Of a stretch of 64,000 nt of DNA, positions 1-64,000 are shown piece by piece. The stretch spans positions 1,984,001-2,048,000 of the forward strand of contig JAPEHQ010000001.1 in assembly GCA_027405735.1 (NCBI GenBank). Reading direction: 5' to 3'. Position numbers and translations under genes: made by a program. The notes beneath the pieces were generated by a model. It saw only the letters and a list, made by a program, of their open reading frames with translations, was not told the origin of the DNA and searched no databases. The DNA comes from Mucor racemosus. Taxonomy: Eukaryota > Mucoromycota > Mucoromycetes > Mucorales > Mucoraceae. Positions within the stretch are counted from its first letter, which is position 1. Each line of letters starts with the position of its first letter.

Positions 1-1526
1 GTCTCGGGTCAAAACCGCTCCGGATAAGTATTTGGGTGTACGAAAAAACAATTTTATCCGCTTTTGAATAAGGGATCTTATTATAGATTGTTGTTAAAAC
101 CGAGATTTCATATACATTCTAGATTGATGGAGTTTAAGCGTGCCTGAATCTTGTTCAATTATAGAAATCGATTCAAACTAGGAAATGTCATGTTGTATCA
201 TTCAAAGCCAGAGGAAACAATAAAGGCCATAAATAACCTCACAAAAGGTACACCAATCATTTTTTAAACATTTTCTCATACTTCTCAACCCAAAGATAAT
301 GATACATACATTAAAAATTATTATTTATTCAGCCACATTCATTCACCCAAGTTGTAACGATAATTGATAGTAAATTACAGTGACAATTTAAAAGTTTTTA
401 GAGCAAAAGACAATACAGAGAAGTTGTCATGTCAAAATCAATGAACTGATTCAACTCATGATTGCACTATTCGTAAATACAAACAAAAGAATCATATATG
501 ACCTTAAAATAACAAATGCTGGCAAAACCATCGTGATAACTAAAAATCTAGGCGGGGCTCATCAGGTGGTACACACTAACTGCCACTGCGATTATACATA
601 CGTAACTATCCATGTATTCCAATACTGTGCGAATATCAAGAATTCATAGATGACCTACATTGCCAATTGATAAATGTATATTTATACAAATACCTTTTTA
701 TGGGTTTGGCCAAGAGTCCCAAATTAAAGTAACAATACACACATAACCTTATCAACCAAACAGGGAAAAAAAACTAGATGTGGTGTTACCAATGATGGCA
801 GTCTTACATAACTACAATAATAGCTTGTGAGTAAGTGTACAATTAAGTTGCATGCATTTTTAAGCAGCTACAAGCATTGATAATACACCCAGTCCAACGA
901 AATATTGCAAGTTGTTATATGCCTAATACATTATTCACTTTCTTTTTTCATGTTTATACGTCTAATACATAATTTGGCCAGCCATTATACTATACGGTAG
1001 CAGTAGCGCATTTTTAGAAAATCGAATCTTTTTGCATAACTCACGGAAGGAACCAGGAAAACCTTGAATATGCAGTGCAACAAAAAAATTTAGAGCAGTA
1101 GACAATAGTTTTTGGTTTTTTGCATGAGGTGGAGATGGTTATTTACCATAAATACGATAATTTCAACATCTTTCTTTATAATTCTTAGATGCAGAACGTT
1201 GATAAGTATGAAAATTAAATTACTAAATACACCTAAAGCTAGTCAAGAGTATACATAAAACATTGCATTATTGTCAACATCAATAATTTGCAACAATTTT
1301 GACTCAAATTTCGTCGGCTTACCATACCTCGCCCGAAATTTTAATTTACAAGAATTGTATTTGCTAAACCTTCCAGTAAGATGTTTATTAGAATTGTGCA
1401 GCTTAAGTAGCATCGTTACATTTCTTAGAATATACCTTAGACACTGCCAGAAAGATGTGAACTGGCTGCATGATACTATCTGTTCCTGAAAATATTTTAG
1501 ATTCCACAAAAAATGAAAAACTGAAT
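1..1526. other. AT-rich stretch, no gene recognised
   Basis: No open reading frame here looks coding: those present are short, AT-driven and lack recognisable motifs or credible splice extensions. No tRNA or rRNA was seen. The stretch leads into an inverted, truncated copy of repeat family C. It may be older decayed transposon sequence, but I can show no boundary. Confidence 0.5.
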
Positions 1527-2035
1527 CTCACTTTTCATCCCTGCTCAACTTTTTTTTTCGATAAGTAACACAAGGAAAAAATTATATGCCAATGTAACTG
1601 AGATGTTCAACTTTAATTTGAAAACAAGTATCCAGAAATATCCTATTTTTTGCAGTTGGCATAATTTTTTTAGTGCTAATGTTTCAGATTTTTACACGTA
1701 TTTCACTGGTAAAAATTAAAAACTTTGAGGTTTCATATCTCTACGAAAAATTAAGCTATGCTAACACTTTTTGATAATAAAACCTACTTATTTTGACGTA
1801 TTGTATAACATATTTTAGTAAAACAAAGTTCCGAGCATTTTTATTTTTCTTCATTTTTTTGACATTTTTGTAGTAGATTTCAAAATATTCCTTAAATTGA
1901 GCATTGTTTTTTTTACATTTATGTCATTAACCTTGCTGAGCTCTCTCGGACTCAATTTAGTTTTTTTTTTGAAATATTGATTTTTCGTGGAGGTATCCTC
2001 AAAAATGTGTACAAAAAGATACCTTCGTGTAAGGA
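1527..2035 (-). repeat. Repeat family C, truncated inverted copy (C3)
   Basis: The reverse complement aligns by eye with 46645-47172 and with the corresponding part of 61360-62563. Shared landmarks are the block around 1525-1550 matching the GAATGAAAAGTGGGACC region of C1, the CTAAATTGGGTCTGAGAGAG-like block, and two copies of the TTTTTCGTGGAGAWAT motif. Those two motif cores (1739-1741 and 1989-1992) are 248 bp apart, as in the other copies. The copy stops near 2035, before the position where the second motif should lie. No coding capacity. Confidence 0.8.
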
Positions 2036-2299
2036 TATGTAATTTTGGGCTAACAACAAAGGTGGATAATATGCTTATAGATATTATTCTTGTTATTATA
2101 GATTGATGATCACTGGATTGATGAAGGTTGGTGTTCTTATTTGTAATTTAGATATTTATTAGTGAATAAATAAAAGTAAAGGGAGTGTAACAAGACAGAT
2201 AAATCTACAAGGGATCATGTAATGATTTCCTTGTAGTATTTATATAAGGAATGAGGCAAGGTTTTGCATGAATGAAACTGAAATGTTTGACTCATTACA
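2036..2299. other. Possible LTR remnant next to repeat A
   Basis: The part from about 2090 to 2299 begins TGTTATTATAG and ends CTCATTACA, with a TATA-like TATTTATATAAGG near 2238. That is the outline of a small LTR. The flanks do not form a matching target duplication and I found no second copy, so this is only a suggestion. Its right edge coincides with the start of repeat A. Confidence 0.25.
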
Positions 2300-3702
2300 G
2301 TTATAATCAATGCTTTTTCGGTCTAAAGTCAATATCTACCTGGAGAAAAACTGGTGATTATAAAAGTATGTATAGCATTGACTTGATTTAAATGAATGAA
2401 TAAACTCATGTTAGTCTATTTAGTTTCTAAAAAGTATTTATTTCTATTTAGTGGCCAACAGCTAATAAGAAGAGGAAAACAAGGTGTTGTCTTGTATATC
2501 ACTACCAACTATCAAAGGTACATCATGATTATTATTTATTAGCTTGCTATTAATAATTGATTTTACTAATAAACCAATTTTTATAGGTCAAAAATAAGTT
2601 TGTTCTGATAAAGCATTGAATAAAAAATTGGCTTGGGACAAAGAGGGCAGAAAGGCGGCAATAGGTCCCAGTGATGGCCATGTTTATGTTTATGATGTTG
2701 GAGGGGTAAGACTAAAGCTTAATGTAAATCACCTCTAGCGCATTAACTATCAAGTAAGACTATATTATCATCAAATAAACCACCACACAATATTAACATG
2801 ATGTATAAATATTTACAGTCATAAGCTTGAATCAAGTGGTTCAGGATCATTAATTCTTGAAAAAGTTCTGAAGTATTATAAAATCTCTTATTTTTAAGCC
2901 TTACAAGGCTTATAAGCGGGATATTAATTTCAAAAATTATTCTTGTCCAGATCATCAATTTTAACATTTTTTAAATTTTTTTTTTCTGATTTTGCAAATT
3001 TAGAGTTAATTATACTACTAATTATAAAAACAAAAAATATACACATATACAGAATTTAGCGCTCTATTTGCTCAATAAAAAATAACAAACCTTTTTATTG
3101 CAAAATATTATATGAAAATCCTTTAATCAAAAAACCGTTTTTGGGCCAAAAATGCTAATTTTGATTACTTAAAATTTAATATTAAGCTTTTATAAAATGC
3201 GTATTAGTTATGGCTACAATTTGCTCTCATAATGTAGTATATTTAAACGTTGATTTTGGTATCAAAATTTGATTTTTCTGTTTTTTGATCAAAATCATGA
3301 GTGTTGGTAAGGGCAAAATGAGTCCCCAAAAATGTCCGCTACAAAAACTGAATTTTCAGACCGTACATGGTTAAATATAAGAAAATTTAAAAAAATATTT
3401 TTTTATTTAAAACTGATATACCATAGTATAAGAGACTTCTTAGTCGTTCAATCTTGCTGTCTTGCTATGCTCAATTACGGCGTCGCTCTACGGGCTCGCT
3501 TTCGCAATTTTTTAATGAATATATGATATGGCAGACGGTTTTTCTGGTAGAAAAATGCATGTTTCTATGATAACAGATATTGCCTATTTTGTTTAGTTTA
3601 TAGTTTATTCGCTGTAATACTGCTTTTAGATTGGTTGAAATGTGCAATTTAGCAGGGTTTTATTTGCGCTAAATAATGTAAAGCCTTGAAAATTCTTTTC
3701 TA
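2300..3702 (+). repeat. Duplicated segment A, copy 1 (empty site)
   Basis: Nearly identical to 7562-8003 joined to 14364-15323. Similarity starts at GTTATAATCAATGC and ends at CTTTTCTA on both copies. This copy has no retrotransposon: its CTCTAGCGCATTAACTATC (around 2737-2755) is the uninterrupted form of the site that was split at 8003/14364 in copy 2. It carries a decayed WD40 exon (2610-2705). Differences between copies are scattered substitutions and small indels. What moved the segment is unknown; no terminal inverted repeats were seen. Confidence 0.9.
2610..2705 (+). pseudogene. Dynein intermediate chain-like WD40 fragment, copy 1
   Basis: Thirty-two codons read KALNKKLAWDKEGRKAAIGP followed by SDGHVYVYDVGG. 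I recognise this as the pattern of a late WD40 blade of cytoplasmic dynein intermediate chains (ALNK-x-W-x-x-EGR, then G-x-SDGH-V-YD-G). A TTTTTATAG acceptor-like site lies just upstream, but an in-frame TAA precedes the fragment and nothing coding follows. This copy has one extra AAA codon relative to 7872-7964. It is best read as a captured exon of a host gene that has decayed. The assignment rests on motif memory, not a search. Confidence 0.6.
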
Positions 3703-4448
3703 CAGTACGTGTTGCAGTGGAATTACATATTAAAAACGCTTGATAAAAATAAATCAACCTAAATTCCAAGTGTCGCTCATAAGATATGATGCCACTTTAA
3801 ATGTGAACAACAATAATAAACAAACGCTTCAATTGAATACAATAACAAACGCATGCTAAAAATATAAAATACCCTTTTTGAACCATACATGTCGTGTAGA
3901 TGATAGCACCCTTGATCACGGCGCAATCAATTACACAAATGACATATATATCAAAACAGGATTCTATCCAAATTAATAATGATAATAAACAAAGATATCA
4001 ATTTAGTCAACTACTCATCTATATCGAAGTTGCACTATCAATATAAATAAGATTCAAGCATATAAAAACTACCCCTTAAAAATTAAGGTTACATAAAATA
4101 GATATAACAGAAATAAACAAAACAACCATTTCCCAAAAGGTCGATATTGTCACACTTGACATACAATCCCTTATGGTCAATGCTCTACACAATTTACCCC
4201 TTAAAATATCAAATCAATAACAATGTACTCAAAACTGAAAGATTACTAAATATACAGTACATCCATTCAAGTCTGATGGTATCCAAGTTCTCCAAATCAC
4301 TATAAATACCCTCATACTTTTCAATTATTTTAACTCTTCAGAAATCTTTTGTAATAAAAACTTTAGCTGATTATAATTGTATTTCTACTGGTTTTATTTT
4401 TATATTTTTTTATTTTAGTAAATAACTTCGTCATTTACTGCAGCAATA
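3703..4448. other. AT-rich intergenic, possible retroelement debris
   Basis: No coding sequence. A promoter-like CTATAAATACC (about 4301) followed by a pyrimidine/AT tract resembles the downstream part of an LTR, but no second copy or target duplication was seen. Confidence 0.3.
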
Positions 4449-4612
4449 CAGTCGAACCTTATTTTTTCTATGAAATTTTGATACCTACATCTTATAGCTA
4501 CTTGGAGTATTTAAACAACCGCGTCGTCCGGGCTGTCCGGTGATTTCTCTAGAGATTTAAAGCTTGGAAATATTATTAGATGGCCGCTTCCGGAGATTGT
4601 TCTGCTTTTTTT
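4449..4612 (+). mobile_element. DNA-transposon end, copy 1 (TA-flanked)
   Basis: Starts CAGTCGAACCTTA directly after a TA dinucleotide and matches 6400-6562 over about 160 bp. Shared blocks are GATACCT-CATCTTATAGCT, the GC-rich ACCGCG...CCGGGCTGTCCGGT, CTAGAGATTTAAAGCTTGG and AGATGGCCGCTTCCG. A CAGTCG-type terminus beside TA is typical of Tc1/mariner/pogo-class elements (known for the class; the assignment here is inference). No opposite end or transposase was found, so this is a fragment or MITE-like remnant. Confidence 0.5.
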
Positions 4613-5198
4613 TGGTAGAGTGACCATTGGCAAAAATATGAATCATATACTATGTTGTATGCCATCAAGTAGTACCATATGTTATCCCTTTCTACAGTAT
4701 CAATACATCTTACAATCTATTGATTACGGCATGCATGTATTGAAGTTCAAAGTCTTGATATCGGATATAAGAAACTACTAGCGTACTAAGTTCAATCTAG
4801 TAATTGCCAAGAACGCTTGGACCTCAATTATGACACCATATTATTTCATCCCGGCGGTTAATCAATCAAGTAGCTATCAAATCAACATCCAACAAGCACA
4901 TTTAGCGCAGTATTAACACAAGACAACTCACAAGCTCTGCAAGAATGGTTAAATTATGATTGATCCATTTCAGTCCATAGATTATTATAAAACAGATCTG
5001 ATGGTTCAATAGTCCCTTAAATTACATCTCAGGATCTCAATGTCAAATCAAGATAAAAGGCGGTACTTTTATATCTAAATAAACGATATCTTGTTTTTAT
5101 TATACAGTTGAAGAACTGATTCATTACCCATTCTTTTTTAATTGTATTCTTTTTTGATTATTATTTATCAATCCTGAAAATATACGACAACTATATTA
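4613..5198. other. AT-rich intergenic, no gene
   Basis: No coding signal. A TATA-like TTTTATATCTAAATAAACG near 5068 may be LTR debris. Nothing else could be supported. Confidence 0.4.
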
Positions 5199-5425
5199 TT
5201 ATGCACACATGGAATTAATGTCATGCACACGGATAGAATTTATAATTCTGCACATACAGCCTTTTCGTTATGCTCGTGTGCAGTTTCTTTTGTTGTGCCC
5301 ATGTACATCTTATTATCTTATAACCATATTCAGTGGGCGCAACAACTCATCAGGCCATAGTGTGCAGCCCACCTGGGCACAACCGAATCATCTTGTGCAG
5401 CACAGGTCGGCCGTAGTGCTTTTAT
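5199..5425. repeat. Degenerate ~24-bp periodic repeat, array 1
   Basis: Units of about 22-25 bp begin TGCACA(C/T)-GG or the related TGTGCCCA and repeat across the interval. The first two units are nearly the same as 15664-15710. An inverted pair (TTGTGCCCA near 5294 and TGGGCACAA near 5374) could fold. The open frame running through it follows from the periodicity and is not a gene. Confidence 0.55.
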
Positions 5426-6399
5426 AGATATATAAATCCTTTAAATCTGTGGTTTTATTATGGACTTTTTTGAATGCGGTTGTATCATCTTATACTTTTC
5501 AAGTTAAATCCGTTATTAGGCTAATAGTGTTGTAGGTTGTATTTATGCTTTACTTAAAATAACCTTTGAATAATTAATAGAAATACAGCCTGTGGAATAT
5601 GTACACATTTATCCACTATATTGATTACCATTTTATGTGATTCTCAATTAAAGTACAGACAGCATAAATAAAAGACATTACACTACTAAATAATATATGC
5701 TGATTCATACTAATATAAATTTTCTACTGAGCTTCTATCCTAGCAGCCTATAATAATAGTTAAAGACAACAAATCAACATAATGTGGATTTAATCACACC
5801 ATTATGATCAAGGACCCATGAACTCTATGAATACACCGATAGTTTACTGTCAAGACTTATATCTGACAAAGGTTATTATTGACTATGTATGGACTTAGGA
5901 ATGCTTACCTAATCTCTCTGATAAAAACTATATAAAGAGGACATTTATTTATTACAAAAGCCCCCAAGTAGAATTTAGCTTGATAATAAAACCCTAAGAG
6001 TAACGTGACAAATATATAAATGATAAAGGTAAAATTAAAACTGATAGTATATATTATATATGAATCTACATATTACCAAATTAGTTTCTTTTGTTTTCTA
6101 TGTCTTTTTTGTTTTTTTTTTGATTATTTTGTAATTTAATAATATTTCGCACCAGATCGAAATCCTGTTGTGCGATAATTTTTTTCTTTAAAAATTAATT
6201 TAAAAGCACGTAGTAAGTTTTTATTAACTTACAACTACTAATAATAAACAAATAAACAAATATTTATAAGAAAATAAATAATAATTAAGGACCAAAATAA
6301 AAAATAATAATGGTATGTAACGTGACTCTAATGTTATCTAGTCAAATTCCTACTGTTTTTTTATACTTTTTTTCCGTGAATATCTTTATCTATTCCATA
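5426..6399. other. AT-rich intergenic, possible LTR debris
   Basis: No gene. Around 5930-5990 ACTATATAAAGAGG followed by ATTTATTTATTAC and AATAAAACCC has the look of an LTR promoter/polyadenylation region, without a detectable partner copy. Confidence 0.3.
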
Positions 6400-6562
6400 C
6401 AGCCGTGCCTTAATTTTTGTATAAAATTTGGATACCTGCATCTTATAGCTTCTAGGAATATTTAAACAACCGCGTCCGGGCTGTCCGGTAATTTTCCCTA
6501 GAGATTTAAAGCTTGGAAATATTATTAGATGGCCGCTTCCGAAGATTGTTCGGCTTTTTTGG
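6400..6562 (+). mobile_element. DNA-transposon end, copy 2 (TA-flanked)
   Basis: Same orientation as 4449-4612 and preceded by TA; starts CAGCCGTGCCTTA. It is more compact in the GC-rich block (ACCGCGTCCGGGCTGTCCGG) than copy 1, which has an extra GTC. No matching inverted end nearby. Interpretation as for copy 1. Confidence 0.5.
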
Positions 6563-6636
6563 ATGTTTAGGATACTGACTAAATATTGAGCTGGATTATG
6601 TAATATGTTATACTAATAATGAGTGCAGAAGGTATG

Positions 6637-7165
6637 GTTCATCGTAAGTTCTTAATCGGTTATCTGGACATGATCATTAGAGTTAGGAATTGTAAGGAAT
6701 GATGCATATCAACTTTATTTCAATTATGGAATAAAGTTGAGTGATTATATTATATATTAGATTTAGTCTAAGATGATGTAATATTATTTATGCTGAGCCA
6801 ATGTAAATTTTTACCTGCGATTCACATTGATTTTTTCTGTTATAAAGAATATTCTTCCGTTTAATCAATCATCAAAGAATATTCTTCTATCAACTTAACT
6901 TTGCCTCCTCCTTGTCGGAACTGGTTCTGGTCAATTTATTCCTATCAAAACCTCGTACAACTGGTCTTCCAACTTAAGAAATCAAGATTTAACTATCGAA
7001 TGTTACATCCTATATCCGCGCTCCTAAAGCATATAATACCTGATTTTTATACTCATAGTTTGACATCTTCATCCTTTTTTCCTTACATATACTTAAATAA
7101 ATATATCTAGTTCTAATTGTATTTTCGGCGGTTATCTTAAGTATATATATAAACAACTCTGATTC
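6637..7165 (+). repeat. Retroelement-like repeat G, copy 1
   Basis: Aligns end to end with the reverse complement of 63472-64000. It shares a short block that reads like coding DNA (TTGTCGGAACTGGTTCTGG) and a promoter-like AT block (ATATATCTAGTTCTAATTG). Length and promoter-like content suggest a solo LTR, but TG/CA ends and a target duplication could not be fixed, and the other copy runs out of the window. Confidence 0.7.
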
Positions 7166-7561
7166 AACAGAATTGCCTTATTGACGAGATATATCAATTT
7201 GAAATTTGGGACTTGAAAGAGTTCTGCCCATGTTCTTCTTTTGGGGACCAAATGGGAACAACGACAACAACCTGTTTGATAACACTAAAAGTATTTATGC
7301 TTTTGTAAATTTCTGTTTGTAACACACAAAATCTTTTTTCTTCCCTACTCTTTCCTCAACTCTTTTATTTACGTTTAATACTACAACAAAAAGACCAATT
7401 TTTTTTATAAACTGAAGTCAAGAAGCAGGTACAAGTACTACATGTTTTTCCTATTGTTTATTTGGAAATGAATTACTAACTATTAATGTTAGGGCGCGTT
7501 ATAATATCTTTCTCGAACAAAAAAAGTATCCAGCACTTAACCATATTGTTCCATCATCTAC
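7166..7561. other. Intergenic, no gene
   Basis: No coding signal and no repeat match found inside the window. Confidence 0.5.
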
Positions 7562-7871
7562 GTTATAATCAATGCTTTTTCGGTCTAAAGTCAATATCTA
7601 CCTGGAGAAAAACTGGTGATTATAAAAGTATGTATAGCATTGACTTGATTTAAATGAATGAATAAACTCATGTTAGTCTATTTAGTTTCTAAAAAGTATT
7701 TATTTCTATTTAGTGGCCAACAGCTAATAAGAAGAGGAAAACAAGGTGTTGTCTTGTATATCACTACCAACTATCAAAGGTACATCATAATTATTATTTA
7801 TTAGCTTGTTATTAATAATTGATTTTACTAATAAACCAATTTTTATAGGTCAAAAATAAGTTTGTTCTGAT

Positions 7872-7964
7872 AAAGCATTGAATAAATTGGCTTGGGACAA
7901 AGAGGGCAGAAAGGCAGCAATAGGTCCCAGTGATGGCCATGTTTATGTTTATGATGTTGGAGGG
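7872..7964 (+). pseudogene. Dynein intermediate chain-like WD40 fragment, copy 2
   Basis: Same fragment as 2610-2705 without the extra lysine codon, so it reads KALNKLAWDKEGRKAAIGP then SDGHVYVYDVGG. The better spacing makes this copy closer to the presumed source exon. It has no flanking open frame and is not a functional gene. Confidence 0.6.
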
Positions 7965-7998
7965 GTAAGACGAAAGCTTAATGTAAATCACCTCTAGC

Positions 7999-8003
7999 GC
8001 ATT
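7999..8003. repeat. Target-site duplication (left), GCATT
   Basis: GCATT directly precedes the 5' LTR and recurs directly after the 3' LTR at 14364-14368. The empty copy near 2740 has a single GCATT, which proves the duplication. Confidence 0.97.
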
Positions 8004-8486
8004 TGAAGTGAACTAAGCTAGATTCCCATCATAAAATACCTAAATTAAATGTCATCTCATTTGAAACCATGCTATCAAAGATAAGACTATATAGTAAATA
8101 GACAATTGCATAAAGATAGCAAGGGTATAATACTCAAATAAGAGATGCTAAAATACTAAAGTAATGTGGGATATCCTAAATAAAAGATACAAAAAGTACA
8201 TGCTTATCAAGTAGAACAAGTAAGGGCTGTTCTGAAAGCATGATTGACAAACTATATTTAAAACACCGTTCTTGATCCACCAAATCAATAACCAAACAAC
8301 CCAACATTTATACTCAAAATTAATGGAATCGTTGACAATTGCAATGCAATTGCAAGATAGTAAATAATCACCAAATAATATAAATAGAGACGTAGAATAA
8401 CCATTTTATTGCACATTATCCATATTTTAATAAAGAAGGATTTTAACAGTATTCTTTATCGCTTTTTACACCCATATTTTACTGCA
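8004..8486 (+). repeat. 5' LTR
   Basis: 483 bp, TG...CA ends. It contains a TATA-like TATAAATA, an AATAAA (about 8429-8434) and the block GATTTTAACAGTA (8439-8451), which is complementary to sequence just after the LTR. No difference from the 3' LTR was seen by eye. Confidence 0.97.
8379..8386 (+). promoter_or_regulatory. LTR TATA-like box
   Basis: TATAAATA inside the 5' LTR, about 55-60 bp upstream of the predicted transcript start near 8439. The same sequence is in the 3' LTR. Function is inferred from position. Confidence 0.45.
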
Positions 8487-8504
8487 TTTTTTACTGTTAC
8501 AATC
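8487..8504 (+). other. Possible self-priming PBS
   Basis: Directly after the LTR, TACTGTTACAATC (8492-8504) is the reverse complement of LTR GATTTTAACAGTA (8439-8451) with one mismatch. There is no TGG start of a tRNA-type primer site. In Tf1-type elements the first bases of the RNA fold back on the PBS; this arrangement fits that model if transcription starts near 8439. Confidence 0.45.
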
Positions 8505-8526
8505 AAATCATTGATTTTTTTTTATT

Positions 8527-11500
8527 ATGTCAACCTCCATACTCTCTACTGGTAGTTCTCCTCTCTCGTCTCCTGAACCTGAAGATGCGTTGCCACCTAC
8601 TATCCCTGAAGAGGATATTGAAATGGAAAACTTACCCATTACTACCAAAAGATTAAATGACATGAATATTGCTGAATCCCCTGCTGCTACCATTGAAGAA
8701 GGTGAAGAAAAAGCTGAAGACAAAACACCTGAAGCTGCTCCACCCCATCCTGTTACCAAGTCTCCAACATTAACCGAAGTACTAAAAAAGGTTTTTCTCA
8801 AGAAGGAAAATGCACAAACTGCATATTTGAAAGCTCTATGTGATCCAAATGTTGATGATAATGAAGCGGATAAACTACGTGATACTGTAGCTAACTTGGA
8901 CAAGCATGTCAAAACCCTTTCTGACGGTCTTAAGGTTGCTTCTGCTGCTGCTGCTGCTACCACTACCAAGGTCTCTGTTAACTCATCATCTTCTGGTTTA
9001 AAAATCTCAAAAAGGGATCTTCCAAAATTTCAGTTGGAAGATAATAAAGCTAAACCTTTTCCAAATGAAGACGCCTATAAATCAGTGGATCATTTTCTGT
9101 CCGAATTTGAAAAGATAGTGTACTCTTCTGGTCAAGATATTGAAAATGTATGGCGGAAATACATTCCACTCACTTTGTCCTATGAATTGGATGATTGGAT
9201 GAAAACTGTAGTTTTGAAATCTGATAAATGGCATGATGTTAAGTTGGTCTTTAGCAAGAAATTTGGTACCGTTGTTTCAAGAATTCACAAAAGACGTGCT
9301 GTTATGAACATGGAGATTGGTTTCAATGAGTCCGTTGATGAATATTCTAATCGTTTCTTTCGTACTGTTGGTGAAGCCGGTTACAATCGTGATGATCTAA
9401 CCATTGGTGATATTTTTCTTCTCTCTTTACCTGAAGAATGGCAGTTAAACATTTGTACCGTATTGCTATCCAACACCAAGAGACAGGCCTGGACAACTAG
9501 TGAAATACATAATGCTGCTATTGATCTTCTCGGTGAAAAGACTCCCCATTCTTGGTTTGGCTCTAAAAGTGATTCTACAAAAAGAAAGTTTGCTTCTGTT
9601 GACAAGTTGTCATCTGGGTCCTCTGGTCCTCCTACTGTCAGCTCATCTGCTGTACCTACTCTACCTAAGGCAAGAATGCTAGGTGATCGTAACTTACCTT
9701 ATAAAGCCACCAAGAACTCAACACCCTGTCGTCATTGTGGCCGCCCTTGGAAGCATGGACACACTTGCGAAGAATATCGTATTGCAAAACGACAAAAGGT
9801 ACCATCTAGTGGTGTTAATGTATTATCTGTTTCAACTTCTGATAACATGAAAGAAGAAAATGAAACTGATTTGATGGCCCAAGCCTTGAAAGAAGTATAT
9901 GAAAATGATACTCATATCTGTAAGTCAAAAAAGACTAAAAATGAAAACAAAAACAATATGAAACTAATCACCCCACTCCTATTAAACAATAGAAGAATTA
10001 TCGGTAAAGTTGACCCGGGTGCCGACATTAGTTTTATTAACAAAAATATATTAAATAAAGAATTCTCAAATATTCAAACATATAAAACAACTGGTTATCT
10101 TAATTTTTTGTCTGTAAATGATGATAATAAAAATAGTACTGTAAAAAGAATTGGCAAAACAGAACCAATGGAAGTTACATATACTAATAACATCAAATTT
10201 ACTCATGTATTTGAAGTCATTGAATTTAATGATGAATTGTCTACTGAATTTGACGTGCTACTTGGTATCGATATTTTGCCAAAAATGAACATTTATCTCC
10301 AAGGTGTAGCATTTAAATTCCCTGATTCAGAAAGAGACAATGAATTAAAGCAATTTGAAGACATAAACCATGATAATGGAAATATATACAACCCAGAAAA
10401 AGCTGATTATGGTACACCAAGCGAAAGGAAAGAATTGTTAAATCATATTCAACCAGCTTTGGATAGAAACATGGCAATTCCTAGTGATGCAGCATGTACC
10501 ATGCCAGAATCAGTCGTAAAAATCAAAATATCAGACCCTAGTGATTGTTTCGTTCGTCAATATCCGCTTGCTGTGAATGCAGATGCAGAAATAAAAATAC
10601 AGCTTGAACAGTGGTTAAAAGATGGCATTGTTGAACGCACAAAACCTGATCCCACCTTCCATTCACCTTTATTAGCTGTTCCAAAACGTGATCCACTAAC
10701 AGGAAAAACAACTAAACTTCGAATCTGTTGTGATTTAAGAAGGATTAATGCTGCTATTTCTGATAAAGATTGTCATGAAAACTATGCTGTACCAAAAATT
10801 GATGAAATCTTTAGTAAAGTAGCTGGTCATGCTAATGTAATAAGTGTTCTGGATCTAAAACAGGCATACTTTGCGTACCCTGTATCACCTGAATCAAGAC
10901 GTTGTCTCATTTTTAGCTATAACAACCTGACTTACCAATGGTGTCGTGCCCCATTCGGATTAAAATTCCTTGTAAGCCAGTTTGTTTATACAATGAGTGT
11001 TTTGTTTGATGGTATTGAACAAGAATTTAAAACTGAATTAAAGAATTTGTATATCCAACAAAACAAAGATATTCGTCGGATTGATGATGAATTTCAAGCT
11101 GGAATTTCTCATTATTTGGACGATATCGTAGTTTGGGGAATAGACTCAACTTCAAGTTCGTTGATGCTCAAACTGGTAATAAATCGTTTAACCAAAGTAA
11201 ACTTGAGAATCAACATTGATAAATGTTCGTTCTTCCAAACAAGTGTATATTTGTTGGGCTTCATTATTAGCAAAAATGTAACCAAGATTGATACGAAACG
11301 ATTGTCAAATATCGATTCTTGGGAAATACCAAAAACAACAAAGCAAGTACGTAGCCTTATGGGTATTATAAGCCATTTAAGAAGCTATTGTCCAATGCTA
11401 TCTAAGATATCCGCTCCTATTGATAGTCTACGAAATGAGAAAAATATCACGGGAAAATGGACCCAATTGCACACTGATAGACTACAAAGAATTAAACAAA

Positions 11501-13515
11501 TACTCATGTCTAACCAAATCCTTTATGCGCCTGATCCATCACAACCATATTATATGCAAACTGATGCTAGTATACTAGGAATATCTGCATGTCTATTTCA
11601 AAAGGATGAATTTGGTCGTATTAAACATGTTGCATTTGTAAGCAGATCTTTGAATAGTGCCGAAAGAAATTGGTCTACAAATCGAAGAGAAACTGCTGCC
11701 ATAGTATTTGGCTTCCAAAAATATAAACCTCTTTTATGGGGTCATAACAATATAACTGTACTCTGTGATCATTTAGCCCTTACCTATCTGTTCACATCAT
11801 CTACATTAAATAGTACCCTCCAAGGTTATTTGGAAATATTGGGTGAATACAATTTCTCAGTAGCTCATATAAAAGGCATGGAAAATATTCTTGCTGATCG
11901 CTTATCGAGATTGTACCCTGCCATAACCGAAGATGAAGAGCTTGCTGATGAATACGCTCAACAAATCAAGAAATTAGAAAAAATAATCCTCTTGAGAAGA
12001 GCAAAAGAAAATCTAATTGTAAAACAAAAAAAGATTTATTCCAAAGATCATGACCTAAATGTACTTGCAGTCAAAATCGGTAGTAAGAAATTCAAAGAAA
12101 CCACAACTGATTATGTCTGCCCTCCTAAAAATGATCGTAAAAAGATAATCCATGATGCCCATAAAATTGGTCATTTTGGTATTGCAGCTGTTGTAAAACA
12201 TATCCACACTTATCATGGTCTTCATTGGAATACCATCTATAATGATGCCAAAGAAATTTTGATGTCCTGTAAGGAGTGTCAATTACATAACATTGCAAAA
12301 AAAGGGTTTAATCCTGCAAGAAGTGTTGTATCATACGAACCATTTGATTTTATCAGCATGGATATGATTGGGCCTTTACCTGTAACTGAAAAAGGGAATT
12401 GTTATATCCTTGTGGTTGTTGACATTTGTACAAAATACATTATTGCTCGCCCTGCACCCAATAAACAAAGTGATACCATCGCTAATCTGTTGAATTCAGT
12501 GTACGGGGATTACGGCTTGGCAGTAAATGTTACTTTATCTGATAATGGAAAAGAATTTAAATCAAATTTATCTGAATATATTTACAAAAAATTGAACATT
12601 GGAATGATCCAAAGCACTCCTTATTACGCACAAGGAAATGGCCACAGTGAAAACGCTGTGAAAACTGTTTCCGGAACGTTGAGAAAAATGTGTGGAAACG
12701 ATACCAAAAACTGGGATAATCGTTTGCCTATTGTTCAACTAGCAATCAATATGAAAGTCCGAGACCGTACAGCAAGTACTCCTTTTAGCTTGATGTTTGC
12801 TAGACAAGTAAATTTGGACCCTAAAAAAATAAATAGAAACAACAGGAAAGCTTTGACACTTGAAGAATTGCAAAAACGCGCTGAAACTATGAATGATATT
12901 GTCTTTCCTGCTATCCAACAAAGAACAAATGAATTAGCTAAATTATATCGCAAAAAATTCAATCAAAAACATTACATAATAGAAAACATTCCAGCTGGTA
13001 CACCTGTGATGATACGTTTTGCAGAAGGTCGATCAAATAAATTAGCTCCACTCTATTCAGGACCATATATTGTAGTAAGACGTACTCGAGCAGGAACCTA
13101 TGTACTAAAAGATGATGCAAATGAACTACTCCATCGTGAATATACACCTTCAGAGTTAAAAGTTGTATCTTTAGATGAAACAGCTCTTGAAGAAAAAGTA
13201 TACGAAGTCGAAGAAATCCGTGACCATCGTGAATTACCTGATGGTACCACTGAATATCTGACTAAATGGTGTGGTTATGGTGAAAGAGAAAATGACTGGC
13301 TCACACCTGATCTCTTCTCTACACCTACACCTATTGCAAACTATTGGAAAAAAGTAAAAGAACTTCGACAACGAGAAGCATTTAGAAAAGAAATCAATGA
13401 TACTTCAACCAAAGATACTGAAACCATAAATACATCTACCAAACGCAAATCTAAATCGCCTCAAACACAAATTTTTCGTCGTCGACAACGTGCAAAAATT
13501 TCAAAATCCAAATAA
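8527..13515 (+). CDS. Ty3/Gypsy gag-pol polyprotein with chromodomain
   Basis: One 1662-residue ORF with no frameshift. The N-terminal ~400 residues are Gag-like. A degenerate zinc knuckle starts at C401 (C-x2-C-x5-H-x3-C). The aspartic protease motif is D496-P-G-A, with proline where T or S is usual. Reverse transcriptase carries YLDD at 863-866. RNase H starts at TDAS (D1013). Integrase has a zinc-binding region around 1209-1260 (SCKEC at its end) and catalytic D1279, D1339 and E1375 (D-x35-E spacing). A chromodomain lies at about 1558-1605, with W1581 and W1591. Chromodomains of this class guide integration towards marked chromatin (family knowledge). The start is the first ATG, about 40 bp past the LTR. 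Nothing suggests inactivation. Confidence 0.97.
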   Translation: MSTSILSTGSSPLSSPEPEDALPPTIPEEDIEMENLPITTKRLNDMNIAESPAATIEEGEEKAEDKTPEAAPPHPVTKSPTLTEVLKKVFLKKENAQTAYLKALCDPNVDDNEADKLRDTVANLDKHVKTLSDGLKVASAAAAATTTKVSVNSSSSGLKISKRDLPKFQLEDNKAKPFPNEDAYKSVDHFLSEFEKIVYSSGQDIENVWRKYIPLTLSYELDDWMKTVVLKSDKWHDVKLVFSKKFGTVVSRIHKRRAVMNMEIGFNESVDEYSNRFFRTVGEAGYNRDDLTIGDIFLLSLPEEWQLNICTVLLSNTKRQAWTTSEIHNAAIDLLGEKTPHSWFGSKSDSTKRKFASVDKLSSGSSGPPTVSSSAVPTLPKARMLGDRNLPYKATKNSTPCRHCGRPWKHGHTCEEYRIAKRQKVPSSGVNVLSVSTSDNMKEENETDLMAQALKEVYENDTHICKSKKTKNENKNNMKLITPLLLNNRRIIGKVDPGADISFINKNILNKEFSNIQTYKTTGYLNFLSVNDDNKNSTVKRIGKTEPMEVTYTNNIKFTHVFEVIEFNDELSTEFDVLLGIDILPKMNIYLQGVAFKFPDSERDNELKQFEDINHDNGNIYNPEKADYGTPSERKELLNHIQPALDRNMAIPSDAACTMPESVVKIKISDPSDCFVRQYPLAVNADAEIKIQLEQWLKDGIVERTKPDPTFHSPLLAVPKRDPLTGKTTKLRICCDLRRINAAISDKDCHENYAVPKIDEIFSKVAGHANVISVLDLKQAYFAYPVSPESRRCLIFSYNNLTYQWCRAPFGLKFLVSQFVYTMSVLFDGIEQEFKTELKNLYIQQNKDIRRIDDEFQAGISHYLDDIVVWGIDSTSSSLMLKLVINRLTKVNLRINIDKCSFFQTSVYLLGFIISKNVTKIDTKRLSNIDSWEIPKTTKQVRSLMGIISHLRSYCPMLSKISAPIDSLRNEKNITGKWTQLHTDRLQRIKQILMSNQILYAPDPSQPYYMQTDASILGISACLFQKDEFGRIKHVAFVSRSLNSAERNWSTNRRETAAIVFGFQKYKPLLWGHNNITVLCDHLALTYLFTSSTLNSTLQGYLEILGEYNFSVAHIKGMENILADRLSRLYPAITEDEELADEYAQQIKKLEKIILLRRAKENLIVKQKKIYSKDHDLNVLAVKIGSKKFKETTTDYVCPPKNDRKKIIHDAHKIGHFGIAAVVKHIHTYHGLHWNTIYNDAKEILMSCKECQLHNIAKKGFNPARSVVSYEPFDFISMDMIGPLPVTEKGNCYILVVVDICTKYIIARPAPNKQSDTIANLLNSVYGDYGLAVNVTLSDNGKEFKSNLSEYIYKKLNIGMIQSTPYYAQGNGHSENAVKTVSGTLRKMCGNDTKNWDNRLPIVQLAINMKVRDRTASTPFSLMFARQVNLDPKKINRNNRKALTLEELQKRAETMNDIVFPAIQQRTNELAKLYRKKFNQKHYIIENIPAGTPVMIRFAEGRSNKLAPLYSGPYIVVRRTRAGTYVLKDDANELLHREYTPSELKVVSLDETALEEKVYEVEEIRDHRELPDGTTEYLTKWCGYGERENDWLTPDLFSTPTPIANYWKKVKELRQREAFRKEINDTSTKDTETINTSTKRKSKSPQTQIFRRRQRAKISKSK

Positions 13516-13657
13516 TATTCTACTAAAAATGATCTCTACTACCAAATCCAACATAATAACTCTTAATAAACAAAACTTTGATCCAATAAATCATTGAATC
13601 TCTTATCCTATATATATATATGTTCCTTTGTGCTCTAATCAATAGATCTATGATCTC

Positions 13658-13659
<2 letters not shown>

Positions 13660-13694
<35 letters not shown>
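13660..13694 (+). repeat. 35-bp poly(A) tract inside the element
   Basis: Uninterrupted run of 35 A between the gag-pol stop and the 3' LTR. It is flanked by two related blocks, ACTACCAAATCCAACAT (13540) and CTACCAAATCTAACATC (13699), suggesting a local duplication or patching during reverse transcription. Length could be inflated by assembly. Confidence 0.85.
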
Positions 13695-13696
<2 letters not shown>

Positions 13697-13869
13697 CCTC
13701 TACCAAATCTAACATCAATGGAAGAGGTATTCAAGCACAACATATAATAAATTTATCAAAAACAACAACAAGAAAAACAAAGTTTTTCTCTAACTAAAGA
13801 TTCCATTTCGGATTCTAGTTTTTCTAAATTTGCTGCATACTGGGTCAACGCAAAACTTGTTTGCGTTTA

Positions 13870-13880
13870 GCGGGGAGGCA
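13870..13880 (+). other. Polypurine tract
   Basis: GCGGGGAGGCA lies directly against the 3' LTR, where plus-strand priming occurs in LTR retrotransposons. It is the only G-rich run in the neighbourhood. Confidence 0.7.
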
Positions 13881-14363
13881 TGAAGTGAACTAAGCTAGAT
13901 TCCCATCATAAAATACCTAAATTAAATGTCATCTCATTTGAAACCATGCTATCAAAGATAAGACTATATAGTAAATAGACAATTGCATAAAGATAGCAAG
14001 GGTATAATACTCAAATAAGAGATGCTAAAATACTAAAGTAATGTGGGATATCCTAAATAAAAGATACAAAAAGTACATGCTTATCAAGTAGAACAAGTAA
14101 GGGCTGTTCTGAAAGCATGATTGACAAACTATATTTAAAACACCGTTCTTGATCCACCAAATCAATAACCAAACAACCCAACATTTATACTCAAAATTAA
14201 TGGAATCGTTGACAATTGCAATGCAATTGCAAGATAGTAAATAATCACCAAATAATATAAATAGAGACGTAGAATAACCATTTTATTGCACATTATCCAT
14301 ATTTTAATAAAGAAGGATTTTAACAGTATTCTTTATCGCTTTTTACACCCATATTTTACTGCA
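13881..14363 (+). repeat. 3' LTR
   Basis: 483 bp, same length and, by eye, same sequence as the 5' LTR. Ends in ACTGCA and is followed by the right GCATT duplication. Confidence 0.97.
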
Positions 14364-14368
14364 GCATT
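14364..14368. repeat. Target-site duplication (right), GCATT
   Basis: Repeats the GCATT at 7999-8003; after it the sequence AACTATCAAGTAAG continues exactly as in the unoccupied copy near 2743. Confidence 0.97.
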
Positions 14369-15323
14369 AACTATCAAGTAAGACTATATTATCATCAAAT
14401 AAACCACCACACAATATTAATATGATGTATAAATATTTACAGTCATAAGCTTGAATCAAGTGGGTACAGCATCGTAAATTCTTGAAAAAGTTCTGAAGTA
14501 TTATAAAATCTCTTATTTTTAAGCCTTACAAGGCTTATAAGCGGAATATTAATTTTAAAAATTATTCTTGTTCAGATCATCAATTTTGACATTTTTTAAT
14601 TTTTTTTTCTGGTTTTGCAAATCTAGAGTTAATTATACTACCAATCATAAAAACAAAAAATATACACATATGCAGAATTTAGCGCTCTATTTGCTCAATA
14701 AAAAATAATAAACACTTTTATTGCAAAATATTACATGAAAATCCTTTAATCAAAAAACCGTTTTTGGGCCAAAAATGCTAATTTTGATTACTTAAAATTT
14801 AATATTAAGCTTTTATAAAATGCGTATTAGTTATGGCTACAATTTGCTCTCATAATGTAGTATATTTAAACGTTGATTTTGGTATCAAAATTTGATTTTT
14901 CTGTTTTTTGATCAAAATCATGAGTGTTGGTAAGGGTAAAATGAGTCCCCAAAAATGTCCGCTACAAAAACTGAATTTTCAGACCGTACATGGTTAAATA
15001 TAAGAAAATTTAAAAAAAAGATTTTTTTATTTAAAACTGATATACCATAGTATAAGAGACTTAGTCGTTCAATCTTGCTGTCTTGCTATGCTCAATTACG
15101 GCGTCGCTCTACGGGCTCGCTTTTGCAATTTTTTAATGAATATATGATATGACAGACGGCTTTTCTGGTAGAAAAGTGCATGTTTCTATGATAACAGATA
15201 TTTCCTGCTTTGCTTATTTTATGGTTCATGCGCTGTAATGCTGCTTTTAGATTGGTTGAAATGCGCAATTTAACAAGGTTTTAATTGCGTTAAATAATAT
15301 AAAGACTTGAAAATCCTTTTCTA
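14364..15323 (+). repeat. Duplicated segment A, copy 2, right part
   Basis: Corresponds to about 2738-3702 of copy 1, with scattered substitutions and small indels. Similarity ends at CTTTTCTA on both copies. Non-coding. Confidence 0.92.
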
Positions 15324-15539
15324 TGTGTGTTGTTTCTCTCTTTTTGTTTTCATATTCCAAGGATATATTCACTGTTTGATAAAGCATATCAGACTATCAA
15401 GCTTGTATTGCTCTACATCAACAACGTATTGAATTGTATTGCCTATAATCTATATTAATAAAAATATGTAATTTAAAAACCCATTCCAGTAAAAAATGCA
15501 ATGGAATTTTGAGAACGGTACGATGCTCATGTACAAACC
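15324..15539. other. Intergenic, no gene
   Basis: AT-rich sequence between repeat A and the periodic repeat; nothing recognised. Confidence 0.4.
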
Positions 15540-15722
15540 GATTTGTGCCCATACGATCTGCTCATTATGTTCATGGTCGGATTTTATTATTATGCACATG
15601 GTCAGAATTTATTATTATACACAAATAGGGATAATGATATGCTTATGGGTAATTCTACTATTATGCACACATGGGATTAATGTCATGCACACGGACAGAA
15701 TCTACAATATCACAAATATGTA
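15540..15722. repeat. Degenerate ~24-bp periodic repeat, array 2
   Basis: About seven units of roughly 24 bp with a consensus near TTATTATGCACAYGGTCAGAA. The last two units match 5199-5245. A 76-codon open frame follows from the periodicity. Confidence 0.6.
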
Positions 15723-15726
15723 TTAA

Positions 15727-16034
15727 TGTTTCTTAATTCAAGTTCTTTATAAACAAATCTCATATTTTGAAGCCAAATTGCTTTTAAAACTGTGATTTGA
15801 CATCTTCTTGTTGCGATGTCTTCTCCTGTAAACAGTTATATATGTATATCAAGCATTATAGAGTTCAAAGTATGTTGCATAACACAAAAATTCTGGAGGA
15901 ATGCTTGCTTTTCTGCCATTGTAGGAAGTAATAAATAAGCATATTTGCGAATCAATTATTGAGCGTAAGGTCATGCTTAAAATGCTTTGCGTATAATTTT
16001 ATTAATAATAACTTTTTGTTAATACAATAAAAAA
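15727..16034. other. 3' flank of the Bem46-like gene
   Basis: No gene seen. It would hold the 3' untranslated region and terminator of the minus-strand hydrolase that ends at 16035. Confidence 0.4.
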
Positions 16035-17362
16035 CTAATCTTCTTCCAGTTCGACTTCTTCAACTTGAAAGCTATGAGACAAACCCTCATCGTCTACCAC
16101 ACCGCTCACTAATTGATACGCCTTGTCATTATTCTCATCCACAAGCTGACCATCAATGTAGCTCTCATCTAATACTGACTTTTCCATCTTTTCTTGAACT
16201 GGAATTTCATCTGGACCTTGTTTCAATATTTGTGATTCCAAGAACTCACGAATTGCAGTAAAATAACCAGGTTGCATACATGTATCGTTGTGAGTACCAT
16301 TTGGGAACACAACCCAAGATTTTTCAGCACGGGATTCACTTAATTCATTTAATTTTACCATATGAGATGGTGGCACTAATTCATCTTTTGCACCAGCCAA
16401 GAATAAAATGGGTGTCTTGACAATACGTTGAATACTTTTTTCACTTGGCCATTGTTGATGACAGAGAAATGTGAAATGTCTTAAAAATGGCATAACGCTA
16501 GGAATCAATTTTGGTAAACTTAAAAATGTGTTTTCAACCATTAAACCAGAGAATGAGTCTTCATTACGAGAAACTAAATCAATTGCAACTGCACCACCAA
16601 TAGACTGTCCATATGCAACAAGTGGTGTGTTTTGTAAAATAGGGTGTTCTCTTACGAAATCAAGCATTGTCTAATTTGACAGGATTAATAAATATTGCTT
16701 TTCCTTAATTATGAGGTAAACCTACTTGAGCATCGATCTTTAAACCCTTTTCATTTGGGCTACCATCACTTTTACCATATCCTCTGTAAGACAACATAAC
16801 AACATTACACTTGAATCTATCATATAAAACTTTTGCAATAGGCAAGCGATGGCCCTAACATGTAACTAAGGTTAACGTAAGCTCCTTTCTCTTCTCCCTT
16901 TCCTGTTAATCTCCTTACCATATTTCCTGCGTTTGCCTATTAAATAAAGTTGAGAATTTGTGGTTTTTTCTTTTCTTCCAAAAACTTACATGAAAGTAAA
17001 GAATGGTTGGTAATCTTTTTGCTTCCTCTGTATTTGATTGTAAAATAATGTAACTTTTCAAGTTGATTCCATCTTTTGTTTTCAGATTTTCTTCGGTATA
17101 CTGCATGCCAAAATCAGAGGGCACTGCTACCTTTTAGGTTTTTTAAAGATAAAGAATTAATATGTATTAGATATATAAAAAAAAAAGTGCAATCTAAATA
17201 GCTTACTTCTTGTCGTGATCCTTCAGGGTATGAAGCAGGGTAAATCAACTTGCACTGGTACATATACAAAAGTATAACACCAGTTAAACCTGTTAAACCA
17301 GTAACTGTCATAGCATATGTTAACCAACTAGGTAAATGGCCTTTGAGAAAAGATTCAGGCAT
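16035..17362 (-). CDS. BEM46: Bem46/ABHD13 alpha/beta hydrolase
   Basis: Five exons on the minus strand: 17362-17207, 17130-16990, 16936-16919, 16854-16726, 16670-16035; 359 aa. A membrane anchor lies at about residues 12-35 (WLTYAMTVTGLTGLTGVILL). The hydrolase domain has oxyanion-loop sequence H-ANAGNM-GHR, of which ANAGNM comes from an 18-bp microexon. The nucleophile is S171 in GQSIGG, with D244 (AGAKDE) and H275 (NGTHND) completing the triad. Family members are membrane-anchored serine hydrolases; bem46 is linked to polarity and ER/eisosome functions in other fungi, substrate unknown. An upstream in-frame ATG at 17524 would add a low-complexity leader from a GAAA microsatellite; 17362 is the better start. 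196 bp downstream of the ZRG17-like gene. Confidence 0.93.
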
Positions 17363-17421
17363 ATTTATTCGAATATTAAAGAAAGGGGTTTCTAAGAAAA
17401 GAGCAAGAGATGGTAAAATAT

Positions 17422-17452
<31 letters not shown>

Positions 17453-17558
17453 ATGAGAAGGAGAAAGAGGGGTGATACGAGAGAAGGAGCACAAAGTGTA
17501 AAGAAAAACTCGATGGTTGAACAAACATATAGTATGAAAATTTATTCAAATGCAGCAG

Positions 17559-19382
17559 TTATTTAAGAATGCTAACAGTGAGTTCACTGCCATTATTATC
17601 ATCCGAATTCAAATCAGTACTCGTTAAGCCTTCTAATTTTTGATAGACTAATTGAAGAATTGATTGTTCATCTGCTTCTGGTCGAATTTGAATTTCTATT
17701 GTACCAACACATTTGCCATAGGTTGTTTGCCAAAAATGAACACGGTCAACATGTATAATATTGGGATCTTGTTGAATTTCTCTCAGACGATTTTCAACGC
17801 CATTTTGTACCGTATTTGGTGTTGTTTGTAAAAGTATTTTTGCCAAGGCTTTTGCTGTTGGGAAGCCCAAATAAAACATAACAACAGATTCCGACAATGC
17901 TAAGAATTTATCAATAAATGGAGTTGCAATGCCAAACATGTAAGTTAATAAGATTATTGACCCACAAAGCACAATCAAAGAAGAGTAAATGTTTGATAAT
18001 AAAGCATGAATAGGGTTTCCTCTTGCTCTGTTTATCACATTATAAGAGAATCCATGAACTGTTGTAGGTCTTCTTCTTAAATATCGTACAAAATTGTCGT
18101 GGTTTCTTAATGTGATACTAGATAAACATGTTGCTGTAATTGCTGATCCGACTAGAAAGAACATGCCTAAACTAAACTTCAAATGTTGACTTTTTGAAGC
18201 TAACTTTAATATGATTTTCAATTTGTAAATCAGATATTACTTACTCTTCATTATCATGAACTTCTACACCGTGATGATCTTGTAACAAGAAATGTTCCAA
18301 GGATTCTTTTGTATTATGCATTGTAGCAAACATGAGATAAATTGTTGTTCCTAATGCAAATACAATCTCATAACGATGTGCTCTTTTTTTTTTATATATA
18401 AACAAATCATTAATATTTTCTCTCAAACTAAAAGAGTTACTTAATACTTACCCATATGGTCGCTTTGTATTTGAAATACCAAATGCAGCATTCGTTCTTA
18501 ATATGCTGGACACAAATGAATTTAATACACCCAATGCATCAAATATCATTAGATAAGCGAACCCAATCAACGCTATCAAACATGTGTTAGTTCACTATTT
18601 TTAAATTAATCAATAAATCTACCTACATAAGCTTTCTCTATTGGTACCCATACAATACAACCATATACCTATACTGCAATGAAGGATAAACCATGTAAAT
18701 ATTGTCTTTTGTGCTGGTGCAAGATGAGAAAATATTTGTGGCCAAGAGGGTAAAGGTCGAGTATAGACAGCAGGAAATGAATGGGCATGCTCATGAGAAT
18801 GTCCATGATGGTCATGTCCATGATGGTCGTGGCTATGGTCATGAGTATGGCTATCGTGGCTATGGTTATGGTGATCGTGGTTGGTATGATCTGACAATTT
18901 GTTGCTATGGAAATGTTGTGGTTGCTGCAAATTGTGAAAGTGATCGTGTTTCTCATTATTATGATCATGGTTATGAGAATGAGGAGGAAGATATTGCTCA
19001 GATGAATAGTTGGTATCATTGGGAGTTATTGGTGTTTGTGAATTGACCTGTTATCATAGTAAATATATATCAGGTTTTCCAATGACCAAGAGTTATACAT
19101 TACCTCTTTTTCTATTTCATTAGCATGAGCATGTACGTGTTCATTATTGGACGTAGCGTGATTGTGATTTTTCTGAGCATATAAAGGTGCAGATGATTGA
19201 ATGGCAATGCCAGATTTCTTTGGCGTAGACTCCATTACGTTATAATAAACTACTGAAGGCACATTAACAGAGAGTAAATGATGCTGTCCTTTCAGATATG
19301 AATTGATCAAGTTAATTAATTTTAACTGACCGATATTGAATGACGTACAACTAAACACTGATACAAACAGGCTGATCCTCAA
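17559..19382 (-). CDS. ZRG17: Cation diffusion facilitator, ZRG17-like
   Basis: Five exons: 19382-19104, 19047-18627, 18572-18452, 18382-18245, 18189-17559; 529 aa. The N-terminal half is hydrophilic with a His-rich block of H-x repeats (HSHDSHTHDHSHDHHGHDHH, near residues 140-175). Six membrane segments and a cytosolic C-terminal domain follow. In the second segment the usual H-x3-D is absent (AYLMIFDALG keeps only D). In the fifth it reads HALLS, so D is replaced by S. Loss of these zinc ligands is typical of the non-transporting partner in ZnT5/ZnT6 or Msc2/Zrg17 heterodimers, which load zinc into the secretory pathway (family knowledge). Start could also be the ATG at 19235 (MESTPKK); the longer frame reads convincingly. 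Confidence 0.82.
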
Positions 19383-19574
19383 TAAAATGTTTAGTATTGG
19401 AAGAAAAGACTACTATTTATGGTCTGGATGTATCTATTTTAAAGCTTTTCTTTTTCTCGTTTCTCTTTTTCTTTTTCTCCTTGGAAATAGACTTTTTTTT
19501 TACTTCTTTTTTGTAAAGATTTTTGAACATTTGAGCAACAAAAAAGAAGAAAGTCTCAACTCTATTTTGTTGCC
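19383..19574. promoter_or_regulatory. Divergent promoter ZRG17-like / DIP2-like
   Basis: Only 192 bp separate the two start codons if the longer zinc-carrier start is used (339 bp otherwise). The DIP2 side is a T-rich pyrimidine tract (about 19440-19515), common before fungal start sites. No TATA box is obvious. Confidence 0.5.
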
Positions 19575-19935
19575 ATGTCAAAGTTTTCGTACGACGATCT
19601 TCCTTGGGATATAGCAGACCAGTTACAATGTCTCGATTTTGAATTACAAGAAGGTGATATCACCCAAAAAGGTTATGAAAAAAAGAGGAATCAGCTACTT
19701 GAACCCTACCAAGATTTAATCGCTGAAAAGACTGGTAATATCAAACCAGAACCTAGTCTTAATAATAATAATGGTCTAGATGAAGAAAATAATGTCATAT
19801 CCGACTTGGCTCTCGACCTCGGCCCTGAGCCAAGTGCTGCTGATGTAGTAGACTTTCTTGATTTTTTACCTTCTCCATCCCATTCTCCTGTTGAAACTAA
19901 AGGCGCTGCATTAATGGAAGAAAATCAACAACAGC

Positions 19936-19987
<52 letters not shown>

Positions 19988-22900
19988 GCAACAAAATCAT
20001 GTTTTAACAAAACAACAGCCAGAGCCGAAGAATTATTTTAGTGCTCATCGACCACCACCTCCATCTCATTCTATCCCATCATCCTCGGCTAGTTCTATCC
20101 GACAGCAACAACCCCGACCTTTCATACCGGATAATAGTAGCTATAGACCTCCACAAAATTATAATCATCGACCAACATTTGATCCACGTATGGGGGCTCC
20201 TCGTCCAATGTACGGAAATCAATATCCAGGTAGACCTCCTTTAAATGGATTTAGACCTCCTCCACCTTTACCTTCGTCTAATTCTCAAATCAATCCAATG
20301 TATCGACCTCATCCACCTCCACAAGCAGTGTATAACTATAGACCACCTATTTCAAATTCAATGAATGTACCTCCAACACCTACTCATATAGTACCTCCCT
20401 TTTCTCATCAACATAACAGATCACCTTCATTGGACTCTAAACAAGATATGATGAATAAAAACTATCCTCAAAGTATACGCCACCTTGATATGGTTCCAGA
20501 ACCAGAAAACTTGCCTTCTGCGGTAGATTGGGGTATGTTGTATGTTGAGAAATCAAGTTTTGTTATTTACTAATAGTTCCTTAGAAACATCATCTGCTTC
20601 ATGGAGACCCAGTATTGGAAGAGAAGCATCTATCATGTCAGCACCTAGTCGAATGGGTCAATCATTATCGTCAAATAGTTTATTATCAATGGTAGATATG
20701 TATGGACCAGCATCTGTACGACGCTCTCGTTCGAATGTTAGTAATGGAAGAAGTCGTTATAGAGATAGTTATATGGCCACTACATTCAAAGCTATCGAAC
20801 CAGCCCCACAGCCAAAGTTAATGTTGAATGACCCTATAGATCAAATGTATTTACAAGATCTAGCGGGTCGTCAAATGACACCATTGAAGGGTCGATCTAT
20901 TCCATTTAAATTATACGATGCAGACAATAAAACTGTATTGACAGATTTCCAAAATTTAGCTGAAATCCTTCGATTTAGATCAGCCAAAAGTGGAGATCGA
21001 TTAAAGGATGCATTTTCACTAGTCGATGCTCGAGGAAAGGAACCCACAACATTATCATGGGAAAAACTAAATGCTCGCGCAGAAAAGATTGCTCACACCA
21101 TTAAAGCAAAAGGCAACGTGAAACCTGGAGATCGAATCGCATTAATCTACAGAAAATCAGAAGTTCTCGAATTTATTCCAGCATTATTTGGTTGCTTTTT
21201 AGCAGGCGTTACAGCTGTTCCCATCAATGCAGCTGAAGATTTATCTGAACTTTCATTTATTCTTACGTTGGCAAATATTTATTTAATTCTGACGACTGAT
21301 TATAACCAGAAAGCTTTTACAAAAGATATGCAAGCTAAATCGATCGAATTTCCTCCAAGCATCAGTTGGTGGAAAACAAATGATATGGGTACTTGGTATC
21401 CTTCCAAAAAGGCATCTGACTATCCACCTATTAAAGTGCCTGAAACTGCATATATTGAATATGCTAAAGCAAATAATGGCGAATTAAAAGGTGTTACAGT
21501 TTCTCATGCTTCTATTATGGAACAATGTGCTACATATCAAGCTGCTACAACAGAAACAAAAATTACCACAGAGGATAATGGAAGTATTATTGATGTCAAA
21601 CCCAAGAGAAATGCTCATAATCCAGAGACTGTAGTTAGTTATTTTGAACCTAGACAACAAATTGGTTTAATTCTTTCTGTCTTGCATTCTGTATATGCTG
21701 GTAATACAATGGTATTTGCTAGTGGATCAATTGTCGATTCACCAGCTGTTTGGATCTATGTCTTGTCAAAGTATAAAGGTAAATATTCACAAATACATCC
21801 TGTAGAAAACATTGATTACTAAAGATCAAAACTATAGCTACCATGGCTTTAGCTGATTATCCTGCCTTGAAAATGATTACGAAATACTATCAATCTCATG
21901 TAAAAGAAGTTAAATCACACAGTAAAAAAGTAACGCCCGATCTATCATCACTTCGATATCTTATAGTCGATACAAACACTGTACGCCCCGAATTGAATCA
22001 GTACATTGCAGAAAAATTACTTCGTCCATTAGGAAATACAGACAACCCTCTAGAAGTTGTATGTCCTGTATTATCTTTACCTGAACATGGTGGTAAAATA
22101 CTGAGTATGCGAGATAATCTTGGGCCTGCCTATACCGAGGAATCTGTCGAAACCGAGGAAATTATAACAGAAGATGGCCGCCAAATGACAAGACCTGCCG
22201 TTACAACGCAATCTGTATTAGCACCAGGAAGCTCGCGCGATGTGTTTGCATGTTTATTCGATGCAGAAGCCTTGAAATTAAACAAAGTGATGGTGGTGGC
22301 TGCAGGTACAGATGCTAAAAAGGCCGAAAATGCAAATGAACCAGGAAGAATATGTGTGGAATCCTTTGGTTTTTGTATGCCAAATACCTCTGTTGCCATT
22401 GTTGATCCAGATACTGCTACTTTTTGTCCTGCAGATACTGTAGGCGAAATTTGGGTAAATTCTCCTTCTATTGACGGTGGTTTTTGGGCATTACCAAAGC
22501 ATACAGAATCAATCTTTCATGCTCGCCCGCTTATCGTTCCTTCTGAACACTCGTATCCTGAGGTTTATGATGGATCTTTCTTGAGAACTGGCTTGTGTGG
22601 AACTATCATTGGTGGCCGATTATTTGTATTGGGTTCATATGAAGAGCGTATCAGACAACAGCGTTTGGGTGCTGATTTCGGTCTGGAAGATATATATTAC
22701 TCTGGTGAACTTTTGGATACAATTACTAAGCGTGCTCGCATCGAACAATGGTAAGTATTTTTTAAATTTAACATATGGCTGTGTGTACACTAATTTTTAT
22801 TATAGTGCTATATTCGAAGTCTTGGTAAAGAACCAACATTTACCAATAATTGTATGTGAATCTAGCGTACAGAGATCAGATATTGCTCGTATAGCTACTG

Positions 22901-25439
22901 AAATCGACGAAGCATTGATTGAATTCCATGGGTTAAGAACCTATGCTATTGTGTTTGTTAAAGAGAATGCATTACCCAGACAAATTTTACATGGACGTCG
23001 TGCTATTCATCCACTTTTGACAAAGAGATACTTCCTTCAAGGACAACTTACTATTCGATACATTAAAATTGATGTAGATCGTACAATCTTCAATTTAGCC
23101 GAAAATGAAGATCCTTCAAAAGATTTATGGCTTTCAGGCATGGCTTATGAAAAAGCTATCCGAACTGGTGCCATCATTCCTCATCCTCAACATCAACACA
23201 CAGGCATGGAAACAGTTCGTACTGTTGTTGATGAAAGAACAGACTATGATCTTTCCAGATTTACCAATATTGTGGATATTTTACAATGGCGTACAACAAT
23301 GTATCCTGATGAAGTATGTTATATTGTTTCAACGCAAAATGGATCTACAATCAACACAAAACCGTACACATGGAGAAAATTGAGTTACAAGTCTGCTACT
23401 GTCGCTACTCATCTGAATAAAAAGGGTTTGAAGCGAAACTCCAAGGTGCTGGTTATGATGCCGTTTGGTATTGATTACATTCTCTGTATCTACGCCTGTC
23501 TTGCAATGGGTGTGATTCCTGTTCCTGTTGAACCAGTGGATCCTCAGCAACAACCACAACGTATTTCAGAGTTTTCTCAACAAATGATAGATGTAGCAAG
23601 AGAACTCGGGGTAACTGCAATCCTTGTTAATTCTGATGGTGATGATGTGATGAGACATAATGCTGTTAAGGCTGCTATGAAACTTTACGTTCCTAAAGGT
23701 TATAAATTACCAGAAATTGTCAATATCTCCAAGGCATCGAAGCACCACAAAATGCTTGGTAAAGAAAGTGGTTTCATGGTTCGTCCTGACTGGATCAGCA
23801 AGGATAGAAATTCCCCAACTGTTGTTTTGATTCAAAATACTTCTGATGGACGTCGTTGTTATGCTCATCTTAGTCATAATACTATCTTGAATCAATGTAG
23901 AGCTCAAAAGATGACATGTCAAATGCGATTTCAGAGGGGTATTGTAACTACAGGCCTTGGTACATATGAAGGTTTGGGTTTCTTACATGCTTTGTTTTGT
24001 GGTGTTTATGTTGGTTGTAGTACTGTATTGATTCCTTCTGCTGATTTCTATATGAACCCTGCTTGTTTCTTTGAATCTTTGCAACGTTATAAAACCAAGG
24101 ATGCTTTCTTGACTAATGCTCTTGTACAATTTGCAATGAATCGTATGAATAATAATGATTGCAAGCATATTACATTGAAGGGTGTGCAAAATATCATGTT
24201 GGCCAACGATGGAAGACCAAAGCCTCTGTTGTATCAACATATGGCAAGATACTTTGCAAGACAGAAGTTAGACAAGGAATCCATTAATACAGTATATAGT
24301 CATGCTGCCAATCCTATGATTACAACCAGATCTTACATGTTGATGGAACCACTTACAATTTCTATTGATCCTTACTGGCTTCGCCAAGGCATTATCCGTA
24401 CATTAAGTCAAGGAGAGGAGCATTACGGTATCTTACTCAACGATTCCGGTATTGTTCCTAGCAATACTATGGTCGCTATTGTTAATCCAGAGACATTAAC
24501 CATTTGTCCAAGCAATGTGGTCGGTGAAATCTGGGTTGCTTCTGATAGTAACGCAACCACAATGTTTAATTTGGATGATTCAACTCATGAGAAACGTTTT
24601 GAAGCTACCATTACTGGTAATGATCCAAATATCAAATACATGCGTACTGGTGATTTTGGTTTCTTGTGGAATGTTAGACGTCATGTAGATAATAGAATGA
24701 ATGTGCTAGAAGAAGGCCAATGTCTCTATGTTCTTGGTCCTGCTAGTGAAACCATCATTAGAAACGGTTTGATTTACTTCCCAATTGATGTTGAGCTCTC
24801 TATCGAGCGTTGTCATCCAACAATTCCATCTGGTGGAAGGTACACTTCTTTTAAATTCAATCAAGTTTTATATGTTACTAATCATTTTTTTTCAATAGTA
24901 TTGTATTCCAACACAAGGATGAAGTTATTGCAGTAGTTTCTGTTAAAGCAAATGAACATGCTTTAGCAGTTGTTCCATTAGTTGTGAATGCTGTTCTGGA
25001 AAACCATTCATTCTTGATAGATACAGTAATCATTATTCATCCCAGCAACTTTCCTAAGTCAAGATTTGGTGATAAAATTAGACGAAGAGCATTGATTGGA
25101 TTTATCGAAAAGAAGTTGTAAGTATCAAATCAATTACTTAGTAATCCAATATATTAACAAACATCATAAAATAGAACTGCAATCTACGTAAAACGTATCA
25201 CAAATCAGCATCAAAGCATCACGCTACCACAATGGTCCCAGTCTCAGCTTTCTGTTTCTGATTTAAATCATCATAACGCTGATAGTGCTTCCATTATGAC
25301 AAGCCCACGCGCTCACTCTATATCTGATTTGAATTCTGATTTTGATAGACAATCTATCCAACAATTAGTTCGACAAGATACGGCAAGTAGTCGTTTAACT
25401 CACTCAAATACTGGCTCTGCAGTCCATACACCTATTTAA
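19575..25439 (+). CDS. DIP2: DIP2-type protein (DMAP1-binding + two AMP-binding domains)
   Basis: Six exons: 19575-20532, 20585-21778, 21838-22750, 22806-24839, 24899-25117, 25175-25439; 1860 aa. Residues about 1-60 (YDDLPWDIADQLQCLDFELQ...) form a DMAP1-binding domain. A low-complexity linker with 23 glutamines (residues about 118-140) and Pro/His/Tyr-rich sequence follows. Two adenylate-forming (AMP-binding) domains come next, with blocks such as SWEKLNARAEKI and ALFGCFLAGVTAVP, and later YTWRKLSYKS and ACLAMGVIPVP. Disco-interacting protein 2 of animals and CPS1-like proteins of fungi share this layout. DIP2 has been linked to diacylglycerol metabolism in yeast and animals; catalytic residues were not checked one by one. 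It is not an NRPS: no carrier or condensation domain. Confidence 0.93.
19926..19994 (+). repeat. CAA/CAG microsatellite (Q23) in DIP2
   Basis: Twenty-three consecutive glutamine codons, nearly all CAA, inside exon 1 between the DMAP1-binding domain and the first AMP-binding domain. Likely length-polymorphic between strains. Confidence 0.97.
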
Positions 25440-25960
25440 AATATCTAATATCATGGCCTCTACCCTTTTTTCCCCTTTATGTCTTAATTTCGTTAATATT
25501 GATTATCATCAATGCCCTCTTTTATATAGTATATTATCTTCATACATATAATAATCTGTAATCTACGTATAACATCATCCTCTTTTCTTTTTAATTTGCA
25601 CATTAACTCTTAATTGTATAAAAGTATATAGTTAAGTATAATAAATCTACCTAGACTTTTGAATTATTCATTTAAATTTGACCAAATTTTAATATATATT
25701 ACTCATTAATTGCCACATGAACACATGTTACGTGATGTTAAAATGTGCATAAAGTATCTATACAATTTAACACTTTGTTTACTAGACTGTTTGACGTTAA
25801 TTGAGGGCCTTTTACACAAATCATGATCAATTTCATTGAAATATAAAACTAAGTTTTACAACTTTAAAATATTTTCCCACTTTTTAAAAGTAATACATAT
25901 TAACTCAAAAGCAGTAAAACTATTTTTGAAGATGTCCAAAGTACAACAGTATTTTTTTCT
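25440..25960. other. 3' flank of DIP2, no gene
   Basis: Contains the presumed DIP2 3' untranslated region (AATAAA-like AATAAATCTACC near 25639). Nothing else recognised before repeat D. Confidence 0.5.
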
Positions 25961-26760
25961 ATGCAAGGTAGATATGTGTTTTGTTACAGAAATGCCAATA
26001 GACTTAATAATACTCTCAAAGCGACGTTTAAATATGGTAATTCAATTTTGATATTAAAAAAAATACAAATGCAGAAATCTGTATCAAACACAGCGAGCCT
26101 TGCTAGAGTTTTAATTAACTTTTATCCAGATTTTGACTCTGCATCGTGCTGTACAGTTTTCACAAAAAAAACTATTGCTAAAACTCTCCATAAATTTGAA
26201 GAGAAAATTTAGCTGTTTTTCGTCTAAAACTCATATTTTTTTAATATATATTGGCGCTAAAACACATTTAAAGCATGGCTGAAGCTCACAGATATCCATA
26301 AAGGTATTTTTTTTTTTTTTTTTTTTTTTTTTGCAATTGTAGCTATATTTTTCACGGAGAAATCAACTTTTGACCCGATTCTTTTTTTCAAATATTTGAA
26401 AACGAAGGATGACCATTTGTAGGCAGAAAATACTCGATACTAATGATGAACACTAACTTTCAAATTTCTCCATCAAAAATCGATATTTTTTTATTTAATA
26501 AAATGCATATAATAGATCTCACTCCGCACTACCAGACGAGTACAAGAATGCGTTACAGTTGTTATGTTTACACCTTTTAATCACCTGAAAACCTAATAAA
26601 AAATATGAGAAATTTAAAAAAATATAAAAAATCTTCTGAAATTACAATATATTGTACAGAGCTAAATGATAAATGTAGTTTGATTAATAGTTTTGTTGTA
26701 GAAACTTTATGTTTACTCGAGATATCACTCTTCAATCACGTCAAATTTAGGATGTAAATT
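25961..26760 (+). repeat. Repeat family D (divergent member of B/C set)
   Basis: Little continuous similarity to B or C, yet it keeps their layout. It has TTTTTCACGGAGAAAT (GGAG at 26356), then the inverted ATTTCTCCATCAAAAAT (CTCC at 26468), then TTTACTCGAGATATCA (GAG at 26719). A weak first site TTTTGTTACAGAAAT lies near 25978, and CTCTGCATCG (26137) sits where B and C have TCTGCATC. The intervals match those of B and C within a few bases to about ten. No coding capacity; short open frames are AT-driven. Confidence 0.6.
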
Positions 26761-28160
26761 ATAAGGTTAAATTTTTAAAGGATTTTTTTTACCTTTTTGA
26801 AGCATGACAAATAAATGTTACTGCCGCAATGTTGTTTGGAAGCACCAGATAAACATTCCCATATTTTTTATTATGTTGAAAAAGGAGGTTTTATGTACTA
26901 AATTAGCCATATACCAAACCTCAAATTTCAACTTCCAGTAGTCCAAGGTCTTTTTCCTCGAATTTGAAATGCTATTAGCAGCATAAATTCTAAAATGGAA
27001 AGGTCCAGAGCTCAAAAATCTGGGTATTGCTCATTAGGGCAGGACTGTTGGTATCTCTTTCAGGACTGTCGAAGTAATCACGACGAAAAATTTTTTCTTG
27101 CTATCTATTTAAACCATCCTTATTTTCTCAACATTTGTTGATTTCTTCTTTAATTGTATTGCACTCATGGTAAGTTGAACTAAATGTTGAAGAAAAAGAA
27201 AGGGAATTGGAAATGGAAGAATTATAAAATGATGCTTTTAGCAAAAGTATTTTTGTTGAATTTCTTCAAATGAACTACCAAACATGATTCCAATGACACT
27301 CTGAAAATAATTCTTGAACTTTCCAATTACTCTTTTTTTTTCTTTTAATAACTTATTTTGTAATAATTTATTAATCGTTTCTTGTAATTTCTTTTATAGT
27401 ATATTGGCTTGTACGTGTTTACTTTACTTTTTTTACTTTTCTAAATAAATAAACTATCATTTTAAATGTAACCTTGTTTTGTCTTTTTAAATGTTTTGCC
27501 TCTTTGATTCAGAACGGTATTTTTGGAACCCTTTTTACGGGTGCTGATGGTTTTATTTAATCAATCCATATTTTTTTCTTCGTTTCTTGATATCTGAAGA
27601 TGTCGAACATTGAGGTACTATAGTATCGTATCTTCATGTTGCTCTGGTTTACTCAACTCATTCTGAATATCCGAACCATTTGCTTTGCTTTGCTTTACAA
27701 CTTACTACAAGAATTGATAGGATTAAGTTGTTGAAGTTTCCAGCATTCTCTGAAATTGTTGAAGGTCTTTTTGTTAAACGAGTTAACTGGGAACAGTGGC
27801 CTACTAGTGTATCAAGACGTAGCAACGAGAATAATAATTCTAATTTTAATCAAACTGGTTGAAGTTCCATAAAGTTACATATAGAACACAACCAACCAGA
27901 ATGGATGTAACCAGTAGTTCAATATTTCTCATAAACTCGCATCAGGTTGTAGATAGTATTGCGGACACAATCGCAATCATTATGTGTCTTTCGATTGTAA
28001 TGTTCTTTCCGCGGTTACTTCGAATTAGTCGCTCTTTGTCCACAAATAATCACTTTTGGCTCGCAATTTTCAAATGACTATTTTGAAAATATGGATGGTG
28101 GTTCCAAAATTAAGGATTCTATTAACATTGTTGTGTTTTAACAATTATTTCTTTTTGAAT
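26761..28160. other. AT-rich intergenic with a coding-like remnant
   Basis: No intact gene. A coding-looking remnant lies at 27680-27862. The remainder is AT-rich without a recognised repeat partner in the window. Confidence 0.4.
27680..27862 (+). pseudogene. Unrecognised coding-like remnant
   Basis: The frame reads IDRIKLLKFPAFSEIVEGLF then VKRVNWEQWPTSVSRRSN, with balanced amino-acid composition and better codon use than its surroundings. Upstream in the same direction the frame is broken by stops, and no convincing splice sites join it to a longer product. I do not recognise the family; it may be decayed transposon or host sequence. Confidence 0.3.
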
Positions 28161-29044
28161 ATGATAGAGCTAGCTTACATATGTTGAGAATTTTTTGTCT
28201 CGTGAAAAAATACCGATTTTTCATTGAAAAAATGGGATTTCTATTCCAAATCTGCCATAAATAACAGTCGACTGGGTTTGAAATAAAAAAGTGCAAATCT
28301 CCAAAAAAATCGATCAAAAAATTTAAATCTTTAAATACGCAACAAAATACATAGTAAGTTGGATTAGCCTTCTAAATGTTTTTTGTGCAGCTTTGGATTC
28401 TGCATCGAATGACATAAATTTCAAAAGTTGTTTTCTCACAAAATTTAGCGTAAAATCGAAATGAAATTTTGAAGGTTTTTCGCTTTTTTCTCTTGAGTTT
28501 CAGCATCTTTCTCCAATATAACATATCTGGAAGATGGGCCGCAAAATTACCTACAGATCGAGATATTGCTTGCAACTGTAACTGCATTTTTCGTGGAGAA
28601 ATTAAAAAATTTGCATCATTTTTTTGGAATCCGAGAAAAAAGGACCTGTGGATGCTCATGAAAAATGTCCGGATAAATTGACTACCAATCATTTTGCACC
28701 TTTTTTTTTGTTTCTCCATCAAAAATTAGGATATTTCAGGAAACTAAATTGCTATGGATAGATATGCATCAGCACTATAACTTGAGCACAAAAAACGCGT
28801 TTGTCAATATACCAGTTATTTCTAAAACCACGTTCAAATATCAGAAAATGGGCAAAACATGGGATATCCAAAAAAAAAATTGATACTCAAATATGTCACA
28901 GACCTTCTTAAAACAAATAGATTCCACTAAAAATGAGCCCTGTATCTTGATTTTTCGTTGAGATATACTACTGCAAAGTTTTGATATTTAAGCAGGGACA
29001 ATGTCAACTCAGAAATCTAAAGGGTTTATTCTCGTTAATAGAGT
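28161..29044 (+). repeat. Repeat family B, copy 1
   Basis: About 880 bp nearly identical to 37922-38811 in the central 650 bp. It has four copies of the TTTTTCGTGGAGAWAT motif in order + + - + (T-runs at 28217 and 28587, CTCC at 28714, GAG at 28960). The open frames on both strands in the centre are the same in both copies because the copies are recent; they look non-coding. An ATG 39 bp past the fourth motif (29001) opens only 15 codons here. Confidence 0.9.
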
Positions 29045-29393
29045 GTAGCAAATAAAAATAATACATATATAATTTAGATATGGAATTAGCTGTATATTTA
29101 CATATTTTATATTCTTCAATTATTCAATTAAAAAAAAAAAGGAAGGAGCGATTGAAAATCTACCCTTTTTAAACTTGGAAATGACAGATAGCCTTATATG
29201 GAATTTTTTTGTGTAGGCAGTAGATGATCGGCTTCGCTGTAAGCTTCAATTGCTTATGTTCATAGAAAACCGCGGAGAAATTATTCATGTGATTGTTTAG
29301 AGGTTGTTGTTTTCTTCTTTTGTCACTCCCTTTTTACCTAAACCAATTCAAAAATATTGTTGTGCACATTAGAACAATAGGAGAACCAGGACA
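29045..29393. promoter_or_regulatory. Upstream region of ERF2-like gene
   Basis: Leads into the start codon at 29394; includes a pyrimidine-rich TTTTCTTCTTTTGTC near 29308. No TATA box of confidence. Confidence 0.4.
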
Positions 29394-31042
29394 ATGTCAG
29401 AGGAAAAACCTGAAAATAAAGTAATTTTGCCATTACCATTTTTATTGGAATCTTCACCTACAACAACAACAACTTTATCCCCTCGTCAAACTAATTCATT
29501 TCGGTTTGGAAATTTAAACTCTATGGAGGGTAGTTTTGAACATTTTGATTTAGCAAATCCTCCACCAGCGGTTCATTTAAAAGATCAACGGCCGCAACAT
29601 ACAAAATTACCCTCGCAACCTTTACAATTACAACATAGAAGCCCTCATACTCAACAACAAGTAGAGCCAACTATTGAATCAAGTAGTAATAATATAATCA
29701 GACGTCGCATTATTCAAGGAAAACGTCAAATAAATACTCGAAATTACAAACTCTATGAAGGAAATACAATCTTCTTTTGTGGAGGAAGATTCATGGCAAG
29801 TAGAGAATTCTGGGCATTTTGTCTTTCACTATTTTTATTAATCATGCCTTCGGTGCTATTCCTTATCTTCACGTATGTTGTAATGTATAAACGAATCACA
29901 ACCATGCTGATTATATTTTGATAGATGTCCTTGGTTGTGGTATCACATCTCGCCTGTCGTGCCTGTTTTATTTGCATACATCTTTTGCATTACAGTTGCT
30001 TCCATGCTGAAGACTTCATGGACAGATCCTGGTGTAAATTACAAATTAATTATGTAATTATTGCTTAATTTCGCTGATTTTTTCAAACATTTAGATTATA
30101 CCTCGTAATTTAGATGTTAAAAGCTTGAACTCGCAAAAAGAACCTGATAGATTTGGATATAGGTATTCTTCCATGTCTGATGGTAGTTTCCCATTACCAA
30201 AGGAAGTAATGATTAAAGGTATACCAGTTCGACTAAAATATTGTGAAACATGTTGCATTTATCGCCCACCCCGAGCTAGTCATTGTAAACAATGTGATAA
30301 TTGTGTAGGCAGGTAAAACCAAATGGTTTTCATACAATGATCAAATCATGTTAACACATTCTAATAGAAAATGAAGATCATCATTGCATTTGGCTCAACA
30401 ATTGTATTGGAAAACGAAACTATACAACATTTTTTACGTTTATTGTTTCTTGTGTCATATTGTGTTGCTATGTAATAGCATTTTCATTAACACACGTACT
30501 TGTAGTATATACAAAAAGCAGCGACTCCTTCCAGGGTTCATTATTACATACACCAATCAGTTTTTTTATTGCAATATATTGCTTTATTTTGCTAATTCCA
30601 ATTAGTTGTTTGACGGGTTATCATTGCTTTTTAGTCATGAGAGGTGTAACTACTCACGAACAGGTATTTTTTTATTTATATCTCTTTATTTCAAGGAGAA
30701 AATAATTTAGTATTTTCTCATGTATAATAGCTACGGTCCAATCTTGCTTCAATGCCATTTGAAGAACATCCCTACAATTTTGGAAATCCACTGAAGAATA
30801 TGTGTCATATTCTATGTAGACCTCATAGTAAAAGGTATGTTTTATTCACGATTTACAAGAAATGACTCTAATGACACACATTTAGTTATATCGCAAGACG
30901 TAAATTCGCAGAGGAAATTTACGATATTCAGCCTAATAATTCCACAAATTCAAATTTATCGACAACTATACAAGGTGAATCTGTTCAAATTTCTGCTTTG
31001 GATACAACTGCTGCTTCAAATATTCCTCTTCAAAATAGATAG
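29394..31042 (+). CDS. ERF2: DHHC protein S-acyltransferase, Erf2-like
   Basis: Six exons: 29394-29872, 29925-30033, 30095-30308, 30368-30663, 30731-30834, 30886-31042; 452 aa. A ~135-residue polar N-terminus is followed by four membrane segments and a Cys-rich zinc-binding domain ([20 protein letters not shown]) with catalytic D271-H-H-C274 in [14 protein letters not shown]. The C-terminus has the family's THEQLRSN motif. Erf2 palmitoylates Ras at the ER/Golgi with Erf4 (family knowledge). The intron before the DHHC exon (30309-30367) only keeps frame if a GC donor is used, giving V-E-N-E-D-H-H-C as the family expects. The next gene starts 109 bp downstream on the same strand. Confidence 0.93.
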
Positions 31043-31151
31043 TGTAAATACAAAATAAATAAATAAAAAAGATCGCTGTACATAAACCGCAAATAAATTT
31101 TCTTACAATTGATTCTCCCTTTCACTCACTAATAACAAACAACAAAATAAA

Positions 31152-31969
31152 ATGCCTCCTCGTTATCAACCCGTACAAACAACTAATCAAAGACCTTTAA
31201 ATAACGAAATATTAACATTACAAAAATTACTGGGAACTGTAAATTAATATAAATAAAGTATCCAACTATTGGCGTTTTGACATTATTTGGTTAATTAGGA
31301 TATTCTCGAACAAGCAGCAAGAATACTCGATCACTTTGCAGCCACCAAAGAAAAGTAAATAATACACAAAAAACAGCGTATCGCGTATTGCATGTAGTTA
31401 ATTGTTGTGTTTTGATATAGCAAATTCGAAGCAGCAGCTTTCCAAACACCACCTCATTTAAACGACAAATTAATTGAAAAATGTGAGGATTTTGAGACGG
31501 TATGCGATCAAATATATTTCATTTTGGTGAGTTTTTTGTATTAGATGTTTAAAACATTACATATGAAACTTATATACGCAATCGTTAGGAACAATCAAAG
31601 CGTGTTTTACAATTAGAATATCAACAAAAAGTGATACAAATCAAAGCAGACAACTTGGAAAAAGAAAAGCAACAATTAGAAAAAGCAGAGCAAGCACCAC
31701 AATTAGATGCTATGAATGTAGATACAGACATGGATTTCGAATCTTCTCAAATGGACGCATCTTTACCTTTAGATATGATGGAAACCGATCAACAACAAAG
31801 CTCTAAAGAAATTACAACAAATGCAATTGACGAGGAAGATATGGAAGAATTACTACAAATTCAAAGAGATCGTTTAGATAGATTAAAAAATGTCATTGTA
31901 TTGGGAATGGACGCAGATGCTGTTAAAGCAAATGGTAGAGATGGTGATAAAGAAGATTTATTATTTTAA
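31152..31969 (+). CDS. Small coiled-coil protein, possibly Mediator Med29-like
   Basis: Four exons: 31152-31238, 31299-31354, 31421-31526, 31589-31969; 209 aa. An N-terminal helical part (ILEQAARILDHFAATKE; LIEKCEDFETVCDQIYFILE) is followed by a coiled coil and an acidic, Gln/Asp/Met-rich tail. The pattern of a helical block with E-K-C-x2-F-x3-C-D-Q reminds me of Mediator subunit 29 (tail/head connection of the RNA polymerase II Mediator), but this is a weak pattern match. Otherwise it is an unassigned nuclear-type acidic protein. Its stop codon overlaps the stop of the convergent next gene by four bases. Confidence 0.75.
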
Positions 31970-32502
31970 AATCGTTTACGTACAAATGCTACCATAGGTC
32001 CAACAAAACGTTCTGCAAAAAATGGTGTCATGCCAACAGATGCTGCAATTCGAACTGGTAATAATGCCTGTAGATTTGTCAATAAATCGTTTTTATTTAT
32101 AAACATCCTTCTTACCTTGACAATGCAATATGTTGTAACTAAATTCATCATGACTCTATTTTCAGCTTCTAATGGTTCATATCCATAATATACACGAGCT
32201 TTATTTATAAACTTATTTCCTTCTGAAACTACAGTATCAGGAAAAGGAATTTTGACAGATGATGCATCCAAAGTCCAATATATAAATGGAAAAGGAGCAA
32301 CTGCTGTCAATTCATGTAATACTGCAAACGTTGTCATATATGATCCTGGTTTATTTTTGAATTGTTGTGCGTATTTTCGATAACCTGTTAATGCTTTTTC
32401 TTGTGCTTTTTCGGGTATAGTTGTATAATTACGACGCAAGAAAAACGAGTTTGTTAGCCTTTTATTCGACTGAATTGAGCGACGTAAGGCTAAAAGAGAC
32501 AT
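31966..32502 (-). CDS. FAM210/DUF1279 mitochondrial protein
   Basis: Two exons: 32502-32116 and 32067-31966; 162 aa. The N-terminus (MSLLALRRSIQSNKRLTNSF, then LRRNYTT) is basic and looks like a mitochondrial presequence. The core GSYMTTFAVLHELTAVAPFP and the C-terminal ALLPVRIAASVGMTPFFAERF are DUF1279/FAM210 signatures, usually inner-membrane proteins of unclear role in mitochondrial translation or homeostasis. The 48-bp intron (32068-32115) is a multiple of three without an in-frame stop, so retention would insert 16 residues in frame. Splicing restores the family consensus (YCIVK-ALLPVRIA), so the spliced form is preferred. Confidence 0.88.
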   Translation of the reverse strand: MSLLALRRSIQSNKRLTNSFFLRRNYTTIPEKAQEKALTGYRKYAQQFKNKPGSYMTTFAVLHELTAVAPFPFIYWTLDASSVKIPFPDTVVSEGNKFINKARVYYGYEPLEAENRVMMNLVTTYCIVKVRRMFINKNDLLTNLQALLPVRIAASVGMTPFFAERFVGPMVAFVRKRF

Positions 32503-33016
32503 GTATGATATGTGTATATGTGGAAAAGCGAGAAATGTTATACTTTACAGCAATGAGGTGATCTCTTTATCGCAAGGTTTGTGACGTTGTGGTAGTGTTG
32601 TTTGAACTATGTACCTGAATGACATGATCATTTAAAAACCAATCAACCAAATGGAATGTGTCATTTAGAAAGCAAAAATAAACATTATGCAAAAATAAAA
32701 AATATAAAAATAAAGTTGATGCTCTTGGCAATATTTTTGTGTACTTTTGTGCTGTTCTAACCGTTTTGGAACAAACGTAAAAACTCTATAAAACGTATGT
32801 GTACACTGATTTTTTCTCAATTTGACGTAGAAATTATGGAATCTCAAAGAAGATTAATTTATTCAAATGAATGTAAAGCTATTTTTATTTATTTTTTGCT
32901 AATTTTGTGCATTGGTAAGACAAATAATTACATGAATGTAGGGAGTGAAGCGTCGTTTATGGTGTGGCAAAATAGTCATAAGAATCAAGTAAGGAGGAAT
33001 GAATTGGGACGTTAAT
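32503..33016. promoter_or_regulatory. Upstream region of FAM210-like gene / 3' flank of zinc-finger gene
   Basis: No gene supported. It would contain the promoter of the minus-strand DUF1279 gene and the 3' end of the zinc-finger gene; short frames inside are not convincing. Confidence 0.45.
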
Positions 33017-33727
33017 TTAAGGAGAGTATGAAGAGTAAGCGGTAGAAGAAGATGATGAAGTGCTCAAAGTATTGGTATTACCACCATGAATTTTTGCATG
33101 TCTTCGAAGGTTACTAACAACAGAAAAATTACGACCACATCCTTCAACTGGACATTTAAAAGGTTTCTACATAAAGTGGTTAATAGATGCATAAATCATC
33201 TTTTTACTGCTCACATCACTTACCTCTCCTGTATGGCTATAAATATGTGTTGTAAGTGAACTTGGGCGTGTAAAACGTTTATTACAAATACGACAACTGT
33301 ATCGCTTGTTTACTGGGCTTGTGGATCTTGGGTGAATGGCATCTTGTTGTTGAGGAGATGATGAACGTGATGTGTTGACTGATGAACGTCTACCATGATG
33401 AATTTGATAAAAATCATTTGGCAAAAGACTATCATACATTTGACTTGGAGAAGTCGAAGGATTCATCAATGGGGAAACAGACATATTCATGCCATGTTGC
33501 GGAGATTGATGTTGATGTTGTTGAAGCTGTTGGTGTTGTTGAAGTTGATGATGATGATTGAATGAAGGTGTAGGAGAAGGATAAAAACGATTGTGGTTTA
33601 CAGTAGAAGGAGGAGGAGGGGGAGGGGGAGGGGGGGCAAATGCATTATAAACTGGATAAAAAAATGAGTTTTCAATAATTGGCATGCCAAAAGAAGAATG
33701 ATTCATTTGTTGTTGTTGTTGTTGTTG

Positions 33728-33758
<31 letters not shown>

Positions 33759-33940
33759 TGATTGATATAATTACTTCTGACAGTAGCAGTAGGACGATAA
33801 AATTGATTTGATGAATATTCAGTTGTCATTACAGGTAATGAATAAATATTATTTAAATTCGAATGATCTTTAGTTGACGAGCAACCAAGAACATTTTGTA
33901 ATTTTTGTTGGGTGAAATCATTATTGAGATTGAAACTCAT
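33017..33940 (-). CDS. C2H2 zinc-finger transcription factor
   Basis: Two exons: 33940-33224 and 33166-33017; 288 aa. The N-terminal 210 residues are low-complexity (runs of Pro, Gln, His, Ser), as in fungal activators. Two C2H2 fingers follow, split by the intron exactly at the linker: YSCRICNKRFTRPSSLTTHI with YSHTGE, then FKCPVEGCGRNFSVVSNLRR with HAKIH. The second finger has the C-x4-C spacing. It ends in a Ser/Thr/Tyr tail. Probably a DNA-binding regulator; no target can be named. Upstream in-frame ATGs (33961, 34057) would add an unlikely Phe-rich leader. A 1.5-kb gene-free region precedes it. Confidence 0.88.
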
Positions 33941-35500
33941 GTCAGAATAAATGGATATCATGTAAGGATAAAGGGAAAAAAAGAAGAAGGGAGGAAAAAA
34001 AGATTCAGTAAAAAAGTTGATGAGATTTTTAAATAACCAGCAAGCCGGGTATTTCAATTAAAAGGATTGTAAGTGTAAAAATATATATAAAAAAACGAGC
34101 AAGCCGTTTTAGTTTTTAATGAGATAATATAAACAAAAAGATTTAATGAAAGAAAAAAAAAAAAAAAAAAAAGCTTTGGCTCGACCTATGCTTTAAATTA
34201 GAAGGATAATTGATAGAGATAAAAAACTCGATTGAATAATAGGCAAAAAAAAAATTGAGGTTTTTATATACATAATATTGATTAAGGTTTTATAAACAAA
34301 TAAACAAATAATAATAAAATGTGAATTCAAGGGGATAATATTTCTATATATTTTGTAGGGAGATTTCTATTCAATAAGATGTGGAAACACAAACAACATG
34401 AATCCACGAGATTTTAATAGCAATTAATATTATAGATACGTCGTTTAAGCAACTGTGAATCTTGTCATTTACAATATATACAGGTAAATTAATTGTGTTA
34501 ATTGACGACATTGATCGAAAATGTCCTGAAACTTGGATTATTTCACTATATGATGCCACTGTAAAAAGGTGTATATATAAATATATTCACACATTCAAAC
34601 AAACACGATTTCACTGGATATCCTTTTTCAATCAAGTGGTTTCAAAAAGGAGATAAAGGGGTAGTTATATAAATAATATCAAACGAAATATTACACACAA
34701 ATCATTCTAATATTCTCGATTGAAGCCAACAAGTTATATATATTTATATACATCAACAAAAAGGGAGAAATCCACTAATAAAACTTTTGTGTATTTTTCA
34801 CGGTAAATCCGAGATTCTTATATATAAAATGTCAAGTTGAATGCCTCCTTTTTTTGTGTCAACAAAATTACCAATTTTATAAATGCAAACAGGTATACAA
34901 GAATCCCCTAATGTGTTTTAACAAATCAATTAATAATTCAACGTCAATATCGATTATATGTTTGAAGACGTATTTAACCTTCAAGGAGCCTTTTTTTTTT
35001 TTTTTTTTTATGTATATATAAATATATATAATTTGAGAGAAAAGAAAGCTCCCATTTTCCACGATACAATTTACGGTAAAAGGAGATCAGAAGAGCCTTT
35101 GGTGACACTCTTATAATTTTCTAGATTATGCAATAGGCGATAGAGAAAAAAGAAAAACAAGAAAGCAGATCAATTCAATTCAATTCATTTTTATAATAAC
35201 GTAGTTGGATAAACCTTTATTTCATACAAGCAAGTGGTAGTAGTAGAAGACAGAAGAACCTAAAGAAATTTAAGATAAATAATATGCTTTTGTTGTTGTA
35301 TGTTTTTTACGCCTTCTTGAATAGCCAATTGTGTATTGTAGATATGTAATTTTTAAATGTTATGTGTGTTGGTCATGTACTAGAAGAGAAGAAAAAATAT
35401 GCATATAAAAAAAAAGATAAAGTGAAGCCCATGTTTTGAGAGATTTCTTTTTTGGAGTTACGTTTTTTTTTTTTTTTTTTTTTTCATAGATACATTTCTC
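33941..35500. promoter_or_regulatory. Long upstream region of the zinc-finger gene
   Basis: About 1.56 kb without a convincing gene, lying between the zinc-finger start and the RBM39-like stop. It is rich in homopolymers (A at 34149-34171, T at 34989-35008 and 35464-35484) and TA-rich microsatellites. Such a long gap upstream of a regulator suggests an extended promoter or leader, but no element could be named. Confidence 0.4.
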
Positions 35501-37490
35501 TTAAAGAGCATTGGCATTGAAAATGGCTTCAGATACATAAGAAGCTGTAATTTGTTTGCCACCAAACCATCTTCCATTCAATGCAGCAACTGCTTTCTCG
35601 GCTGAACTAGTGTCATTGAATTTTAAGAATACTTCGCCCATTGAATCGCCATTCACCTTGATATGCTCTACGACACCATATCTTTCACATTCTATTTTAA
35701 TATCAGATTCGAGGTCGCTTACCCAGTCAGGCTCTGTCTCCCTATAATCATTGTTTAATGTTTTGTTACAAATTTTAAATCAATATATAAACTTACTCGG
35801 CAGGATTAAACATATTATTCAACATTACATAGCGAGAAGCGGCAGCAGGGATGAAGGGTTTAGGGCTATAGAATACAATTATTATTAGCATTTTGATTTA
35901 CGCGAATTTGCATAAAACAAGAAACTTACGCTGCAATTGGTGCTGCAACATGAACTGGAGAATCATGGTCTGCTGTAGGATCTCTTGCAGCCAATTTGGC
36001 CATCAATTCAGCTCTTGACATTGAGTTCAAAGCAACACCCTCGGTTTCTACAAAATCAATTGAATTAATTACGAGTATTAATAAATTTCTAGCATGTACA
36101 AACCTTCATCATCCAAATTATAATTAAGGCCACTTGCCAATGTATTCTTTTCTGTTACAAGACCCACCTTGAGCTATTCGGACGTAAAATATTAGTAAAT
36201 TGGTTGATAAAAATTAAAGAATCTGGGAAAATAGCATACATTTCTACCGGCTAATTCAAAGCCATTCATCTTTTCTAAAGCTTGCTTAGCATCTTCTCCA
36301 TTTTTATATTGAATAAATCCAAACCCCTTTGAACGGCCTGTTTCAGGATCTAAAAATTGAAAGATTTCAAGATAAATTACATGATTACAACCGTAAATTT
36401 CAATATTCTTACCTTTATGGAGATTGACAAATTCCAAAGCACCAAAAGGTTCAAAAATTTGACGCACATCATCATCTGTTAAACTGAAATGAAGTGAGCC
36501 AACATATAATCTTTGATAAGTAGGTTCTGCTGATAATCCCATACTACATAAAGCAACATAAATAAGTGATTTGATCATTTGAAATAGCACTATTACAACT
36601 TACGCGTTTCTTTGTGCTTGTAAAGCCAATCTGTTCTTTTCAGCTTCTGATAAAGAAACCATAACTGGAATACCTAAAAGTTTTTGTCCTGATAATGCTA
36701 AAGCGTTTTGTACAGATACCTCTTCATAAAACTCTACATAACCCACACTGTATACAAGAATTAGGAATCACTCAACTTCATTTGATTGTTCTCTTCTTAC
36801 CCCTTTGATTTTCTTGAATTTCTATCAGTGATAATTTTGGCTTCACGAAGTCTACCAGCTTGATTAAAAAAGTCTTCCAGCTCGCGGGTAGTTAAGCGAG
36901 CTGCCAATTGAGTGACGAAAACTGTTCTTCTATCTCTATCTTCCTCTGGGATAGGTGGAGAAGGAGATCTTCCGCCTCTTCCTCTTCTTCTTTCATTATA
37001 CCTATCAGGATGTTGGTGAATAGGAGGTGGTGGAGTTCTACTACGTCTTCTACGAGTAGGACTTCTAGAGCGTCTTCTACTAGTACTTCTTCTTTTATAC
37101 TCACGAGAAGGAGAACGTCTATGTCTTCTTTCTCGACTTGGAGATCGAGATGAACGACGATATCTTCTACTGCTGTGTCTGGAATCTGAGCGATGGTGTG
37201 ATGATCGATGGCGAGAATCGGAACGAGAGGAATGACGATGTTCCGAATGTCGTGAGCTACTAAAATTTATAGACATTTGGATTAATAAACGTAAGTAATT
37301 TTGTTGATTTCCAAATCTTTACCGTCGCTCTTCATCCCTATGGTCTCTGTGAGAAGGGGCATGTTGTTCTTCCTGTCAATTTCAAAATGAGAATTATATA
37401 TTAGTAAATATTTTGAATAATAAAATATAATTGCATTACCCTCTTTTCTTGATAGGGGGCATCAAGCATAGCTTCAACATCAACGTCCAT
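35501..37490 (-). CDS. RBM39: RBM39/CAPER-type SR splicing factor
   Basis: Ten exons: 37490-37440, 37372-37323, 37259-36801, 36747-36604, 36543-36413, 36349-36240, 36173-36104, 36047-35930, 35865-35797, 35741-35501; 480 aa. An acidic start is followed by an RS domain (about residues 35-130), RRM1 ([20 protein letters not shown]...KGVGYVEF), RRM2 ([20 protein letters not shown]...GFGFIQY) and a C-terminal atypical RRM of the U2AF-homology type. The GRWFGGKQI in that last domain carries the R-W-F signature that grips ligand tryptophans in SF1/U2AF/SF3B1 tails. It acts in the nucleus in 3' splice-site selection (family knowledge). Many short introns interrupt the RRMs. Confidence 0.93.
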
Positions 37491-37921
37491 TTTGTATATT
37501 TTTTTTTTTTCAGAAAAATAAAGAAAAGAAAAGAACTTTTTTTCAAACAGAAAAAGCTGCTGTTGCGGCAAATATAGGCTTCAAATCTACGTCACTTTGA
37601 ATACTTTTACTGTGACTCAAGAACAACCATACAAAATCCGTAGAAATTGGTATCAAATCCCTAAAAGTTGCTATTGTAAACCATAAAATATCATTACTGC
37701 TTGAATAATGTAGTAATAAATTAGGTTTATGACACATATTTTGACAATATATAGTAAAAAGATGCATGAGCACAAACCAAAGCTGTATTGGTAGCAGTTG
37801 CAAGAGCAAGAACAGTTGAATAAAATCACTCCTGATTGCAACCAGGCATTCTGCCCAACATAAAAGAGAGAATTTTAATTACAAGCAATTCATTGAAATA
37901 ACATTACTTTATTATTTGTGG
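37491..37921. promoter_or_regulatory. Upstream region of RBM39-like gene
   Basis: Holds the promoter of the minus-strand RBM39-like gene and then unassigned sequence up to repeat B copy 2. The minus-strand frame at 37543-37809 has no recognisable content. Confidence 0.4.
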
Positions 37922-38811
37922 ATATTATAGAGCTAGCTACAATATAACATACATTTTTTGTTTTGTGAAGAAATATCGATTTTTCATTGAAAAAATAGGA
38001 TTTCTATTCCAAATCTGCCATAAATAACAGTCGACTGGGTTTGAAATAAAAAAGTGCAAATCTCCAAAAAAATCGATCAAAAAATTTAAATCTTTAAATA
38101 CGCAACAAAATACATAGTAAGTTGGATTAGCCTTCTAAATGTTTTTTGTGCAGCTTTGGATTCTGCATCGAATGACATAAATTTCAAAAGTTGTTTTCTC
38201 ACAAAATTTAGCGTAAAATCGAAATGAAATTTTGAAGGTTTTTCGCTTTTTTCTCTTGAGTTTCAGCATCTTTCTCCAATATAACATATCTGGAAGATGG
38301 GCCGCAAAATTACCTACAGATCGAGATATTGCTTGCAACTGTAACTGCATTTTTCGTGGAGAAATTAAAAAATTTGCATCATTTTTTTGGAATCCGAGAA
38401 AAAAGGACCTGTGGATGCTCATGAAAAATGTCCGGATAAATTGACTACCAATCATTTTGCACCTTTTTTTTTTGTTTCTCCATCAAAAATTAGGATATTT
38501 CAGGAAACTAAATTGCTATGGATAGATATGCATCAGCACTATAACTTGAGCACAAAAAACGCGTTTGTCAATATACCAGTTATTTCTAAAATTACGATCA
38601 AACATAAAAAAAAACAGTAAAAAATAAAAGCGTGAATTTTTTTTTGTTACTCGAATATGGGAAAGACCTTCTTAAAACATGCAGATTCCACTAAAAATGA
38701 ACCTTTTATCTTGATTTTTCGCCGAAATATACTGCTGCAAAGTTTTGATTTTTAAACGGTGACAATGCCAACTCAGACATTTAAAGTGTATGTTCTCAAT
38801 AATGGAGTAAG
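37922..38811 (+). repeat. Repeat family B, copy 2
   Basis: Direct-orientation copy of 28161-29044, 9.8 kb away, nearly identical between about 37980 and 38590. Motif sites: T-runs at 37980 and 38350, CTCC at 38478, degenerate GAA at 38724. Intervals between sites equal those of copy 1. Its right end overlaps the start of a possible small spliced gene (38765). Confidence 0.9.
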
Positions 38812-39002
38812 ATTAAAAAAACAACAAGTAAAAGAAGCTTTAGCAACCGAGGTATTGATTTCATATCATTTGTTTTTCACGAAATTGAAATATATAGAAA
38901 AAGCAGCGATTACAAATCGATCCCTCCTTTTCACACCTACCAATCTCCGAATCAGTAAACCAAGCTATGTCAAGGATTTTTCCAATACTTTCAATTAAGT
39001 GA
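38765..39002 (+). CDS. Possible 63-aa spliced gene at the end of repeat B
   Basis: Two exons, 38765-38851 and 38898-39002, with a 46-bp GT...AG intron in phase 0. The product begins MPTQTFKVYVLNNGVRLKKQ and ends AMSRIFPILSIK; it is basic, hydrophilic and well mixed in composition, unlike AT-driven frames nearby. The ATG lies 39 bp after the last B motif. Copy 1 has an ATG at the same spacing (29001) with a related start (MSTQKSKGF) that soon hits a stop. It could be the first exons of an element-encoded protein or a chance frame. I do not recognise it. Confidence 0.35.
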
Positions 39003-40371
39003 ATGACCCAGAAAATGGACATGATCAATCTTTTAAATATGAAAGACGGCCCAGCATTTTTTTTTCTTTTTTTGGAAGAGATTTTAAGAAAATGCATCAT
39101 ATAATCTGAATGAAAAAAAAAAGGAGATGTATCCGAAAAAAATAACACTTTCCTCCCCTCCTCCACAATCGCCTGTTTAAACAGGAAAATTTTTATCTTT
39201 TAAGCTTGTTATTATATCACTCCTTTTGATAAAGACAAAAGACAAAAGATATGCGAAACAATTTTTTATAAACAGCATTCTACTTTATAATGATCTTCAC
39301 AAACACTAATTTTTCATTTCCATTTAAGTTTAAATATAAAAGGAAGGCTAGCAATCAAAACCTCGCCATCAACCAACAACCAAAGGCTTAACGAAGCAAG
39401 CAACTACGTTCCCATCAGAAACCATGTGTAAGCTATCTAATACCAACCGCTGCTATCCACATTATGACAATAATGTCAAAGCCTCCCATTAAAGGAGAAA
39501 AAGAAAAAAGAAAGCACTGATAGCAAAAGTAGGCATATCAGACCAACTTTTAACCTACTTCAACTTGCCATAACACTTTTAACAACAGAGAGAATACTAG
39601 ACAACCTACGATAACTGACGAAAATGTTGCTACTTACTTCACCTTTAGAGTCGGCCAGGATGGTTTAGTAATGGCCATGCCTATAGGTTTCCAAAAATTG
39701 TAAAATAATAAATGATTTGCAAAAGGTTTCACCCAATTGCCTATATTATCCTTACTCATTAATTTGAGGCAAAGGTTTCATCGGACACCTAATAAAGATG
39801 AGTATGTATAAACTTTTCAAACTTCTATCAAGTTGTGGGTTGATAAATCTGAAATATATGAGAGATCATTTTAAAAGGTATTTGTAGTTCAAAATTTGGT
39901 AATAAAACTTCGATTCGATGTCAATATTTTCTTGATAAATCCTTTAAAATTGCAATTGCTATTAAATCGATAAAACAACTGATAATTTATATAGAAAGAT
40001 GTGTGCCACCTTCCATTACTGATCACCCGATGCGATGATGTTCAGTTTTCCCGGTAATATTAGCTATTATACCGATTCAAAGAAAACATTTAATCTTTTA
40101 CGCACAGTATCTTATTATTTAATCGAAAAAATTTGCTAATATGAACCTTTTTTTTCAAGTGAGAAGCATGTTATACTGAACACTAGTCTAGTTTCACCTA
40201 TTTTTTTTGTTTTTTTTTTTTTGCTTTTGAGACAGTCTTTTACAGAAAAAAGTTTTAATTGGCAAAAAAGAGTAACCAAAAAAGCAAGGAAAGAACTTGG
40301 AAAATGGATTGGTTCTGCTTCCGCCTTTTGATACGCTCTTTTTTTAGCTTTCTTACTTTCTACATTTTAAA
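39003..40371. other. Intergenic before LCB2, with a TATA-led 22-aa frame
   Basis: A good TATA-like TATAAAAG (39335-39342) stands about 80 bp before ATG 39424, which opens a 22-codon frame (to 39492). The block 39345-39600 is richer in C and less AT-biased than its surroundings, so a short transcript is possible. The rest is AT-rich. T-rich tracts at 40199-40224 lead into the LCB2 promoter. Confidence 0.35.
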
Positions 40372-42627
40372 ATGCCTCAACAGCAAACACCTGCAGATCT
40401 ACCGCCTCCAGTAGAAGATGTTGTGCAACAAATCCCCACTATATCAGTTGATGGCATTCAACCTAGTACTCGACAAAGAGCATTCTCATTTTCAAATCTA
40501 GTTAAACGTACTCGAAGAGCCTATTCAGTTTCATCAGCTTATCCCGTGAAAGCTCATCCTGCCCTCGCTTTACCACCAAATTCTCAGGGTTTTTTGAGTC
40601 CTGATGATTTTGTTACTGATAAAATTAAGGTCCCTTCATTGACACCGGCACAAAGAAGGAATTCAATTGCTGCAGCACATCGTAAATATGAAGATTTCGA
40701 GCAAAAAATCGAAGCAGCGCCGTTATTTGTATTGGTTTCCACATATCTTAATTATTTCGTCTTGATTTTATTTGGACATGTGCGTGACATTATGGGAAAG
40801 ATGTTTAAGAGAAAAGAGTATGCACATCTTCGTACAAATGAGGTAAATAAATTCTTTAAATGTGTATACCTTCATTGATCTCACCATATATATATATCTC
40901 TCTCTCTCTCTTTTGTATTTAGGGTTATGCACCTTTAGTTGCTGATTTCGATTCTTTTTATACAAGACGAATGTATTTACGTATTAGGTAAACCTTGAAT
41001 TATGAAATGTTTGTTGAGTATTTCGTTACTCAACTATACTACAGAGATTGTTGGAATAGACCTATTACGGGCGTTCCCGGTAGAAAAATCACCATCTTGG
41101 AACGAGAATCCAAAGATTTCAACTTGACATTTAGGTACAATCATATATATATATATATTTAATATTAGAGGATTTGCATAGAGAATTTATATATATATTT
41201 TTTTTTTGAATGTAGATTGACAGGAAGAAAGTTGGAAGCCACTAACTTCTCATCTTATAATTATTTGGGTTTTGCACAAAAGGAAGGTCTGTGTGCTGAT
41301 CAAGTAGAGGAATGTGTCAAAGAATACGGTACAAGTGGAGCCAGCACAAGGTTAGAAGCTGGTACATTAGATATTCACCGCAATTTAGAAAAAAAAGTAG
41401 CCAAATTTGTTGGAAAAGAAGACTCGATTATTGTGTCAATGGGATTTGCCACCAATTCAACTACTATTCCCTCACTTGTTAGCAAGGTAAATTTATTTTT
41501 ATTCATATAATTTTTGTCACACCATCTTTAATACTCTTTTATTTGGTAAGGGTTGCTTGGTCATTAGTGATGAATTAAATCACAGTTCTATTATTTTTGG
41601 TGTCCGTCTTTCAGGTGCATCAGTTCGTGTATTTAAACATAACAACATGATTGATTTGAGAAATTTATTGCGTGAAGTGATATCTCAAGGTCAACCTAGA
41701 ACACATCGTCCATGGAAAAAAATTGTTATTATTGTCGAAGGTTTATACTCAATGGAAGGCTCCATTGTCAATTTGCCAGAATTGATCAAATTAAAGCGGG
41801 AGTTTAAGGTACTAAAGTGCTTATAAATTTATGATTTGCTTGTGTACTAAATATTTCGTTTATTCAAGTTTTATTTGTATGTTGATGAAGCTCATTCAAT
41901 TGGCGCTCTCGGTGAAAATGGCGGTGGTGTTTGTGATTTCTATGGTATTAGTCCTAAACATGTTGATGTCATGATGGGTACATTTACAAAATCATTTGGT
42001 GCTGCTGGCGGTTATATTGCTGGTGATAAGGTAAATTCATGAAACAATATTTATTGAATCGTATATGCTAACAATCTCATTTATTCAATTAGGCTGTCAT
42101 TGATCATTTAAGGGTCAAAAATCATTCATTCTCATATGCTGAAGCAATGCCTCCACCTGTCATTCAACAAGTTAGCTCCAGTATGGGTGTTATTATGGGA
42201 GAAGATGGAACAGGCGATGGTGTAAAACGTATTCAACAATTAGCTGACAATGCTCGTTATTTCTCGAGTGCATTAAGAAAATTGGGTTTTATCGTATATG
42301 GTGATGAAGGAAGTCCTGTCATTCCATTATTACTGTTCAATCCTGCAAAAGTTTCGTAAGTTTTGTTTACTCTTTTAATTGATCTGGTTATCTAAACTAT
42401 TTAATAGTGCTTTCTCTAGAGAAATGTTGAAACGAAATATCGCTGTAGTGGTTGTTGGTTATCCCGCAACGCCCATTATCAGTTCAAGAGCTCGTTTCTG
42501 TTTGTCATCTGCTCATACAAGAGAAGATATTGACAAAACTATCCAAGATATTAATGAAGTGGGCGAATTGCTCATGATTAAATTCAAATCTGTACAAAAC
42601 AAAGAACAAAAACAAATCGAAGATTAA
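40372..42627 (+). CDS. LCB2: Serine palmitoyltransferase subunit 2
   Basis: Eight exons: 40372-40842, 40923-40987, 41045-41134, 41216-41486, 41551-41808, 41869-42030, 42093-42355, 42408-42627; 599 aa. It catalyses, with Lcb1, condensation of serine and palmitoyl-CoA, the first step of sphingolipid synthesis in the ER, using PLP. A polar ~110-residue N-terminus is followed by a membrane segment ([20 protein letters not shown]). The fold-type I aminotransferase core starts at [11 protein letters not shown]. The cofactor region has D391-E-A-H394 and PLP lysine K426 in [15 protein letters not shown] lysine present, as expected of Lcb2 rather than Lcb1. Length is normal for the family. ALG14 follows on the same strand. 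Confidence 0.96.
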
Positions 42628-43172
42628 ATAAAAACTAAATATACACATACTTTTTACTATTGAAACATAATAAAAGACTAAATCAACTTGTTGATTTAAT
42701 ATACACTCTTTTATTTTCTCCATTTTTAGGTAACAATTTTAATATCAGAGTATTTACATCAGAAGCTGTAGATTACATTTCAGGTATATGCTGTAGCAGA
42801 TAGTTGATTTAGATTGAAATCAATCCTTCAAAGATGGTATTACAGGAGATAAAATACTACAGAAACCGGAGTTACAACTTGGTTGCGTCTGCATGCAGTA
42901 CGACACAAAAGTGTAGATTTCTCGCTCGATTTCGATAGTAAGATGATGTTTATCAAATGGAAATGAATCTAGAAATAAGAGCTAATATTTAATGGCATTT
43001 TTCGCAGAGTAAAATCCACAATATTTTCAGAAACTAGAATTATTAACAACGTCAGTTAGTGTTTCGGCTTCCACTGGGAATTTGGAAAGGTTGCACTCGT
43101 GGTGCTTTCGGATATGAATTTGATTTAATTTTTCGTGTTTCTTTCAGTAAACTTGCTTGTAATAAAACTTAT
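42628..43172. promoter_or_regulatory. LCB2 terminator / ALG14 upstream region
   Basis: Includes an AATAAA-like CATAATAAAAG near 42666 for LCB2. An open frame from 43059 runs into ALG14 but its leader lacks family features, so the ALG14 start is set at 43173. Confidence 0.4.
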
Positions 43173-44055
43173 ATGAACACTATGGTGATTATAGCGACCT
43201 TGGTCGTGCTAGCTTTCACAAGAATTTACCTTGTAATTCCTAAAAGAAGCAAAATCTCCATCACAAACAAGAATAAACGTACGAAACCTTGTAAAACGTG
43301 CGTCTTTTTAGGTTCAGGTAATGCTAATAGACAATTATATAAACAATTCACTCAATTAAAGCATTAGGTGGACACACAGCAGAGATGATACAACTGATCA
43401 AATCGCTTAATCCCGAGCATTACTATCCAAGAACATATATCGTTGCAAATACAGACATTTTAAGCAAAGAAAAAGCCATAGAATATGAACAATCAACTGG
43501 CCAGCAAGTAGGTTTATTTAAAATCAAATCAATAAGACAAACACCATTTACTTAATTAGTGCTTATAGAATCAATTTGATGTATGTACAATTCCACGGAT
43601 GAGAGAAGTAGGTCATCCCATGTCAAAAGTTCCATTATCAGCGCTCATTGCATTGACAGCATCTGTCAAGGTTATCTTGTCTTCATGGCCAGATCTAGTA
43701 AGTAATTTACTCTTTTTTTCAGGGGTATAATACAAATGTTGAATATTATGAATATTTAGATTATCTGTAATGGACCAGGTAGTTGTATACCCATTTGTAT
43801 GTTGGCTTATATTCCAAGAGTAAATACCTTTTTTTTTTTTTTGGGAGTTTTAGATCAGATCTAATTATTGATTTTTGTTGATAGATTTTAGGCATTAAAA
43901 AAATTGAAATAATTTACATCGAATCATTTGCCCGCGTGGAATCCCTGTCAGTAACTGGAAAGTTATTATACCCATTTGTGGATCGATTCCTAGTCCAATG
44001 GCCTCAATTGAGTAACATCTTTGATAAAGCTGAATATAAAGGCATTCTTGTTTAA
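43173..44055 (+). CDS. ALG14: UDP-GlcNAc transferase membrane subunit Alg14
   Basis: Five exons: 43173-43317, 43368-43507, 43569-43697, 43760-43819, 43885-44055; 214 aa. It anchors Alg13 at the ER; the pair adds the second GlcNAc to the dolichol-linked N-glycan precursor. Evidence: an N-terminal membrane anchor (MVIIATLVVLAFTRIYLVI), the glycine-rich loop FLGSGGHTAEM, then IICNGPGSCIPIC and the C-terminal ESFARVESLSVTGKLLYP with DRFLVQWPQL. Length matches fungal Alg14. Start chosen just before the anchor; a longer in-frame start at 43059 adds unrelated sequence. Convergent with VTC1, 284 bp apart. Confidence 0.94.
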
Positions 44056-44339
44056 CAAAACCACACGTGGGGAGATTTAAACAATCATCATTGGATAAAC
44101 CTCTTAAAGTCCGTTCTATCTGGTTTTTTTTTAAACTATTATGTTGAATCTCGAGATTTGATTTCTAAACGCATAAACTAGTGTATAATATTATCATTCA
44201 TTTTTTATTACAAAGGAAATAAAGGGAAAAAAAAGAATTATAAGCAATGACAGAGGAAGAGAGAGAGTGAAAAAAAAGCAAGCATGTTGTGTTGTAGAAT
44301 GAATATTTTTTAAGGTGTATAAATTTGTATGATATTGAT

Positions 44340-44823
44340 TTAATGCTTGTTACCAACTCGTACTATGAAAAATAAAGATGTATTAGCATTCATATTTTTT
44401 CGCAAATGTATCATGTTTATATACATAAACATAATGACAATAATCTCCCCGTTTAAATATATAATGATACTTACAATAAAAGTTGATACAAACAGCAGCT
44501 AATAAAAAGATACACAAGACGGTAGGACCAACACGATCATCATAAGGAGCAGCTTCTCTGTTTCTGATCTTGGTAGCTCTCCAATGGAAGGTATATAAAG
44601 CATAGAGCATGACACCCATAGCAATGACAGTGAATAAAACAGCAGACAAGCGACCAACACGATCACCAAAGTTCAAAAGACCCATTGCTAAACCACCAAG
44701 GACAACAGTAAAGTTCAACCAAGATAAGAATGTACGTTCATTTGCAAAGAACACTTTGGGTTCAACACGAACAGGAAGTGCAATACGCTTACCAGAGCTA
44801 GGTTCTAAAGTGTTGGCTGACAT
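44340..44823 (-). CDS. VTC1: Vacuolar transporter chaperone Vtc1
   Basis: Two exons: 44823-44475 and a tiny last exon 44362-44340 (23 bp); 123 aa. It is the small membrane subunit of the VTC polyphosphate polymerase complex of the vacuole and ER. It has the conserved [20 protein letters not shown] motif and three membrane segments ([52 protein letters not shown]). Without splicing the frame runs on into low-quality sequence; the 112-bp intron gives a C-terminus INFYLRVGNKH of the usual length. No SPX domain, as expected for Vtc1. Confidence 0.95.
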
Positions 44824-46094
44824 GTTATATCGAAAAAATAGAATACAAAAGAAAAAGATAGTAGTAGAGAGTAAATAGAACAAAAGATCTTGACCTTCTT
44901 TATACCATCAATATTCTTTCCCAGCAGCAAGCAGAACAGCAAAAATCCTTGATCAGATGGACTGCTGGTTTATGGTTACTCAACGCACAACAAACAGAAA
45001 AATCCAGCCCTGCTTTTTGTACATACAGTATTTGACTGATGTTCCGAATATATCAATGTATGAATGAAACATTACAAATTATGTTATTATTTGTAACATG
45101 ATTTTTTTTTGAGAGACATCAGGGGTAAACACATTTGTCATAAGTTATAAAATATCTTACAATTTCTCCATCTTCAATCAAATACTTTTCTTTAATAAAA
45201 CAGCTCTGAACATTACATTTTTGATCAATAATAATTTTGTAAATGACAATGTTCGACATGAAATTCAATGATTTTAGTTGTTGAACCGTTTTGTTAGGTT
45301 GTTAGATAGTAATTGCTAGGTATTAAGCCCTCAATTAAAACAACAGTTACAGCTCTTATACCATTGACAGAGGTTTATTTCATATATTTTATTGTCATGT
45401 CCTGAGAGTTGCCATTTCATTTTTTTTTTTCGATTTTGCAGGGCCCAACCAAAATGCCAGCTATATAATTCTTGAAAAAAACACGAACGTTCACTGTCTT
45501 TAGTAAGGGAACACTGACAACAAAACTAATAATTAAACTTTCAATGTTATATTATAGTTTTATAATAAACTTACTATTTTTAGCTAGCTTTCATAATGCA
45601 TTCATATTCGGATCGCAAATTCCTTGAATATCCTAACGTGTTTGTGAACAGCGAAATGTACACTTTTCCATTTTCAAGTAGATATATGATTACTTTTCAG
45701 TAGACCTTTGATATACATCATATAGCTGCTCTCAATATATTTTTCAAATGCATGGCACTTTTCAAAGCTAATTATTTCTATACCATACACAATGCTTTCA
45801 TATCTCTTTAGTCGCTGCCCAACTCTAAATATGCATCCTACAATTCATCTCGTCACCTTGTCAAAAATCTCAACTTATTTAGATCATTATTTATTGCGAA
45901 ATCGATTTTCAAATGTTCTCTCTCTGCCTGAAAGGACAGATTTCTGTTTCTCATTTTATATATTATTCAAGAAACTTTATACAAGATAGGGAAAATGACA
46001 GATTTTGGATTTAAACAACTAAAACCAAATCGTAGAAGCTGATATTTGGCATATTGGAGAGACGACATACGACATTGACCAAAGTTGACCTAAA
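44824..46094. other. Intergenic, with left flanking repeat of C1
   Basis: Upstream region of VTC1, then AT-rich sequence. The block 45969-46065 (ACTTTATACAAGATAGGG...GCTGATATTTGGCATATTGG) recurs directly at 47370-47460, on the other side of repeat C1. No gene seen. Confidence 0.5.
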
Positions 46095-47295
46095 ATTGGT
46101 TATTAAAATTGAGCATCTGAATCGAGGTTTAACTTTTTGTATTCACAAGATAGATCCAACTCTAAGCTACTCTGTATTTTTTGTTGCAGCAAAAAGTATT
46201 AATTTTTTGTCGAGATAATCAAAATAATTGTTCTTGCCACAGCTTAAACCTTATAGTAACGGGCTTCCAAAATTTATTAGAAAAAATGAACGAAAAATAA
46301 TCCAAAAAAACAAAATCGTTAAATGTTCATAAACTGCAAAGTAAGTCAACCTAGCGTATTAAATGATTTTTGTACAGTTTTAAATTCTGCATCAACCTAA
46401 ATAAAATTCAAAAAAATGTTTCACGTAAAATTTTGCGTAAAATGTAATTGAAATTTTGGAGGTTTTTTGAAGATATAGAACGCATTTTTTAAATAAATTT
46501 TAAATATAAATAATAAAAATAATGTACAATAAGATTATATATTGATTGAGCTATTGTTGAACCTTCTAGCTGCATTTTTCGTTGAGAAAACGAGATTTTT
46601 GTCCAAATTTTTTGAAATTCAGAATTTAGGATGTGGGTATACAAGGGGAAAATTGAGGTTAGAAATGAAAGTATCTCTTTGTACACATTTTTGAGGATAT
46701 CTCCACGGAAAATCAATATTTTTAAAAAAAACTAAATTGGGTCTGAGAGAGCTCTACGAGCTTGATGAAATAAATTTAAAAAAAATGCTGCTCAATTCAA
46801 TAAATATTTTGAAATCTACTATAGAAATGCCAAAAAAATGAAAAAAAAATAAAAGTGCTTAGAATCTTTTTATATTAAAACATGTTATAGAGCGCTTTAA
46901 AACAAGCAAGTTTTATTATTAAAAAGTGTTAGTGTAGCTTAATTTTTTATAGAGATATGACGCCTCAAAGGTTTCAATTTTTAGCAGTAAAATACGCGTA
47001 AACATCTGAAACATTAGCACTGAAAAATTAATATCACTTGCAAAAAATAGGATATTTTTGGATACTTACTTTTGAATTAAAGCTGAACATCTCAGGTACA
47101 TTGACATATTATTTTTTCTTGGTGTTATTTAATGAAAAAAAAAAGTAGAGCAGGAATGAAAAGTGGGACCTAATTTTCAAGGAAGAAGTAATAAATTTCA
47201 CGTGCTTTGGAGTCTTTCGTGAGATGTAGAATAAATCTAGGGATAGGTAGCATTATGCGACCAATTTATACCTATTTAACAGCGTCTAATGTATT
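46095..47295 (+). repeat. Repeat family C, copy 1
   Basis: About 1.2 kb aligning over its whole length with 61360-62563 and, inverted, with 1527-2035. Motif sites: T-runs at 46203 and 46574, CTCC at 46701, GAG at 46952; order + + - +. It shares the TCTGCATC landmark (46388) and site spacing with family B although overall identity to B is low. No ORF of note. Related ~100-bp direct repeats flank it (45969-46065, 47370-47460). Confidence 0.85.
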
Positions 47296-48400
47296 TCCTA
47301 AAAAGCGTTTAATTTGAGGTTAGTTGTAGAAAAGAGGGCAGCTTCCATTTTTATTAACTATTTAAGAGACTTTGTACAAAATAGGGAAAAATGACAGGTC
47401 TGGATTCAAGCAACCAAAAACAATTCGTAGAGGCTGATATTTGGCATATTGGTGGGTACTACCAAGACATACATAAATGTGCAAGTTTGAGCTCATTTGG
47501 GTTAATGTGGGTTGAAAAAACATCCAATTTTCGTATCAACTCACTCAAGAATAGCAACTGATTAACGAAATTACAACAGGTTAGGTAGCCGTATTCAATG
47601 TCCTATTCAGAATATTTTTCAACTTACAGTTAGATTCACAAATCGCATTCAAGAGTAAATATGCAACATGCTGTATTTCCATTTTAATGCTCTTGTAAAT
47701 TCGTTATTTGTGTTTCTGCTCCCCTCCAACCTTTTCCGTAAAAAAAAAATGGGGATGTATTTGATGCACGCTTGAAAATGTATTAGGTCAACTTGTTTCT
47801 ATTTTTCTAGTTTTTTGATGGTCTAAAATTGTCCAAACAGTTGATTTCGCCGTGAGGTATACATAATTACAAGGTAGAAGGCACGAGCCATCACAATCGA
47901 GCTTACAAAAGCCCACCATGTCATTGAGTTGCATAACACAAATGATCTATCTATCATAACAATTGGCTATTGGAGAGGAATTGAAGTGAGCTGCTTTATA
48001 TAGGAGCGTCTCGGTGGCGAGTATGTGGTAATTAAAAATTGCTTAGCAGCTGCTTTTTATGGCTTCTGTGTAGCTATTACGTTTTGTTGAGAGGTCATAG
48101 TTACTTGTGCTATCCCTTACTATGATAATAACTTCAATGCAAGCATGCACGACTTTATTGGTCAATACAGACAATAATTGGAATCCGCCATGTATGCGTT
48201 CTTATTTCACATACTTCAATGACAAAATTCAAAATATCTAATATAATATTGAACACAAATTATACTTATTTGAAGATAATACATAAGAATTAATCAGTTT
48301 TGTACATGTACATGTATAATGGGGGGGATAATTTATTATTCATAAAGATTATAATATATATATATATATATATTCAAGTAATAGTATTTAATATGTGTAG
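47296..48400. other. Intergenic, right flanking repeat of C1
   Basis: Contains the second copy of the flanking repeat (47370-47460). Beyond about 47800 base composition is more balanced, but no coding frame could be supported. A G run (48320-48327) and an AT microsatellite (48350-48372) lie in the 3' region of the SIP5-like gene. Confidence 0.4.
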
Positions 48401-49553
48401 TTAAAAGATATAAGAATGATACTGACGACTGTTTTCTTTATCTAGCAGCGATTGTCTAATATTTTCAATTGCCATGATATCTTGTATACTCATATCTTCT
48501 AATCTTATTGTGGATAGATATCTGTCAAGTGATGTAACATTGCTATTTCTTGATGATTGAAACCAAAATTGGAGTGAACTTGCTCGCATGTCACTTTTAT
48601 TGCTTATAGCATCAGACGGCTTTAGTCTCACATGATCTGCATGTGTGAATGTGTGTATATTAATATAAAATAGATATATTATAATATGTCTTTTTTTTAA
48701 TATATACCTATGAGTACAACATTGGGATGATCAGATTCGATACTTTTACGTTTAGATTGTTGATGGTGTGATAATCCCGAGGTAGTTGATCTCATTTTAT
48801 AACCCTTGAAAAGAGAAATAAACAGTAAATAACCCAACTTTTCACATTAAAAACCATAGATACTTACCTTTTCGAGATGAATTGTTGGAGAAGGGGGACA
48901 GTGATAAATAATACCAAAATTTTCAGTCATGCAGTATGGACATACAATATCGGAACTTGTAGATGTAGACGCATCAGCAGGTCTTTTCTTGATCTGCACA
49001 AAACATTCGGTGCAGATGGGTTGGTCACAGCAACGAGTGAAGTTAATATTGGCAGGATAATACTACACATGTATATTTTTGTAAGAAAAAAAAATTTTTT
49101 TCTGTTGTTTATATATATTATATCACTATTACCAAGAAACAAATTGGACATTCAATAGAATCGTTATACAGAATTGAATAGAGTCTTTTTTCGTTTTTGA
49201 ATAAATACATTTTATAATCTTGGTCTTTATTCTTGGGTTTTCTATGAAGGCTTCTTTTTTTCTTTGTTGGAATAGTATTTAATTTCTCTGTAATGGCAGT
49301 GTAATCTTGCATTAGAGGGTCAGATAAACCTGTTTAAGAATCTATATCAATATATATATAATTCACCACAAAAAATATGTCTATCCTTACCCTTGTAAAA
49401 TGGCGATAATTTTTTTGACAATATTAATTCTCGTACTACTTGTAAATCATAATCGTCATTATTCTTTTCATATAAACCAAGTGGTATAATTGACCCAAAA
49501 TCAATAATTTGCAATTTATTCTTTTTCTGAAATTTAGATGAATTTACTCCCAT
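48401..49553 (-). CDS. SIP5: SIP5-like RING-type protein, probably N-myristoylated
   Basis: Five exons: 49553-49391, 49329-49133, 49062-48868, 48804-48708, 48636-48401; 295 aa. A RING-like zinc module is built across exons 2 and 3: [21 protein letters not shown] then PICTECFVQIKKR and later CPYC. Fungal Sip5 and plant DA2-type ubiquitin ligases share this (family knowledge). The start MGVNSSK gives Gly2 and Ser at positions 5-6, a good N-myristoylation signal, which supports this ATG over the in-frame one at 49703. The C-terminal half is polar and probably disordered, with a final conserved helix (MSIQDIMAIENIRQSLLDKE). Confidence 0.85.
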
Positions 49554-50447
49554 TTTACAGCAAGAAAGAAAATGTAAAAAGTGAAAGAAGTGAGAAAAAA
49601 AAAAGAGATAAATAAATAAACCTACATGCTGTATAACAAGGTTATTCTTTTTTATATGCTTATCAAAACCACTCTTTTGAATCATGTGTTTGGTAGTGCT
49701 CATAATCCAAAAGTTATGCGTTATTAAAGTTTTACTTACGTCTAGAACCTCTTTTTAGAGCTTAAATTCATTGCGTTTTTACAAGTTGATATGAAACATT
49801 GTGTCGTATTCGTCCCACCTTGAGATTATCATATTGTTTTTTTGCATAATGGAACTATTTGTCTCCATAGTAACCATGCGATTGAATAAGTTACTTGACA
49901 ATTGTATCTCAGTGTCGATCTACATAAAAAAAAAAAAAAAATCGTAGTTTAGATATTAATCAATTTCCAACTTTGGAGAATTTTATTTACATGCAGTTAC
50001 ATTATATTTGTCTAGTTTCTATTGTGCAATGCATCACTTGCGCCAAGGTTTGGACTAACATTTTTTTTTCCCTTAAAAATCAACACAAGCGTTGTTGTAC
50101 ATTGGATAACTAGATGTGATTTTCTTTTTCAAGAATTTCCACGTCGGACAGTTTTTTTTTACTCTTCTCAAAAGGTTTTTCTGCCACATTATATATTAAA
50201 CAAATAGAATACTTGAACCTAATTGCAATTGTTCCTTTTATATAATACCAATTAAGCTTTTAGAACAGTGTTACCTTACAAACTTCCTGCATAAGAACGT
50301 CACGAACCAAGTTTTCGTGTAATTTCTAATACCACCATCAAACTTGGCCATTAACAAATCTCGTTCCTTAAATTACATATTATACCCAACCAACCTGTAC
50401 ATTCCTTTTTTTTTTTTTATACAAAACCTTTTTCTCCTTTAGCAACA
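49554..50447. promoter_or_regulatory. Divergent region SIP5 / NUD1-like
   Basis: 894 bp between two divergent start codons, holding both promoters. A T-rich tract (50406-50420) precedes the NUD1 start. Short frames inside are not convincing. Confidence 0.45.
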
Positions 50448-53164
50448 ATGGAAGAAGAATGGGATCTCATTGACTCACTCAACTCATCGGGAACATTTAA
50501 GCCTCGCGAGCATCGACCTTCTTTGGATTTTAATCGTTTTCATACTATGCCCGAATTTAAAATCGAAGATGAAGAGAAATCAGTTTCCCCCGAGCAAGAT
50601 TTCGATACAGATCAAGTTTGCGAAAGACCAACTAGCGAACAAGTATTTGATTTGGAAATAAAGGATCATGACTTTGAATTCACATTAGGTGATAGTAAAT
50701 TGATGATGAATGACACCACTGCAGAAGGTGACGACAGCAATAACGAAAACAATGAACTGATTGATAACAATCAAAACGATGATTCAATCAAGGAAACTAT
50801 TCCATTTCTTTCTTCTTTAAATAATACTAATCTTTTAATAAAATCTTTCTCGACAAGAGAATCTCAAGTGGATAAAAATACAATTTGGAAAAATTCAACA
50901 TCTGGTTCATCTGTACCTTACATGTCAAATCAACCCCATCGAAACTCAGAAGAAGAAGAAGAGCAAATAGTAGCAGACAATAATCATAATAGTATGAGAC
51001 AAGGTAAAATATAGCCAATTTCAATTACTGCTACGGTATTAACAACGCACTATTAGTTTTGTTTCCTTTTGCTTCTCCTTCTGGCCATTTCAAATTTAGT
51101 GCTCCACCAACAAACGATTTAGCAGATAGATTAAAAAACCTACAATCTGATCTAAGTGCAACAGAAGAGCAAAACGATAGACCATCATCTTCAAGGCCCA
51201 TCAAACAAATCAAAAGATCGACGTACAAAACTACTAGACCAACATTTACTACTCATCAACTACCTTCATTTGCTGCTCCACCAAAAGAAAAACCTGCATT
51301 GACAACGCAAAGACCTCTTGTAATAGATTTACCACCGCAACAAGAACAGCAAGAAAATGAACCCGTACAACAAAGCGCACAAGATATTGCTGATAAAGTA
51401 GCAAATTGCATGGATTTTGTAGATGATGGCCAAGAACATTTAGCGACATTTATGTATGAATTGGAAGCATTGACACCAATTCATCAATGGAGTCAATTGA
51501 GAAGACTAAATCTAAGCAAACAGAATTTAACCAGTTTAGGTGATTTATCAAGTTGTTTTCCAATGCTTGAAACACTTCAAGTGTAGTGTATATTTATGAT
51601 TTTTAAGTTTTTGATTTCTGACTATTTTTTTTTATCACATAGATCGCATAATGAATTAAAGATATTGTCTGGATTACCGAACTCACTAATTTATTTATAT
51701 GCCTCACACAACAGGTAAAGTGTACCTTCTGTGTGCAATATGAGAAAACACATACTAATAAATTTATATAGACTACTAGATATTGATATTTATCATCTAG
51801 ATAAATTACAACAATTAGATGTTTCTCATAATCGTATAAATCAATTCGAAAACATGACAGAATTAAAATCATTACGCTCATTAAATGCAAGCCATAACTC
51901 CATTACTTCTTGTAAAGCATTCCAAGATTTGCCTGGTCTAGTAACGCTTTCTTTAAAAGGAAATTGTATTCGCCGTTTAGTAAATTTTGAGAATGCTCAT
52001 AGAAATAATCAACTCGAAAGTTTGGATGTTTCATACAATAGAATCGAATGCCTTGATTCAATCGAATCTTTGGTTCATTTAAGAGAATTAAACGCAGGTA
52101 AATAATTTCTTGTGATGCATGAAATATTACCATAGTAAACTAAATCACTAATAGATCATAATGATTTGAAATACATTCAATTAAATCACTCCATGGAACG
52201 ATTGTGCAAATTACAATTAAGCTTCAATAGATTAAAATCATTTGACGTATCACTCTTTCCAGATATTCGAGTCCTATATCTTGACGATAACCAAATTCAA
52301 AGAATTATTGGTATTGCTTGTGTATCAAGGTTAGATTCCTTTTCATTAAGAGATCAAGGTGGTCATAAAATGTAAGTTTGCATTTGGGGTCGTAAATGTG
52401 TATAATTGACTAAATTTTCTTTATAAAACAAAAAGAGAATTCAATCTACAGTATTTGCGTGGCACAAGAAAACTTTATCTTTCAGGAAGCCCATATCAGA
52501 ATCTAAGTCGCATGATTGATTTCTATTCATTAGAATATCTAGAAATTTGCTCAGCAGAATTAGAAGTGTTGCCACCTGAATTTGGAAAGCAAATGCCAAA
52601 TTTATCAACGCTCTATCTTAGTATGAATAGACTCACTGATATACGACCCTTACGAAAATTGAAATACCTGAAGCGATTGGTTTTAATTGACAATAGATTA
52701 ATTAGTATCAATGAAGTGATAACTGTAGTACAGAACCTCAGACAGCTCCATTACTTGGATTTAAGGTAAATATAGTATAAAATAAGCATACGTATACATC
52801 TAAATACTAAAAAAAAAAAAAAAAAAAAAAAAGGCAAAATCCCATATGCTCCAATATATACCCATCTGTCGATTCGACCTTGGTTCAACGTATCGACAAT
52901 CATGATAAAATATCACCTTACGTTTCAATAGCTTTAGACGATTCATGGGCAATTTATGATGCCGAATTTCTAGAAAGTTTATCAAATCATTGGAAGACAA
53001 GACGCCAAGTTTACCGTGCGTTATTTATGCAGAATTGCCCTAAATTGATAGAATTAGATCATATCGAAATAGATTCCAATGATCGTTCAGAAGGTGATAT
53101 AGTCATTGGTAATTTCAAAAGATCTCAAGCTTCTAGTAGCCATCATGGCTCACAGCATAGCTAA
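50448..53164 (+). CDS. NUD1: NUD1/cdc11-like leucine-rich repeat scaffold
   Basis: Seven exons: 50448-51003, 51057-51582, 51643-51714, 51772-52097, 52155-52371, 52436-52765, 52834-53164; 785 aa. About 320 polar, acidic N-terminal residues are followed by ten or more leucine-rich repeats (QLRRLNLSKQNLTSL; LQQLDVSHNRINQF; LESLDVSYNRIECL; LSTLYLSMNRLTDI) and a cap (SNHWKTRRQVYRALFMQNCP). Nud1/Cdc11 is the spindle-pole-body scaffold of the mitotic exit / septation initiation network. Distinguishing it from other LRR proteins rests on the acidic leader plus C-terminal cap, so assignment is moderate. The last intron has 26 adenines right before its AG. A further exon (53299-53390) may replace the end. 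Confidence 0.83.
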
Positions 53165-53298
53165 AATAGTAGTTGTAAATATTATAGCAGGATTAAAGCT
53201 ATACCCCCCCCCTTCCTTCTCCCAAATAATAATATTTGTAGTAGAAATTGTAATATTATGCCCTGCTTACAAGATATTTTCATACTAATAAAACAGAG

Positions 53299-53390
53299 TT
53301 CATGCAATATTGGGATATCATGTTCAACGTTTAGAAAATCCTATCAATGTAACTAAACCATCTGGAATTTATAAAAGACACCGCAAATAA
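53299..53390 (+). other. Possible alternative terminal exon of NUD1-like gene
   Basis: Preceded by TACTAAT (53283-53289), a strong branch-site match, and an AG at 53297-53298. In phase 1 it reads (V)HAILGYHVQRLENPINVTKP and ends SGIYKRHRK-stop, coding-like in composition. Donors in the right phase exist at 53109 (GTAATT) and 53094 (GTGATA). Splicing would swap the Ser/His tail of the unspliced form for this basic one. No independent start codon. Confidence 0.5.
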
Positions 53391-53729
53391 AAATAATATC
53401 AATTTTAGCCTAGTTTTTTAATAATACAAAATAATAAAGGAGGGAATCTCTTTTCTATAGAAAAAAAAATACCAAAGCATTATTTATATAATGAATAACA
53501 ATATCAAATTAGTTTGTTAGCTGTAACTATGAATCTTGTATGCAGAAAATCCCTTAAAGTGTGAGTAGAATATAATTTTCTACTATTGACTCATACCAAG
53601 TGGTTCAGAAACCTGTATATAATGTAATTGTTACATGATAAAAAAGGCTGATTTATTAAAATATAGATTGATGATAATATGATATGATATATTTATGCTT
53701 AGATTTGCAATTAAAATTTAATAATATAT
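53391..53729. other. Convergent 3' flanks, no gene
   Basis: AT-rich sequence between the NUD1-like gene and the convergent coiled-coil gene; AATAATAAAGG near 53429 may serve as a polyadenylation signal. Confidence 0.45.
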
Positions 53730-56198
53730 TTATAAATCATCAAGATTTACGTTTCCGTTATTGAACTCCTTCTCGAGTGCCTTCAAAAGCTCTTCATCCT
53801 CATCATAATCTTTCAATGTCTTGACTGGCTTACCAGTAGATTTGGTAGGTCTCAACTTGGGTAAGGTATCCATAGGTGGTAAAGCACGCATTGGGCCTGC
53901 CATTTCTTCGTTCAATTCTGCTTTTTGAATTGCTGCTCTTTGTTCAGGGGTAAATTGGCGTTCTTCTGCTGCATGTAAAAGATCTTCCAGGAGTCCATCA
54001 TCAACAGCGGTTAAAACATCATCATATTGCTAATAAATGACTTTGTTAATAGGGCTATTCTATACATATCCACCAAATAAAACTTACGCCTCTGTATTCT
54101 CCACCGACATATAATTGAGGGAAATCCTTGATTCTACCTTGAGATTTTCCATTATTATTGCACTTTTTGGCATATTGTCTAGCAGCTTCACTAGATGCAA
54201 CATCAATCAAACTGAATTTAACGTTGTTTGTCTTTAACAATTGTTGGATTTGTTCTTGATTTCTTTTAATCTATAAGAAAATATTAGTTCATGCTGCAAA
54301 ATATTCGCTTATAAAACATTACCACAGCGTTGCCACTGACTGAAGAATAATAAATTTGAACCTTCTTGGGATCAAGAGGTGTTAAAACAGGTTCAGGCTT
54401 TTGATAAGCAGGCATGTTACCCAATACTCTTAACAAAGTCTTGCTCTTACTTTCAACGAGAGAGGGAGTAGGACGCAATTTGGGAATATGAGCAGAATTA
54501 GGCTTGGGCCAAGAAACGGCATCTGTAGGTAAATAACGAGTAGTCCAACTATCTCTGGTAATATCTTGTTTTCTCTTCAATTTGTTCAATTGTGCTTTTT
54601 GATCATCTTGTAAATGGTTCAATTCAGATTCATGAGATTGCTCTAAATCTTGAATTTGGACAGCATGTGTATGTTCTGCTTGTTCAAATTCTTGCAACAT
54701 GCGTTCTAAATGCTCATCAATGTCAATAGCGGCAGCAGGATTGTTTTCTGCTTCAATCTTTGCCTCTTCAACTTGTTTTTCCAAATCAATTTTATCTTGC
54801 TTGTGCTTTTGCTTTAAAGCAATAATCTTTCCAGTTTGAGCTGTCTTTAATTTACGAACTTCGTCCTCATGGTTATCGACTAACGATTCCAATGCTGCTT
54901 TTTGTTCCTTTAACAAAATATCTTTCTCGGCTAATGCCTCCTCATGGAGACGAAGACTTTCTTCATGCGCCTTTTTTTGAGCCTACATTTTAATCAAATT
55001 TAGTTTAATTAAATCAAAAAAATGCTGGATTACCATCATATACCTCAAGTTGCTTGTTTAATTCTTCAATCTTTTGGAGAGCTTCTTTCTTGTCTTCTTC
55101 CTTGTGCTCTTCTTCTGGTTTGCTGTTAATCATTGCTCGAAGTTCTTCAAGTTCTTTCTCCTTGGAGGCTAATTGATTTACTGCATCGAGATTCTATGAT
55201 AAAAAGTTAAATATAATGCTGATTTGATAATTTTTATGCTGCAACTACCTCAGTTTTCAATGCTTCTAATTGCATAGCAGCTTCTTCAATCATTGGCTTC
55301 TTTTCTTCCATTAAACGCTTTTGTTCTTCCAATTTAGCCTCTTTTTCCTCTAATAACTTTTCTTTTTGAGCCAAAATTTCGGCTTTATTTTCTTGTTCTT
55401 CCGATTGAATGATAATTGCCGGTGGAGGGGAAACGGGAATGCTTAATTGCTGTTCTTCTAATCTGATGCGAAGTTCTTCGATTTCCTTCTCACGTAATTG
55501 CAATTGCTCCTCTTTAGACTTTAACAGCTTTAATTCGTCCTCGTTTTTCTCAATGGCTTGATCTTCTTTCTGTTGATGCTCTTCCTTGTCAGGTGTTGCT
55601 GGGACCTGAGACGAGTGATTTAGTTGTTGTTTCAAGCGTTCTAGCTCCGCTTTTTGATTTGCAATCAATTTTATATTTTCCTCATTCTAGATGTAGTGGG
55701 ATTAGATTAAACAAACAATCAACAAATATATTCAGCCCAGAATAATCTAACCTTTGCTTTTAAATCTTTTACTTCCTCCTTCATTTCTGTGATCGGGAAT
55801 CTTTTAGTAGTTGAGGCATGACTAGGTGTTCTTGAAGTAGGTCTCGTATTATTAGTAGACACGGCTGAGGCAGCACTTTTGACAGATATCATACTATTAG
55901 GTCTTGAAGACGGAGGAGGTTTAGGAGACGTTGCACGTTGAACTGGACTGGGGGTTCGTCCATTTGATAAAAGGGAATTGCGAGAAGGTGGTCTTGGTAG
56001 TGTTGATTTTTTATTATTAGTATCCAAAGATGAGCGAGGCGATTTCTTCGCAGCAGAGGCGATAGATGGGGCCAGACTTGCGTTTGTCTTGGATGTCTTT
56101 AACTTGCTGGAACCTTTTTTAAGTCCTCTTGATGTAGCATCATCTGGACTTAAAAGGTTGCTCTTCTTTTCCTTTTTCCTTGGTCCTAAGCAAACCAT
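53730..56198 (-). CDS. Coiled-coil protein with SH3BGR/thioredoxin-fold domain
   Basis: Six exons: 56198-55752, 55686-55249, 55193-55044, 54982-54323, 54270-54088, 54029-53730; 725 aa. A basic Ser/Pro-rich N-terminus (to ~140) is followed by a long coiled coil (about 145-480, rich in E, K, Q, L). A linker with repeated K-LRPTP motifs leads to a thioredoxin-fold domain at about 545-640 (KVQIYYSSVSGNAVIKRNQE...KDFPQLYVGGEYRG). The CxxC of glutaredoxins is missing (YYSSVSGN), as in SH3BGR proteins, so it is unlikely to be redox-active. An acidic tail (DYDEDEELLKALEKEF) closes it. Role unknown; perhaps a cytoskeletal or trafficking adaptor. The domain pairing is unusual to me. Confidence 0.85.
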
Positions 56199-56769
56199 AT
56201 TTTAATGAAAAAGAAAACAAACTAAAAAGAAAGAAATGATAAAATATTGAATTACACCAATTTCAATTTTCTTTTATTATATTTACTTGTTTTAGTATTG
56301 ACCACGCCTCTTATCCTTTCAAGTTTGGGGAGGAGATCCAATCATAATGTACATCAAACCATATAATACTTTTTTGATTTTGGAAAATGAAAACGTGTTT
56401 ACATGGAAAAAAAACCGTTGTCTGTCCCAATAATTCTAAAATTTTAGATCAAATATTTGGTATTTTATGCAAAAAAAAAACATATACCACAATTGCTTGG
56501 TTATTAGCATGCCATCCGATATATCGGAGTTCATCAATCAAGCATTATTGCTCAGAAAGCTCGCTTGGAGTAACCATGGATCAAAAGGCAATGAACTGAC
56601 ATATATTTCTGATTGTTGCTATGGGATTAAATTTGTGTTCCTGGTTGCTAGGGAATTAGAAAGTCCGTTGTAATTTGTTGCTATGGACAATTATTTGAAT
56701 ACAAAATTGAATAATTTGAGACATTTATATTTATAAAAAAAAAACATTATATAATGAGCATGATTTATT
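56199..56769. promoter_or_regulatory. Upstream region of the coiled-coil gene / 3' flank of FRS1
   Basis: 571 bp between two tandem minus-strand genes. Plus-strand short frames (56387-56673) overlap each other in different phases and show no family signature. Confidence 0.45.
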
Positions 56770-59277
56770 TTAGACAAAAGGTTCCAAGTTGAGTTCAATT
56801 GCGGTAGTAGGATTAGATAAGTCAAAGTTTTCAAGGACGATAGGATGAAGGACACCGAAAGAACCGACTCTGCAAGCCTTACGAGTGTTGGTTTCAGAGC
56901 AAATATATCTCAAGAAGATATGAGCAGAACGACCAGGGAAGAAGGTGGAATCAACAGCTTCCTCAATCCAGTAACCTAATTCAGTAGTGTCATTCTTATG
57001 GATTCTAGAGGTACTGAGCATAGTCATGACACGATCTAAAAGACCATGAATAATCTAATGATTGAAAACACCATTTAGCTACAAAACATTTCAAATTAAA
57101 ATGAATATATTACCTCAAAACCAGATGTCTTGGAAGTATAAGTAACACAAAGATGTCTTTCGTTTCTAGCTCTACGATCACGGGTTTCATCCTTGTAACC
57201 AACATCAGAAACTTCGAAAACCTTAATGGGCAAAGGCAACTTTTTGTTGGAGTACAAAGTCTTCAAAATACCGGGCAAAAGAGAGGTACGAACAACTTGG
57301 TATTCGGCAGTCTTGGGGTTAGCAAGTTGAATAGCAGTTTTACTATCATCAGCACGGTTAAGGAATTTGAAGTTTTCATCATGAGAACACTAAAATCAAT
57401 ATTAATAAACTTGTAATACGGACCATCCAAGCATAATTATAATTTACCAAAATTAAAGGAGCAACTTCAGTAAAACCGGCCATAGCTACTTCCTTACGGA
57501 CATGATCACTCAATTTGTTTAAAGGTAAAGCAGATGCAAAGGTATTGACGTTGGGCATCTTCTTGGGCAAGTTATCGTAACCATATGAAATAGCGACATC
57601 TTCCATAACATCACAAGCATGCAAAATGTCCCAACGAGTAGGAGGAACATTAACAAGAACCTCGTTACTATCCTCAGAACTCAAACTAGCATCCAAAGAC
57701 ATTCTATTCAAAAGACGACAAATTTCATCACCGGGAAGCTCGAGACCAGTACAAGAGTTGATATAGTCAACCTTGGCACTAGCCTTACGAGGCTCCAAAT
57801 TAGGGAAGAATTTGACAGTGTTATCGGGATAGACAATCTCGACAGGTTCGATACTATAAAATCATTTAGATTCATGCAATTTCCTCCCCCCCAAAAAAAA
57901 CCACTATAAATCAAACCGTACCTGAAAGGTTCAGCACAATATTCAGAGAACATGGTGACCAAAGTGTTTAAAGCAGTACTAGCCTTATGTTCATCAGTTG
58001 CAGTGATTTCAATCAAAACATTCTTGGTGTTGAGGGTAATCTTGGAGCGATCAGAATTGATGATAGGAGGAAGAGAACAAACAGTGCGCTTGGAATCGAA
58101 AACGACGGGATAGACGGGGGAATCACGAATGATATGAAGGAACTTACTGAGATGCTTATCCTCCTACATAACAAAATATTTTGTATCAATAAATGCCGTT
58201 GCCTAAATGTCATCGCTAATTGAAAACTTACAGCATAAAGCTCCATCAATTCATTACCGTCAACCTCAACATCCTTATTCAAAGGAACAAACTTAATATC
58301 CTTGTGAGGCAAAGCTTCGTATGTGAAGGGACCTTGAACAGTATCTAAATCATGAGTACCCATAGAAGCAAGAGTTCTCTTACTATGAACATTTGACAAT
58401 ATCGTTAGGACTGCCTTTCGGCTTTGAAGGATGAGTCATGATTAGTTGAATGCTTACCGACAAATGTTGTTGTGAAGTTTATCTTGAAGATCAATGAAAG
58501 AAGCATAGTTCTCAGGAGTGAAAGTGATGTTACGTAAAACAGCACCAACGATGAAAGGACGGATTTGTTGAGTCTAGATAGAAATATACATATCAGTAAA
58601 GGTACCATATCAATTGAGAATAACACATTTAGCATCACTTACAGATTCCAAAACACGGATTTGTTGAAGCTTACCGTCAGCAGGCTTGACAATCTTATAA
58701 ACAGGAGGTTTAGCCTTATCTTCGAAAACGCGAAGAGCACGAGCAAGACCTTCTTGACACAACAAATCATATCTTTAAAATTTACAGAAATCAGGTTAAT
58801 TGAGCACTTTTTCTTTGATATCTGTTGTTGATTGACAGTGATAGTTACCTGTTGGCAGGAATATCAATCTTTAAAAGAGCTCTCTCAGATAATTGCTCGG
58901 CACTCTTGCTACCTTCCTTTTCGGCAATCTCTCTTTCAGAAGTCTACACAAACAATAAGGTTAATCATCATGTAAATGTTGCATATCAAATCGAATAAAT
59001 CATTGATATTCAATATTTCAAAATACAGAAATAGTGTTCAATATTGGATTGTATCGACTTGTCTACTGAGAGAAATATGTATGTAGCTTACATCTTCTTC
59101 AAGTTCAATACCGAAACGGAAACAAAGTTCGAAAAATTCTTGAGAAGCTAATTTCAAGAAAAAAAAAAAAAAGGTTGTGTTGGTTCAAGCTATCGTATCT
59201 CGAGAACTATTTCGCTTACTGTAATTTCTCTCAAGAGCTTCGAAAAGAGCCAACTTGTCGATGTTAACGGTAGGCAT
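56770..59277 (-). CDS. FRS1: Phenylalanyl-tRNA synthetase beta subunit, cytosolic
   Basis: Ten exons: 59277-59220, 59147-59092, 58943-58849, 58772-58643, 58573-58458, 58382-58232, 58163-57922, 57853-57448, 57389-57114, 57054-56770; 604 aa. It forms an alpha2-beta2 synthetase with the alpha subunit and charges tRNA-Phe in the cytosol. Evidence: start [21 protein letters not shown]3/B4 editing-domain sequence ([32 protein letters not shown] and [12 protein letters not shown]); B5 domain ([19 protein letters not shown]); catalytic-like core ([20 protein letters not shown], then [20 protein letters not shown]). Length is typical of the eukaryotic, not bacterial, type. Many tiny exons at the 5' end. 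Confidence 0.95.
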
Positions 59278-60417
59278 ATTTAATTACTTTTGTCGTATTG
59301 GTCAAGACAAAAGAAGAGTTGTTGAAACTGACAGTGAAAAAAATTATAGATATCTTTGTAGTGGCTTAGGATGGTTTCCATTGCAGTAACCCAGCACATT
59401 CAAATGATCCTCTCAAATAGCCTGATACTGTATTATCAGCTACAAATAATAAGCTTGATTTGAAATTGAAAAACATATCGCAACATCATCAATCATCGAC
59501 AACATTAAACTACGAATTTAAAACAATTGTAATGTCTCTACGTGTATTAAAAATGCGTAACTGAATCTTAAAACACCCGGGATTATCAAAAGAGACATAT
59601 TGATATAATTGAATTATTTTTCCTACATTTGTTGAAAACATAGCAATGATGCGATGTAGTAATTTAGGGGCTCTCATATTTGTGTCTCTCCCAATGATCG
59701 CAAAAGAGCGGCGCAAGCATATGCGAGCATGCTATTCTTGCGCTTTAATTCACTTAAAATACGCTTGTATGTACTTTGGTAATTGCGATTGCTTATCGGT
59801 CGTTTTAAATATTCATGCAATTGTTAATGTATCAATCTGATTTTCGGTGATGGTTTAATATATAGCAGCTAGAAAGCTGATAAACTAGTCTAGTTATTTC
59901 ATCAGTATATATGAATGTTTCTTTAATGCGTATGCCTGCTGTATATACTATACGTTTTTTTATTCAAATTGTGTATGATTATATATTTTGTATTAAATAA
60001 ATAAACTTGATTTTATAAATTGCGCCATGCTTTTCAATGTAAATTGTGCTGAAATTTGTATTTACGCCATATAATACAAGACAATTAATAAATTTTGCAT
60101 TATATAATAATGATTAGCTTTACATATTTACATATTATTGTTTAACATTATTGCATGATAATTGTTTTCGTTGCATCAAGCTTCTAACATTTTATTATGG
60201 ACATTTATTATTGATAAATTATTTTCATAGATCAAGCAAATAATCTTAAACTTTTTTTATATCATATATTTCAATATTAAATATGCGCAAAATATATAAT
60301 AACTTTTATTTGCATTATTTGGCTTAGTTCCAATTTTCTTTTATCGAGTAATGATATACTATATCCACAAAATATTCTCGAAAACAGCCAGATGATAACT
60401 TCTCGATATCGCTGGGG
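59278..60417. other. Intergenic beyond FRS1, no gene
   Basis: The first few hundred bases hold the FRS1 promoter. The remainder is AT-rich, with no coding frame or repeat partner recognised. Confidence 0.45.
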
Positions 60418-60911
60418 GTGAACGCGGCCAATAATATTGCGTGCAAAAAGTCTCCAAGAAGAATTTCAGCGTTCCCGGAATCTCCTGATTACATAGCTAA
60501 AAAGTGGGAGTTCTATTCCTACAATTTAAATCTGGATACTGTTACAGCTATAGTATATATTTTGAAATTTTCAGCCCATTTGGACCAATATCCATTGATT
60601 ACGAGCATTTTTTCAATTGCTTTATTTTCTTTAAGCAGAGAAAGAGAGATTTTTTTAATGAGCATGTGCCTCCACACTTTCAAAAACAGCTGTTAGCTAA
60701 TAAAATCAAGATATATTATTTGCATGTTTACTGTGCATTAGGTGTAACTTCAAAATTCAATCTTGAACCATTATTTGATTTTATAAAAATTATCGAAGAA
60801 TATCCGAAACAACCCGTGCAAAATAGTTTAAAAAGTGCACGTTTTCTTTTCTTCGTTTTCATAGCAACTCGGGGAGGCTGGAACTTTTTCAATTCTGTAG
60901 ATCAACATTAG
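60418..60911 (+). pseudogene. Unrecognised, probably broken coding sequence
   Basis: Two overlapping frames look coding in part. The first has SPRRISAFPESPDYIAKKWE (60448 onward). The second, in another phase, has RDFFNEHVPPHFQKQLLANK through FNLEPLFDFIKIIEEYPKQP and ends WNFFNSVDQH-stop at 60911. A good acceptor TTTTCTTTAAG (to 60637) precedes the second part, so an intron is possible, but I could not find a donor that joins them in phase. Either a degraded gene or a mobile-element protein; family not recognised. Confidence 0.35.
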
Positions 60912-61069
60912 ACGTAACTACTACTGCAACGAGAGAACTCATTTGGATTAATATTCGGCGAGAACGGGTGAGCTTAATTGCTTTGGTAGACATTAATAAA
61001 TAAATATATAGCAGGTAACCAACTTGTTCAAAGTTATCGAATACATAATAACCCGAGTGAAAGCAGACA

Positions 61070-61330
61070 TATTGAAATCTTATCGAATCTAATTATGCCT
61101 ATGCTCATGTAGAGTGGCAGCTTACTTGGATTAGTATTCATATATAAAGGTCATATTTAAATTGTTTTCAATAAAGTGCGCATTAAACTATAGGTGCATT
61201 TTGGCGATGATTTTCTCTACATAATAAAGCAGGTTATAGAAGTTACCCTCTGAGATAAACATGCCAAAAATATGTACCTACTCTCATGTGAAGTTGGAAG
61301 TTATTAGGATTCAAATTCGCCGAGATAGAG
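61070..61330 (+). repeat. Flanking direct repeat of C2, left
   Basis: Shares blocks with 63110-63385: GCCTATGCTCATG-AGAGTGGCAG, CTTGGAT-AGTATTCATA, GATGATTTTCT, and GTGAAGTTGGAAGTTAT. The two copies bracket repeat C2. The GCTGATATTTGGCATATT block of the C1 flanks resembles the start of this one. Confidence 0.6.
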
Positions 61331-61359
61331 CCTTTGTTCTTTGTTGTCATGTTGTCGGT

Positions 61360-62563
61360 ATTTACAGTTGTAAAAAACTAAGCATCGAAGTTGAAGTATT
61401 GATTTTTTGTATTCAATGGATAGATCTAGTTGACAGTTACTCTGAAGTTTTTGTTTCAGCAAAAAATATTCATTTTTCGTCAAGATAATCAAAATAATAG
61501 TTCTTATCACAGCTTGAAACCTATCATAACGGGGTTCCAAAATTGATTTGCAAAAATCATCCAAAAATGATGAAAAAAACAAGATCGTTTAATGGCTCAT
61601 AATCTGCAAAGTAAGTTGACCTAGCGTATTAAATGGTTTTTGTACAGTTTTAAATTCTGCATCCATCTAAACAAAATTTAAACAAGCATTTCACATTAAA
61701 TTTTTCGTAAAATGCAATTGAAATTTTTGAGGTTTTTTGAGGATAAGCATCAATTTTTATAAGCATATTTCAAATATAATTAATGGAAATGATCTATAGC
61801 AAAATTATCTATCGATTGAGCTATTTCGGAACCTTTTAGCTACATTTTTCGTAGAGAAAATAAGAATTTTGTTAATTTTTTTTCAAATTCAGAATTTGGG
61901 ATGAGGGTATACAAGGGGGAAAATTGAAGCTAGAGACGAAGGTATCTTTTTGTACACATTTTTGAGGATATCTCCACCAAAAATCAATATTTTGAAAAAA
62001 ACTAAATTGGGTCTGGGAGGGCTCAATGAAATTGATGACATGAATGTGAAAAAAAATGCTGCACAATATAAGGGATATTTTGAAATCTATCACAAAAATG
62101 CCAAAAAAATAAAAGAAAATAAAAGTGCTCCAAATTTTTTATACTGGAATATGTTATAGAGTGCGTCAAAACAAGTAAGTTTTATTATTAGAAAGTGTTA
62201 GTATAGCTTAATTTTTTGTAGAGATATGAACCCTGGAAGTTTTCAATTTTTAACAGTAAAATACGCGTAAAAATCTGAAACATTAGCACTGAAAAAACTA
62301 ATATCAACTGCAAAAAATAGGATATTTCCGGATACTTGTTTTGGATTAAAGTTGATCATCTCAGGCACATTGGCATATAATTTTTTCGTGGTGTTATTTA
62401 GTGAAAAAAAAAGGTATAGTATGGATGAAAAGGGGGACCCAGTTTGTAAATAAAAATCAGTAAATTCTACGTGTTTTTATGTCTTTTGTGCGATTCAAAA
62501 TGAATTTAGGGAGAAACAGCATAATACGACTAATTCATATGTATTTTGCAGTGTCTAAGGTAT
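61360..62563 (+). repeat. Repeat family C, copy 2
   Basis: Aligns with C1 (46095-47295) over 1.2 kb. Motif sites: T-runs at 61473 and 61844, CTCC at 61972, GAG at 62221. Intervals of 371, 116 and 249 bp match C1 (371, 115, 251). Divergence from C1 looks like 15-20 percent by eye. Non-coding. Confidence 0.85.
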
Positions 62564-63471
62564 ACCCTGGATTTTTTTTTGATAGGGTTAGTCATAATTT
62601 TCCAAAAATATCCACAACAGCTTTTCTACAATCAAACAGATAAGGTAATAAACAAAAAGTATTACTCTAGGAAGTCCGCGTTTCCACTATTGCATTCTCA
62701 TAAAAACTCGGTGAGGGCTGAAATTCTAATGTTATGGGAATGGATGAATGGACCTTAGAACTTAGATGCACCTTCCATTATATTGCAATACAATCCAACA
62801 GTTGAATCTATACTCATCGAGAATGGGATTATTATTTACTGACTTTAGTAGGTGTAAATAGGTAAGTAGCCGATAACAAACTGGTTGTTCCAGCTTACCA
62901 AATGAACAATGACCCAGGTGTTATATCATAATCTAGTTAAGCGCTACAGTAGTCGTATTATCAGGATATTGTTATTGTTACACCATTAATAGCTGTTGAT
63001 AATCTCTTCTATATATAATCTCATTCTCTACATTAAATAAAACCTCACCTTTTACTCTTGTCTAATTCTTATTAGTTTTGGTAAAACACCATGGAAGCTG
63101 ATACTTGAAATATTCATAGTATCTTCCACTCATACCTATGCCCATGCAGAGTGGCAGATTGCTTGGATAAGTATTCATAGAAATTGTAGTATTTAAATCG
63201 TTTTCAACAAATGAAGTAGTGCGCAGTAATAATCTATAATAAGTATACTTTGATAATGATTTTCTGGTCACACAGTATGCTGTGAACGTTTCCCTTTTAG
63301 ATCCGCGTGTCAAAGATGTGTCTGTACTCTTATGTAAAGTTGGAAGTTATCAGGATCAAAAATTCGCTGAGACAGAGCTTCCGTTATGGATTTTTTTACG
63401 GTTCCAAAAAGTAGGTTTCAGATAGTTTTTGAATAATTTTCGAATGTTTTCGCCTAATACTGAATCGGATC
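62564..63471. other. Repeat-rich intergenic, possible LTR remnant
   Basis: Around 62935-63060 the TCTATATATAATC and TAAATAAAACC blocks look like an LTR promoter and polyadenylation region. 63110-63385 is the right flanking repeat of C2. No gene recognised. Confidence 0.35.
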
Positions 63472-64000
63472 ATCTGTTTTTATATATACTTAAGATAACC
63501 AGCTAAAATACAATTAGAACTAGATATATTTATCTAAGTATATTTATAAGGAAAGAGGATAAAGATGTCAAACTATTATGAGCATAAAGATCAGGTATTT
63601 ATTTGTTTTAGGAGAGCGGATATAGGATATAATATTTGATAGTTAAATCTTGATATCATACGTTGGAAGACCAGTTGTAGGAGGCTTTGATGGGAATAGA
63701 TTGACCAGAACCAGTTCCGACAAGGAGGAAGCAAAGCTAAGTAGATGAAATATTCTTTGATGATTGATTAGATGGGAGAATATTCTTTAATAATAATGGA
63801 AAGAAACAATGTGAATCGCAGATACAGATTTACATTGGCCCAACTTAAATAATACCACATCATCACCTTATTGGACTAAATATAATACATAATATAATCA
63901 CTCCACCCTATTCCATAATTGAGTTAATGTTTATATGCTTCACCCCTTACTGTCCCTAACTCTAATGATCATGCCCAGATAACCAATTAAGAACTTACGA
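63472..64000 (-). repeat. Retroelement-like repeat G, copy 2 (inverted, runs off the window)
   Basis: Reverse complement of 6637-7165 with scattered differences. It reaches the last base of the window, so its outer boundary is not visible. See copy 1 for content. Confidence 0.75.

Follow-up and report, generated by a model that had tools for sequence, protein, structure and literature searches.

Six diverged repeats lie scattered over the 64,000-nucleotide stretch of Mucor racemosus DNA analysed here (the window), which sits on a 7.1-Mb contig of a genome of 53.2 Mb in 54 contigs, and all six carry the same short motif at nearly the same distances; the question that this locus raises is whether such an array is kept for what it does where it lies, for what it does for the repeat, or simply by descent. 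Among named records, one protein encoded in the window comes closest to those of Mucor and Parasitella (82% to Parasitella parasitica, 81% to Mucor circinelloides and 93% over 72% of the query to M. plumbeus), and a further record matches it at 99%. The reading that I favour on balance, though with no great confidence, is that these are members of one old family of non-coding repeats, a non-autonomous mobile element whose array would be docked by a trans-acting protein and whose spacing would be needed for copying.

The site consensus is TTTTT[CG][GA]TNGAGA[AT]A and the sites follow one another in the order + + - +, with a further + site in the C type, giving four sites per core and five in C; the core of the family measures 0.9-1.1 kb. 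All of the elements lie outside the open reading frames of at least 130 amino acids in the window, at the following positions:

46072..47352, plus strand: C1, a full C-type copy, with limits set by homology to 37 other loci
about 46132-47200, plus strand: conserved core of C1
46203..46218, plus strand: site 1 of C1
46575..46590, plus strand: site 2 of C1
46697..46712, minus strand: site 3 of C1, inverted
46943..46958, plus strand: site 4 of C1
47113..47128, plus strand: site 5 of C1
61402..62596, plus strand: C2, a C-type copy, with sites at 61473 (+), 61845 (+), 61968 (-), 62212 (+) and 62382 (+)
1418..2028, minus strand: C3, the right half only of a C-type copy, with site 3 at 1981 and site 4 at 1735
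28143..29044, plus strand: B1, a B-type copy, with sites at 28217 (+), 28587 (+), 28710 (-) and 28951 (+)
37912..38808, plus strand: B2, a B-type copy, with sites at 37980 (+), 38350 (+), 38474 (-) and 38715 (+)
25961..26815, plus strand: D, a very old relative, with sites at 25978 (+, weak), 26348 (+), 26464 (-) and 26710 (+, weak)

A scan of the window at up to three mismatches returned 22 motif matches, compared to a mean of 3.09 and a maximum of 8 in 100 shuffles, which bears out the phased four-site layout that a preliminary description had proposed for the six elements. Measured from start to start on the plus strand, the three intervals are 370/123/241 in B1, 370/124/241 in B2, 372/122/246 in C1 and 372/123/244 in C2, with 116 between sites 2 and 3 and 246 between sites 3 and 4 in D, and again 246 between sites 3 and 4 in C3. 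The first interval (370-372) agrees within 1-2 bp with the one originally put forward; the values given for the second and third differ from mine by offsets that hardly vary (6-7 and 5 bp), which measuring mirrored points on the reversed site would produce, and the 248 given for sites 3-4 of C3 departs from that offset by 3. A count of four sites is correct for B and D but not for C, where a further, fifth site (47113 in C1, 62382 in C2) was overlooked earlier; it is present at up to three mismatches in 21/38 loci. C1 had been drawn too short (46095-47295), since homology extends further, from 46072 to 47352. Site 1 is weaker than the other sites in B, where it is picked up by a degenerate motif and missed by the scan at up to three mismatches, and it is weak also in D (3/15 mismatches at 25978), 370 bp from site 2.

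In a gap-tolerant comparison with the C consensus, B1 and B2 are 63-64% identical over 875 and 840 aligned positions (E 3e-72 and 1e-73) and D is 58% identical over 710 (E 2e-19), while B2 and B1 share 92% identity. Since the three types are detectably homologous, their likeness is not one of chance, and on sequence evidence all three belong to a single ancient family of interspersed repeats. The size of this family becomes apparent genome-wide, where the 16-base motif has 834 + 837 exact matches (about 31 per Mb) and its reversed control 0 + 0, the eight exact matches examined, which were the first ones, all lying inside C-family copies; a 27-base C site-3 pattern at up to three mismatches has 1492 + 1493 = 2985 matches, with 0 for the control, and a B-type site-2 pattern has 238 + 250, many among the matches listed being C-type variants. 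An initial look turned up 3527 C, 1315 B and 6 D candidates, of which 40, 40 and 6 were scored, and nearly all copies discussed here were chosen by similarity or by motif rather than at random. C copies are about 85% alike and B copies about 75%, and D has five weak partial matches in the genome besides itself; by these copy numbers and likenesses, together with the few weak relatives of D, the family is old, and I infer that it has been active over a long time. Matches are spread all along the contigs listed, and the viral contigs hold no match to a 22-base form. Local departures from this spread occur on the contig labelled C1 (a contig, not the copy of that name): three exact C site-3 matches at 6135411, 6139267 and 6143123 are exactly 3856 bp apart, likely a recent tandem amplification, and in the first 3.2 Mb the gaps between neighbouring exact motif matches include an excess at 8-9 kb (8/99, 2.4 expected) and none below 2 kb (6 expected, counting exact matches only).

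Motif and spacing were proposed to be better kept than the remainder of B, C and D, and identity comparisons, indel counts and simulation all agree. Across 32 aligned C copies, the difference from the consensus is 0.050 per copy in motif columns vs 0.095 elsewhere (p 0.003 after adjustment for base and CpG). Among five B copies (B1 and four fetched copies, B2 being dropped as a recent duplicate), with the motif columns defined from C, pairwise identity is 0.911 in 63 motif columns vs 0.729 in 734 others, a value as high as which appeared in 0/20000 block permutations; at 91% vs 73%, the motif evolves more slowly than the rest, the opposite of the outcome named beforehand as fatal to the proposal. 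The same holds between families, where identity in the motif and in the rest is 0.80 and 0.57 for C with B1, 0.77 and 0.57 for C with B2, and 0.79 and 0.51 for C with D. When 16-base blocks are ranked by conservation over B, C and D, sites 2 and 3 take the top two places, with site 4 in fourth and site 1 in tenth, the TCTGCATC landmark is moderately conserved at rank twelve, and further core blocks besides the motif are also well conserved.

Spacing, too, is preserved in further copies, with 372/122/245 in the C consensus and 369-375/122-138/239-241 in B copies, next to 370/116/246 in D; within C the gaps differ by a few bases, the first gap having a range of 14. Indels of at least 2 bp per substitution amount to 27/1433 in the core, 52/533 in the right flank (nine loci) and 27/587 in the left flank (8/10 loci), a deficit in the core of 2-5-fold per substitution (Fisher p 4e-12 against the right flank and 0.0014 against the left). 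The core figures combine three sets taken without selection by core similarity (7/457, 10/434 and 10/542, as distinct indels per minimal substitution), leaving out cores that were too broken at 2/9 right-selected, 1/8 motif-selected and 1/10 left-selected loci. At the right-selected loci there are 0.090 substitutions per site in the core and 0.059 in the right flank, so the core is not slow overall and it is core length that is kept. A neutral indel simulation, which uses flank indel rates with an approximate indel-length list and is a guide only, puts the joint probability of the three spacings at 0.0013 to 0.0051, or at 0.02 to 0.17 when the first interval is set aside, site 1 of D being weak.

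Conservation alone leaves two explanations that were offered together from the start, a selected function and very old common descent, and each has gained support, the former from the keeping of motif and spacing and the latter from the homology of B, C and D. Where selection acts can be approached through the age of the variants, and for this purpose 52 C copies, chosen via similarity or motif and not genome-wide, were compared after one near-identical duplicate was dropped, calling a variant private when seen once and shared when seen in two or more copies. In the motif, 40 private variants were seen (observed/expected 0.84, p 0.086), when about 25 would be expected if they were depleted like the shared ones, for which observed/expected is 0.52 (p 0.006); in 395 B-conserved columns outside the motif the ratios are 0.99 for private (p 0.37) and 0.71 for shared variants (p below 2e-4). 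Without the eight copies found by exact motif the figures are 0.85 and 0.54 in the motif and 0.95 and 0.71 in the other B-conserved columns. Recent mutations are thus almost free to fall anywhere, unlike older ones, and since shared variants are depleted and private ones not significantly so, constraint seems to act on the copies that get copied rather than on residence. Counting against the mobile-element reading, the motif signal is weaker when each distinct shared variant is counted once (0.74, p 0.058), the other B-conserved columns then standing at 0.81 (p below 2e-4). Also to be set against it are the ragged copy ends, the substitution rate of the core beside that of the right flank, the conservation of further core blocks, the dependence of the spacing simulation on the first interval, and the choice of copies by similarity or motif.

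These same numbers bear on the view that the host maintains the family, each copy being kept for what its phased array does on the spot between genes, for instance in serving as a platform for chromatin, replication or silencing. Such a platform would accord with the high copy number (about 31 exact motif matches per Mb), with the position of the elements outside the long reading frames of the window, with the conserved spacing and with the excess of 8-9 kb intervals (8/99 vs 2.4), but private mutations near neutrality (0.84 in the motif, 0.99 in B-conserved columns) are not what residence under selection would leave, halves, sites or ends have been lost in C3 and other copies, and B copies are just about 75% alike while D has nothing closer than its five weak partial matches, so that I consider host maintenance rather unlikely. 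In particular, the silencing-type role in each resident copy that the preliminary description had listed is disfavoured by the contrast between 0.84 and 0.52, and a selfish non-autonomous element with phased sites for a mobilising protein fits better than a host element; among the functions proposed at the outset, which included the binding of a transposase or replication factor, a candidate mobilisation site is the one that fits best as judged from sequence.

What the array might be otherwise was explored at the level of protein, RNA and tandem structure. There is no codon periodicity in the core and no long reading frame common to the copies, the longest frames differing between copies; in right-flank windows the variable sites are much alike across the three codon positions, and a Pfam scan of two left-extension frames and one right-flank frame (L023, L044 and L056) found no match. 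On these grounds (no periodicity, no common long frame, no Pfam match) a coding remnant was rejected. Selection on an RNA fold, with the sites pairing within a transcript, finds some encouragement in the C consensus, where a 25-base inverted repeat (96%) links site 1 with site 3, and in the predicted fold of C1, which pairs the site 1/3 region; however, neither strand of C1 has an unusual fold energy when each is set against 20 shuffles (z -0.80 and +0.18), and the differences between B and C at sites 1 and 3 come, by eye, without matching changes. On the ordinary z-scores folding was rejected, the earlier suggestion of it having gained no support, and I regard an RNA element as highly improbable. 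No Rfam family was found in the window at gathering scores; sub-threshold matches were to 5S, lying outside the core, and in L053 to one Histone3 stem-loop. An internal tandem origin of the sites was also rejected, there being no internal period or lag signal among them, and the flanks of the sites are unlike one another except for the site 1/site 3 pair; likewise the window contains no head-to-tail array of the kind that defines a tandem satellite, and local clusters of copies exist elsewhere in the genome.

Inverted similarity between left and right flanks was found at 0/38 loci, in a comparison that repeats under about 15 bp would escape, and direct flanking repeats at 1/38 (2/114 in the control). 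The one case is C1, flanked by a 105-bp direct repeat that is 84% identical (45954-46057 and 47349-47452) and absent at the other 37 loci tested. A long terminal inverted repeat (TIR) or a long target duplication as the rule was rejected, the 105-bp repeat being peculiar to C1 among the 38 loci. Copy ends are too ragged to place a short target-site duplication; this is so above all on the left, the right ends falling mostly near relative position 1180-1330, and copies extend both ways by differing amounts (1311 first-look candidates with left and 327 with right extension). No autonomous partner was found in the loci examined. The arms of an inverted pair enclose a DDE_3 (Tc1-like) fragment in L059, those of a palindrome a gag ORF in L060, and both look like separate insertions. 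In its workings the family resembles a non-autonomous mobile element that is recognised at internal sites, yet it misses the tested hallmarks of TIR elements, long terminal repeats (LTRs), SINEs and satellites.

Some copies come with a segment of 5S rRNA gene origin, antisense to the core, at 9/9 right-extended loci (L050-L058) and also at L006, L021 and the L027/L036/L049 group. It corresponds to the first 65-80 bases (the 5' part) of the host 5S rRNA gene, against which it scores 77 (shuffled maximum 26), and is placed for example at:

L051, 1707-1808, minus strand: 5S-derived segment
L057, 2599-2705, plus strand: 5S-derived segment

A relationship of this segment to the core was rejected, the likeness not going beyond shuffles, and lying antisense and outside the core it does not provide the Pol III head at the element end that a SINE would have.

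The segment has been one reason to think of retroelement remnants, with a larger element having left either solo or paired LTRs or its RNA, retroposed with 5' truncation. A direct pair lies at one locus, its members 3478 bp apart and sharing 95% identity along 1651 bp (99% in the central 950), two other loci showing the same order, and ragged left ends with right ends mostly near 1180-1330 would suit such an origin as well. However, the two members of the direct pair agree almost fully in the middle but not at the ends, a pattern that indicates conversion rather than insertion; there are no TG..CA ends or matching target duplications at the pair, and a tblastn search with the window's one gypsy protein found no match in the loci. 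With flanking direct repeats at 1/38 loci and diverged pair ends, the defined ends and matching duplications of an LTR are lacking, and a retroelement origin is unlikely.

How do these features compare with the nearest named kinds, set apart here by their general descriptions and not by their sequences, except for the Mucor transposons, for which a paper was used? CACTA/En-Spm and hAT Ac/Ds DNA transposons carry arrays of subterminal transposase-binding motifs, and the resemblance lies in a short non-coding motif in both orientations that seems needed for copying and not for the host, but the family described here has no TIR, target duplication or transposase of its own that could be found, and its sites are few, wide and nearly rigid in spacing, inside a 1-kb core. 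Similarly, MITEs and other non-autonomous DNA elements are non-coding, reach thousands of copies in subfamilies of differing age and compare with the position between long ORFs in the window; the present copies are longer (1.1-1.3 kb, and more than 3 kb with flanks), ragged at the ends and with TIR undetected. Solo LTRs, TRIMs and LARDs share the non-coding nature, the length of about 1.2 kb and the occasional direct pairs, but not the absence of defined LTR ends nor a pair identity that peaks in the middle. The 5S-derived SINEs (SINE3) have their counterpart in the right-extended version, except that the 5S segment here lies on the strand opposite to the core, outside it, and in part of the C loci only. 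The Grem-LINE1 and LTR transposons are likewise repeats of a Mucor genome, and they encode proteins and Grem-LINE1 is centromeric (PMC11943222), whereas the present family is non-coding and found all along the contigs listed. The titles and abstract openings listed by literature searches describe no such repeat, although most of the subscription literature lies outside that search and this is no proof of absence.

Gene-conversion mosaics are frequent among neighbouring copies. Among neighbours 3-10 kb apart, several agree almost completely in the core but not in the flanks, with patchy tracts: windowed identity between L012 and L014 runs at 98-100%, then 83%, then 100%, with unlike flanks, and copies a and c of the P region are 66-68% identical on the left and 97-100% further right. 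Members of the C7 cluster are 0.918 alike, compared to 0.844 to others. Long inverted arms of 1.3, 2.8 and 3.5 kb are 99.9%, 98.7% and 99.8% identical; at L060, L063 and L064 (contig C1:1000000-1019000), 2.8-kb arms (98.7%) enclose the 1.9-kb middle with the gag ORF and are followed by a third copy with part of the core, and at L027, L059 and L036 (contig C1:6751894-6766528), 3459-bp arms (99.8%) that stop, on their outer side, close to the left end of the C core hold the DDE_3 fragment inside. That such inverted near-identical pairs might be the ends of a big transposon was first favoured and then dropped, the limits differing between the two pairs and the interiors looking like unrelated insertions.

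Conversion might instead have the leading part, with the core spread and renewed mainly by ectopic gene conversion that the motif array promotes, for instance as a break or recombinase site, and the patchy neighbours, the C7 cluster, the near-identical inverted arms, the ragged ends and the exceptional flanking duplication can all be read in this way. Conversion, however, requires a resident copy and cannot alone seed thousands of unlike-flanked places, some neighbours remain unlike (0.798 for L001/L002, 10.5 kb apart, and 0.828 for C1/C2, 15.3 kb apart), and repeats commonly undergo conversion without any special motif, which makes this account quite improbable. No better prospects can be given to a selfish non-coding element without classical ends whose array recruits a recombination or break-inducing factor, so that homologous conversion among copies would be the main route by which the core spreads and is renewed; such an element would be a parasite of gene conversion whose phased code is conserved, and I likewise find it doubtful.

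To return to the non-autonomous mobile element docked by a trans-acting protein, the steps that are directly supported are copy number, homology, the conservation of motif and spacing, the intolerance of the core to indels, and constraint on shared and not on private variants. The sites would be docked by a protein acting in trans (a transposase, recombinase or replication factor), the gaps would set the geometry for assembling the complex and, if the spacing is needed for that complex, only copies that have retained the array would be copied, while a resident copy would decay and often swap tracts with near neighbours by gene conversion. The transposition step itself is one that I infer, since no autonomous partner, TIR or general flanking repeat was seen. 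If this reading is true, an early-diverging fungus would harbour a very large family of repeats that is driven by an array of non-coding sites, with a spacing that outlives sequence and with no ends recognisable as those of a transposon; in repeats that neither proteins nor termini allow one to classify, comparing shared with private variants would directly separate selfish signal from host function; and the motif would be specific enough for fishing out its binding protein.

Other repeats lie in the same window. At 8004-14363 there is a Ty3/gypsy element with a chromodomain, a single 1666-aa frame and identical 483-bp repeats at both ends, from which its insertion is probably recent. It seems to split another repeat, 2300-2777 resembling 7562-8038 and 2740-3702 resembling 14364-15323 at 95-96%, and a further dispersed repeat is found in inverted orientation at 6642-7155 and 63475-64000, 85% identical.
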